A stretch of 64,000 bases of DNA from Pyrocephalus nanus (Eukaryota > Chordata > Aves > Passeriformes > Tyrannidae): contig CM076272.1 in assembly GCA_038380795.1 (NCBI GenBank), forward strand, positions 2,051,001-2,115,000, read 5' to 3'. A model generated the notes under the pieces. That model had not been told where the DNA came from and ran no database searches. It saw nothing but the letters and a program-made list of their open reading frames with translations. A program made the translations under genes and the position numbers. Shown piece by piece: positions 1-64,000 of this stretch. Each line of letters opens with the position of its first letter. Positions within the stretch are counted from its first letter, which is position 1.

Positions 1-785
1 AGGTAGTTCTCTTGAATGTGAATTGTATCTCTCTGTGTACTAACTTCCCGATCCTATATCCCATCTATAAAATGATTTTAAAGTGATTTTTAAATTATTA
101 AAAAGATATCTGAGCGATGATCTTTACTGTGAAGCAAGACAAAATCCCAGAAAACTCAGCTACATCTCCCTTCCTCAAAACTCAGGGCAATCTATGTGAG
201 CAGTTCATAGAAGCTCTTTAATTTCAGCACATTCCCCCTTTGCCAAAATGAGTAAATCAGTTGTGTGTTTGGTGTTTGGTGCCTGACAGGACAGCTTTGA
301 GAGGTTTAGTTCTGCTCACAGGACATCCTGGCAGCTTCTTATTTCAGAACAAGCTGAATATCTCCCTCTCTCTCACTGTATTTTGCCATCTCAAGTTCCA
401 GCCAGAGCAGAAAAATCTCAGAGGGCCTGGTTCAGCCCTTGAATTCCCAGATGTTCAGTGAAGGGAGTGAGGAAAGGAGATCTGGACCACTGGTCTCCTA
501 CTTCCCACCTCAGATTGCTACTCAACACTGGCACCTTCTGTGTCAGTATTTACACTTCTCTGTGGGCAGTAAAGTAGAACCAAGGGCTAAAATATGTGCA
601 GGACAGCACAAAATTCCTGGGGCAAACCCAGAAGGTGCAGCAGGGACAGGGGAGATGCCTGACCCTTGTCAGACCCTTTGTGTGCAGTGTTTTGGCCACC
701 AACAGTCTTTGTTTAAGGTGGTGGCCAAAGTGACATCATTTGTGTACAGTCACAGTTCACAGACACATATGGTACTTTTACTGTA

Positions 786-870
786 GTAATATTCTACAGA
801 TATAGGAGATATATATACAGATAAACAGATATACAGATATATAATATAAATATAGATATACTAACAGAGG
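786..870. repeat. AT-rich simple repeat (CAGATA/TATA)
   Basis: This is imperfect low-complexity sequence built of ATAGATATA, ACAGATA and ATATAA blocks. No gene is associated with it. Confidence 0.75.
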
Positions 871-2791
871 TGAAAAAAGTCATATTAGTTCACCCAGTTC
901 ACCCTGGGATATTCCCATCATACCATTTTTGAGCATTTGGAAGGGACTTTGAAAACTAATATATTAATTTACAACAGTTTATTTACACATGCTTTTCACC
1001 GGCAAGCAGATTCCACATTCTGATTCCTGAATTTTGTCTGAAATAGTATAATTCTGTATCACCTCACTATCTTTCCAATCCTCCCAGATTGTCATCAGAG
1101 TAATACTTATAATTTGTGTGACCCTTGTCCTTAGATTTATTAACAAACTAATCCTAGGGATGACGTTGAAAACCCAGCTGTCATTTAAACACTGGGTGCT
1201 GGTGGCCTAGAAGCAGCTGTAGTTTGGCCCCCTGGGACACAAGAAATAGCATTAATGAGTTTTATGTTCTGGAGTTACTCAGGTGCTTCTGAGCAGTTTT
1301 CCATTCCTCGATCAAAGGGATGGGCAGATGGGCTGGTCCCAACTATCACATTTTCCAGACAAATAGGTTTTCTTTCAACAGGATGCTTGGAAGTTCTTTT
1401 CTGTGCTCTGACACAGTGTTATTATTTTTTAAAATATGCCTGTAGCTCCCTTCTTTGCCAAAAATTAGTGAGTAAGCCTTGTTCAGTAGTGATGAAGAGA
1501 AATCAGTGTTGTTGGTTATAAAATGTTCTATTCTGATTCAGATGGGATGAAATGAAGTCTGCTGATCTTCAAAGTAGCTACAAGCACAGAATCATTCTGT
1601 TCAAGAGTGCACTTGGAAATAATATAACATAAAGTTTGCATAACAAATCCAGTCCAAGCTCACTGCCAGTGACTTGAATTAGTGTCACCCTGATGCACTT
1701 GCATTATTGAACAGACTCTGGAGTTAACAATTGATGAGGCTGGTGTTGAAAGCTGCCAGACATATGAGAACTTCCAGGCATTTGTTTAAAGCATGAATTA
1801 AAAATAACCCTTTGTCTGTACAAATAATACCTTCTGAAAACAATGTGGAGGATTTAAAAACCGTCCAGTTTATTTGTACCATTTATTTTCCACGTCTCTG
1901 TTGGTTTGTCCAAAAAAATCCTCATCACCCAGATTAGTCACGTTCACCTTCATTCATACTTCACGTTGTGTCACAGGGCAGAAAAGACAAAGTTTGGGGC
2001 AGAGCTAAAGCATTGCCTTTGCTCAACAAAATGCTTCTGGAAGCCTTGGAAAAGTGATGTAAAATTAGTATAGGCTCTTAGAAATCAAAGCATTGGAAGT
2101 CATATGAGTATTTGTTATTTTTGTTGAAAATGGGAATCCTGCTCTTTGCTTGTCTGTTGCTCTACTCTCTTCCTCCTCCTCCTCCTCCTGCTCTCTTTCC
2201 CCAGCTACAATTCTCAGAATATACTGAGCTAGAGCCATGTTGTCAGGATTTCAGCCCACTTATCTGGGATATCAGGCTGCAGATTTCCCACTTTTTGCAC
2301 TCCCACCTTAGCATTCTTAACAGTTTGCACGTGGCAAGTTTCTTTTGGAGAGCTTTCAATGCTCAGCTACTGTTTGGTTCCTGCAGAGGAGAATCCAGGG
2401 GACTGCAGCACCTCAAATACCCTTTCCAAAACGTCCACTTTAAGACCTGGATTTTGCAGGCACATTCAGCAGTGGGAAAATCAAATCTCCCAGAAGATCC
2501 TTGATCTGTCTGGGTGAAACTGTGGGAAAGGACATGTTCTTTTCTGGCAGTGGCACAGCATTAACTATGCCTTTGTCCCTCTCTGACTCCTGGGCCTCAA
2601 GGAGAGTGAAACAACCTGTTGATTGTCATTTGAAACCCACACCCAGAGGCAGCTGCTCAGCCAGTGTGAGCTCCAGTTAACAGAACATCTCCAGTGTGCA
2701 TCACCTGGGGACTCTGAGCCATAGTTCTGACTGTGTGAGGGAACACCCTTCTAGAGAAACATGGATATACACACACCCAGAGGGGAAAAAT

Positions 2792-2818
2792 GTATATATA
2801 TATGTGTGTGTGTGTGTT
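2792..2818. repeat. Compound microsatellite (TA)n(TG)n
   Basis: A short TA run passes directly into a TG run. It produces the overlapping short spurious open frames seen on both strands here. Confidence 0.85.
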
Positions 2819-3019
2819 CATACACAGTCCAGCCCACGTGGATCCAAACCACAGCATGCAGCTTCTTGGGCCAGTTTCCTCCTTTTCCCTGTGTCCTAGG
2901 GAACAGCTGCTCTGTTGATCTCAGGCATAGATTTGAATCATACTTTAAAAAGTAAACCCAGTCTTCTGTTCTGATGGAGTCTGTGTCAGCCCCGTACCAT
3001 TGTACTGCTCTGGTAAACG

Positions 3020-3350
3020 TTATTTCCCACAGGGAGCGACTCCTGAGGGAATGGGGGATCCCTCCGTTACCGGAGCGAAGCGTTAATCCTGCGGCAGAAA
3101 TGTCCGGGAACTTTCTCCCGGTGCCAGGGCAGGGGGAGCGGTCCCAGCTCCCGTCCCGCGGCACTCCTGGAAGCTCTGCTCGATGCCTTGTGTCACACCG
3201 CCCCCCCAGGGACGTGTCGTGGACTGCTGGGAAGGCAGTCTTGCCTGTCCACACACTTTAATCCCAAGTGCCAAATTCTGGCACAGGTTCTTGCTCCGGG
3301 CTTTTTAATTCTTGTCCTTCGCCCGGGGCATCTCATCCTTTACAGAAGCA
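3020..3350. promoter_or_regulatory. CpG-rich patch upstream of USP3, possible regulatory element
   Basis: This roughly 330-base stretch is clearly richer in G+C and CpG than its AT-rich surroundings, with CCGTTACCGGAGCG, GTCCGGG, CCGTCCCGCGG and CGCCCGGGG motifs. It lies about 4.6 kb upstream of the USP3 CpG island. No coding exon or convincing repeat was identified. It could be an orphan CpG island, an enhancer, or the start of an unannotated transcript. The regulatory call is inference from composition alone. Confidence 0.35.
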
Positions 3351-5280
3351 CCTCGAACCTCGTAAAGGGAGTCACTTGTGTTCTTACCACCAACCCCTGA
3401 AAATGTGTGTGACCTTTATTTTCAGAGGCCAGACACAGGAAATGGAAGTAGATTTGTTCAGGAGACAGCGTGCCAGCGGAAACGTGCAGTGCTGTTTGAT
3501 GTGCTGCACACACAGCTGCCTCCAGCGAAGCTGCTGTCCACTGCACATGGCCCAGAACCCACAGAGCTGCTTGACCAACCTCCTTTTATCAAGCTGAGAC
3601 CCTGCATTAGAATTTCCCTCCCTTCTGCTGCTTTCTGTTGATATTTTCCATGCCAGCATCTGCCTCAGAGTTGCATCTGCACCGAGTAAAGGGCTCATTT
3701 CTCTGTGGTGGGTTTCTGTGGTCTCCAGTGCTGTCACCATCATATCTGAACGTTTCACTTCTACACCTTTGGGAAGTTCAAGGTGAAAGCCCAATCTATC
3801 AGGTTGCTACAAGGTCTGGACTAGCAGGGAGTGTGTTCACAGTGTTTGCTGGGAGAGGTGCTCAGCTGCCAGCTGGGGTTAAACCACGACAGTGCTCAGG
3901 GCAAAAGGCTTGTTGATATCCTTTTCAGAGGAGTGCTCAGGGCACCTGCCACTCTCATTCCACACACTGAATTTACTACTTAGAAAAGAAGAAACAAGCC
4001 ATGGGAGACGATGTTCTTTATGCACTCAGTGTAGAAATGGAGGAGGGATGTTTAGCCACAGGAAGGCCCAAGGTGTGTGCTCTGCACAGAGCCGGCCTCT
4101 TTTCTGAGCTGCACTCGAGAAGGACATTAATTCTCTGACAAAAGCAAACAGGTCTACTTTGCACAGAAAGGGGGTTAAATAACTGTCCAGGTGGCATGCA
4201 AGGATGTTTGACAAAGACTGAATTCGATCCTAGTTCTTCAGGTCAGCATTCATTCCACTGCTCCAGGGCCACCCTCCTTCAATCCACGCTCTGCAGTCTC
4301 TGCAGCAAATGCAGAAGTCACCTAAGGCAACAATCTGCTTCACTTGATCCATGAGTGATGTTCATCTGGTGATGATGAAGGAAGCCAGGATCACAGGGGA
4401 AATGTGCATCATTAGACCATATCATAATTCATACACACGGCAGGCAAATTAGTATTTTCAAATATTTAAGACCACAGATTTCTGAGGAATACAGCAGAAC
4501 AGAATAACTCTCCAGGCAAACTTCCCCACTGTAAATTCTTAGAATATATGCAAGATACCAATTCAGGACCAAATTCTAAGTTGAAGTGCTCTCAGATGGA
4601 GCCTATATGGCTACATCCAAAAGAGGATGTTGTGTGGAATATCTCTGCTGTAGTAGAGATATAATAGAGATATGTGCTATATTAAATAGAAATTTCTGAT
4701 TTATAATCCTAAATCACAAGCTCCTGTTGTGCACTGATTGCACCCATTAAGAGCATGCCTGTAGGATTTATCTTGCTGTGCACTGTGACTTCCCAACAGG
4801 TCAAATCATCCTTACTTCAGTATTTATCTTGGCAAGCAGACATAAAAAACATTTAAAGGCTACCACATTTGCTGTGGGCATGGCAACTGAAACAAAGAAA
4901 TATGCAAATCTTGGTGCAAAATTACACTTTTCAAAGAGTTTCACTGAATGGCTGTCAAGCCACAAATGAAAGAAGGCAGAAAACTCCGTTATTATCTTGC
5001 AAAGGAACAAGGTGGGAACAGCGTGGATGGTTTTGGTTCCTGAACGTGAAACACCAGGGATGGAGGATGAAGGGCCTGTCTTGGTAAGCTGACACCTTTT
5101 TATTTCGTGGGTTTTCACAGCTAAATGCTGCCTAGAGAAGTCATATCTGGTGTCTGTCACCCCAGGAAATGCTGTGCTGAGCAGAGTTATGCAGTCCCTC
5201 CCAACCTCCTCGTCATTCCAAGCACTTTCTGTTCTTTTGTCATGGGGATTTTAATAATTCCACAGCAGGGGAGAGGAGAC

Positions 5281-5304
5281 TTTTTTTTTTTTTTTTTTTT
5301 TTTT
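5281..5304. repeat. Poly(T) tract, 24 bases
   Basis: Uninterrupted T run. It could be the reverse-strand tail of an old retroposon, but no body or target-site duplication was recognised. Confidence 0.9.
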
Positions 5305-7284
5305 GGTGCCTAATATTGCAAGTCAAAGTTGCATCTTAAATTAAAGGTACTAGACCAGGGTCAAAGGCTTCTCAGATTAGACCAAAGTCATGCACTTTTT
5401 TTCTTTGAGTTTTCAGCCTTCTGGACTAAAAGGAGGAACTCTTAAGAGAAAGCAGGACATAGGCCTTTTATTTCTTGTAATTTTTGAGGCTGTCTTTCTT
5501 CACAGTCCCACTGTGACTGTGCAAGGCCACGCTGTTTTTCTGAGCCAGACCCTCGTCCTGTTTGCTCAGGCAAGGAGTTGGTTCTCCTCTCCAGGTATAT
5601 TGTATCTACTGTGAAGTCAAGAATGGCAGTGCTAAAATGAAACTAGACAGCCAAAAAAACCCATAAACACATTGATTTTACCACATTCAATCCTTGTGAA
5701 CCAGTTTCCTTACTTCTGAAAGGCTAAATATACTAAATATATTGCCAACATAATCCACACAGAGGTGAGAACTGTTTTGGTTAAACTCTGGTTGCAGAAT
5801 ACTGGTTAGAGAAGGCCGAGTGACACGGGCACAAGGGGAAAATGAGCAGAGCAGATCTATTTGAGGTTTCTTACTCATTGTTTGTGTGTAAGGACGGGTG
5901 GGGCACAACAAGAGCATTAAATAAATGCATTGGGCAGAGAAGACAGAAAGCAACTGCAGTGAAACTGCTGCTTTTATTTAATGTCTGTCTTCATTATACA
6001 TTGTGGCAGAGGATGGAGAGTAAGCAAAAGGAACCTTTGGCTAATGTAAAACATGACCACCTTTTTGCTCCTTAAATTTGTGCAAGTAATTTTTAGATGC
6101 GTATCAAAGTTGTGCTGTTATGAAACAAATTTAAACGTGGTCTTCCCCGGTAATTTTTGCTTTATTTATACAATATTTTTTAGAAAACTATATAATTACA
6201 CACCTTCTGTACAACCCAGAAAATATGTGTTGGGAATGTTACTCACCTGAGTGATTAAATATGACAACTTTGAAGGATGGGGGATATGTGAGGAAGCTCC
6301 GAGGTTTTGTGTCAAGGTAACATTTACAGCCATTATGCTCACAGTTCGGTATTTATTGCCCAGTTCTGCTTCTAAGTGCACAGCTAGAAATACAAACTAT
6401 CTCCATGCAGTGTAGTCAAAGTCGTTTCTGATGCTGTGGAGAATTGGATCTTTCACGCTTTGAATTCTTCTCCCTTGTGTAAACACAGTGAAAAAGAACA
6501 AAGGGGGGAAGGAACGGTGTTCTACGGAGGAGCTTTGTGACCACCAAGACATCTTTGATATGAATATTTAAAGTATCTCATCTGAAAATCCATATAGAAC
6601 TGCCAGTTTCTAAAATATTCTCCTGTGAAATAGGGCAGTGCTGTGTGAAACACATTGAGACAGATGCTTTCCGTGGCTACACAAAAGGTCACACAACAGG
6701 CAAAACCAGTGGCAAAATTGTATTTCTCACATTAGTTATGGTAAGAGAAAAGGTCTAGCACTCCTAATATGCGGGAGGACTCACAGTTCCTTAGATTAAA
6801 AAAATCCCCACTTTTACAGGTATTATGCTGGTGGACTTTTTTTGGTCTGTGCGAAAAGGAACTGCATATTGGTACGACCTTGTCATAGGCAAATTGCTGA
6901 GCCAGTTGCTGTGGTTTTATTACCACTTACAGGTTACAGTCACAGAGTGGGAAATTCAGTAACAAGCCAAATGTGAGGCCACGTAACTCTTAAAAAAAAA
7001 AAAACAAACCCAAGTGTGAGGTGATGATATTTGCAAATAATCATCAGAGACACAAGATAACCTCGAAGCACAGGGCTCCTGAAGGCACATGCCCCGGGCT
7101 GTGCATCCTGCGGGACAGGACACGGGTGGGTGTGAGCCACGGGCACGTCCTGGGCTCATCCAGAGCGCTGAGGGCAGCAGGGCAGGGGGATTCTGTCCCT
7201 GTGCCCCCCTAGGTGAGACCCCCCTGCAGAGCTGCCTCCAGCCCTGGGGAACAGCACAGGGAGGGCAGGGAGATGTTGGAGTGA

Positions 7285-7706
7285 GCAAAGAGGAGGCCCA
7301 GGAGATGATCAGAGGGAGGGAGCAGCTCTGCTGGGGAGAGTTGGGATCGTCCAGCCTGGAGAAGTTTTGGGGTGACTTAATTGTGGACTTGCAGTGCCTG
7401 AAGGGAACTTACAGGAAAGATGGAGAGAGACCATTTAGCGGAGCGTGTAGTAACAGGACAAGGGGGAATGGTCTCAAACTGACAGAGAGTAGGTTTAGGT
7501 TAGACATTAGGAAAAAATTCCTCCCTGTGAGGGTGGGGAGGCCCTGGCAGAGATTGCCCAGAGAAGCTGTGGCTGCCCCTGGATCCCTGGAAGCGTCCAA
7601 GGCCAGGTTGGACGGGGCTTGGAGCAACCTGGGCTAGTGTAAGACGTCCCTGCCCATGGCAGGGTGTGGAAGGGGATGCTCTCCCTTCCCACCCAACCCA
7701 TTCCCC
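7285..7706 (+). mobile_element. CR1 LINE, 5'-truncated 3' end
   Basis: The segment follows the avian CR1 3' region. It has the block CCAGGAGATGATCAGAG, then CCAGCCTGGAGAAG, then TTAGACATTAGGAAAAAATT, then TTGCCCAGAGAAGCTGTGG. Next come the GGTTGGACGGGGCTTGGAGC block and GTCCCTGCCCATGGCAGGG. A degenerate terminal piece resembling CCCTTCCAACCCAACCCATTC ends it. The 5' portion is missing, as is usual for CR1 copies, and no open reverse-transcriptase frame remains. It ends about 145 bases before the probable USP3 start region, directly against the CpG island. Confidence 0.88.
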
Positions 7707-7851
7707 GCTTCCCCGGGACCGCTCCCGATGCTCCGCTCACGGCTGGCGCTAAGGAGCGGCGGGCGGAGCGCGGAGCGGGCGGGCCGGGCAGGGCAGGCGG
7801 GTGCCCGCAAAGCCCGGCGCGGCTCGCGGAGCGGAGCGGGAGGCCGGCCCT

Positions 7852-7859
7852 AAGATGGC
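7852..7859 (+). promoter_or_regulatory. YY1-type motif near USP3 start
   Basis: AAGATGGC matches the YY1 core and lies 78 bases upstream of the USP3 start codon. In TATA-less vertebrate promoters this motif usually sits just downstream of the transcription start, so transcription may begin near 7840-7852. The start position is inference; no transcript data are available. Confidence 0.5.
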
Positions 7860-7936
7860 TGTTGTGCGCGGGGCGCCGCCGCTGTAGCGCCGCGAGGAGC
7901 CGCCCGCCCGCCCCGCTCCGCGCCCCGCACCCCGCC

Positions 7937-8027
7937 ATGGAGTGCCCGCACCTCGGCTCCAGCGTCTGCATCGCGCCCGACTCGGCCAAGTTCCCGCAGG
8001 GCTCGCCCTCCTCCTGGTGCTGCAGCG
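7937..8027 (+). CDS. USP3: USP3 exon 1 (coding part)
   Basis: Encodes residues 1-31, from MECPHL to SWCCS. It ends with the first base of the V31 codon, followed by the donor GTGAGT at 8028. The start codon has a CCGCCATGG Kozak context. It contributes the first ZnF-UBP cysteine pair position, C29. Confidence 0.97.
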
Positions 8028-11000
8028 GTGAGTGCGGCCTGCGCTGCGCGGCCCGCCCGGCCCGCGGTGGCCCGGCCGCTCCTTTGTCCTCGGTGCCCGG
8101 CGGCGGGAGGGCCCCCGCGGCCGGGGGAGGGCCCGGGGGCGCGGGGCAGGGCGGCAGCCCCGGCCCGCTCCGGCGGGGCCGCCCCGCGGGACCCCTCCGG
8201 GGGGGCTGCGCGTCCCGCCGCCCGTGGGGTGTGCGGGGCGTGCGGGGCGGGGGCTGCCTCACAGCCCGCTGCTGCCCCCGCGGCCCCGGCCGGCCGGGGC
8301 GGGCCCGGACTTTGTCCCGGGGCCGGTGCCCCCCGGCCCGGGGCCGCTCCGCGCTCCTTTTGTCCGCTGAGGGGCCGCGAGCGGGCTCTGCCCGGACCGG
8401 CGCTGCGGGACCGGGGGCGGCTGCGGGGTCCGGGGGGGTGCTGGAAATCCACCCGGGATTACTCTCCTCCTTTTGTTTTGTGGTGGTTTTTTTGGAATAT
8501 ACATCTGTGCGAGGACTTTGGAGAGTGTAGTTTATTGGAGTGCTGCGGCTGGAGGCGTCGCTCGGGACCCCCCTTCGATCCGCGATGAGGGTGGTCCGGG
8601 GGCTCCGTGGGTCGGTGCGGGCGGAGAGGCCGCCTTGTTTTAGTACTTTGCTCTTTGGTTTAATAACGCAAATTACCGCCTGTGCAATGTCCCCTGCCTT
8701 CGGTTCTGTCCTTCGCACGATTTGTTTGTTCAGGGGGTTTTCCCTTTAAAGGTGCCGTGCTCGAGGTGCTCCAGGTTTAGCTCTCTGATGGGTCACCGCA
8801 CACAGGTAACCGCCGAGGTGTGCGTGATTTTGTTTGCTGGAGTTTTAGTTAGGCTGGGTATGAAAGCAGACACAAACCCGGTTTAAGGTGGGAAGTAGGC
8901 CCCGCTTAGAGGGGCAGCCGGGGGGCCCTGGAGAGAAACACCCCCCTTCCCCCTTGGGAATGACCGATCGGGGAGCCCTGGAAGGCTGGATAATTTGAGG
9001 TATCCGTTGTTTTTGAAGGAAAGACGGTTGTCCTTTGTCTGGCAGCGTCGGTGCCTCCGTGTGGGAAGGCTCTGCCTGCTGAACTCGCTCCCTGATTGCA
9101 GTTTCCGGGAGCCAAGGTGTGGTAGCGTCGCGGCTTCCTTCGGCCAAACCACTGAACTTTTTTTTCCGAAATGCTTTTTGATTTGGAGGGTGTTCACCCC
9201 TCAGCGCAGTCGTGCGGAGAAATGATTAGAAGGAAGGGGAGAAGAGCGGGGAAACTTGTTGTCTCTGATGTTCCTTTACTGAGAAAAAAATTATTTACAA
9301 GAAGTTTAAGTCTGTGGGTCCATCTGTTATCTTCGGAATATCAAGGGTGAGCAAAGTTGTCAACCAGAAGCATATGGCGGTAGGGAACCACCCTTCAGAG
9401 AACTTAAAAAAAAAAAAGATAAAAAGTGCCAAAACTGAAAATATATATTTAGGTATTAATATGACTTCCCAGCTTAAAAAAAAAAACAAACAAAACAATT
9501 TACAGCTGCAGGACCCTGTTTTTCGTGCTGCTTCTGCTTCTCAACAAAGAAGTTCAGCAGTTAGAACAAGTTTTTCTTTGTTGTTCAGAGGTGTTTCTCC
9601 CCAGCCAGCACTTACAGGGAGAGCCAGGTGCTGGGCAATCAACTGATTTATTTTACAGCTGTGAGGCAGGAACAAGGGAACTCACTGCCATATCTGAGGG
9701 AGTTTCTTGTTTGTAATGCTTTTAAAGAAAATTAAGATAAGTCACACAGTACTCACATAGATAACTGTGGAAATCTTAACAAGTGGCTAGAGAAAAAGTG
9801 CATTGAACTTAAAACATTCCAGTGAACAAACAGCAGGCTCTTTTTAATTTAAAGCAAATGATAATCGTTCTTTTTCGAAGTAAATGTTGCATTTTCACTG
9901 GTATAGTAAAATGTAGTGCCTCACTTCTCACTCCCAGCTAGTAACGTGATTATTGTTGCATTAACTCCCTAATAGTATGTATTGTATTTTTCTTGTTTGT
10001 ATTCATTTTAGTGACAATTTTTTTGAAAGATATGTAATACTGGTTTGTGTCAAGTCACTGTAAATGCCATGTATTATTTGCTGCTTTTGCTGGTAATATA
10101 AAATTAAACAGAGAGAACACCGTGTGAAAATTAATATCTTGTGAAAATGTAATGCATTTCCTATTACTTTTGATAGCATTTCTGAAGTTCTTTGGTTTAG
10201 GTTCTTTTTGTTCTCAGCAGCGTGGCAGTTGGAGAAAAATATTGGGGAGGTGATTTTCTGTGGTCTGTAATTACCAGGCGTCTCTCATCAAGTACCTTGT
10301 CTTAAACTACCTCAGAGCTTGTTGTCAGTCCTGTTCCTGGTCGCTGCTGACCTTTCCAGAAAAGGCTGGTGATGCAGGAAGCTTTCTGGCAGCCACCTGA
10401 TGTACCAGTGATAGCAAAACACCGCAGAGTAGGTTGGAGAGCGAGTTCTTAGCTCGGAGTGCCGGTGGCTATTTTTATCATTATCTGGTGTTCCTGAGAT
10501 TTGAGGAGCTGGAGTTGCCATGCTGAGCGGTGCACGTTGGTTAAAGTACCTTTCCATCGTCTCTCTGCCATAAACTCTTGATTGCAGCAATAATTTCACA
10601 ACGGGGAGGCACTTTGGAATATCGTTACTTGATTCACGACGTCGAATGTTGTGTCATTGTGCAATGGAGGGGGGTTGGATTTGGTGCTGGTGTTTGGAGC
10701 CAGCTTTACTCGGGTTACTGAGCATGTGCATCAGCCTCAATTGCTCTTTTGGCCTAAATCGGTTCCCCTGGGGAGCCACCTGCCAGAGTTGGGTTTGGAG
10801 GCCTTGGGGTGAAGGAACACTCTAAAAAAGCACTAAGGGGAAGCATTGGACATGGGGGCGTTGATCCAAGTGTGAATGTGTTTGCTCTGAGTGAGCAAGT
10901 AATGCTGTATGTTCATTTCTGAGTGTCTCTAGAACTTCTGTTGTGTTCCTGTCACATGGATTGGAGGTCTGAGAGTTGAAGCCACCCCTGTTCAGAGGAT

Positions 11001-14000
11001 GGTTTTGCTTTGCCCCGAGTACTGAATGCAGTCAGGCCTGCTCTGTGCAGTGAGCAGTGCAGACAGCAGCTTTGCTCTGAGGAGCTGCAGGACTATCAAA
11101 AGAGAGCACAGCACGATTTTCCTGCACATCCACAGGCAGTTTGTTGTTTTTGTCATTGGGCATTTAGGAGGAGATGAATATATAAAGTAGAAAATATATA
11201 AAGTAGAAATAGATAAAGTGCAGGAACCGAAAAAAGCTCTTAGTCAGTGCTGTCACATGAAATGCTGCGTGCAGATGTCTGCTAATTCCAATTAGAGTGC
11301 AGTCTTTCCAAGCACTTTAATTTCTGAAACTTCTGCTCAAGTTGGAAGCAGAGGAGCTGGAGGCATTGGCAGGACTGCAAAGCGTCACAGACTGAATCTG
11401 TTGAATTTGTAAGCTGGGCCACACCTTCGGCACTGTTGTGCAAATCATGTAATTATGAAAAGCAGCCTGCAACAGCTCAGATGTGGGATTTCTCAACAAC
11501 TTTTCACAGACTCATCAAACCACAGGGAGCTGTGTCTCACCTAAGGCAGATTACAATCTTCTGAGCACACCTGTGGAAGTCTGAGGAGGTTTTCCAGCTT
11601 TTTTTCCTGCGTGGTTGAGGATTCATTGGTTGTTCTCACTGGTGGTTCAGTGTAGAATTTGAAACTCTGTTTTTAGAAGAACAACTGCAGACATGGAATT
11701 GTGTCTGCTGAAACAGAGATTCTGTGATTTTTTTTTTTTCTTTTAAAGGGGAATTGCACTTCTGAAATGCTTAAAACTGTTGCTTTTCAGGTCACTATCA
11801 GTTGAATACTTTTTTTTTTTTTTCCTTAAATAGCATAATTTTGTGAGGTATTGAAGAGCAGTTCTGGCCACAGACTGGTATTTCCTACGAAAGCTAAATA
11901 TATTTGCCTGGCATCTGTTTCTTGCATTCTGACTTGTGTTGAATAAGTTCCATATGTCTTGGCATTTGGAGGTGAGGCTGGGACACAGAAGAGGGGAGCC
12001 AGCCCCAGGAAGCTGTTTGAGGCTGGTGAACAGTGATGATGGTGGAAATCCACACTCTGAATTAATGACTTTTTTGTGTGTGTTACAGTAAGTTACCAAA
12101 ACATGTAATAAATTCAGTTAGTTCAGAATAACCCCAGATATCCCCAAATGCTTTATTTATGTATTACTTTCATTTTCTATGTCAGCCCAAGTGTTTTGGG
12201 CTGAGCAGGACTGTGAAGGACATGACTGGCCTGGGCCAGGCTGCTCTGAAGGGTTTTTTGTTTGCTGCTTCCCCCCCTCGACCACCCCCCGGGAGGTTTT
12301 GTTTTCTCACACTGTTCTCCTTTCACTGGGGTGGGTAACACGTCCTGCCACACTGTGATTTTTGGCACTGCACTTCTGCAGGCACTGCCAAAACAAGTAG
12401 GGTGTAAAAGCTCAGGTACACAGACTTTTCACCCTCTTGGCTTCCCTTTCCATCCCAGCTGCCCTTTAATGTTTCTTCTCCATCTCCATGAGAGTTTGTG
12501 TCTGTTTGCTTTTCCCATTTTGTTACTAGAGGTCCTCATTTATTCTTTCTTTCTATGATTTTCCATGATTACTAGAATATAGGAGGAGGGAAAACTTGCT
12601 GGAACCTTTTTCCTAAGGAAAATCCAGGGTAAACTCATGGATAGTATGTGGGCCTTAAGTATTGTGTGAGGATTATTTGTCACCCTGCAGCTGGAAACTG
12701 CCAGATTTGTCCTGAAATTTAAATGACAAAACAAGTATGTTAAAAAAAAATTATCCCTTTTTATTCAGTCACTTAAATTTAATTTCAAAGTTGGGTAGCC
12801 TTTCATCTTTTTCTCTGGGTCACTGCAGTGCAGGAATGCTTGTTAGGAACTCTCCTGTGCAGGTTGTTATATCTCCTTAGGTTCATCCCCTGGTGCTGTT
12901 TTAGGTAAAGCTTGTTAGACTTGGGTTTTTTTAGACTCGGTCTTGTTTTCCTTTAAAATTGTAATTTTATTTTTTTTTTCCATTTGAATCAGTCACTGCT
13001 GTGTGAGCAAACCATGGGGTCAGAAGTTACCTTGGCCTTGGAACTGATTCTGTTAGAAGATGAATGTTTATTGAGATGGGGTAAAAGTCTTAATTTCAGT
13101 CTCATGAGATAGACTTAAATTTCCTTTAATTACAAAAAAAAAAAAGGAGGAGCCTTTATTTTCAAATACTTAATATATTTTAAAAGCAGTCAACCTAAAT
13201 TGATGGTGATTAATATTTTCTACATTTTCTTTCCAAAAATGTGTCTATACTCCCAACAAAAGCACAGTCCATCACAAAACTTGAACATTAGCTGGGGGAA
13301 GAAATGCTTCAGAGGAAAGAAGTGGACATTTAATACGTTGGCATTTGTTGAGAAACCAAATCTGATCCTCAGGATGATTTTAAAGACAAACTTCGAAGGG
13401 GGAATTTTTTGTGTTTGGAAATGACTCCTCCCCATGAGGAGGAGGATGTCTGGTCCAAGGCACTGAGGAAGCTGGATGAGACACTTGTGTGCAGGGCAGG
13501 CTCTTGAATTGCTCTCACATTACAGCCAATCTCATTCCCACTGCTTTAAATTTAAGCAGGATAGTTTTTCACCTGCCTTTCCCAAGCCCTTCAAGCTGTG
13601 CAGGTGTTGAACAATATCAGTGCATTGTTCTTTGTTTTTCTGGTCGTTCCAAGGTGCTGAGGCTGACAGAGTTAGCCTAGGTAATTAATATATTTTTGGT
13701 GACATCTCTGTCTGAGGCTGACAGAGTGAAAGTGTCCAACGTGGTGTTTGGAGTGAGATTGGGCTCTGAGCCTTTTCTCACTCCCTTCATTGTGGGTAAC
13801 CCCTTCGTGCTTTGCTTCCTGGCTTAACAAACATCCATGGCCTGGGTGAGAAGTGCTTAAAGGCCCTGAATTAAAATAATTAAATAATCCATGGAGGCTA
13901 GAAAGTGCAGCTGAATCAGAAATTTAGATCTGAAAACCAGTCAAGGCAGTTCCAATTTATATTTTGATACTGTTGGAGGAAACAGTTTTTATTGTAGAGT

Positions 14001-17000
14001 GAATTATGGTTGTTCTCATTGCTTTATGGTGCCCTCAGTGTGGGAGTAGTGTGAGATTTTGTGTCCTTCTCCCTGATTATAAGAGGGTGTGTTAAATTGC
14101 CTGCTGAGTACACTTTTACTATTTAGCAATCTCATCTGGGGTGTCCAAACAATCCTCCGGTGCTCTGGGGTTGTTTTATCCCCCCCGGGAATATCTTGCG
14201 TAATTTTGGATCTCGCAGACGTCGTTCGGAAATTTCGGTGGCAGATTTTATTCCTGTTTGAATCGGATCCAATGGCCACAGGCAGCCTGGCAGGGCAGGG
14301 TGGTGGTTCTGGAGCCTGGCCTGCCCCCGGCAGAGCGAGCAGACAGCATTTACACCGGGGAGCAGCATGGTGCTCGCAGGGCTGGGGATGGGGGTTGGGG
14401 GTCCTTATCCATTGCAGACAGCAAAATACTGATTTTTCAGGCTAATTCCTAGGTGTGAATATGAACACCTGCTTCTTCATGTCCATTTTCTCAAAATAGC
14501 CACGACCCTTTAAAATTTTATTTTTTTTTTTTTTTTTTATTCTTCGGTTCACATTTTTACTTTGGCAGCGTTTTTGTCCCCTGAGCATTCGATTCCTCCC
14601 TTGTTTTGTTCACAGGGATAGTTAGCAATTATATTGTTAATACTACAAAAGTGAGTTTTGCTGCTGTTGGGAATAGGAATGCAGCAGATTCAGTACTAGG
14701 TTATAGAAAGAAAACAAGAAGGCTTCTTGCTGTCTTTTCCCTCCTATTTCCAGCCTGAATGTTTTGACCTGCTATTGATTGCTACCTGACCCAAGAAGGT
14801 TCCTTTCCTTAAGGGTTTAAAAATGACATTCCACTGTTGGCTTTGCTGGATTTTTTCTGGCTGCTGTCTGAAAATGGATATTTTTGTGTCTCACTCTAAC
14901 ATTATGATTGGATAACTTTTGGTTTTTGTCCCATGCTACTACTGCACTGAGGAACAGTATCTGTTTTTCTGTGAGGGCTAAAAGCATTCCATTTTAAAAT
15001 GTGTAATTAAATGAGTGTATTTATGCATTTAAATTTGGATGCTAATTAGTTATTGAAGTAGCCAAACAACTAAAAATTGGTTTTAGAATATAAAGGAGAA
15101 GCAGAGGCAATGAATCTTTAAAAAATGCTTTTGGACACATTTGTTCCTTAAAATAAGCCTGCCTCTGATGTTTGACTTTTTTTTTAATTTATTTTTAATT
15201 ATATTTTTCACTGCTATTTTTCATCTTATCTACATTAAAAAAAATGATCTGTGTTTGTTACACCGTATTTAGTGGTCCACAGGCCAAGGAACTCTGGCTG
15301 CTTTCTCAGCTCGCACAGAAGTGGCTACAGAAGGAGTCTCCAAGTGCCTCATCTGGCTGTATTTTTAGAATTGTTTCAGGTGGTGGGGTGAGGATCATAC
15401 TGACCCGTCCAAAGGAAAGGGAGAGCAAATCTGCACTGCCACAGTCTTCTCTGAGGCAGTGTCATTTGCCACTTTGCATCAAAATCATCTTCTTCAGAAG
15501 CTGAGAAACACTATTTTTCACCATGTAATAGGAAGGGGAAATACTGTGTTTTACAGAATGATTTCTCTGAGTGCAATCTGAACACTCATTTGTTACACAG
15601 CCTACAAATCCCTCCGTAAATGGAGTATCAGTCCATCCCCATGAAAGCAAATCCCCCTAGTCCAGACTCATTCAGAGGTGTGCCTCCAGCTTCCCCTTCC
15701 TGGAAATCACCCAGCTTGGCATAACTTAGGAGTTGTGCCAAGCAAAATGAGCAAGGTATGGCTGATCACCACAAGGTCCCCTCATGATCACCCAAATATG
15801 TCCTTCTCAAGCTTGACTGAGTTTTTTTTTCCTTACTGAACACTGACTCCAAATGCAGCCTTGGGATCAGGAATACTGCTGGCACTGCTTGCAGCTTCCC
15901 CACTGCAGGGAAGTTCCAGCGATGTAAAAACCTCCAACCAACTGTGGGATGCCAGGGTTTGTTAAACAGCAACTGCAGAGCTGAGAAACTGCCAGTGGAG
16001 AAAAGCAGCAGGAAGAGGAGGAGACCAACAGGAAGCAGGTTCTGAAAGGCAGCCAAGCTCAGAAACCTGCCCGCTGCAGTGTCCACCGAGGGCTGGCACA
16101 GGCAGTGTCCACCCGAGGGCTGGCACAGGCAGTGTCCACCCTAGGGCTGGCACAGGCACAGCACCCTGTCAATGCAGGCTGGTTGGTGCCAGCACAGCAG
16201 CACCAGTGCCCCCAGGCCAGAGCTGCTGCTGCTGCTGCACTGTGCCTACAGCAGGGGCCTAAAATAGCCCTTCATTGCATCACTACAGAAAGGGCCACAA
16301 AATATACTAGGAGAGATACTGTGGTCCTTCTGGAAAAAACACGAAGAATGGAAACAAGATTAGGGTCACTAAACTATTTCAAACAGTCCCCACGGCCCTC
16401 ACAAAACAGCCTGGACTTTGCTCTCAGGAGCTGCAGCAATATTACAGTCCCACCTGCACAGTGACACTCTGCTAACACAGTGACCTGCACGGACACACCT
16501 CTGGCCTCACTGACCTTTGCTCAGTTCACTTTGTGCTGTCCCAGGGGCTCAGCTAAACTGAAAAAACCCCACTGCTACTCCCCTCAGCATCTGCACCAGC
16601 AGCAGTATTGACACAGCTGTGGCAGCAGTGGGGTAGGGACACTGTGCTGAGCAAACTGTCCCCCAGCCCTTGGTGACAAACACATACATGTGTGCTCTGT
16701 GGATGCTCTGTGGGTATTTACACACATGCCAATCAAAAAACCCACAAGAACACTGTCAGAATGTGCTACTTTTCCTTTCCCCATGACTTTATTTTGCCTA
16801 ACAATCCCTCAGTGCCCTGTTTAATCGAGATTGGATAGCAGGGCTCTCATTTTGCTCCAGAAAGACCCTGAGAATGGCAGCAGAAAAGAGCTGTCTCCAT
16901 TAATGTGTGAAGGAAAAAGTGGCAACAATCCTCATGCCAAAATGAGAAACCCCTTTGTAAAACACAGCCCTTCTGTCTGTCACACAGCAGGCCTAAGGGA

Positions 17001-20000
17001 TTTAGGCCTTAAGCCCAAAAGCTACCTTCTCCAAAGATCTGCAAGTAAAGGGGAGAGAAATTTGCAAGGAAAAATCCTGGGAAACAGTCAGAAATGGTGA
17101 GAATGCAAAATTCTGCACAAGTGTTTAACCAAAATGATATCAACTCCTTTAGTAATAATAACATCTCAAGTGCAAAGATTTTTCAGTTCATGGGATTCAG
17201 AGCGTTTCTCAGAGAGCCCACTTCCATTTCACAGACTGAAAAATAGAGAACCAGAGATTAAATAATTTACCACAAAGAATTTTATCAGCATAGATCAGAA
17301 CTGATCCTACTATCCCATACACCTTAGCCCTTTAAAAATCATTTTAACTGCAGGGGAGGGCAGGATATCCCAGGACAAAAATCTTGTAAGGTGACTTGCC
17401 AAACCAGCTGTGAATTGAACACCTAAAGCTGCCCAGATCCAATATCCAACAGGTAGCAGGTGTCTGAGGGTCACCTGTGAAAGCTGCTGCTCCAAGTGTT
17501 CTCCACAGCGAGGAACAGCCACTCTGGAGTCCAGATCCACACAGCTGTTAGAACTGAGACTGCAAGAGAGGATTTTCCACCAAAATGAACTGAGCAAATC
17601 ACATTACAGAGCCATGAGCACTCCTTCCTTCTGGCCATGAACTCAGTTATAAACCACATACAATCCAAACTCAGTTATAAACCACGTGCAATCCAACAGC
17701 TTCTCAAGGCAAACATCACAAGCCTTCTCATCACAGAACATCACTCAGGATCACTGGGTGTGTGGGTACCTGCAGAATTCACCCTGCCATTAAAAACACT
17801 GTATTGCCAGAATCCAAGAGGCCCTGAAGAACACAGGGGTCCTCCAGGGTACATCAGTAAATTATCAGCAGCATGTCAGAATCCACAACAGGCAATAGAA
17901 GTTACTCAGTACTAAGCACACATTTATTACACAACGGATCACGTTGCCAGTTTTTGACTTCACATCCACTTTGCATTTAAAAAGGCAGTCCCTGCATACA
18001 CACGAGCTTTGCTATTTTCTGACCCTGCTGTATGTTTACATTCTGGAGGAATCAAAAAAAATGAAGTGTCTCAATTAAACCCGATGGGAAAATCATAAGA
18101 GGCTTCCAAGCCAGCTGGTTTTACTGCCTGGTTTTAAAGAGTACTCCCATTGTTTTCCAAACTTCATTTCACATAAATTTGTTCTTTCTGTCCTACTCTC
18201 AGCCCCACTGCAAAGGGTTCAGTGGGCTAAATTTGTTCTAAACTCTTTGATGTTATGAAAAAAATACTCTGTTCAAGAATATTTTACATAAGTTTCATTT
18301 GTTAGACATCTTTGTTGCCTATTTTAGAAAAACAGCATTCTAGTCAAAATGAAACCAGACAGAAGGGGAAATGTTTTTAATTATACTACTTAAAATGTTT
18401 TGCTTCAAAATCAGCAAATGCACACATAAATAAAGAAAATATGAAATTTTAATTACATTTGAATCAAAGCATGAGAATTTATGAGGAAGCAAGTTTCCTG
18501 GTAAGCACTGCTAAACATACCAAAATGTTAAACCCTTCTTTCACAGTGAATAAAAGTCTCTGCAGTATCAAGTGTCAGTGTGACTCAAATCACATTCAAA
18601 TGTAAAAGAATTTAATTAAGACTCCAAAGAACATTTAAAGAAACAAACAAACAACCCTCACAGCTAAAAACACCCAAGTTATTTCTTCTGTTACCTTTCG
18701 GCCAAAACCAGGCAGATGAAGTTTTTAGTGAGAAAACAAGTCATGCAGTGTTTGTGTGTGAACTTCTGAACATCAGCTACTATTTGTGCTCATTTGTACC
18801 TGCACAGGTGGTTTCCTCCTCCTGGAACTAAACAAAAGCACTGCTCAGTCTCATGGAAGAAATGCCACCGAGAGTTGCAGAAAACCATCTCCATTTACCA
18901 TGGAAAACCAGATATAACTCAGACATACTAAGCAACAACTGAGTAAGAATATAAAACACGGCCAGGGGAACAACTTTTCCTAGAATAAGTAGGTCACTGA
19001 AGTGCCCAACACATTCCTGAGGCTGAGGAACGTCCGTCAGAGAACAACGTGAGCAGCTCCATCTGCATGGAATTCCCGTCCCTCGCTGGCTACAGCTCGG
19101 TATTTGGATTATGCAATCAGAATTCCGCCCTGGAAAACGCGGACGTTGAAAAATGCCTGGCTTTCATCTGCCCATGCTCTGAACACAGCAGTGCCAAAGA
19201 GGACGGGGAGGGAGGGAGGACTTTCCAAGCGGGGAGGAGGTGAAGGGACTGCGGGGGCGGTGCCCGAGCCAAGGCGGGTCCCCTCCCGCAGCAGCAGCAG
19301 CAGCGACACGGGCTGTGGGAGTGGGAGCTGCTGCTCGGGCTGTGGGGGAGCAGCACACGCACCACAAGCACCACCCATCACTCCCCACCTACATCAGTGC
19401 CTTTTTTTTTTTTTTTGTAATTTAGTCTTTCTACATGTCAAGTCAAATTTTAGGATGCCTAGACGTGTCAGCAATTGATCTTCCTGCGTGTACCACGTAA
19501 ATCACATCCCACCCCGAATCCCAGTTGGAATACTGATCATTGAGGCAATACAGGCACAAATAGGCTGGAGAGTCTGTCCTCGTGATTTAGTGTGACTGTC
19601 TGACCTGCAAGTCCACAACATCCCAGTCTGTTTTAACTTCCAGGGCTGTGTGGTGGTCTCTGAACTGAGGGGGGATTTGCTGTGGATCTCTCTCTCCCTC
19701 GCTCTTGGTCTGCTTGGTACCACATCTGAAAGGAATAACGTGCAGTTCCTGTGCAGATGAAGCCAAACTGTCTCCCTTTAATTTAGATTATAAGCAGTTC
19801 AGGGCAGTGACTGTGCTTTTGCTGTGCATTCAGTCGTGCCTGTCTAGGGAGAGTCCTGACTGATGCCTGAAACTTCCAGTCTGGCTTAATTTATTAAGGA
19901 ACAGATGGTGACTGCTCCAGGATCTGAACTGAGGAATACTTAGAGAGCCAGGTTTAGTGAGGGTACCAACCTCAGAGAAATACAGAGTGCAACATCCTGC

Positions 20001-23000
20001 AACGTTCTGAAAAAACCAACAGTGAGATGCTCTCAGAACTGAGCGATTGTAGGTCACAAATTCAGCACTGGGTTCTGTGTTTAATCTTGGTGGGAATCAC
20101 TTCAGTGTTATTGGAGATTGTGGGTGGAGATGTTTGTGCAGAAGATAAACTACACATTTCTAATGTGATGCAATTGGAGCAAAGTTCTTCCTAAAAGTTA
20201 AAGTAAACAAATGAGCCATCTTTTCCTATCCCCTGATATGAAAGATGGAAAATTTTAGTGGATGCTATTTTTTTTTGGCCTCGTGCAGAGTTGGTCTTGT
20301 TTGCTGGCTTTGCACAGAGCACTTAAACCTGCAGGATGAGCACTACTTCGGTATAATTTAACACTTGACAAACAAGCAGTGCAGGTATTTAAAGTACCTG
20401 AATGTGGATTTGTAATTGTCTGGTACGGGGTGGAAAGTAAGGATAATTTTTTCCATCATAATCCTTTGACCTACTGCTTGAGTACCAGTTCCATCCACAG
20501 CTGGTACCGTAGTGAAAGCAAAAATATCATTTCCAAGTGGGAGATCCCTGCTGGGATTTTAATGCAAGGAAGGCTGGTTTGTGTTCCTGGCAGGGGAAGT
20601 GCAGGGTAGTGCTTTGTTCACTCCATCTGTGTTTAAGTGCATGAATGCTTTTGGCTCCTCTTTGCTTCTGGTTAATATTTCACCTTCCAGTTTGTGGAAT
20701 CCAAGCCAGTATCAGCTTGGACTTGGTGGTTCCTTCAGCCCCTTAATTTAGGCTGTTTAAGGGCTGCCCTTTCCCTTCTGGTTGCCAGTGCCAAATGTTG
20801 GTTTTCTGGGTAACGTTTTGGTCAGCTTAGACCAACTTCTTGCACTTTTCTGCCATGAAATGTCAATCCAAACAGCTCTACCTGGCTGCCCTCAACCTGC
20901 TGCAGGGTTATGGTCAGAGATGTGGGAATCCTCCTGCTTTAGAAAGAGGAAAATTGGGGTTTGGAGAACCAGCACCAGAGAGCTGAGGCATGTGGGAAAA
21001 TGTCCTTCTCAGGTAAAGCAGCTGAGAGAGGCAATTCTGGAGCCTTTACCTGAGAGTTTAAAATAGGGACTTCAAAAAACAGTCCTGGAGAATGTGCTTT
21101 TTTTCTACAGAGCATGGTAGAATTCTTACTTTTAATCATTCCTTTGGCCTGTGTGGTGAAATACAAAACTATTTGCAATAACGAATTCAAATCCAGAAAA
21201 TAATTGTTTAAGAAGCAGTGTAGCTATTTTTTTATATGATTTTAATATAAAATGTGAAACCTGATGGTGGAGAATATATTAGCTCTTCTAAGTAAAAACT
21301 GCTCAGTTCTCTCCTGATTAAAAATCGACCCCTTCCTTAATTTTTAATTGCCATTTAATTTGATAAAGAAACTGCCTCTGTTATATAACAGTTATTTAGG
21401 GTGTGTAGAAAATTATGTGTTACCATGTGCTTTGATCTTTATGGCATAATCAGAGTTGTGTTTTATTGTTTTCCACCCTTGCAGGAGTGCACTTAACATT
21501 TCATTTTTATTTTCTAATGGTATTAGTTTGGTCTTTGAAAGTGTAATGTTATTTCTGTCAATTCTGCGGTCATGGATTCACAGTTTTACTCCATTCACGT
21601 CTTAAGTGCTGTATAATATCACAGCATCCCTCTTTCAGTGACCTGAAAGGGGTTGGAATTGGAATATCCTGTCTTTATGACTCTGCCCTGGGATGGCATT
21701 TCATCTTTTTTTTTTTTTAATAATTGCCTTTTTTGTTGTTGTTGTTTAAACCCTTTAGCCTAAATCATCCATATTTTAAATTTCCTGGATTTAGAAGGCA
21801 GACAGAATTTCAGATAACATCTTTGGATGATTCGGGTGGATTTCAGAGCACAGCACTGGTGTTACATTTTAACCTTCCAGCTTCCTGGGTGTGACTGGAG
21901 GGGTAAAGTCGTTGTGGATAAGTTCTTTATGAGCACTGCAGCACAGGAGTATAAATGTTGTATAAATGTGTGCATTGTCATGCATTGCACAGTGATTTAT
22001 TCTGTGCCTCTTATCAGATCCCCGGGCTGTCCTGCAGTACCTTCTTTAAAATGGGTTCTGGTACAACGAGTTCTGTGAAACAGAAGTGCTGGGGTTTTTT
22101 TCCTGTGTTCAGTGGTTACCTTATCAAAAGCCCAAAGCAAAATTTCTGAAGTTTACCAGCGTTTTTGTCCTGGTATTTCTGTATTGTGTTTTAAAATCCA
22201 GTAGATTTCATTCATTTGACCCTTTTTTTTCCCCAATTTTTTCCAGTGTGCCGGTCAAACAAAAGTCCCTGGGTGTGTCTGACGTGTTCAAGTGTCCATT
22301 GTGGAAGGTGAGTACCAATTTTCAGTGTGCAAATCACTTCATCAGACCTTTATGGTTGTCCTTTGATGCTTGGCTGGGTGGGGGGGGGAGGGCAGTTCAT
22401 TCAAAAATTTCCCTGCAAGAAACCTTTCATCATCTCATTTTACACTGTCTGTTCTGCTTAACGAGCTTCTTTGCTACCTTAGGAGAGGGCAGGGATTATA
22501 CTCAAGGTATGGAGGGTGGGTTGGTTGGTTTGTTTTAAAGAAAAAGTGGACAGTAAATGTGATTATCACTTCTGGAACTGAGCAATTTCGTGGGTTCTTC
22601 CAAAGTTCCATCCTGTAAAAGATGTTTCTGTTGTGATAAGGTTAAGGGAACTGTTGGAAAGCCATGAGTTGGCACAGCTTGTTTGGAGAGAAAACAGCTT
22701 AGACAGAAAACAGCACAACTGTCCTGCAGTGTGGTTTGGGAACTGCAGTTACTGCCATGAAGTGGATGAACCAGCTGCCATCAGAACTCCTTCACTCTGC
22801 ACCTGCTCTGTGTGTGTGTTTGGAGGGGGAGGATTTGTCACTGCTGTTATCTGTGTGGCAGGGTAATTGTACAAAATTTGCTGCTGCAGAAAGGTGTGAG
22901 GTGCCCAAATTATTGGGATGCAGTCGGTGTTGGCACTTGGACAGTGTCTGAGATGTGAGCATGTTTTCATCTGCTGGGCAACATCTGGGCCTGTGTGCTG

Positions 23001-26000
23001 TTATTCTGGGAAAGTATCATTAAACTTTGTCTTCTGAAGTGAATTGAATAAACTCCAGCTTTTGTTTCTTTGATCTGGATTGCAGTAAGTGTCACAGTTT
23101 TAATAATCTCTTATTCAGTGTTTTCAGCACCGAGCCTTTTTGTTTTTTTCTCTATTTATTAATTTATTTTATATATTTATACTTGGTGAGAGCCAGGAGA
23201 GGGGGAGATGCTTCACGTTATGTGATGGTGTGAAATAAATAGTTTGGAATTTTTTAATAGTTACTAATCTTTAAAAAATATTATTATTACTGTCCACAAA
23301 TGGCCTTTCTTGTGTGCAGTCAGTAGACAGTGAGTCAGTTATTTATCCTGGGGGGGAGGAGGGAATTCACCTGAGGCCCAGCCATGCATTTCTAAGTGTT
23401 AATGATTTTCAGCTCACACTTTGGGCTCTTGCAGTTGTAGTGAGGTACAGTGTACTGTACCTTTTTTTTTAATTAAAGGTTCCTAATTTCCAATCTTGAG
23501 CATGAAAATGCCCATTGTGTCAGCCAGAGAGCTGTAGGATTTTAGATTTCCTCTTCAGTTATGTAACCCCGAGCCCTGGAGCCCTTCAGATTCATGAACT
23601 TTGATGACTCTGAGATTAAATCCTGCTGCAGGATGGGAAGGCTGACAAGGGGTGTGCTGTGGTCTGGGGGTCAGCACAGGCACAGCAATCACCAGCAGGA
23701 GAGCTGGGTGGCAAAAGATGAGCTGCAGGGAGAATATATGGGAAATTAACTTGGATTAACTAACTGCATTGGAGGTGAATTACCTTTTATAATGCCTGTT
23801 TTCTTCTTTTTTTTTTTTTTAAGAATGTCATTTAGCTGTTTAAAAGCGTCATATTTTTTTGTGTTTCTTTTAGATACGTGAATGGCCACGCCAAAAAGCA
23901 TTATGAAGATGCACAGATTCCTCTGAGCAATCACAAGAAACCAGAAAAACAAGAGAAAGTTCAGCACACTGTGTGTATGGACTGCAGTAGTTACAGCACA
24001 TACTGGTAAGGCCTCAAACACTGTCATTTGACAATGTTTTTTTATGCTAGAAAGTGAAAACTTTAGGCTCTTGAGAAACATTATTTATGTTGCACACCTT
24101 TTTGGGCATTTCATCTCTTGCTTTCCAGACCTGGCTACTGGGAACACTCTGCTTTTGCATGTGGATTGTAGCACTGGTTGGGGCTAAACTCTCACAGTCA
24201 GTTGGCTTAAACAGCAGAAACTTTCTGAAACAAGTGCTGTGTGGTTTGCAGTTCTGTTTGCTTTGGGGTGTGTTGAGACCTCACCTTTTAATTGCAAAAG
24301 CTGCTCAGTTGTAGTTCCTCCTTCCATCAGACTGGTGAGCCTTTCACAAACCCTTCACAGGTCAGAATTCAGACAGTGCTGTAAAACCCTCCGGTTCCTG
24401 CCCAGGAGGTCTGACCTCGAGGTGTGTTTGTTGTGTAGCTTCTGTGAGAGTTTGGGAAAGGGATGGATCCCGTTGGGAAGCAGCATCAAGTCTGTGGCAA
24501 GAGTAAGGAGGAGGCACAGAAATGTGTCTGGGCTGAATCACCCTGGGTGTTTCTCAGAGTGAGATGAGCTCTGTTCAGGGAGATTTAATGTTCATGCTGC
24601 TAATGGTGGGTTCCCCATCTTCCCTGCTGCCCAGGGAGCAGGGACTGGGAGTTTAGTAAAATCAGTGTTTTTTTGCCTTCAGCATCTTCCATCCTCTTCA
24701 CCCTTCACCAGAACTGGTGCTTCCCCATTTGCAGGTAGTTCCTGGTTTCCCAGGGGTGTTATTACTTGTGCAGGATTGTGTCAGTCTCAGGGTGTGTGGC
24801 TCTGCTGATGGGTGTTTTGCTCAAATAATTGGGTGTCTTTTGTGTACTTGACCTGGGAAAAATCTGGCTGTTGGAGTTTGGGTGTCCAGGCTTATGAGGA
24901 ATACATCTGTAACAGATGTTTTTATCCCCTGCAAGTAAAATCACTGTTAGGTTGTCTTCACCTGAAGAAATGTTGTTGGGAGCAACTCAAAAGCTGCTCA
25001 GATGGTGGATGGAGCTGTAGGCTTGTTAAGCACAGAGGAAAGGTTTGAGTAGCTTGGTGATGCAGGGAAATTACCCTTTTATTTACACTTTATTTAAAAG
25101 ACCATCATTTTTGTTCTGCTCCTGCGTGAGAACAGAGCAGAGAACAGAAAGTTTTTCTGGTGGTACATATGCACAGCTCACCAGCACTGCAGCAGCTGTG
25201 GGAAGCTAATTTCACTTTCCCAATTAATCCTGGTAGCAACTGAGTTCTGTATTGTGGCTTTTTGCTTTGTTTGAAGTATGACCTGTCTTGTAGTCATTCT
25301 GAAGGTCAGAATCTGGGGAGGGATTTTAGCAGGGTGTTTGAAGTCTGGATTGTATCTCATTATGACAAATAGCACGCCTGACTTGCTGAGGCTTGATGAG
25401 TTAACAGCAGCAAGTCCCAGCACCCTGCTGAGCTTATCCCAAAGCCGGTGTGGGCTCTGGGAAATGCTGACAGCAAACCGGGGGCTGTGGGATCTGTTGC
25501 TGCAACAAACTGTGCTTGTGAGGAGCGGTAGCCATGCAGTGGGGAGTGCAGTGCAGTGTGTGGGGCAGGACAGATGGGAGGCAGTTCAGCAGGAGATTGC
25601 TCTGCTGCAGTCCAAGTCAAGGGCTGAGTCATCTGTGGGTGAACTGGAACTAATGGGAGTGAGCTGTGCCCTGGGGAGTGCGTGGGGTGGGTAATTCACC
25701 AGCAGGTTGGAACTCCTGTGTGAATGTGAAGCTCTACAAGGTTCAGAAGCTGTTTCTCTTTGCTTTCGTTGGGGATATTTCAGTTTTTCCCACGTGGTAA
25801 TCAGAGAAAGACACCTGAGTTTGTTCCTGCACCCAGCTGGAGTGAGCTTGGCTGTGTGCAGGTGGAGCAGGAAGCACTGAAACCATCTTCTGCCCCTTAA
25901 TTTCAGACAGGGAAATAGTGCTTGCCAGTTAAAGCAAGCAGTTGTGTAAACCTGAGCTTCTGTGGAGAATGAATTTGGCAATGCTGTTTGTCAGCTTCAG

Positions 26001-26315
26001 TGCAGACATGAATGCAGTAGACACTGCTTGTTTATGCAATGATGTTTCTTTTAAGTAAACTTGTATGTGAAGATTAATATTTTATGCTGGCAGTGTGGGC
26101 TGCCTCAATAATTTGGAAGTCAAGAAGATACCATCCTAACATTTACTTGAATTTTACTTCTACTGTAAAAATAATGGAGATATTTTGATGCAATGCTGGC
26201 TGTTGTATTTTTTATTTGCAGTTTAGTTCACTGCACAGAGCTGAGAACAGTCTTGTTCCATTTTTATCCTATGGATCCCAGTACTGTCCTGTTATAGGAC
26301 AGTTACTGGGATAGG

Positions 26316-26347
<32 letters not shown>

Positions 26348-29300
26348 CCCAATACAGTCCTGTAACTGCATTTCAGGTGGAAGTCCAGATGTATGTGTTT
26401 TCTTTTACAGGATGACAAGCTTTCAGCATAACTTTGAAAGGAAAAGTGTTGCAATTCTGGTGGACAGTAGTTAATTCTAAATATTTTTTTCAATCTGAGA
26501 GGAGGTTTTTATTGTATTTATGAATTTGGTAATATTTTGAAAAATATAGGTGTGCTTGAACCATGGAGGGTTCTGATATTTGTTCTGTGTCTCCCTATCC
26601 ACCTGCTCCATCTTCACAGTGGCAAAGTTGAGAGAATGTTAATATTTTATTCATTATGACAGCATAACTCTCTTTTTGATTCTTGGGTCCCTTTGGTGGG
26701 TGCAACACTAAACCCTCAGACTAAATTACATTTTAGACCTTCCCTGCTGAGAAAAACAAAGTCCTGAATTCCACTTTTTGGAGGTAATCAGTCTTTCAGT
26801 CAGTTCTGAAGTACCAAACACAAAGAGTTTACAAGAAGTACAGATCTTTTTTGTCTCCAGACTCTGGTGTTTAGTGGCCTAGCGGGTTTTTTGTGCATGA
26901 GAGGTAAAGTGATCCGTGTAGGAACCCTGCTCTCCTGAAAGAGGACTCTTGTAAATTTGTTTCTCTGTGCACAGACAGTTGGCACAGAAGAAGAAAGGCT
27001 GCCCTGTTTATATATTTGCATAATATGTTTGCTGTGCTCATTTAATCCCAGACAGAGTGTGCAGGTCAGATTTCCTACCCAGTTAGTCTCCTTGTTATCC
27101 CTTAAAGGGGCACAGTTATCTGTGAGTGTGTGTGTTCCTGGCTGATGGAAAAATAAGTAACTGTTAAGAAAATCCTTTTCTAGTCTTTCTTTTTGTGATG
27201 CTGTTTCTGTTTAAAAAGCAAACCAGACTTACTGTGCTGGTGCATGAGCATCAGAAAATGAGATTACTTAGTACTATTATTTTGCATTCTACAGTCAGTA
27301 ACAAACAAAGAGAGAGTAAAAAGCCTTGAGTTCTTAGTTTACTCACAGAAAGTGTCAGAAGTAAAGAAACTTGGGCTTTTTTCCTGTTTGCTGCCCTGGA
27401 ATTCCTCCAGTGCAGTGAGGGCCTCCAAACCCAGGCTGAGATTGTGCAGCCCTGGGGAAGGGGCAGCACCAGCATTCCCAGAGCAGGGAATACATTCCCT
27501 GGGGAAGGGGCAGCACCAGCATTCCCAGAGCAGGCAATACATTCCCTGGGGAAGGGGCAGCACCAGCATTCCCAGAGCAGGGAATACATTCCTTGGGAAG
27601 GGGCAGCACCAGCATTCCCAGAGCAGGCAATACATTCCCTGGGGAAGGGGCAGCACCAGCATTCCCAGAGCAGGGAATACATTCCCTGGGGAGGGGGCAG
27701 CACCAGCATTCCCAGAGCAGGGAATACATTCCCTGGGGAAGGGGCAGCACCAGCATTCCCAGAGCAGGCAATACATTCCCTGGGGAAGGGGCAGCACCAG
27801 CATTCCCAGAGCAGGGAATACATTCCCTGGGGAAGGGGCAGCACCAGCATTCCCAGAGCAGGGAATACATTCCCTGGGGAGGGGGCAGCACCAGCATTCC
27901 CAGAGCAGGCAATACATTCCCTGGGGAAGGGGCAGCACCAGCATTCCCAGAGCAGGCAATACATTCCCTGGGGAAGGGGCAGCACCAGCATTCCCAGAGC
28001 AGGGAATACATTCCCTGGGGAAGGGGCAGCACCAGCATTCCCAGAGCAGGGAATACATTCCCTGGGGAAGGGGCAGCACCAGCATTCCCAGAGCAGGGAA
28101 TACATTCCCTGGGGAAGGGGCAGCACCAGCATTCCCAGAGCAGGGAATACATTCCTTGGGGAGGGGGCAGCACCAGCATTCCCAGAGCAGGGAATACATT
28201 CCCTGGGGAAGGGGCAGCACCAGCATTCCCAGAGCAGGGAATACATTCCCTGGGGAAGGGGCAGCACCAGCATTCCCAGAGCAGGGAATACATTCCCTGG
28301 GGAGGGGGCAGCACCAGCATTCCCAGAGCAGGGAATACATTCCCTGGGGAAGGGGCAGCACCAGCATTCCCAGAGCAGGGAATACATTCCCTGGGGAAGG
28401 GGCAGCACCAGCATTCCCAGAGCAGGGAATACATTCCCTGGGGAAGGGGCAGCACCAGCATTCCCAGAGCAGGGAATACATTCCCTGGGGAAGGGGCAGC
28501 ACCAGCATTCCCAGAGCAGGGAATACATTCCCTGGGGAAGGGGCAGCACCAGCATTCCCAGAGCAGGGAATACATTCCTTGGGGAAGGGGCAGCACCAGC
28601 ATTCCCAGAGCAGGGAATACATTCCCTGGCCTGCTGCCATCTGGGAAGCAAAGGAGGCCAGAAGAGCCCAGGCCTTGGAGGGAGCAGAGCTACTAAAAAT
28701 AGAAAGTGTGTGGAGAGGAAAATACCCTGCAAAGCCACACAAGGGACCCTCTGCAAGGTGTAGGATTGGTTCTGCCCCATTGCAGGACATTGTGGAACAC
28801 ACTGTGGAACTGCTGGGTGCAAAAAAGGGGCTTTGTTTCTTTGGGATAATCCCGAGGATCACAAATTGAACATCTGTTTTGAGTGGCAGCTTGACAGATA
28901 GGATGTAATTGCTCAGCAATTTACCTCTAAGGTGTGTGGGCTTAGCAAATTGAAGTTACTGAAACATAAACTGCTACTTACTCTGTTTACTGGGTTTATC
29001 CAAAATAGATTCATGGCAGTGGTGTTGTTTCAGGTAGTAGTGCTAAGCCCTCAGTGTTGCAAGAGGGGTGGTTTAAGAGACCTGCCCATTAAAAAGACAA
29101 ATAGAAGAAGCTTGTCTTGATTTTAAGTAAATCTTCCAATTACTTTTCCATTGTTGCACGGACTCTGACATTTACTGATGTATTTAGTTTTATTCTTCCA
29201 CCTTGGGGAAGGTGCTGAACTAACCTGTGAAAATAAGCTTACTGTGATCTTTAGGGTATGGTCCTCCATTCAGCAGGAGGACCTTTCTTTACTTTCTCAA

Positions 29301-32300
29301 CTCTGTATCCTCCTCAGGAATTTAGTTTGAATTAACATCAGCAATACTGCAGATTTGTGCAACAAGGAGTGTTGGAGATTCCAGCTGTGCCTCGAGTCAG
29401 TAGCTTGATTAAATTAGGAAGCAAGGGTGGATCTGCTCCAGCAGGAGTAACCTGAGGTGACCATGGTGTATTTTGCATTTGAGTTGCTCTTGTGCCAAAA
29501 GGACGTGGATACAGCTCTGATATTAAACATTTCCAAAGGTAGTTTTCTTCACAGGACCAAGTTCAGTTGCCTGCCAGAATTTAAAGCAGCAGTTTGATGC
29601 TTCACAGCAAGGGCTGACAAACAGTGGGAGCTGAGCTCCCTTCGTGGGATGTGGGGAAGGGAGGCCATGACAAGTGTCTGCTCCCTTTTTGCCCCAGTGC
29701 TTCCAAAATTCCTGGGGCAGTGTTAACCCTTCTCTTCCCCTGCTGTTTCTCGTGGCAGGCTGCAGGTTATGAGGTGGCTGGGCTGGCTCTTGGCTGACCC
29801 TGCCCTGCTGGGCCAGGGATGTGCAGCTCCTGCTGCCAACCTCCCTGCTCAGGCCTCTCCCTGTGGATCCCTACTGACTGCAGCATTTGTTGCCTTGGTT
29901 TTAAGGCATTTTTGTCCTTCCTTTCCCTCCCCTCTCTGCTGCCTTTCCTTCAGGAATGGAATACTGGATGATCTTTAAGGTCCCTTCCAACCCAAGCCAT
30001 TCTATGCTTCATTCTGTGCTTCATTCTCTGATTCTGTGACAAGAAGGTCCCTATCTGGGACCTCTATTCCCTCTTCTTGTGAGGGCAAGAAATGCAAAGG
30101 GTGTAAAATACAGCAGAGCAGCAGGAGCTGATGCCATCTGGTAGCAATGACAGTTTGCTGTGCTGTCCTTTTCTTCCTTCAGTGTGGTGTGTGCTCTGGG
30201 ACTTCTCGTGTCAGCAGAACACTGAAATAAGGTGTGGGGGTTTTTCCAGACCCTCCCCTTTTAGCAGTGTCTGTGACCTTGGCCTTTGTGCACTGTATGA
30301 GGTGTTACAAGCCCACACTTTGAATAATAAATTATAATGAAGGTTTTTGCTGCTTGGGAAAGGTGAGTTCCTTGTGGAACGTTACAGGATTGCAGACTTT
30401 TGTAACCCTCACAGTTTTGATTTGATTTCACTTTACATTTGCCTTGAGGGATCAGCTTTGCTCTCTTTTTCAGCTCAGTCACTGACTTGTGCACACTTAC
30501 CTTGAAAAAGCTCAAAATACTGCCTGAAGTTTTGTCATAAGAGTGTCTGTATAAAAACTAAAGAGCCACTGATGTTTGTGGTTAAAGCACGAGGTGGAAG
30601 TTGCCACAGACTGCTGGCCCAACTCTGGAAAACTCCCACGATCTCTTAGTTCATCTTCCCTAACAGCACAAACTTGGATGCTGTGTGTGTGTTTGTCTGT
30701 CGAGCACTTCAGATTTCAGTGCTGGCTTTGCAGTGTTGAAGTAGTTAAAAAATCTATAAAATCTTTTTTATTCTGTTTACTGGGTGTCAGTTGATCTTTT
30801 CTGATAAATTCATACTGATGCTGCTTTTGGTTGAGCTGGAATTCTGCCTTGAGACAGGCAGTGCCCTGTGCTTCTGATGGCTAATAAAGAACTGAACTGG
30901 AAATAAAAATATGCAATAAGGTGGTGCCTGTACCCTCTTTTGCTGCAGGGTAGTTCCTGGAGGGAACCAGGCTGGGTGTGTGGGTGTTGTGCTGCCCAGT
31001 TCCCCTCAGAATCTCTCCTGGCTCCCTTCAGTGCTTCCCACACTCAGGCTGGTGTGGTCTGAAGCTCCCTCACGACTGTTTTTCTTGCAGTTATCGCTGT
31101 GATGACTTCGTAGTCAACGATACCAAGCTGGGCCTGGTACAGAAGGTCAGGGAGCACCTACAGAACTTGGAAAAGTGAGTAGCTCCTCTGCATCCACACT
31201 GCTTTGGGTGGCCTTGTAGTGGTATTTCTGTTTTATATGTGTATATGTACCTAACATGTATGTTTTGGTGCTTGCTGTGTGTGGGGGACACTGTGTATGT
31301 TTAAATAACCTCTTCATCAGGAGGTGCAGAACAAATGGATTTGGCTGATCTCATCATTCTCGTGTCTCACACAGTAAATCTTGCAGAAGCAGCATGTGAT
31401 GAAACAGGAATTTAGATATCAATTAACTGTCTTCCCAGCTAGACAATAATTACTGTCTTTTTCCATTTAAATGGGAGAGATTTTTCAGAACAGAACAGAA
31501 ATAGGTTTGTCAAAAAAAAACAGAGTAAATTTGGGTTTTTTTATCTGAGAAATTGAAGTGAAAACAGAGGTGGAAGTAGTCTTCATATTAATTATATAGT
31601 TTGTGTTGCAAACCAAAAGATTATTTTATTATATATTTTCATTCTTTTCCACTATTTTTTGGTGGCCTTCTCAGGTGTATAATGAGATGTAAAGATGGTA
31701 AAGCATAATGAGAAGTGCACATTAGTATTTTGGAAATGACCAGGAAATCGATCTTTTTTGGGAGGTAAATGATACTGTGGAGGCTTCCATTCTGTGTAAT
31801 GACAGTTTTTAAACTTTTGGAGGGCTTTCTAATTAAAAAAAAAACCAAAAAACAACACAACCAAAACAACAATAAAAAAAACCCCAAACTAAAAAAACCC
31901 CACCCAAAAATCCAACCAAAACAGCCTAACTGAAGCTTGGAACAAGGTTTGGTGTCACCGTTACATGACAGAGAAATCATCAACTCAAATAATTGAGGGG
32001 CCACTGATTTCCAGGGATGTGCAAGAGAGTAATTGTTCTTGTAACTTAGTGTTACACAAGTGTTATAACCTCTTGTGTTTTTATTGAAGTGAGAGAAGTC
32101 GGCTGTAACACAGAAGTGTATTTTGGATTTTTGGGAACTTAACTTTGTCCTGATTTTCTTGAAGTTGTCTTTCTGATGGTTCTTCTGACAGAAGTATTTT
32201 ATGGAAAATTCTGTGTGAATTATTTCTTTGATGAAGGGAAAAGATCAATATTTTAGGTGACAAGTAGCCTGCTCCTAAGGCAACTCTTCAGGGCACGTTG

Positions 32301-35300
32301 TGTCGTGGATAATGTGCTTTAAGGGGGCCTGGGCTGCACTCAGGAGGCTGCAGCCTATTTTAAGGCTCTGAAGAGCATTAAATTGGGAGGCTGTTTGCTG
32401 TCAGTGACAACTGATGGCAGATGGAATCACTGTGTTAAACACGAGGCTCATTGTCTGCTGCCCATTTCACACAATGCTCTGGGTTTATAGTAAAATCCTT
32501 TAATTCCTTTCCAACAGCTCGGCCTTTACATCAGACAGACATAGGAAAAGAAAACTATTGGAAAACTCCTCTCTGAACAGCAAGTTATTAAAAGTAAATG
32601 TAAGTATGACAGATTCAGGACAGTGAGTTGAAGGGGTTTTTAGAAGCCTGTTGGGATCATAGCTGGCCTAGACTTGAAATGCTCACAGTCACCCACATTC
32701 TGCTTGGTGCACTTTGTCCTTCTCATCTTCTGACCACACACCCAGAAGAGCCCCTTCACACAAAAGCAGGTTTGACACTGCTGCATTTCTGTTTCATTTT
32801 TATTTTTTTTTCCATCAGGTGCAGAAGAAGCAGATACACTCTTTTGGGAGGGGGGGATAAGAGTAAATGTTGGGAAAAGGGATAAAATTGTAACAGTTTT
32901 ATAAAAGAGCTTAGTAAAAGTTGTTTTCAGAAGGAGCTGTGGGCTAATCTGAAAGCTTTTCTCATTGCATCTTCCTGGGGCTCAGGGCAGGGATGGCACC
33001 AAAGGGAGCTGTAGCAAAAGCTGCCTTCAACCAGGGAATAATTCACTGATAGCAAAGAGAAGCTGCTCTTGAGAGGAGTGTGAGTGGAAAGAAGAGGGTG
33101 GGCTGTGAGCAAAGCAATCAGCTGCTGTTTTGCAAAGTCTGGAGGGGTTTAGTTACTTTAAAAAATGCAGTGCCTACAGTCAGTTTAGGGTTCTCTGCTT
33201 CCTGTACTGCAGGGATTGAGAAGGGCTGGGAGAAACAGCAGGAGGTTCTTGCTGTGTGTCTGGGAAACTCCAAGCCACTCAAAACCAGAAGAAAAATATC
33301 CTAGGCAGTGGAGAAGACAGAACTAGAAAGCATGAACTAAATGCTGCCTTTATTCTTAGTCTGTGCTGTGTTCTCAGTTTTGTTAATGCTGAATATTGCT
33401 TGTGAGAACAGATTATCTTTTCACTGTTGGCACGTGGGATCCTTACCTAGAAAAGGTGGGCACTGCTGGGCACTGATGCTGTGCTGGGTCACTCTGGGCA
33501 GGAGTGAGAGAAGAATATGCTGAGGACACTGTGGCACTATGAGATACAACTACTGAAGGAGTGTCAGCTTTTAAACTGTGTGAGAACAATGAAAAAGGCC
33601 CCAAAATGTGAGGAGCTTTCAGTGTGATATTTTGTAGGCAATGGAGCGTGTCCAAGTGTTGCAGATTGAAGAGTCATCAATGCAGCATTGCCCACATTTC
33701 TCCTCCCTGCCCACCCTGAAGATTATTTGACAAAAAGCAAGCCCATCTGTGGGTGACATTGTTCTGGACTGTAAATGGTGGATATTTTGCTTCTCTTCAT
33801 TCAACACGTTGCTTTTTCTTTGCACAGTCTAACTTGACTGTTTCTTTCTCAGATAAATGCTATTGTCCTGTCTTTTTAAAACCCTCCTGGCCACCACAAA
33901 ACCCCACTGAGACTCAGACTAGTGCTGGTGACTTAAAAACAACCTGGAGGCAGCCACACTGTTGCATGGTAGATGTGGGAATAGATGGATGAGGATTGGT
34001 GTTCTCATTTTTTAAAGGCACTGCAGGAAAATTGCCATCTATTAGTGTGAATATTGAACATATATACACACAAATCCTTGGCAGGAAGAGCCTGTGGTTA
34101 ACTCTGTGCTGTCCTTTTCTAGATTTATTTGCACAGGGGAAGGTGTAGTGTAGTTTGCTGTTGACAGGAGTGAGTAAGAAACCAGGTTTCATGTCAAGGT
34201 GGAGCTTCAGGGTAGTTTGAGCTGGTGAGGTGTTGCTTTGTGTTTGGAACTGCACTCAGGGTAGTTGGTGATTGTCCAGACTCCCTTAACTCCCTTGCTC
34301 TCCTTTGCAGGGAAGCACCACCGCCCTGTGTGCCACCGGCCTGCGGAACCTGGGGAACACGTGTTTCATGAACGCCATCCTGCAGTCCCTCAGGTACTCC
34401 TGGGATGCAGCATTCCAGGGGAAGCGTCTGCAACGCCTGCCATCACCTCAGCAGAACAGCAGACTGTTCAGGCTGATGAAATACAGTGGTGTTTATGGTC
34501 CCTGGGAAAGCAGAGACAGTCTTTGAGGGTGGGTTTGATGGAAGTGGGCGGGAGAACAGTTGGACTGAGCTGGTGGACTTCATTTCATCGCTGCCAGGAC
34601 CAACTGCTCTGCAGCTGTCCTTTGGATTGCTGAATTTGTCTCCCTCCTGGGAGGCTGAGGTGGGCTGCAGCAGAGCTCAGCAGCCTCTGCTCTCTTTTCC
34701 ACCCCTCAGGGTTCCCTGGCAGGAGCTGAGGTGTGCCGTGTGTTCCATCAGTGGGGCCGTGGTGGCACAGGTCAGGATTGAGGGGTAGATATGGAGTTAA
34801 ACCTCCTCAGCAGTGCAGTCTGGGTTGTTAGGAAGTGGTACCTCAGTCATGGTATCTCCTAGTCAAAGCAGAGCCAAGCTGTCATTGTTTTAGGTGGCTG
34901 GGATGACAGTGATGTTTACAGATCTGCTCAGTTACTCACAGAAGGTGAGTGTTTGCTACAGGATTTCCTGTGTCTTGAACTGCTCCCGATTGCTATCCTA
35001 TATGGAGTTGTGTTTCTGCATTTCAAAGAACAGGCTCCAGAATACATAACATTGTCTTTTTTCTCTGCCCTTGAAGGATTTCATTCATATTTCTTTTTTT
35101 TTTTCCCTAGTAACATTCAGCAGTTCTGCTGTTACTTCAAAGAGTTGCCTGCGGTGGAGCTGAGGAATGGGAAGACGGCGGGGCGGAGAACTTACCACAC
35201 CAGGAGCCAGGGGGACAACAATGTGTAAGCTCTGTGTGCTGGGCAGGAAACAGCCTGGGCAGCACAGCCACCACACACTTCTGATGGTGCACAACTCACA

Positions 35301-38300
35301 GGAAAATCGCTGTCTGTGCACAGAAAGAAACTTGGATCCCTCGTTGCTGTTCAGGGTCTGGTGCTGCAGGGAGGGGCAGGCAGATACATCAGAGAGATCT
35401 AGAGTGTGACTGCACTTTAATAACCTTCAGAAGTGCTGGTTGGGTGTGCTCCAGACATTGTGCTACTTAATTCCAGCTAAAATATGGTCATGGGGATGTG
35501 ACTGCAAGTCAACATACTGCTACAAAAAAAAAATAATTAGAAGTGATTCACAATCCGGGGATTGTTAGAGCGTTAAAGGAGTGATGTCAGCAGAGTCTGC
35601 ACTAAAATGGCAAAAGGTAGAGAGATTTCCATCTGAAATGTAGTTTCCTGACCTGTGTGTCATTATGGGTAGGAATTTGGACATGAAATCTTTGAAGGTG
35701 CTGGAAAGGGTATTTTCCCAGTCATTCCAGTCTTAACCAAACTGATGTTTGATACTGGTACCACTGAGTGAGTAAACCTCCAAGGGTTGTAACACAAACC
35801 CACAATAAACCCCAGCTTTTCTTTCCTTTCCAGTTCACTGGTGGAAGAATTCAGAAAGACACTCTGTGCTTTATGGCAAGGAAGCCAAACTGCGTTTAGT
35901 CCCGAGTCTTTATTTTATGTCGTTTGGAAAATAATGCCAAATTTTAGGTAAGTTTGGAAAAAAAAAAAAAAAAGACAAAAACACACCAAAACCCAACATT
36001 CCTGATTGCAAACTTGTATTGCTGGTGTCCTACTCTAAAATGGGCTGCATCTGCTTTGAAAAGGGTCTTTGCTTGGATCTACATTTTGTGTCCCATCAGT
36101 AGTGCTTGCTTTTCTTCCTGCCCTTCTGCCACAGGCTACATGGATGGAGCAATGTCAGACAGGACAGACATCTCAAATAAGAAATAGCAGCAGTTGTAGC
36201 TTTGAGCCAGTGCTCCAGAGGGTGAAAGAATCAAGATAATGGCTGGTAGTAGGTGCCAAGTGCAGGGTGTTGGCAGAACCCAGCTTGGCTGCAGTAAGAA
36301 AGTGATGTGGTCAGATTAAAAAAGATACAGCACCTACAGGCCTAAATGCAAACACACTGGCTGAAACTTCCTTGATTCTCTCAAAATGCTGTAGTTATCA
36401 GCTGGACATGAAATGAGGGCCACGAGAGAAGAATCCTGTGCATAAAATAGGCGTTTTGTGCCCCTACTGACAAAGCAGACAATAACAAGGAAGGGGAAAG
36501 GTTCCCAAAGTAAATCGAAGTATCGTTCCTCTCCAAGGTCTCCCTGTCCTGGCCCCTGAACCTCTTTCAAAGGAGCACTGAAAGCTGTTAGGATATATTG
36601 TGCTGAAGGTAAGTTGCTCCATGTTCTTGGGTAGTGAAGATGTTCTGTTCTCTGTTGTAACTCCAGCAGTGCTGAAAAGATGCTGTGACCACACCTGCTC
36701 AGCGAGTAACCCGAGCAACACAGCCCTGTTCATTCTGCTCTCCACACTCCCACTTATGCTCCACTTGGCTGATGAGAATCAAGGAAGTTTAATAGCAGTA
36801 GTTGCAAGCAGTGACTAAATCATTACAGGCAAACAAAGATCACCCCTGATGTCTGACCAATTTCCCTGTATTACAGTCTTCACTATAATTCTTGTTAGAG
36901 TAAGGGAGGAACCAGTTCATCAAAGTTCCTCAAGCAAATTTTCAGCACTGTGGGTTCTATCACAGCTTTTAAAAGAAAAAGTGCTGTTTGTTGGGGTTCT
37001 CCCTCTGCCCTTTTTATTCCCAGTTTTCTGGGAGCACGTCCATGATTAATGGATAAGGGAACTCATAAAATCAACCTGGAGAATTGAGTCAGCTGCTTAG
37101 CAGGTGCCCACTTCCACATGATCCAGGGGGAAAGATCTGAATTTGTTCAGTGCTTAATTGCACCTTGTAAAAGCTCATGATGCTGCCATTCCAGTTAATT
37201 CTAAACAGTGCATTGTCCACATCATCCTATCCTTTTAAAGATCTGTAATCTGTACTTGGGCTTTTTTAACCAATCCAAAGAATTTTCCATCTATAATTAG
37301 CATACTTGTGTGCAAGTATAAATACATGCACCAGGAGCGCAGCCAGCCACGTGGAATGATTCCAAAGGTTTATTTCTTCCAACGTGTTGCAGAGCAAGTG
37401 TGCCACGTACTTCAGAGCTCTTTTGTGAGGAATTCAGTGTCCAAAACGTGTCTGAAGCAAAGACTCTCCATAAATTTAATTTTCAGCTGTTTGATGTGGT
37501 TGTGAAGATATCTGTGTTCAGTAAACCAAGCAAATCCTGTGTTACCTCAGCAGCTTCAAAACTGTGCAGAATTAACGTGCAGCTTTGGAGAATTTGGTGT
37601 CACTACTTTGTTTCAACAGATGTATAATATTATTGTGCAACTGTGGGGGAGTGAGTCCTGGTTTTGGCCTGCTGAAGCACAGCCCTGTTCCTGTGTGCCA
37701 GTTGTTTTTCCCTTGTCAAAGCTGGGCAGTGCTGCCCGTGTGTCTCAGGGTGCTGTAAGATCTCCATGCACACTCACTGATTTATTGGAAGGCTGCTGGT
37801 TTGGCAGAAAGCATCACTGTGATCCTACAGGGTGAAAAGGGTTTATTTTATTTTCCACAGGGTGTAGCTGTGTCCTTTCCTGAGCTCATCAGCCTCACAT
37901 TGCCCAGGGTCTGTTCTCCAGCTCTGAGTGCCCTGCCATGAGTATCATCACAGTCATTTTTCCCTCCCCTGAGCACTGGCATAAAAAAACCATTTATTTT
38001 TCTCTCCCAGACATTCCTGTGTGACAATTACTGCCAATACTTAGGTGGAGTAGTGAGGGGGAAAAGGGGCAGGGGAGGCCTGATAAAACAACCTCAAAGA
38101 ATGGACAAGAGGAGGAGGCAAAGCTAGTCCTGCTCTGTAGGGATTTGGGTAGCTCAGCCTACAATGGCCTGCACATAATTATGTCAGTGCTGTACAAAGC
38201 TGTCACTGTTTCTATGGGTGCTTTCCTGCTTTGTCTCAGTGTACAGCTTAATGGCAAATGAACAGCGGTTGTTTGTTGAATTTGATGCATGATTTAGCTT

Positions 38301-41300
38301 AAATAACTGTAAAGGCACATTTCCCCCTGATGGCTTCTCTGTTCTCCTCCATAAGTGGTGGTGGTGGTGAGATAATGGTGGTGGAGCAGCGGTGCTGCTG
38401 AGGACAAGGCACATCTGAGGCTGGAGCCCCATCCTCCCAATTCCAAATGCTCCACCATTTCCTCCCTCTCCCAGCAAATTGTGTGAGTTATGCAGGGGAG
38501 GTGTGCAATTCTGAGCATGGCTACAGAGCTCACCACAGAAAAAATGGTGCTCTTGTCTTAATTATTTCAGATTTCATGGTGTTACTGAAAGATGCTTATG
38601 GAAAACAAACCCTGAGATCAAATTGCTGCCTTTGGTGGGGAGGGGAACAAACAGGCAAACAAATGCTGGGACCTGCCAGAGTGAGTGGGATCAGCTGCTG
38701 AATGAAAACCACTCACAAATGTGACTCTGAATCCTACATGAATAATACATGTAGTGGTACCTTCCTGTTGACTCTTACCAGGTTTGAGAATACAACCTAT
38801 TGACCATAATTGGTGGCACATTGAGAGCAGGGAGAAACAGTGCAGTGTGTGAGTGGAATTCCTATGAATCAAATATGTGACTCAAATGTAGTCAGTGACA
38901 AAGCAAGTGGAGGGGGAGTCACTGTTACATCCTGTACTTTTATTAACATGACACAGTCCTGGGGTGCTGCTGGCCAGGGCTGGGCCTAATGTGCTATATT
39001 AACCCAATTCCTGAGCAAAGGGAGGTGTCTGCTGCTCCCTGTTGTTTTCTCTTCCTTCCAAAATGCATATTCCTAAATGATTCCCCCTCCTCACAAAGAG
39101 ATGAGCAGAGAGCTTGAGCTGCAAAGGACCAGAACCAGTTTGTGCAGACGCTGCTGTGCTTTCCACAGGCTGCCTGGAAAACCTTCAGGGTACAACACAC
39201 GTGTGTAAAGTCTGCTCAGGAGGAGAGAACAGCCAAAGGTTTCCTGAGCCTGGTGCTGTGTGTCAGCAGCAGAGCAGCCTGGCTGTTTTGTGATGCTGTT
39301 GTCCCTTCTGTCCCCAGGGGGTACCAGCAGCAGGATGCCCACGAGTTCATGCGTTACCTTCTGGACCATCTCCACCTGGAGCTCCAGGGCGGCTTCAACG
39401 GCGTCTCACGCTCAGTGATTCTGCAAGAGAATTCCAGCCTGTCTGCAAGCAACAAATGCTGCATGTGAGGAGGGGCTTTTCATTTCCTCAAAGCCTTAAT
39501 TAATGCCTTTGCACCTGTGGGTGGGCCTGAACTTTCCAATCAGGGTTCCTTGTTTTGAGTTTTACAGGTGCCTCTAATTTAAGAATTGTGAAGCTGCAGG
39601 TTATGAAGGGTGAGCATCTGTAGGATCTGTGTCCTTTCAAAGGGAAGTGTCTCAGATCAGCAGTTTCCAGAGGTGGGAGTGAGCACACAGGCTAAGTTGT
39701 TAAGGCATTTTAGTAATAAGGGTGATGGATGCCCTGCATGTTACAGGAGCAAAAAAAAGATGGCCAAGTGTTTGGATATTTGACTGGAGCAAAGCTCCTG
39801 AATTAAGGACTGAGCAGTGCAGTCACAGTTTGCAGTCAGTTTTCCTGCACATGATCTTGCTGTATTTGCATATCACTTGACAGTTAAAGCTGCTGCTTTT
39901 TTTTTCTGGGTAGTTTTGATTTTCATGTTACTGTGTACCTGGAAACAGAGGGGTCATTTTTGTCTTTCATCCCTCTCTCTGTACCTGTCAGAATACTGTT
40001 GGGTCTGAATTCTGTCCCAGCTGTGTTTGCTCTCAGATTCAAACTGTCACAGAGAGAAAGCCTTTTAATTTGCTTCAGGAAGGAATGTTAGGTCAGTTCA
40101 GCCTGAACATTTGGTCCTTGATCCCCTACATAAAACTCGAGGGAGTTTTCCCTTGGTGTGCTGATGGGGACACAGTGAGCAGGCCTGAGAGAGGCAGGAT
40201 TTTGTAGGTGCTTCATTAGGCAAAGCCTGCAGTTCAGACTGAGCTCTTCTGCGTTTATGTTGTGTTACTGATGCTTAAAAACCCCACAGAAGAATCTTAA
40301 AAATGTTTGTAGAATTGGCATGTGTTTGAAAACACTGAAAGCACTTTAAATGGCAAAATCCAGGGAGAATTTAAACTTTGTTCACCTCTTTACTCTGCAT
40401 TTGCCTTGAGAGTGGCTGTGGAGATGCAGGGTGAGGTGGAGTCAGCCGTGTTCTGCTGAGGGCAAATTCAGGTCACATCCACTTGAACACCTGCAGTAAA
40501 GTAATAAATGTGCTGCAAACTCTCCTTGTGCACCAGTGTGTTTGAGGAGCATTTTCCTCCTGCTCAGGAAGCTTTCAGATGAATTGTAAAGGTGTAGGTG
40601 GGGTGCAGGTCACGAGTGCAGGGCCTGTAGTGTCAGATCTGCCAGCACAAACCAGCAAGGTCAGCAGTTGTTTAATAACCTAACTTCAATTTTGTTTGAG
40701 TTTTTTTTAAATTGGATTATGAGAAGCAGGCCCATTACATAACCTGCTAAAAAAAAATGAAGTAGGAGAGCAGTGAAAGCTTAGAGAGCAATGATGATGA
40801 TATTGCACATTGTTTATCATGTCTTAATGCAACTTGAGCTGTCCCTGGCAGTGAAGTGCAGAAATGTGCCCCAAGAATTCAGAAGTACTTGTAACAGAGT
40901 GTCAAACTGAACCAAAAATATGCTTGACCTACCTCTAGGAGGGAAGAAATTTTATTTCAGATACAGCTTTAATTACAGTGTCAAAATACTGTACCTGTGT
41001 GATCATCAGGTGCATCTCCAGTAGAGAAATGCAGCCAACTGGGATATTGCACCACTGAAAAGGCTGAGCATCTGCTTAGAGCACTCACAGCTCTTTCTTT
41101 AGCTCCAAGGTGAAGCAGAAGTTGTGTAGCCACTAAAAAGCTGTTGTGTAGCCACTAAATGGCTGCAGTGAGCAGTTGTGAGCAGTTGTGGGTGGATGCC
41201 CCCAGTCCTTGCTGCCCAGGGACAGGCAGCTCAGCCCAGCAGTGGGAGGTGTAAACACGTACCAGGCACGGGAAGTGGAGCTCAGACACTGGGACTGACT

Positions 41301-44300
41301 GTACCTCTCTGATGTGGTTTTGTCTAGAAATGGAGCATCTACTGTTGTCACAGCCATTTTTGGAGGCATTCTACAAAATGAAGTCAACTGCCTAATATGT
41401 GGGACTGAATCTAGAAAGTTTGACCCATTCCTAGGTAAGGTGCCTCTCGCTTCCAAAACACCCCGTGACTGAGGGCAGGAAATAAATCTGGGGCTGGATA
41501 GATGTAGATGTCACAGGACTGAACCAGAGTTTCAGCCTGGAAAGACCTGGTGTTGTTTTATTCACATTTCATTCATTTCTGTTTTAATCTTTGCTTTTCC
41601 AGACCTTTCCCTAGATATTCCAAGTCAGTTCAGAAACAAACGTTCTAAAAACCAAGAAAGTGGACCAATGTGCACGCTACGAGGTAAGGGAGCCTGGCCA
41701 GGGGAATCAGTCATCACCAGAGTGTACTCAGAGGGCTGGGGCTTGGTGCCTTCTCATTTTCCAAAATTCTGTGCTAGGAGGGGCCAAAATAATTTTCCCT
41801 GAAGGCCTTACCCAGTCATCATGTCTTGACATCGTGCTCTGATGACCTGGGGCCTGGGGGTGCTTCAGGAGGTCACTTCAATTTGCAGCAGAGGTTTTTC
41901 TCTCTAGTCAGAGTATTTCTGATGCATCTCAGTCTTTCCCAGCAGCTCCCCTGCATTGTGGGCACTGCCAAGGCTCAGCAGCACGAGCCCTTGCCCGCAG
42001 GAGGGATGATGGCTCTGGGGGTTCTGCTTGTTAAACAACAAATGCAGTGCAGCAGCTTGGGCAGCAGCTCTTCCTGACCCTTTACAGCATGGTAATTTCT
42101 ACAGATGTGTCATTGTACTGGCTGCAGATTGGGAAATACTGATATTGCATCTGTTCACTTCATATCTAAACCAAACCACCTTCCAGAGTTGAACATGCTT
42201 CTTTAAGAAGTCAGTCAGCTTTCTTTGAAACCAGCTGTGCTTAATTGGGCAGAAGTTTGTTGGAAAAACGGAGATTTTTGTGAATGCCTTTTTTTTTTTC
42301 TTAAAAACTACTTGCAGGTGTTTTCAGGATCATGTTACAACATGGCTTTGTATTCAGACAGTGCACAGGTGGATATAACTAGAGTGACTGCAGCCCATGC
42401 TCAGCTGTGTTGCTGCATTGGTTGTATTTCACGTTACAAAAACAGCTCAGTGTCATCTTCAATCAGGTTTCTTGCTGTGGTTGTGTTCAGTGGTTTTGCA
42501 TCTCGCTCTTTTTCAGATTGTCTTCGCAGTTTTACAGACCTGGAGGAACTTGATGAGACAGAGCTGTACATGTGTCACAAATGCAAAAAGAAACAGAAGT
42601 CCACCAAAAAATTCTGGATTCAGAAACTACCAAAGGTTTGTGTAGGCACGAAAAGGAGCGGGGTGTGAGCGTGTGCTCAGCCAATCCCTGGCCCTGCCAG
42701 GCTGCTGCAGGGCTGAGTCCATCCCTTGCTGTGACTCTGCCTTCCCTCCCTGTGCCCTGCAGGTGCTATGCTTACACTTGAAACGCTTTCACTGGACAGC
42801 ATATCTGAGGAACAAGGTCGATACATATGTTGAGTTTCCCTTACGAGGCCTAGACATGAAATGCTACTTGTTAGAGGTAAGGAGGCTCACCAGCACTGCC
42901 TGCACACTTTTGTTCCGTCACATTTATTACAAATGACAGTAGGTGCTCTGGAGATTTGAAGAGTTTTCTGTTTTTCCAACCACAGCCTGAAAACAGTGGC
43001 CCAGAAAGTTGCCTGTATGACCTCGTGGCTGTGGTTGTGCATCATGGCTCAGGGTGAGTACTGGAGCTGTGCTGGCACAGACCTTCTCCCACTCAATGCA
43101 GAGTTAATGAAGGGTTTTCTGTCCCCAGAGAATGTATTTTAACTGCTGGAAATGAGCAGTAATTTATGAACTGGCATGGAACTAAATTTAGATTACCTTC
43201 AGATGGCTCTGTACAGTTACTGCTGTGAATGCCCACGGGCACTCCTCGGGGTTAATGACTAGGAGTGTGAGGTGGAATGAAAACAGCGAGCCCTGAACCA
43301 AGAGAGTGAATCAGGGGACCTTTCAGGAGGTGATGCCTCATGTTGAAATTCTCAGTACAAACCAGAAAGTGCATGTGCACTTGGGCTAAAGGAGAGTGTG
43401 CGTGCTGAGATGGGCACTGTGAAGGCACTTACCCACTCTCACCTGTCCTCCCCACAGTCCTGCCCCAGGGCTGGCTACTGCTCATATTTTGAAGTAAAAA
43501 AATTGGTGGGTATTTTTTAACTTTTCCCAGCCCTGACAGCTCTGTTGAGAGTAACAGGAGTAGGGACAAGACAGCTGTTTATCCTGAGAGAAGCGTGTCC
43601 TTGTTCAGGCAGTCACTCTGGGGGTGAGCTGTGAAAGGAGTTTTCTTAAAGAAATTAAACCCCATCAAGACCTTGCTGATACCTGAATTGAAGTCTCAGT
43701 TCTGTGCAGAAAGCCCCTCCCTTTGTTTTCTCCAGAGGAAGGGTCTGAACTCCTGGATTTGACTACTGAGGGCAGCCCATGTAGTGACACAAATTTCCCT
43801 CTTGATACTCTGGGAATAGGTTTGTTGTGACTGCTTTTGGTTATATTCATGCAATGTGAGTGTCTCCAGCCTGAAATGGGGAAGATTTCTGAAAACAGAG
43901 TGGAGTGAGATTTTTATAGCTAATGCTTAAATAACAGACAATGGACTGGATTTGTACCTAAGCAGATATGAAGTTCAGTGTTGCAGGAAGCCTTGCACAA
44001 AACCTGTGGGGTTTTATATAAAAAACCCTTTAAACTCCTCCTAGTAAGTGATTATTTTCCTTAATATAAAATCTTAACTTGGAGCTGCAAAGGTGATTAT
44101 TTTACTTAATATCTTAACCTGGAACTGCACAGCTCAAGCAGGGAAGCACCTTCCCAACTGCTGTGGGGGCTGTCAGTGCCTGGTTCGTGGCAGTGTCTCA
44201 GCCCTGGCAGGCAGTGATTGGGGTGAGATGCTGTGTGTGACTGTGTCAGGATCAGGGTTATACTCTGTGTGACTGTGTCTCTGGCAGGGTGTGCTGTGTT

Positions 44301-45704
44301 GTGGCTGTGTCTGGCAGGGTGAGGGGCTCTGTGTGATCGTGTCTCTCTACCAGGGTGGGCTCTGTGTGACATTGTCTCTCTGGCAGGGTGGAATCTGTGT
44401 GTCTCTCTGGCAGGGTGGGCTCTGTGTGTCACTCTGGCAGGGTGAGGGGCTCTGTGTGTCTCTCTGGCAGGGTGAGGGGGCTCTGTGTGACTGTCACTCT
44501 GTCAGGGTGGGCTCTGTATGACGTTGTGTCTCTGGCAGGGTGTGCTGTGTTGTGGCTGTGTCTGGCAGGATGTGCTCTGTGTGTCTCTCTGGCAGGGTGA
44601 GGTGCTCTGTGTGTCTCTCTGACAGGGTGGGCTCTGTGTGACTCTGTCTCTCTGGCAGGGTGGGCTCTGTATGACGTTGTCTCTCTGGCAGGGTGGGCTC
44701 TGTGTGACTCTGTCTCTCTGGCAGGGTGGGCTCTGTATGATGTTGTCTCTCTGGCAGGGTGGGCTCTGTATGATGTTGTCTCTCTGGCAGGGTGAGGGGC
44801 TCTGTATGACTCTGTCTCTCTGGCAGGGTGGGCTCTGTGTGACTCTGTCTCTCTGGCAGGGTGGGCTCTGTGTGACTGTGTCTCTCTGGCAGGGTGGGCT
44901 CTGTATGACGTTGTCTCTCTGGCAGGGTGGGCTCTGTATGATGTTGTCTCTCTGGCAGGGTGGGCTCTGTGTGACTGTCTCTCCGGCAGGGTGGGCTCTG
45001 TATGATGATGTCTCTCTGGCAGGATCAGGGTGGGCTCTGTGTGACGTCTCTCTAGCAGGATGTACTCTGTGTGTCTCTCTGGCAGGGTGGGCTCTGTATG
45101 ATGATGTCTCTCTGGCAGGATCAGGGTGGGCTCTGTGTGACGTCTCTCTAGCAGGATGTACTCTGTGTGTCTCTCTGGCAGGGTGGGCTCTGTATGACGT
45201 TGTCTCTCTGGCAGGGTGGGCTCTGTGTGACTGTCTCTCTGGCAGGGTGGGCTCTGTATGATGTTGTCTCTCTGGCAGGGTGAGGGGCTCTGTATGACTC
45301 TGTCTCTCTGGCAGGGTGGGCTCTGTGTGACTCTGTCTCTCTGGCAGGATGTGCTCTGTGTCTCTCTGGCAGGGTGAGGGGCTCTGTGTGACTCTGTCTC
45401 TCTGGCAGGGTGGGCTCTGTATGATGTTGTCTCTCTGGCAGGGTGAGGGGCTCTGTGTGACTCTGTCTCTCTGGCAGGGTGGGCTCTGTGTCTCTCTGGC
45501 AGGGTGAGGGGCTCTGTGTGACTCTGTCTCTCCGGCAGGGTGGGCTCTGGCCATTACACGGCGTATGCAGCGCACGAGGGCCGCTGGTTCCACTTCAACG
45601 ACAGCACTGTGACCCTGACGGACGAGGAGACGGTGGGCAAGGCCAAGGCCTACATCCTGTTCTACGTGGAGCGCCAGGCCCGGCCCGGCGCCGACAAACT
45701 CTGA
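7937..45704 (+). CDS. USP3: Ubiquitin carboxyl-terminal hydrolase 3 (complete, 15 coding exons)
   Basis: USP3 is a nuclear cysteine-protease deubiquitinase known for removing monoubiquitin from histones H2A and H2B, with roles in the DNA-damage response and S-phase progression. Joining the 15 exons (each listed separately) gives 1563 bases, or 520 codons plus stop. That equals the length I recall for mammalian USP3, and near-identity is seen throughout. The N-terminal ZnF-UBP domain (about residues 3-105) has C29, C32, C41, C44, C49, H56, H60, C85, C88, C95 and C98. The USP domain runs from about 159 to 511. Its Cys box [18 protein letters not shown] contains catalytic C168, QQQDAHEF lies at 257-264, and zinc-type C324/C327 and C385/C388 pairs follow. 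The His box GSGHYTAY contains H471, and FND at 485-487 supplies the third triad position. All introns are GT-AG and all phases agree. The start matches the conserved MECPHL N-terminus. No truncation or frameshift was found. The main oddity is the minisatellite abutting exon 15. Confidence 0.98.
16077..16156. repeat. Three-copy 27-bp tandem repeat
   Basis: Three consecutive units of the form CAGTGTCCACCC-AGGGCTGGCACAGG, 26, 27 and 27 bases long, with one indel and a CG/CT difference between copies. It lies in USP3 intron 1 within the reversed-skew block. Confidence 0.9.
19050..19390. promoter_or_regulatory. CpG-rich patch in USP3 intron 1, possible antisense promoter
   Basis: This is a GC-rich island in AT-rich intron. 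It contains GGACGTTG, GGGGGCGGTGCCCGAGCC, GGCGGGTCCCC, and a CAG run followed by CGACACGG. It lies at the high-coordinate edge of the reversed-skew block, where the promoter of a minus-strand transcript would be expected. Serine- and proline-rich open frames here come from the CAG/CTG-rich composition. The function is inference. Confidence 0.35.
22247..22307 (+). CDS. USP3: USP3 exon 2
   Basis: Encodes residues 31-51 ([21 protein letters not shown]) of the ZnF-UBP finger, with C32, C41, C44 and C49. The acceptor is TTTTTTCCAG and the donor is GTGAGT. The exon is 61 bases long, entering at phase 1 and leaving at phase 2. Confidence 0.97.
22308..23873. other. USP3 intron 2
   Basis: 1.57 kb of T-rich intron with a poly(T) run near 23806-23820 shortly before the acceptor. 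No repeat element or additional exon was recognised. Confidence 0.85.
23874..24005 (+). CDS. USP3: USP3 exon 3
   Basis: Encodes residues 51-95, from [14 protein letters not shown] to CSSYSTYC. It includes zinc-ligand candidates H56, H60, C85 and C88. The acceptor is TTTCTTTTAG and the donor is GTAAGG. The exon has 132 bases and phase 2 is kept at both ends. Confidence 0.97.
26278..26309. repeat. Imperfect inverted repeat (hairpin)
   Basis: The left arm CCAGTACTGTCCT (26278-26290) pairs with the right arm AGGACAGTTACTGG (26296-26309). There is one bulged base and a five-base loop, GTTAT. A second, diverged copy of the left arm lies just past the adjacent TA microsatellite, near 26350. The function is unknown. 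Confidence 0.8.
26319..26345. repeat. (TA)n microsatellite
   Basis: About 13 TA dinucleotides preceded by GTGTG, within USP3 intron 3. Confidence 0.92.
27454..28627. repeat. 47-bp minisatellite, 25 copies, in USP3 intron 3
   Basis: There are twenty-five head-to-tail units of 47 bases, with one 46-base unit near 27595; 25 x 47 minus 1 equals the observed 1174 bases. Each unit opens with GGGGAAGGGGCAGCACCAGC, continues with ATTCCCAGAGCAGGGAATAC and closes with ATTCCCT. Variants are few: GGGAAT/GGCAAT, GGGGAAGG/GGGGAGGG and CCCT/CCTT. Because 47 is not a multiple of three and the unit has no stop in any frame, it makes overlapping open frames of about 370-530 codons in all six frames. These frames are artefacts of the repeat, not genes. 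The G-runs and the GGGAAT/ATTCCC arms could allow non-B structures. Confidence 0.97.
29953..30040 (+). mobile_element. CR1 LINE 3' tail fragment
   Basis: GGATGATCTTTAAGGTCCCT followed by TCCAACCCAAGCCATTCTAT is the terminal CR1 motif. Degenerate 3' octamer repeats of the ATTCTRTG type follow, ending near ATTCTGTGAC. Only about 88 bases remain. Confidence 0.88.
31091..31174 (+). CDS. USP3: USP3 exon 4
   Basis: Encodes residues 95-123 ([16 protein letters not shown] to HLQNLE), completing the ZnF-UBP domain with C98. The acceptor is TTTCTTGCAG and the donor is GTGAGT. The exon has 84 bases. Confidence 0.97.
31175..32517. other. USP3 intron 4
   Basis: 1.34 kb of AT-rich intron that includes an A/C-rich low-complexity tract (listed separately). 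No exon or recognisable element was found. Confidence 0.85.
31835..31924. repeat. A/C-rich low-complexity tract
   Basis: Interspersed A8-A9, AACAAC, CCCCAAA and CCAAAA blocks with almost no G or T, inside an otherwise T-rich intron. It may be a decayed poly(A) tail of a retroposon, but no body was recognised. Confidence 0.8.
32518..32599 (+). CDS. USP3: USP3 exon 5
   Basis: Encodes residues 123-150 ([18 protein letters not shown] to LLKVN), the linker between the zinc finger and the catalytic domain. It contains a basic RHRKRK cluster that could act in nuclear localisation (inference). The acceptor is TTTCCAACAG and the donor is GTAAGT. It ends at phase 0. Confidence 0.97.
32600..34310. other. 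USP3 intron 5
   Basis: 1.7 kb of intron. No additional exon or mobile element was recognised. Confidence 0.8.
34311..34393 (+). CDS. USP3: USP3 exon 6 (catalytic Cys box)
   Basis: Encodes residues 151-178, with [19 protein letters not shown]168 is the catalytic nucleophile by family knowledge. The acceptor is TCCTTTGCAG and the donor is GTACTC, which is weaker at its +4 to +6 positions than the other donors of this gene. Confidence 0.97.
34394..35110. other. USP3 intron 6
   Basis: 717 bases. The last 20 before the acceptor are a strong pyrimidine tract. Nothing else was recognised. Confidence 0.85.
35111..35224 (+). CDS. USP3: USP3 exon 7
   Basis: Encodes residues 178-216 ([20 protein letters not shown] to QGDNN) of the USP fold. 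The acceptor is TTTTCCCTAG and the donor is GTAAGC. The exon has 114 bases. Confidence 0.97.
35225..35833. other. USP3 intron 7
   Basis: 609 bases of ordinary intron; nothing else was recognised. Confidence 0.85.
35834..35947 (+). CDS. USP3: USP3 exon 8
   Basis: Encodes residues 216-254 ([20 protein letters not shown] to MPNFR). The acceptor is CTTTCCAG and the donor is GTAAGT. The exon has 114 bases. Confidence 0.97.
35948..39317. other. USP3 intron 8
   Basis: 3.4 kb. A poly(A) run of about 15 lies just after the donor (near 35958), and a GTG-rich imperfect repeat lies near 38356-38384. No coding exon or clear transposon was found. Part of 36.2-37.1 kb looks somewhat A/C-rich, but the trend is weaker than in intron 1. 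Confidence 0.75.
39318..39464 (+). CDS. USP3: USP3 exon 9
   Basis: Encodes residues 254-303, with the QQQDAHEF box (257-264) typical of USP enzymes and then [10 protein letters not shown]. The acceptor is CTGTCCCCAG and the donor is GTGAGG. The exon has 147 bases. Confidence 0.97.
39465..41327. other. USP3 intron 9
   Basis: 1.86 kb. A small tandem duplication of GTTGTGTAGCCACTAAA occurs at about 41120-41160, about 170 bases before exon 10. Nothing else was recognised. Confidence 0.8.
41328..41434 (+). CDS. USP3: USP3 exon 10
   Basis: Encodes residues 303-339 ([20 protein letters not shown] to FDPFL), with the first USP-domain CxxC pair, C324/C327. The acceptor is TTTTGTCTAG and the donor is GTAAGG. 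Confidence 0.97.
41603..41683 (+). CDS. USP3: USP3 exon 11
   Basis: Encodes residues 339-366 ([20 protein letters not shown] to CTLR). The acceptor is CTTTTCCAG and the donor is GTAAGG. It is separated from exon 10 by a 168-base intron. Confidence 0.96.
41684..42516. other. USP3 intron 11
   Basis: 833 bases of ordinary intron with a T10 run near 42290. No element was recognised. Confidence 0.85.
42517..42635 (+). CDS. USP3: USP3 exon 12
   Basis: Encodes residues 366-405 ([20 protein letters not shown] to IQKLPK), with the second CxxC pair, C385/C388. The acceptor is CTCTTTTTCAG. The donor is AAG|GTTTGT, which departs from the GTRAGT consensus at +3 and +4. It is short-spaced (127 bases) from exon 13. 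Confidence 0.96.
42763..42876 (+). CDS. USP3: USP3 exon 13
   Basis: Encodes residues 406-443 ([20 protein letters not shown] to MKCYLLE), containing the LKRF motif common in USP domains. The acceptor is CCCTGCAG and the donor is GTAAGG. Phase 0 at both ends. Confidence 0.97.
42986..43053 (+). CDS. USP3: USP3 exon 14
   Basis: Encodes residues 444-466 ([20 protein letters not shown], then GSG). The acceptor is CCAACCACAG and the donor is GTGAGT. The exon is only 68 bases and ends at phase 2, so the next exon begins with the third base of the G466 codon. Confidence 0.97.
43054..45538. other. USP3 intron 14 (2.5 kb)
   Basis: The first 1.2 kb is ordinary intron. A near-duplicate of about 45 bases at 44045-44130 (GTGATTATTTT...CTTAATAT...) precedes the exon-junction minisatellite, which fills the second half right up to exon 15. 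Confidence 0.9.
44045..44130. repeat. Two-copy imperfect tandem duplication
   Basis: GTGATTATTTTCCTTAATAT... is followed by a second copy, GTGATTATTTTACTTAATAT..., each ending in GAGCTGCA/GAACTGCA. The copies are about 40-46 bases long, with a small indel between them. Confidence 0.8.
44232..45549 (+). repeat. Splice-acceptor minisatellite (about 40 copies) abutting USP3 exon 15
   Basis: About 40 tandem copies, mostly 33 bases with shorter and longer variants. Each typical unit has a pyrimidine-rich stretch, then CTCTCTGGCAG, then GGTGGGCTCTG, then TGTGAC or TATGAC/TATGATG. This is the intron 14/exon 15 boundary itself. The real acceptor reads CTCTCCGGCAG at 45528-45538, and exon 15 opens GGTGGGCTCTG, so the last copy overlaps coding codons 466-469. 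A sub-type reads GGCAGGGTGAGGGGCTCTG, and others read GGCAGGATG. The 430-codon minus-strand and 207-codon plus-strand frames here are repeat artefacts. Confidence 0.96.
45539..45704 (+). CDS. USP3: USP3 exon 15 (coding part, catalytic His box)
   Basis: Encodes residues 466-520 ([17 protein letters not shown] onward, ending GADKL) and the stop at 45702-45704. It carries catalytic H471 and the FND motif at 485-487. The acceptor is CTCTCCGGCAG, the last member of the adjacent minisatellite. Use of this acceptor keeps the frame and the conserved sequence. The high third-position GC here contrasts with the rest of the gene. Confidence 0.97.
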
Positions 45705-45881
45705 TACCTCCTTCTCAGTCTCACTTATCGAGTCCACCGGACAAAACATTTCCATTTCTCCATAAATACTTGATCCAAGACTTATTGATTTCATTGTGCA
45801 CTTTGCAATTTCCTCTTGTGGGTTTTAGTTTTGTTGTGTCGATGGTAGCATTTGACTTACTGAACTTGGACACAAACTAAC

Positions 45882-45907
45882 TTTTTTTTTTTTTTTTTTT
45901 TTTTTTT
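45882..45907. repeat. Poly(T) tract, 26 bases, in USP3 3'UTR
   Basis: Uninterrupted T run starting 178 bases after the stop codon. It would be a long poly(U) in the USP3 mRNA. Confidence 0.9.
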
Positions 45908-46341
45908 AGTTATACCAGAAAACCTCAGCAGATTTTGATTTGCTGCTTTAGTTGTGATAACTCGATTTTTATATATATAGTTTCATGAAATAGTTATTTG
46001 ACTTCTTTTTTATATTAATGTTTTCAGTTCTCACTTTCTAAAGGCACATTTACATCCAGGAAGCTTTCTGTCCTCCTTACAAGCAAGATAAATGTGCTTC
46101 TGAAGAGCAATACAACTTCATGCTGTTCTCAGTGCTGTCACCTAGATATGATTCAATCTCTTCCAATCAAGGAATTGTTTGCACGTCCTATTTTCCCTCG
46201 TGCAAGAAACTTAAACAGTGACCTCTGACCAATCATTCTTTGTCTGCAGAGGAGAGGAGAGATGTGGCATCATTAAGTAGACCAGGTAATTGCTGCTATA
46301 TTGGTGTGTATTCAGGCTGCTGACTTTCAGGAATCGTTGTA

Positions 46342-46347
46342 AATAAA
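46342..46347 (+). terminator. USP3: Proximal poly(A) signal of USP3
   Basis: AATAAA, preceded by TGTAA (a possible upstream CFI-type element) and followed by GTTGGTTCAATTGT. It would give a 3'UTR of about 0.66 kb. Confidence 0.6.
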
Positions 46348-47609
46348 CAGTTGGTTCAATTGTATTAATACTGCAATTTAATTCAAGTATTCCTCACGTA
46401 TGTCCTACCCCCCACCCACTTCAAATTTAACAAAACTCTTAAAATTACCTGTCTAAATTGTGTTGAGATGGATGGTTTCCCAGCAGAGCCAGTGAGGGAG
46501 GGGTGAGCCAGGCCTGCAGTGGAGCTGTGGCAGTGCCACCTTGGCTTAGTCTCTGGGTGGACACTGGCAGTGGGATGCAGTTCCTAAACCTTGGCCACGT
46601 GATGGGGAAAGACTTGTGCCAAAAAAGCAACCTGAATTTCAGCTGTCCTGCTGTTCTGAGCAGTGGAAGTCAGCAAGATGAAAAAAGGTGGGGAGCAGAA
46701 CCACAACTGCACAAGCCAGGAGCGTGACACAAACTCTGACATGGGCCAAGTGCTGCATTTCAGGTCTCTTCCCTCAGCCCACCCTTTCTGGCTGGCCCCT
46801 TGTGCCAAGCGAGGAGCTGGGCACTCCTCAAAGCTCACAGGGGTGAGAATGAGAGTAAAATATACTTAATGTAGAGCCACACCCTCCAACAGCCCCTTTT
46901 AGCTGTGTTTTTTGTTAGTGATAAAATACAGTAGTCTGAAAACACACAAGAACTCAAAATGTGATTCCCTGGTGCAGTTCCTGCTCCTGAAAGCCCTGGC
47001 AGGGTGGAGGGGCTGTCCAGAGACAAATCACAGCCACATCTTTGGGACAGGGGCATTCTGGAGAGCTTTTACACAGCATCTTAAACTAGCAAAGGGAGAA
47101 ATTGGCTTCAGATAAAACTGCAGAGAGCATTGAGCACAGCCAGTAGTGTGTGAATGTGGAACTGCAGCAGGAGAAATCTCTGGGAGTATTATTGGATTGA
47201 CAGTCACACATGTAAGGGTGTTGTCTTTTAATGGAGCTGAACAGTACACAGAACTGTTCACTGCTTTAAACTGCAGATAGTTTGTCACCTTCCATGTCTC
47301 CCTTTCTTGCAGGCAGGGTGTGGGGCAGGAAAAGCAGCATCACAGCAGCTGGGAAGGTGTGTAGATCCCATCCAGAGCTGCATTTTCTCTGCAAGCTGCT
47401 TGGACTGGAGCCCTTTAGCATCTTCCCTTCCTCTGACAATGCCAAGCCTAAAGTGCAGGAGCTGTGAGCCAGCAGCAATTTACCTTGCAGTAGTCAGGTG
47501 CGTGCAGTGTTCCTGCAGAACAGTGATGTAAATGTGCCTTTCTGTATTCTTAGAAATTTAAATTTGTAATCTTCAGCAACATTCACTTATTTTAATCAGC
47601 TTCTACTTC

Positions 47610-47635
47610 TTTTTTTTTTTTTTTTTTTTTTTTTT
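47610..47635. repeat. Poly(T) tract, 26 bases
   Basis: Uninterrupted T run between the proximal and distal USP3 poly(A) signals. Confidence 0.9.
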
Positions 47636-48575
47636 GGGGTCAGAGTTCTGTTCTCACTTCCTTCCAGTCCCTTTTGTGTCTGTAGCAGCCAGGCTGGGCA
47701 GGGCTGTCTGCCTGGCCTGGGCACTCAATGCAATCACAGCAGGCGTGTCCTGGCAGCAGGAGCTGCCCAGGGCTCAGCCATCTGCTCTGCTGGAACGAGG
47801 ACACTGCAAAGCCTTTCCTAATTTAACTTTCTCCCACTGCAAACCCAGATGGACAGTATGAACAGTTTGTTGTGGCAACACAAGTATTTCTCTTCCTGGT
47901 GGAGAACTTTGCTTATCCACTGTATTCTATTCAGTGTGGTGTCAAAAAAAAAAAAAAAGTAACTGAGCACTGAACCAGTAACATGTACTGCACCTGGCCT
48001 AGTATTACATTTTTAACCTTACTTGTATATCCTATATTTATCTACTAGCTCGTGGGGGGGGGGATATCTCTTTCATTTAAGCCAAATGTTTCTTTTCTAC
48101 TTACTGCTGATCATAATACACACTAGGCTGGCAAGAATTTTTTTTCTTGCTTGTGAGTCTGCTCTGCAAGCAGCAACTGCTCTCTACAGTTCAGAGACTT
48201 GCATCTTTTTCACCAAAATGTGTCCCATCGAAGGTTGTCCTTTTGTTAGTTCTTGTTTAGCCACGTCTACAACTGGAGACAAGGTTTATGATGTCAAACA
48301 AAGTGCAAACTGTCCAGCTCTCAGCTGTCAGCAGGAGGGTGCAGAACTGAGACAGGCAGGGACAGTGGACTTGGATGGAAAGCAGGAGGATTTGTAAGGA
48401 TTTTAGTCCAGCAATGGAAAGTGTAACACGTGGTTGTTCCAAAGTTTCCCCAACAATGTTTCATTACTGCTGTGTCTGTGTCTTACTGATGAGGTCATTG
48501 GCACCTTGACAGCCGATTCCAACGTGCTTTAGGATCTCCTCGAGTACTGTAGTGCCATAGTTGTAACTGTTTACC

Positions 48576-48581
48576 ATTAAA
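48576..48581 (+). terminator. USP3: Distal poly(A) signal of USP3
   Basis: ATTAAA followed within 10-60 bases by TTGTGTGTAATTTT and CTTGTGTGTTTCTGG, a good GU-rich downstream element. It would give a 3'UTR of about 2.9 kb. Further AATAAA hexamers at 48810 and 49120 are weaker alternatives. Confidence 0.5.
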
Positions 48582-48609
48582 CTCTTGTGTGTAATTTTCA
48601 GTGAGGATT

Positions 48610-50530
48610 TACTGACTGTGCTCATCTTGTGTGTTTCTGGAGCGTTTCCAGGCTGAATGTGAATTATATCTCATCACACAGTGTGTTTATGGAAAATGTG
48701 CCATTAAAGTGTCTCCTTTCCTTAGAACATGAAACTCCTCTTGTCCTTCTCCAGGCTTGCAGAACAACTTCAGGGTCAGTTTTTGAACACAGCTGGCAGG
48801 GGAAAACAAAATAAAGCCACTGAAGTGTTCCTGACCATGAACCCCCTCTACCCAGCTCTGCATCTAAACCCAGACAGGGCCTGCCATTCAGTTTGAAAGG
48901 ACCAGTGCTGGTAATTTTTATGTCAGATCGTGGTGCCTCCAAACTCTGTCTGGCAGGAGTCCAGCCCAGCACTGCTTACCTTGTCATGCAGCTCTGCTGC
49001 CTTGGTGGGTTGGTGTCTTTTGGGGTTGGTTGGGGTTTTTTTTTAATAATATTTTTAAAAATAATATTCCTGTACGTGTAACAAACCTGAGCAGTGTCAG
49101 CTGTTCAAACCTGCTGACAAATAAAGGTAAGTTCTTTGAAGAGCTGAAAATGCAGATATGAATGAAGACAAGACCTGCTGGGACACCATTTAAGCTGCTG
49201 TTCTCCAGCCTTACCTGGTATGTGAAACCTTGTCCCTTCCTTGAAGTACTCCTGGCACTGTCCAGAGCCTGGCTCTGAGCAGGAATGTCCTTCTCATTCC
49301 AAGGAGAAGATTAAATGGCAGAGGGTGTGAAACCAAAAAGACTGGCAGTTGTTCAGCCCAGCTTACTGTACATAGAAAATGGGGAAAGAGAGAAACCATC
49401 TGCAGACACAGCTCCAGCACTTCCCCAGGACATGGAACTGCAGCTGCAAACACTTCAGATCTTGTTTCTCAGAGCTGAACCTCTCAGGGTAAGAAGGAAA
49501 AGGTGAACTTGGGTCCCACTCAGCCCTGTCACAAATGAAAACACTCCTAATGAACATGCACAGGTACATCAATCTCCCAGCTATTACAGATGTGCAGGCC
49601 ACTTGTAACCCCCCCCACAGCTGTTTAGCTGTTTCTATCAACCCATTTGTTCAGTGTTTTCTCTTGCATTTACACCAGGCAGAAGATTGATATAAATGCC
49701 TTAATCCCAAGCATTTTTGTTTTACAAACATGAAAGTACAAGGGCTATTACTGCTTTCAATTCCAATTTGCTGTCACTATTTTTTTCCAGAAGCAACTTT
49801 CTGCTCTAGTTTCTCCAACTACTGGAAAACAAACACTTGTAAAACCATTTCCATATCTCCTTTTTCCACCAGAAAGTGGAAAAAAGGTGCCTGTGGTGAC
49901 AGAACTAAACCTACAAAACCAACCCAACCCAACTTGTAAACCTCAAGCTAATAGAAGACATCTATTTAAAGCACAAGCCCACAAGGAGCTAAACACAGCC
50001 CTGCTGTTCCCAGGAGTCCGTGCTGTTCCTTCCCTCCTGCAGGAGGTGGGACACGGCCAGCTTTGTTTATGGGACCAGAGCCCAGCCCCAAATAACTGTG
50101 CAGGAAACTGCCCACAGCTCCCAGGCTGCAAACTGAAGCTGCAGAGGGTGTGGATGTGCTTAAAGCACCCAGGGAATTTTTAGATGATGTTTTGAGAGGT
50201 CATTATCCAGTATAACAGTCCTTGAACATGAAGCAAAAGAAAAATCCTCAAAAAAAAAATCAAGGAACAAATAAAGGCCCCAGTTGTTGTAAACACAAAG
50301 TGCTGCTCCTGATGGGAAGGGCTGGCAGAGCCCCTCCCTGCAGCTGTAGCTACACCCCATCCCCACTCGGGGAACTCCCAGGAGCTGTGCTCAACTCCAA
50401 GGGGAAAGAATCCCTTTTAAGGAAGCATTTGATGGCAGGCAGGCCCTGCTGTCCCCCAGCCCATCCCATGCCCTTGCAGCAGGGAACACGAGCTGAGTGC
50501 ACGTTGCTTTGCCTTTCCCTTCCCTGTTCT
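48610..50530. other. Intergenic region between USP3 and FBXL22
   Basis: I see no coding exon. Plus-strand composition shifts from T-rich to A/C-rich around 49.1 kb. A short C run lies near 49610. Confidence 0.65.
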
Positions 50531-50540
50531 GAGCTGATGG

Positions 50541-50574
50541 CCAAAAATAACCCCCATTCCACGACCATATATGT
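50541..50574 (+). promoter_or_regulatory. FBXL22: Candidate FBXL22 promoter cluster (MEF2-like, MCAT/TEAD, TATA-like)
   Basis: CCAAAAATAA at 50541-50550 is one base off the MEF2 consensus. CATTCCA at 50555-50561 fits the MCAT/TEAD core. CCATATATGT at 50565-50574 could serve as a TATA-like box 64-73 bases before the start codon. These motifs suit the muscle-enriched expression known for FBXL22. Assignment is by motif only. Confidence 0.4.
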
Positions 50575-50637
50575 GCACCAGCCCCTCCAGCCCCATCTGC
50601 TCCCAGCCCAGGGGACTGGGACTGCTCCAGCCCTGCC

Positions 50638-50972
50638 ATGCACATCACCCAGCTGAACCGGGAATGCCTCCTGCACCTCTTCTCCTTCCTGGACAAAAAC
50701 AGCAGGAAAAATTTAGCAAAAACGTGTCACAAGTTGCTAGAAGTGTTTGAGGATCCTCTGCTGTGGTCTTTGTTGAACTTTCATTCTCCAGTGGAACTAA
50801 AGAAAGATAATTTTCTCCTGGGACCTGCTTTAAAACACTTATCCATCTGCTGGTACTCCGAGAGAGTCAAGGTGTGTAACATTGAGGACTGGATGAAAAA
50901 CAGTTTCCAGAGAGACTTCTGTAAGAGGCATGAGAACACTGTCAGGGATTTTTTGCTACAGGTTTGCAACAG
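50638..50972 (+). CDS. FBXL22: FBXL22 exon 1
   Basis: Encodes residues 1-112, covering the F-box and a linker with the motifs [20 protein letters not shown] and DFLLQVCNR. The donor is CAACAG|GTACGT at 50973. It ends at phase 2, inside the R112 codon. Reading through the donor hits a stop after YVLWV, which confirms the splice. Confidence 0.95.
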
Positions 50973-53281
50973 GTACGTTCTTTGGGTGTGACTGTGCAGG
51001 ATCCCTGCCTTGAAATGAGTGCAATGAGAGAAGTGAGAGCTGCTGATGACCTTACTTTTAAAATACTCCAGCCAACCTGCCTGAAATGGAGCGTGAAGTA
51101 CATGAGTGCTTTCCCTTTACAATTTAAATACAATGTTAAGTTCATGTGATGGTGGCAGTAATGAATACTTCATATTGACTTAAGTCTATTTTTCCTATTT
51201 TTTTTTGAAGAATGACTAATTAATATGGGAAAGTGCAGTAGTGCCCCCCACACTGCTGCTGACCTGACCCCCACCCTTCGGGCAGTGGCTGGGGGTGGGT
51301 CAGGGGAAAGTCACAATTTCAAACAGCAAATACATCTTACAGCCAAGTTCATTAATCATTTAACTAAACATCAGGTTCATTTCATTCTAAGAAATAAGTA
51401 TTGCTTTTATACTGAACTTTAGCTCGATTAAACTGCACTAAGGGAAGAGGAAAAGCAGCCCTGGGTGCAGAGCATTTCTTACAACAGCTTTGTTTTACAA
51501 AGCAGCTCTAATCAAAGATCCACCCCGTCAGGAGGTGGCAGTGCCTGCCCTGTCAGGGTTCACCCCAGTGCCACAGCCAGCCCAAAATCCCGGGATCCCG
51601 ACAGGACATGATGTCTGGGGAGAGGCAGCACCACAGCTCAAAACAAGGACAGGGATTCAAAACAGGGCCATAAATCCCAAGTACCAAATTCCAGAAGTAA
51701 CTGTTCTAGAACTGATAAAAATCTGGATTAATAAATAAGCAAAGGATCAGCACACCTGCTCCTACAAAGGATAACACAAGCAGTCATTGGAAGCATTCCA
51801 ACAAAACTCCCGGCATTCAAATGCAAATTAAACATCCAGCTTTTCTCCCTGAGCCAGAAGTACTTTTGTTGAAGGCTCCAGGGATGGGAGGTCAGAGCCT
51901 TTCTTGACCCTGCCAGCTTTTTTTCTCCAACTGTTCCTAACTAGAGTAACAAACCAAACCCATGCAGTGCCGTGATCTCACTCATTCCCTCAGCTCCAAA
52001 GGTGAGGTCAGGCAGCAGCAGGGACGGGGTGGGGTGTGCAGACAGGAACGTGCTGAGCACCCGTTTTTAAGGACAGATGACCCCCTGTTTGCCCCTCCCT
52101 GCTGTTGTACCCCTGAAAGCACGAGCTGTGACACAGATCTGCCCATGGAAGTGCCCAGGGACACCACAGTTCTGACAGGATGGGAGAGGCTCGAGCTCTG
52201 CCCATGACTGCTGATGGAGGAACAGGAGGCCGTGCAGATGAACTCACACCTGGAGAGGTGAGCAGGAACCAGACACTGCACTCAGGGTGGGCACAGGGGT
52301 CCTGCCTGCTCAGCACAAAGAGCTGCTCCAGGTCTGGCTCAGGGACAGCCACTGGAAGTGCCAACAGCCTTTCCTGAGCTTCCCCAGCAGCTCAAAATAA
52401 AGCTGTTTCCATTTGCTGCATCCCTGTTTGCCAGTGGAGCTCTCACCACTTTCAGTGACCCAAAGGAGAATTTAGGACCTGTGTGGGGTTCAAACAGCAA
52501 CACTCTCAGGTAGCAGCACCCATTCAGTAAATCCAAGGAGCTCAAACAGACCTGTAATTCCTGAAAATCCAGAGTGGGAGTGTCTTACCTGCCCACATCC
52601 AGCAGTCTGTTCTCTCGGCTGTCCTCACCTTCCTCCTGAAATCAATCTCACCACTGCCTGTGCCTCCCTAAGAAAACAACGGAGCTGCAGCTCAAAGAGG
52701 CCCCCACAGCCCCTTCTGCACTGCCAGCTGAGCTGGAGGTGCTGCCACCACCACAGAAAGCACAGGAGGTAAAAGCTCTGCCATTAGTGAAGATTAAGAT
52801 GTCCATGTGCCCCCACCTACTCGTGCCTTTTGGCCCCTGCTGATGAAGAGGGGTTTCTCTAGAGTTCATGTTTACTCCTGACACCATCAGGATTGATTTC
52901 TCCCGCCACCTCACCTGTTGCCATCGCGTTTCCAGGTGCCCAAACCTGCTGTCCCTGACGCTGTCTGGGTGTGGCCACGTGACAGATGACTCCATCCTGC
53001 TGCTGCTCAGGAGCTGCCCCAAGCTGAGGACGCTCCGACTGGAGAACTGCGCGCGGATCACGGACGGGACCCTGCGGGCAGTGACGCTGCACGGGGGGGC
53101 CCTGCACACCCTGCACCTGGATTTCTGCAGGAACATAACACAGGCTGGGCTGCAGGGGCTCAGGGAGCAGCGTCCTGCACTGATGCTGAGAGCAGAGAGG
53201 AGTGCCAGCATGATCCCAGACAGCCAGCCAGGGAAAAAGCTGAGGATTGAAAGAGCATCAAGAAAGGTGGTTCAGCTGTAG
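50638..53281 (+). CDS. FBXL22: F-box and leucine-rich repeat protein 22 (complete, two exons)
   Basis: FBXL22 is a substrate-recognition subunit of SCF (SKP1-CUL1-F-box) ubiquitin ligases. It is known as a sarcomere-associated protein of heart and skeletal muscle that promotes turnover of alpha-actinin and filamin C. Exon 1 (50638-50972) and exon 2 (52936-53281) join to 681 bases: 226 codons plus stop. The F-box occupies about residues 1-45 ([20 protein letters not shown] onward, with a WSLL end). A linker follows. Leucine-rich repeats from about 112 include [20 protein letters not shown], then [20 protein letters not shown] and [20 protein letters not shown]. The start is the conserved MHITQL. 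Both splice sites are GT-AG with matching phase. It lies 3' to USP3 on the same strand and tail-to-tail with HERC1, as in human. No defects were seen. Confidence 0.95.
50973..52935. other. FBXL22 intron
   Basis: 1.96 kb, A/C-rich on the plus strand. No repeat family or additional exon was recognised. Short open frames here are unsupported. Confidence 0.8.
52936..53281 (+). CDS. FBXL22: FBXL22 exon 2
   Basis: Encodes residues 112-226 with three to four leucine-rich repeats, then the tail [20 protein letters not shown], ending VVQL and TAG. The acceptor is GCGTTTCCAG. The local base composition is GC-rich. The 187-codon minus-strand frame over this region (52648-53211) is its shadow. Confidence 0.95.
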
Positions 53282-53635
53282 GAGCAGCAGATTGTAGGGT
53301 GGGTATCATCAGAGGGGGGATTTCACCTCACCTGAGCTCTCCTCTCAGGGGCAATGAGCCCTGGCACTTCCCTGCCTTCTGGTTAAGTCCAAACAAATGG
53401 CTGGTTTGGTTTGTAAATGGTGCACGGGAAAAGGCATCTCCACCAGGAGAAAAACATTTGCTGTTGTTCCTTGACACTGGAAAACCCTGCCCTGCTGTCG
53501 CACAGTGCCAGACCTGCCCCACACGGGGGTCCCTCCTGGTGTGGGTGATGAATGCACCTCACTCAGGAGGGAGCAGTTTGATGGAGGCCAAATAATAATC
53601 TGAAGAGTTCAATAAATTTGATGGAATTTAAGGAA
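53282..53635 (+). other. FBXL22: FBXL22 3'UTR with poly(A) signal
   Basis: AATAAA at 53611-53616 follows the stop by 330 bases, giving a short 3'UTR. GT-rich sequence downstream is modest. Confidence 0.6.
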
Positions 53636-56600
53636 GTTTCACATTAGTCTGACAAGGAGCAGTGAGTTGAATGGCACAGTTCACCTGACCAGTGACTGCA
53701 TGGGAAAAACAAAGACAAGGAACTGAGGTAGAGTGATCCACACAGAGACCCCAGAGCACAGAGATGAAGGAAGAGGCTCCACTGAGGTTCCATCACAGGG
53801 TTCAGAGTGGACCCCACGCTCTGAACTCCTCAATAATGGGCAGAGCAGACACTGAGTCACTGTGAAATGGCCACAAAGTTCAGGGCACAGTGATCACCAA
53901 ATTCCTGTTCAAGGGCATATCCATACAACCATTCCATCTGCCAAGGGGGTAACCACTCCCTTTCAGTCTTTCCAGCAAAAGCAGAGTACCTGTCAAGCAG
54001 CACTGCCTTAGTGATTCCCAGGGGGAGATCATTTACCAGGCTCTTTGATAAAGTGAGGGGTTCCATGCACACAGCACACAGGCTGACCCTCTGCACGAGG
54101 TGCTTACACAGTGTAGGATACACCAGGGAATCTCTCCAAGCTGACAGGAAAGGAAACACAACACGAACAAACGCTGGGTCAGAGAACTGACCTGCAGGAC
54201 AGGACAGTGACTTCCAACCTGTGGCTTTAAATGCTAAATTAGGGACACACTGGAGATAAACTGGAGATAAACACCCATTTCTCACTGCAAAGAACACACC
54301 AAGGAGCTCTTTTCATCCCAGCCCACAGGGCTGTCCCTTTCCTGCTGCTCTGCTTCATGGAAGTGGAACTGCACAACCTGCAGCTGTGCCATCACCTACA
54401 ACCCTGACACCAAAGGCTGGCACAGTTTGCTGTGGAAAACTGGCTGTGGCACCCTGAGTTTGGTGTGGTATTGGCACTCAGGGCTGTCACACCACACTCC
54501 AAGACTCTTTCTGCCCTTCCAGACTTTTCCTGAGGAAAGTTAAATGTTTCTGAGTGTCCCTTCCTGTGTCCTGCAGTCACCTGACCCAGCTTTGACTGGA
54601 GGGGCAGTCTCAGTCTCACAGTCCAGAAAAACCACTGTCACCAGCTGGGAGCTCTGCAGGGTTGTTTGAACTACAGCATTTCTCAAGTGCTTTACTCTCT
54701 GTGAGCACATCCCCCAAGTCTGCTTTCCAATATTTCCCATTTTGTTCAGCAATTCTGGTGTGAATTCAGAATTCTGACTCCTGGAGAGCACCACAAAGTC
54801 CTGCCATTCCTGCAGCTGAACTTGTGTTTACCTTAAATACCTTAATGACCTTAAATCTGTCCCATCCAGTACAACCCACCCAAGAACCTTCTGCACATGG
54901 AGCAGCTTCACAACCCCTGGATCCTGAGCAGTCCCAGCTTGGCCCACAGTGAAGCTGCACAGCAGTTCAAATTCTGGTTTAAATTAAACCCCTGCACAGA
55001 GCAGGAACATCTGAGTGTGTGTGAGTGTCCTTAAAGCAAATTTAGAAACACTAACTTCTGCAAATCCTGGGCTGTCCCACGGGGAGTCTCCAACCCCTCT
55101 GTTCCATTACAGACCAAATATTCAGTATTTTATTACAGCAGCTCCTGGGCCGGAACCACAGCAGGCCTGGCTCTCATTTACATGCAGGTAACAGAACACT
55201 GAGGAAATCAGAGTTAAAAACACATGAACTGCAATTGCCATCACTGGAATTCAACCATGTCAAGGCTGTCAAGGTTTAAAAATAACCTGCTCCATTTTAA
55301 CAGCTATTTGCAGGTTTAGTTTTGCAGCCTTACTACTGCTCTGCATTTAATTTTTTTGCAGTAAGTGGAAGACTGTAAGAGTCAACTTGTCCCTCAGGGA
55401 AGTTTGTTCTTTTTGAACTCTTCAGAAACTATTCAAGGCTGTCACAAATATCCAAAATTACCCATGTTTTAGGTTTAGACAATGGTGTGACTGCAGCACC
55501 TCTCTAAAACACAAAGAACAAGTGGAAAAACTGCTGCTGAAGCAGAGCAGACTTTTTCCCTGGCTCTTTGGCATCTAAACTACAGAACCAAGTCCTGAAC
55601 TTGGGCCTCAGTTCCTCAGGAAGGACTGGTTTGATTTTCCAGTTCCTTGCTGCATTCCTTTTACAACAAACACTGTTGCTCCTTTAATTAATGTGCAGAA
55701 AATGCCTGGGCTGTCCTAATGACCAGCTTGGCTCTGGTACCTCAGGTGGCCTTGAAAGATAAGATTTCTTTCAGCTGGAACATTGTCCTTTGTTCACGTT
55801 TGCACAGAAAGAATGGAAACGTTACCCAAATTCCACCTGAAGCCAATTTTTTAAACTGCAAGCCTAGAACTGTAAAATTGTATTTCCAGAACAGGTAAAT
55901 TTCCAACCATTTCAGCAGAACTGTTTCATCACACTGCCTGCCTTTCCTCTGCAAAAGCTGCTGAGCCAGCTCTGAGCTCCTGAAAACGCTCCTCGTGAGC
56001 TGCACCCACAGACAGCCCTGAGGTGCAAATCTAACTCAGCTAAGAAATAAACCACAGCATTTACAGCACCTCAATCACACAGAGCTGCAGTTCCACAGAA
56101 ACCCTTGCTCAGTGTGAGTATCTGTAAGAAACACTCACCCAACAAAACAGACAAGGAACAGAACTGCATTATGGCATCTTCACAGCTCAGACAGTCGATG
56201 GCACTGCACAACTCTGGCACTTCATTCACTCAATCCTCAGTGGGTCCTGATGCAGCACAAAGGAACACGAGTGGAAGTGTGGACAGCAAGGACAAACAGC
56301 AAATCCCACCCCAGCACTGCCAGCCTGGGAAGGAGGCTGAGCAGAACAGACCGGCTGGGAGGTGGGAATGGGATGTTGGCCCCACTCCTGCCCTGCACAC
56401 ACCACACCAGTTTCAGGGAGTGCTGCCAAGCCAAAACAAGGCAGGGATTTACAGAGTCACACCAGCAACCAGAGAGCTGCTCCTGCTGCCAGCTCTCCAT
56501 CCCCTGGGAGGAAAGGACACGGCCCTGCAGGTGGAACAGGAACAGACTTGGAAGCAGCTACAAGGTACGAAACTGGGTTTGCATCTGTCCACTTGTTACT

Positions 56601-58030
56601 TAAACCTTTCTGCCACTTTTCTGTCAGGACTGTTTGGGGTGGGGGGTTGTAGTTTGGGGTTTTTTACTACACAGAGCTAAAAAGGATCTTTAAACACCCT
56701 CTTGGTTTCTTTGCCTGTTTACATACAAATGCTCAAAGTCATTCTCCTTGGCTCTTCCCCAACATGAACAGGGGTATTTGTTCATGACATGGTAAAATCT
56801 GAACACAATTGTGTTCAAATTGATACATTTTTTTCAGTATCAATAACAAATTTTCTCACTTAGCAATCTGATTTGAAAATTGAGTATATAAAGTGATTAC
56901 ATTTTACTCAGGGTATGATGAAGGATGAAAACAGGCCTGTGGTTCTCTTTAGCTCCAAGCCATTAAAATTCCATCAAACACAATCCCTTAATCAACATCA
57001 ATATTTACCAATATCAACATCCTCTTTCACTTTCTGTAAACTGCCTCCAAAAACACCCTCATTACCCAAGAAGGCAATTGCAGAGTCCATTTAAAACTGC
57101 AATTTTTAGGCACAGCTCTGTTGTTTCCTTTGCCTGACTGAGACAGGCTGACAACTCAGCAGCACTGAGACACCTCAGTGAGGTCTAGCAGGCAGGAACA
57201 CAGGACTTAGAGGGGATAAAAATCCCCTTTTATCTGTAATACTGTAGTTTTTATGTATGACACCCCTAAATCCAGGCCACAATGTGAATGCACTGCCCCC
57301 AACACAGCGATGGGACACCAAAAACTCAGTCCAGTTTGGAACAGAACACAGAGTGAGGAAGGAAACAGGATCTGCTTGATTTCAGGGCCCTGAGCCCCTC
57401 CTTCCCCCCACCCTGCAGTGTGGGGGTCACAGCTACAAACCTTGTGCCTTCTCCACCAGCCAACAACTAGTCCTGACTGAGAGAAAATCACCAGTAAAAC
57501 CCAGAGCTGCACAGTCCTGCAGCTTAGCAAGCTCTGAGCACTCTGAGCTGTTCAGTCTTGGACAGCCAGGAATTCCCCAATCCATCCTTGGGAACACACA
57601 GTGAAAATGTGAGGAGAAACAGCAGGAATTTCTGCCTGTGCTCCAGCCTCAGATGGGCCAGTGGTGTCCCAGGTGAGGTGGCACTGATGAACACCCCCAG
57701 CAGCCCCCAGGAGCTCAGAGAGGATGAGGGTGATGGGAACGGGGGCAGAGCAGCCCTGACTCACCTGGGGACGCTCTCCAGCTCAATCCTGCTCCTCACA
57801 CCAAGCAGCATTCCTGGTTTGACACAAATGAGCTCTTTCCTACACTGGGAATTATCCATCACCCAGCACTCAGCGAGGACAGGGAGCAGAGAGGTTCCTC
57901 TGGGCAGCACCTTCCTGTCCTAACCCAGGATGAAACTCCAGAGCACCCCAAACCGCGCTGATCATGGCAGGTACAGCTGCAACAAAAGGAGAGCAAAGCA
58001 GAGCCAAAAACGTGCATGAACCCCCAGCCT
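53636..58030. other. Intergenic region between FBXL22 and HERC1 3' ends
   Basis: No gene was recognised. The plus strand is A/C-rich. Open frames of 146 codons (minus, 53857-54297) and 191 codons (plus, 56105-56680) show no family resemblance and are about what chance gives in 64 kb. Short direct repeats such as TGGAGATAAACTGGAGATAA near 54251 occur. Confidence 0.65.
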
Positions 58031-58040
58031 CGACTGCTGC

Positions 58041-59120
58041 CCTGTCACCTCCACTGCCGCCTTGTCACCTCCACTGCCGTCCTGTCACCTCCACTGCCGC
58101 CCTGTCACCTCCACTGCCGCCCTGTCACCTCCACTGCCGCCCTGTCACCTCCACTGCCGCCCTGTCACCTCCACTGCCGCCCTGTCACCTCCACTGCCGC
58201 CCTGTCACCTCCACTGCCGCCCTGTCACCTCCACTGCCGCCCTGTCACCTCCACTGCCGCCCTGTCACCTCCACTGCCGTCCTGTCACCTCCACTGCCGT
58301 CCTGTCACCTCCACTGCCGCCCTGTCACCTCCACTGCCGCCCTGTCACCTCCACTGCCGCCCTGTCACCTCCACTGCCGCCCTGTCACCTCCACTGCCGC
58401 CCTGTCACCTCCACTGCCGTCCTGTCACCTCCACTGCCGCCCTGTCACCTCCACTGCCGCCCTGTCACCTCCACTGCCGCCCTGTCACCTCCACTGCCGC
58501 CTTGTCACCTCCACTGCCGTCCTGTCACCTCCACTGCCGCCTTGTCACCTCCACTGCCGTCCTGTCACCTCCACTGCTGCCTTGTCACCTCCACTGCCGT
58601 CCTGTCACCTCCACTGCTGCCTTGTCACCTCCACTGCCGTCCTGTCACCTCCACTGCCGCCCTGTCACCTCCACTGCCGCCCTGTCACCTCCACTGCCGC
58701 CCTGTCACCTCCACTGCCGCCCTGTCACCTCCACTGCCGCCCTGTCACCTCCACTGCCGCCCTGTCACCTCCACTGCCGCCCTGTCACCTCCACTGCCGC
58801 CCTGTCACCTCCACTGCCGCCCTGTCACCTCCACTGCCGTCCTGTCACCTCCACTGCCGTCCTGTCACCTCCACTGCCGCCCTGTCACCTCCACTGCCGC
58901 CCTGTCACCTCCACTGCCGTCCTGTCACCTCCACTGCCGCCCTGTCACCTCCACTGCCGCCCTGTCACCTCCACTGCCGTCCTGTCACCTCCACTGCCGT
59001 CCTGTCACCTCCACTGCTGCCTTGTCACCTCCACTGCCGTCTTGTCACCTCCACTGCTGCCCTGTCACCTCCACTGCTGTCCTGTCACCTCCACTGCCGC
59101 CCTGTCACCTCCACTGCCAG
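58041..59120. repeat. 20-bp minisatellite, 54 copies
   Basis: Fifty-four units of CCTGTCACCTCCACTGCCGC fill exactly 1080 bases with no insertion or deletion. Apart from the last unit (ending GCCAG), variation is only C-to-T at unit positions 2, 18 and 20. Around 58501-58640 two unit types alternate, giving a 40-bp higher-order pattern. A partial unit (CGACTGCTGC) precedes the array. All three plus-strand frames are open (371-414 codons) because 20 is not a multiple of three and the unit lacks stops; these are not genes. It ends about 0.4 kb from the probable HERC1 poly(A) site. Confidence 0.98.
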
Positions 59121-59500
59121 TTTTCTGCCCTCCAGTCAGGAACCGACTCTGTTGATCTGTACAGTAAAAAAATGTGAGTATTTTGCCAAAAGATTCAAAG
59201 GTTTCTGAGTGCAGGTGGCCCAACAGCTCCTCTGGAGGAGCAAAATGTTTACAGGAAAAGCAGGGAGGAACCAAGCACAGGATGGACTTGGACTGCAGGA
59301 GGATCAACAAACACCCTAACAGAGCAGGCCCTGGGACACTGGGAACACAGAGCAGTGCTACACATCACAGTGAAGAGAAACACTTTCAGGTGCTGCAAAT
59401 GTCACACCCTGTCTAAACACTGTAAAACATCACGATTTCCTGAGACAAAATACAAAAAACATGAAGATTGAGACAACCAACCTCGGTTCACAAATGTGTA
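59121..59500. other. Gap between minisatellite and HERC1 3' end
   Basis: 380 bases of unremarkable sequence; no gene or element was recognised. Confidence 0.7.
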
Positions 59501-59525
59501 CCAAGCCACCGGTCCTTGAATTTGC

Positions 59526-59531
59526 TTTATT
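59526..59531 (-). terminator. HERC1: HERC1 poly(A) signal
   Basis: TTTATT on the plus strand reads AATAAA on the HERC1 strand, about 520 bases after the stop. Cleavage would be expected near 59500-59515. Confidence 0.55.
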
Positions 59532-59843
59532 TTTCTCTGCATAAGGAACCCTGCACAGGCAATTCAAATTAAAACAAAATAAATATGTGAATATTCATGT
59601 AAAACAGTCCTGGCTAATGAACAATTATACACAATGTACAACTCTTCATTGGGATGTACAACTCTTCACTGGGAGGGCTTACAAATGTACTATTCCCAAC
59701 AAAAATGCACCAAAATGTCTCCATGCAAACTTATCAAAAGTGACCAAAAAAAGGAGGAAAAAACTTACCCATCAGACTTTTTTGTTTTGTTTTTCCTTTT
59801 TTTTTTTCTTTTGTACAATCACAAAAAAATAAAAACATCTAAA

Positions 59844-59883
59844 TTTTTTTGTTTGTTTGTTTGCTGTTGTTTGTTTGTTTGTT
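59844..59883. repeat. (TTTG)n simple repeat in HERC1 3'UTR
   Basis: GTTTGTTTGTTTG, an interrupting CTGTTG, then TTTGTTTGTTTG. In the HERC1 mRNA it reads as CAAA repeats. Confidence 0.85.
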
Positions 59884-60050
59884 ACATTTAGAGTAACTAA
59901 AATGCGGCCACCACCTATTAACATCTGGGTTTTTGTTTTTTTTTTTTTATGCTCCTAAAACATCTATGGTTACTGTAAAATTATGGCGACGATGACTCGC
60001 ACTCGGGGCGCTATCTGTAGGAAAAGGAAGGTGATTTTGTTCACAGAGTG

Positions 60051-60236
60051 TCAGTAATCCGTGTCGGAGCCCTCGGCATTGTCCACGTTGCGGGAGAGCA
60101 TGTAATTGTCCATGTCGATGGAGCGGCAGTTGTTGATTGCATAGCGCAGGCGCTCGGCCATCACCAGCTGGCTGGAGTACGGGGGCAGCCGCAGTTGAAA
60201 GAAACAAGTCTGTGAGGTAGGCAAGCTGTCGTAAGG
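60051..60236 (-). CDS. HERC1: HERC1 last coding exon (catalytic Cys)
   Basis: Encodes PYDSLPTSQTCFFQLRLPPY to the stop, 61 residues. The acceptor on the minus strand is CCCCACAG. It holds the HECT active-site cysteine in SQTCFFQLRLP. It begins at phase 0. Confidence 0.97.
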   Translation of the reverse strand, partial: PYDSLPTSQTCFFQLRLPPYSSQLVMAERLRYAINNCRSIDMDNYMLSRNVDNAEGSDTDY

Positions 60237-63200
60237 CTGTGGGGACGGACACAAGGGGGACACTGCTGAGCTGGGATCGTGGAAAACACGCAATGCACCC
60301 GCATTTCACTGCTCCTGCCCACACCGCTCTGCACCCTCACAGTCAATCACAGAATCAGCTGGGTTGGGAAAGATCTCTGAGATCATCGAGTCCAGGCCTT
60401 GATCCAACCCCGCCGTGGTTCCCAGCCCATGGCACTGAGGACACATCCAGTCTGTCCTTAAACAGCTCCAGGGATGGAGAATCCACCCCTCCCTGGGCAG
60501 CCCATTCCAAGGGCTGAGCACTCTCTATGTAAAAATTTCTTCCTGATATCCAACCCAAACCTCCCCTGGCCCAGCTCCAGACCGAGCCCTCTTGTCCTAC
60601 TGCTGGTTCCTGGGAGAAGAGACCAATCCCCACCTGGCTTCCCCCTCCTGTCAGGGAGTTGTAGAGTGCTGAGGTCTCCCCTGAGCCCCCTCCTCTCCAG
60701 GCTGAGCCCCCCCAGCTCCCTCAGCCTCTCCTCACAGCACTTGTGCTCCAGTCCCTTCCCCAGCTCTGTTCCCTTCTCTGCCCCTGCTCCAGCCCCTCCA
60801 TGTCCTTCCTGAGCTGAGGGCCCAGAACTGGACACAGCACTCCAGGGGTGGCCTCACCAGCTCTGAGTGCACTCCATCCCCTCATGCAGATCATCAGGGA
60901 AGAAATTATTCCAGCCCCAAATTCCTTTTTGGAAGTGGATTGGCCTCCCTCATTTACAGCATTTGTTTCATCCTTAAGTATGTGCAAACCCACTGCTGGG
61001 TCAGCTGCTCTGTAAATAACTCAACCCACTGATGAGACTCAGCTGACCCCCCTGCTCAGCAATCTGTACCAAGCAATGCTCAATTCCAAACCAGAGCGAG
61101 CCTGAGCATCAGAGACACCCTCCCAAAGATGACAGACACACCACTGCCATCTTCCCTTCTGTCAGGCTGTCCATAGACAACCTGCTTTCACTGCACAAGG
61201 CCCCAAAATAATGCCAAATGAACGCAGCCTGTGTGGAAAATAACTCCCTGTGAACTCCCTGCAGTGGTTTTAAAATGTTATACTTCACTACTGGTCATGT
61301 GGTGCCACTTAGGCAAAATTAACACTTAAAAACAGAACGAAAATTGCCAAATGATAAAAGGGATTGGAACAGAAAATCGCTGGGGGCAAGTTACAATAGA
61401 AGAAGGTTTGTTGTCTTGACCTCCAGTCTCTGACTGCACCACGTTAATTAAGATGCAATTCATGCAGTCCATGTCCTGCTGCACAATCAAAATGTCTGGG
61501 CATAACTCAGACCACCTCCCATCCCATGCTTTTTCTTTAAATTTAGAACAATGCAAACTGTCTCCTATTGGCAAAGGACAGACCATACTAGAGATGAATA
61601 AAAAAGCAATAATAATTTAAAAAAAAGCCAAATAAAGCGGGCAACTTACCCTATCAACCTTCATTATTTGGAATCGCTGAGAGATATCAGCTGTGTTGGC
61701 TGGCAGTCGAGATCTTCCCGACACAAACCTCATGAAAAGGACTCTCTCCTCATTGGAAAACTCCTCCAGGGTGTGCCAGAACCACTGCACCAGCTGATGC
61801 TGCTCATCCACCTCCCTGTATCGCACCACTTTCTTCAGAACTTCAACGGAGATTTCCGGCATCCCACAGACCATCTGCTCCAACTGCTTGGCAGTCAGGA
61901 GGGACAGCAAAGGAACGGGAACAATCCAGGACATTCCCTCCCTGACAGCAGCCACCTGTTGGCCAGAAACAGAGCAGATATTTGAAGTGCAATTGTCCCA
62001 CCTCTGCCACTTCTGGACCATGTTCTCCTTCTGCAAGATTTAGGAGTTGGGTTTGGTGACACTGATGAGAAAGCTGCTTTTTCTGACACTGATAATACCA
62101 CACATGCATCTCTCTCTTGTAATTAATATCACAAGGCTCACTGATCAAATGGCAAACAGGTGGTGAACACTTCCCAAAACACATCATGGAATATTTGCAG
62201 TGTTTGTGTCACAGCAGAAGAGAAACAGCTTCAAATTAAACAAATGTCTGTTGATAATATTTACTTTAGGTAGGCTCTGTATTGTTAAAATGTCCAGTTA
62301 TAGTTAAAATATATATAGTTATAATATATATATTATATACTCTAATGTAGACAAGCTCTGACTTCCAATGCTCTTCTGCCAACTGAGCAATGACTGAGAA
62401 AAACGAATTTAAAAGAAAACCCCAAACAGTTTGTGGGGCAAGAAAAGCCGTGGGGACACGGTCAGGATGCAGAAAGCCAAGCTTTTCTTCCCAAAATCTG
62501 TGATGGAATCTGGGATAAATCACCCCCCTGTCCCCACCACCAGCAGGGATGGGTCCCAAGGAGCCTCACCTGCCGGTCCATCTCATGGAGTCTGTACTCA
62601 ATCGCCCTCTCCACGTACTCTTTCCTGTTTGAAAAGGTAAGTGGGATACTGTTCCCTCCAGGGATTATGGGAACCATTTTACCATCAGCACTTTGGCCAA
62701 CAAAAGAATCTAAAGGAATCATCTGTGATGAAAAAACAGGAAAAGCATGTTCAGTGTAAGTCACTCCAGTTTAACTTTTTCCTATAAGTCACCTAGAACT
62801 GCAGATGGTAAGATCACAAACTATCCTAAATGCACACTAAGTGCTTGTTATGCCAAGAATGGAGACTGAAATCATTTAAATCTTGAAGTGAAGGTCAATC
62901 TGATAAAAGGAACCACTCCCAGAATAAACCTGAAAGCTTCAACCTTCCCATCTTACCTCATGGAAATTGTCTTCAGTAATCCCACTGTCTTCAATGTGAA
63001 GAATGCTGTTGAGGGTCTGCACATAGAGCAGATCTACCTCCTCCAAATCCTCCAAGATGAGTGGGATACAACAGAGTTGCTTCCAGACCATTGGAGCCAA
63101 ATGAAGATCTAATGGCTTTTTGGTACGAATTGCCACCCCCATGAGAATGCCCAAGAACTTGAACTGCATCAGGTGCTCATCTAAACACGCTGAAGGGTTA

Positions 63201-63493
63201 AAGAGAAACCTGCAACAACAAATTGCCATCAGCAATCCAGCCAGTTCACGTTAAAACCACGCCCTCTCCTCCATAATAAAGCAACATCACAACCTGATGG
63301 AAAAAATACACTGGAGACAGTCCTGAAGTCTCATCATTTGGTATAAAACAGTCATGGGAAGATTGGGATTTTCACCCCTTACCATCTGCAGCGAGAGCAA
63401 GTCCTGCCCAACTCACCTGTCCCTGTTGTAGCCAACTTCAGCTGTAGCATTTGGGGAAGGAATGAGCAGGTCCACGATTCCAGTTTCCAGTTC
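60051..63493 (-). CDS. HERC1: HERC1 E3 ubiquitin ligase, C-terminal end (partial, five exons)
   Basis: HERC1 is a giant (about 4,860 aa in mammals) HECT-type E3 ligase with RCC1-like domains. It is linked to membrane traffic, mTOR/TSC2 regulation and neurodevelopment. Five exons supply the last 323 or so residues, most of the HECT domain. They run from ELETGIVDLLIPSPN, through FLFNPSACLDEHLMQFKFLG and the MIPLDSFVGQ exon, to RFQIMKVDR. The final exon carries the catalytic segment LPTSQTCFFQLRLPPYSS. The thioester cysteine codon is at 60204-60206. The protein ends NVDNAEGSDTDY. Exon phases agree at every junction and all introns are GT-AG. The gene continues beyond the right edge; the far larger 5' part is not here. 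No frameshifts were seen. Confidence 0.97.
60237..61649. other. HERC1 last intron
   Basis: 1.4 kb, of which about 0.5 kb is a CR1 insertion in the same orientation as HERC1. The remainder is A/T-rich with no recognised feature. Confidence 0.85.
60346..60870 (-). mobile_element. CR1 LINE 3' fragment in HERC1 intron
   Basis: Reverse-oriented CR1. From the plus strand it starts with ATCACAGAATCAGCTGGGTT and GAGATCATCGAGTCCA. It runs through CTCCAGGGATGGAGAATCCA, TTTCTTCCTGATATCCAACC and CCTCTCCAGGCTGAGCCCCC, and ends near CCAGAACTGGACACAGCACT and GGGGTGGCCTCACCAGCTC. It is 5'-truncated and non-coding. Relative to the 7.3-kb copy it belongs to a clearly different CR1 subfamily. Confidence 0.93.
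61650..61955 (-). CDS. HERC1: HERC1 penultimate coding exon
   Basis: Encodes 102 residues from VAAVREGMSWIVPVPLLSLL through EMPEISVEVL-type sequence (here GMPEISVEVLKK) to RFQIMKVDR. It contains the conserved FMRFVSGRSRLP motif of HECT C-lobes. The acceptor is GGCCAACAG and the donor is GTAAGT. Phase 0 at both ends. Confidence 0.97.
61956..62569. other. HERC1 intron with AT-rich microsatellite
   Basis: 614 bases. ATATATATAGTTATAATATATATA lies near 62308-62341. Otherwise unremarkable. Confidence 0.8.
62570..62722 (-). CDS. HERC1: HERC1 coding exon (third from end)
   Basis: Encodes 51 residues, MIPLDSFVGQSADGKMVPII to YRLHEMDRQ. The acceptor is TTTTTCATCACAG and the donor is GTGAGG. Phase 0 at both ends. 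Confidence 0.97.
62957..63209 (-). CDS. HERC1: HERC1 coding exon (fourth from end)
   Basis: Encodes FLFNPSACLDEHLMQFKFLG to ITEDNFHE, 84 codons plus one base finishing a split arginine codon. It contains the FLGILMGVAIR helix typical of HECT N-lobes. The acceptor is TTGTTGCAG and the donor is GTAAGA. Confidence 0.97.
63417..63493 (-). CDS. HERC1: HERC1 coding exon (fifth from end)
   Basis: Encodes ELETGIVDLLIPSPNATAEV and GYNRD plus two bases of the next arginine codon. The donor is GTGAGT. The acceptor is GATTTTTAAG, with an adenine at -3, a weaker than usual context. It lies 38 bases from a tandem repeat in the upstream intron. Confidence 0.93.
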
Positions 63494-63531
63494 CTTAAAA
63501 ATCAACAACAAAAAAGCCTTCTTAGACACAG

Positions 63532-63687
63532 GGATAACAAACCTGTGTCAGAACTATTGTACAGGATAACAAACCTGTGTCAGAACTATTGTACAGGATA
63601 ACAAACCTGTGTCAGAACTACTGTACAGGATAACAAACCTGTGTCAGAATTATTGTACAGGATAACAAACCTGTGTCAGAACTATTA
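63532..63687. repeat. 32-bp tandem repeat, about 4.9 copies, in HERC1 intron
   Basis: Units start GGATAACAAACCTGTGTCAG at 63532, 63564, 63596, 63628 and 63660, exactly 32 bases apart. Only a few substitutions separate them (ACTATT/ACTACT/ATTATT). The nearest edge is 38 bases from the acceptor of the neighbouring HERC1 exon. Confidence 0.96.
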
Positions 63688-64000
63688 AGGCATTACAGCA
63701 TTACAGGACAGAATATTCCACTATAGTGATGATAACTCTTTACAGATTAATACAAAACATTGAAGAGAAAGTAAACATGGAAGGAACATTGTGAGTAATA
63801 AAAGCATTTTTTTTTCCCCAAGACCTGCCCTTATGTCAAGCTGTAATTGTTATTTTCCTGTGGCTGCTCTGTGATACATTCCTGGTGCCTGTTTCCAAAA
63901 TAATCAGAAGCCACAAGCTCTTTTTCCTACTGGTGCAGCTTTTCCAAGATCCAAAAAAATGTTCAGTTTTGTTCTGAACCCTCATCACACCTCAGGTTAA
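63688..64000. other. HERC1 intron continuing past the window edge
   Basis: AT-rich sequence with a T9 run near 63809. No exon was recognised before the window ends. Confidence 0.75.

Follow-up and report, generated by a model that had tools for sequence, protein, structure and literature searches.

The stretch of Pyrocephalus nanus DNA analysed here (64,000 nucleotides, hereafter the window) carries the gene USP3 on its forward strand. Its fifteen coding exons, bounded by GT-AG, were mapped on the DNA with human USP3 as a guide and together give a frame of 520 amino acids. The best protein-search match was the USP3 cluster of Oenanthe melanoleuca (98% identity over 100%). Pfam domains were assigned on this top relative rather than on the window protein itself and comprise zf-UBP (residues 29-105) and UCH (159-508); the best solved-structure matches of the UCH domain end at residues 509-511. 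C168 and H471, which have catalytic roles in human USP3, are both present in the translated protein. The combination of zf-UBP with a complete UCH domain containing the Cys and His boxes, as scanned on the Oenanthe relative, identifies the product as USP3. A predicted structure model was set aside for its mean pLDDT of 40.6.

Exon 14 (42986-43053) ends with ...GGC TCA GG in phase 2 and is followed by the donor gtgagt. Intron 14 extends over 43054-45538 and closes with the true 3' splice site CTCTCCGGCAG (45528-45538), and the coding part of exon 15 (45539-45701) includes H471 within GSGHYTAY. The stop codon TGA lies at 45702-45704, and the first AATAAA 3' of exon 15 was found at 46342. This exon map upholds the initial annotation with respect to the identity of the gene, the phase of exon 14 and the place of exon 15 as the final exon. 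The protein segment spanning the exon 14/15 junction is strongly conserved: HHGSG[V/I]GSGHYTAY occurs in 117 of the 120 listed vertebrate USP3 proteins, from birds to fish (114 with V and 3 with I), and an alignment of 21 proteins shows no variation at G464-G466 or G468-Y475. The three exceptions (P0035, P0080 and P0087) are annotated proteins altered near this junction. One of them, the gene model of Naja naja (P0087), has an insert of about 60 residues exactly there (GSGV...TVGSGHY), which is unrelated to the repeats described below and is probably retained intron sequence.

Downstream of USP3, two ORFs at 50638-53281 resemble FBXL22, with an F-box start followed by leucine-rich repeats. Antisense ORFs at 60000-63300 resemble the HECT-domain 3' end of HERC1.

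Anatomy and origin of the array at the exon 15 boundary

Approximately 52% of intron 14, from position 44250 onward, is occupied by a minisatellite that crosses the boundary into exon 15. Tandem Repeats Finder placed it at 44263-45549 on the forward strand with a period of 33 bp, 40.2 copies and a score of 1008, and detected higher-order periods of 96 and 488 bp. The repeat unit consists of 22 intronic and 11 coding bases of exon 15, the latter being GGTGGGCTCTG (45539-45549). The array stops at exon base 11, so that its terminal unit is the real junction, CTCTCCGGCAG followed by GGTGGGCTCTG, after which the coding sequence runs on. Units were delimited by a segmentation anchored on the exon-derived motif at the unit end and independent of the AG. 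This yielded 42 segments, two of which were false splits within one unit type; merging them left 40 units including the real junction. The array therefore contains 39 decoy units, in line with the earlier proposal of about 39 decoy 3' splice sites, and the repeat was correctly said to hold the pyrimidine tract, the AG and 11 coding bases of exon 15. CAG/G (the slash marks the splice junction) is retained in 40/40 units though the spacer varies. When counted by CAG/G sites, the array has 42 decoys, with acceptor positions spanning 44288-45503, in addition to the true site; the excess over 39 reflects a second CAG in two units and one CAG ahead of the first unit.

The units are diverse, with 26 distinct types in 42 intervals, 17 of which measure 33 bp. 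The motif TCTCTCTGGCAG was found 28 times in the array and is absent from the remainder of the window, while GGTGGGCTCTG has 23 occurrences in the array and one outside it, in the real exon. A 23-base core of the unit has 17 exact matches in the genome (1.07 Gb), all within the USP3 array, and likewise 17 in the window. Among 39 genome matches no second copy, allele or retrocopy of USP3 was found that records the junction. The specificity of the array for a single boundary was also evident when 24-base sequences from all 28 USP3 splice boundaries were compared with the whole window on both strands, allowing up to 4 substitutions: the exon 15 acceptor has 25 near copies, whereas none exists for any of the remaining 13 acceptors or the 14 donors.

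The structure corresponds to the 'mirages' described in amphioxus, which are minisatellite-like duplications of exon-intron boundaries (PMC3087553, PMC3902484). Its unit joins the end of the intron to the start of the exon at a real boundary, and its copies have been homogenised and rearranged in blocks, with a diverged edge. This edge is the mostly degenerate 5' part (~44250-44647), with the upstream units affected lying at about 44256-44626; it is presumably the older end of the array. Exact repeats of 117 bp at offsets of +96 (44985-45197) and +488 (44744-44860 and 45232-45348) point to later duplication of several units at once, as is typical of minisatellite turnover. We suggest that the array originated from the splice acceptor of exon 15 and would have expanded upstream into intron 14 via slippage or unequal exchange. 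In its coding half the unit specifies G-V-G-S, part of a motif whose conservation reaches as far as fish. This argues that the repeat derives from the exon, rather than the exon from the repeat; judged from sequence, the exon very probably predates the array and donated the repeat.

Many units are 33 bp long with an open frame, and an antisense ORF of 430 amino acids (44502-45794, reverse strand) therefore runs across antisense exon 15 and most of the array. The array was rejected as coding sequence, as none of the 7992 candidates scored was a homologue of this ORF at E <= 10. An Rfam scan of the window gave 0 matches at gathering scores. Minisatellites of at least 150 bp number four in the 64-kb window, compared with five and zero in two 100-kb samples taken arbitrarily from its 21.3-Mb contig. 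The window also contains a 47-bp minisatellite (27450-28629; 25.1 copies, 97% match) in USP3 intron 3 (24006-31090), clear of any exon edge, and a 32-bp tandem repeat (63532-63686; 4.8 copies, 96% match). A 20-bp minisatellite downstream of USP3 (58028-59118; 54.5 copies, 95% match) is open in all three forward frames (ORFs of 371, 379 and 414 amino acids), since 20 is not a multiple of 3, and these overlapping ORFs are a likely source of spurious gene calls.

Decoy acceptors and their predicted products

The earlier description of the decoys as near copies of the real junction was confirmed. Over positions -13 to +11, 17 of the 42 decoys differ from the true acceptor by one base, and one decoy, at 44990, is identical to it (44977-45000). 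Over the longer interval from -30 to +11 none is identical and five differ by one base. The AG used as an acceptor is usually the first one past the branch point. Provided that no AG is skipped, the adenosine of TGTGAC at -18 (45521) would be the branch point of the true site, as no other A lies between the true AG and the AG before it. A UNA adenosine is found at -18 in 22/42 decoys and at -15 to -30 in 26/42, and is lacking from that range in 16/42. The typical unit thus appears to be a self-contained 3' splice site with a candidate branch adenosine at -18, a pyrimidine tract and CAG/G, and the copies have, as in a mirage, retained their splice signals (CAGG in 40/40 units, the -18 adenosine in 22/42 decoys). 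With the -18 adenosine limited to 22 of the 42, about half of the decoys are inexact equivalents of the true site.

Acceptors were scored with a small matrix built from the other 13 acceptors of USP3. The true site reaches 5.4 bits, compared to a range of -3.65 to 14.97 for the other 13 (leave-one-out), and 16 of the 42 decoys score at least as high as the true site, as do 342 of the 9228 AGs elsewhere in the window on both strands. Given the small matrix and these 342 sites, the decoy scores indicate similarity and not exceptional strength. The match between the decoys and the true site speaks as much for a mediocre true site as for strong decoys, and on this matrix the true acceptor does not stand out in strength.

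The consequences of decoy use were predicted by translating exon 14 into each of the 42 decoy sites. Exactly half of the predicted proteins (21/42) have 470 residues and end in GSG-VGSV-stop; 29/42 fall between 470 and 472 residues and 13/42 between 479 and 599. The longest, from the decoy at 45478, reads exon 15 in another frame and continues into the 3' UTR. H471 and the His box are kept by none (0/42). The expectation of V-G-S-V and a stop in a protein of about 470 residues is consequently right for the commonest decoys and for the loss of H471, whereas the exact length of 470 applies to 21/42 and products of 479-599 residues arise from 13/42. Such a product would be without the end of the catalytic domain, because UCH extends over 159-508 and its solved matches end at 509-511. 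A stable USP3 of around 470 residues is therefore doubtful, and for the predicted protein, loss of both activity and stability is more likely than a clean dominant-negative effect. Decoy transcripts that retain the array would contain no downstream junction, and it is reasonable to expect that they could escape junction-dependent decay.

No annotated protein with an array-derived tail was detected at E <= 10 among the best 7995 word-sharing candidates scored. This is a weak test, as truncated forms can sit inside 90% clusters and the commonest tail is merely VGSV. The word SLWQG was discarded as a signature of the array, being present in 62/120 relatives solely as part of their own CSLWQG motif.

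Comparison with described boundary repeats

In amphioxus, mirages are known at Adh3, TnC, the globin genes BflGb6 and BflGb9, and PGBD5 (PMC3087553, PMC3902484). RT-PCR suggests that regular splicing is undisturbed by them, although the copies could serve as cryptic sites (PMC3087553), and the passages on Adh and TnC state that these mirages yield no aberrant mRNAs (PMC3902484). BflGb6 has the same geometry as the USP3 array, with the 3' end of an intron and the 5' part of an exon repeated, and the amphioxus mirages as a group share with it the splice signals within the unit and the homogenisation typical of minisatellites. The dimensions are different, however: about 40 copies in USP3 against 6 and 3 in BflGb6, and a unit of 33 bp against 150-160 bp there, with Adh3 units of 10-72 bp. 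In contrast to the amphioxus cases as they are described, the USP3 unit forms an acceptor complete in itself, which belongs to the last coding exon and lies just 5' of the catalytic His; its host is a bird. Splicing and polymorphism were studied for the amphioxus mirages, while the USP3 array was characterised from its DNA sequence.

The vertebrate precedents have their own differences. Repeats in intron 4 of trout irak3 (PMC6763605) involve four copies, and the likeness is limited by the fact that the relevant passages of that paper are silent on an acceptor within the unit and on the splicing of the copies. The human CBS 844ins68 allele duplicates the intron 7/exon 8 junction, and its distal copy is strongly favoured (PMC2630376); the wording in this source is 'splice donor sites', while the title of the cited Romano 2002 study refers to a 3' splice site. 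As in USP3, a junction has been duplicated in cis and near-identical sites compete, with one extra copy of 68 bp in CBS versus 39 decoy units. The same gene contains a length-polymorphic 31-bp VNTR, c.1444_1467+7, of 16-21 copies (PMC2630376). By our own reading of this notation it straddles an exon-intron boundary; it is thus close to the USP3 array in unit length and unlike it in lying on the donor side. A functional association of this VNTR was reportedly found by Lievers in 2001, to go by the title.

Minisatellite units also supply splice sites in IFI6, where, according to the title of the report, they are donor sites. A 38-bp VNTR in TERT intron 6 affects splicing to a non-functional isoform through its copy number (PMC3948165), but it is described as lying more than 1 kb from the junctions and working by RNA:RNA pairing rather than through acceptors of its own. 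In human paralogues, alternative splicing can arise from variable tandem repeats located at exon-intron boundaries (PMC2812944). Their units of about 30 bp resemble that of USP3, whereas their mean of 4 copies, their location in segmental duplications and their action via novel intron formation, as given in that source, do not. From the passages concerned, chicken MUC2 (PMC3549977) and bovine RTEL (PMC1831785) were judged irrelevant as parallels, and those of PMC4329672 contained nothing on the CBS duplication.

In the titles and abstract beginnings of the open-licence literature, whose bird-directed part covered passerine minisatellites and splicing and gave one off-topic title, no repeat of this kind was found at USP3 or in a bird. 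The statement that no such case had been described consequently stands for USP3 within that literature, but not for the kind of structure, which has been described, also in a vertebrate (trout irak3). The USP3 array is a mirage-type structure of an already known kind, here unusually large, clean and in a bird; its copy number is about sevenfold that of the amphioxus globin case. Minisatellites that duplicate a boundary, known from lancelets, trout and a few human loci, are thereby documented in an avian deubiquitinase gene as well.

Choice among the acceptors

Taking the DNA and the precedents together, we favour, with a probability of roughly 0.6, a mirage seeded from the exon 15 acceptor in which the last acceptor would be mainly used and the decoys would leak at a low level. 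Normal production of USP3 is assumed, as the frame is intact and conserved. Since the true site is barely distinguishable from the decoys by its local sequence, a preference for the last copy would have to depend on position or downstream context. The last acceptor is the only copy followed by a genuine terminal exon and a poly(A) signal, and may be preferred for this reason, so that normal mRNA would mainly be formed through it; each decoy is followed by 11 exon-like bases rich in G-runs and then by another acceptor. Leakage at the decoys would probably give a catalytically dead USP3 ending near residue 470. The amphioxus and human CBS precedents lead us to expect a dominant last acceptor with minor leakage and to rate regulation by decoys lower. 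The retention of CAGG in all units fits decoys without strong counter-selection; it could also follow from simple homogenisation. As a counterpoint, the similarity of the decoys equally permits the use of an earlier copy, and the earlier acceptors are transcribed first.

The array contains 67 G-run blocks (52 per kb), compared to a density of 15.1 per kb across the remaining 13 introns of USP3 and to 41 blocks expected from its own base composition. These could bind hnRNP H/F, a suggestion based on the motif and on CBS, where hnRNP H is said to act at the 844ins68 duplication.

Several alternatives assign the decoys a larger or a different role. They might be used in more than about 10% of transcripts, with USP3 output depending on array length; such transcripts would carry an extended last exon without a downstream junction and encode mostly dead protein ending near residue 470. 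This is compatible with the 16 decoys that equal or outscore the true site, the 26 with a UNA adenosine at -15 to -30, the transcription of the decoys ahead of the true acceptor and the uniform loss of the His box, with 29 of 42 predicted ends at residues 470-472. Heavy use would however forfeit much USP3 activity and should select against decoy AGs, yet CAGG persists in 40/40 units; splicing is reportedly undisturbed by the amphioxus mirages (PMC3087553, PMC3902484), and the search for array-derived protein tails, weak as it is, returned none among its best 7995 word-sharing candidates. We regard substantial decoy use as rather unlikely. A working rheostat, in which a copy number variable between individuals would set the share of decoy transcripts and hence the balance between active USP3 and a dead, His-less form that bears the zinc finger, seems decidedly unlikely. 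The decoys could also be combined with donor-like sites into cassette exons or recursive splice points between exons 14 and 15. Nine AGG/GTGAGG sites on the forward strand (last exon base at 44318, 44441, 44471 [site 44469-44477], 44596, 44791, 45279, 45373, 45442 and 45503) score 9.8 against 10.0 for the exon 14 donor with a matrix of the 14 USP3 donors that was not leave-one-out. Six acceptor-donor combinations of up to 400 nt are in frame with exon 15 and would insert a peptide into the GSG/VGSG loop beside H471. These six are the only ones that keep the frame, and recursive splicing would leave one extra base and thus disrupt it, because AG and donor within one unit are one base apart. Moreover, seven array-type peptide words are absent from the 120 listed relatives, and the cobra insert at this junction is unrelated, which leaves this arrangement very improbable. 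As an observation in its own right, nine units show CAG/G/GTGAGG, an acceptor and a strong donor-like site separated by a single base in the manner of a recursive splice point.

RNA structure offers another route to the use of the last site: the AG of each unit would pair with the pyrimidine tract of the next, leaving the last AG, which has no following unit, freer. By inspection, pairing is possible between GGCAGGG and the CUCUGUC of the following unit, and of four 300-nt pieces, three gave better folds than mononucleotide shuffles (z ~ -2; the fourth -0.1). The true AG is predicted to be more open than 39/42 decoys with a folding window of 150 and 30/42 with 240, but only 22/42 with 80, and its predicted opening is tiny throughout (<=0.022). 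The true AG can pair with its own tract, and in two of three settings 32/42 and 35/42 decoys have a pyrimidine tract at least as open as that of the true site. Masking of the decoys by structure is thus very unlikely. Finally, the array might be an assembly artefact or its copy number wrong, as tandem arrays are often mis-sized and one draft amphioxus mirage was aberrantly assembled, according to the legend of an additional file (PMC3087553). Copy-and-paste would hardly leave 26 unit types in 42 intervals; the window is without N, and the contig that holds it measures 21.3 Mb in an assembly of 1.07 Gb and 153 contigs. Nor does the unit core have an exact match anywhere outside this array, which accounts for all 17. 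An artefact is accordingly most improbable.

The one real acceptor of USP3 exon 15 has in cis about 39 near-identical acceptor units, from which local sequence barely sets it apart. This constitutes a natural test of whether 3' splice-site choice follows synthesis order, proximity or the terminal exon. The joins to separate decoys differ in position, so that long RNA reads could reveal which copy is used.
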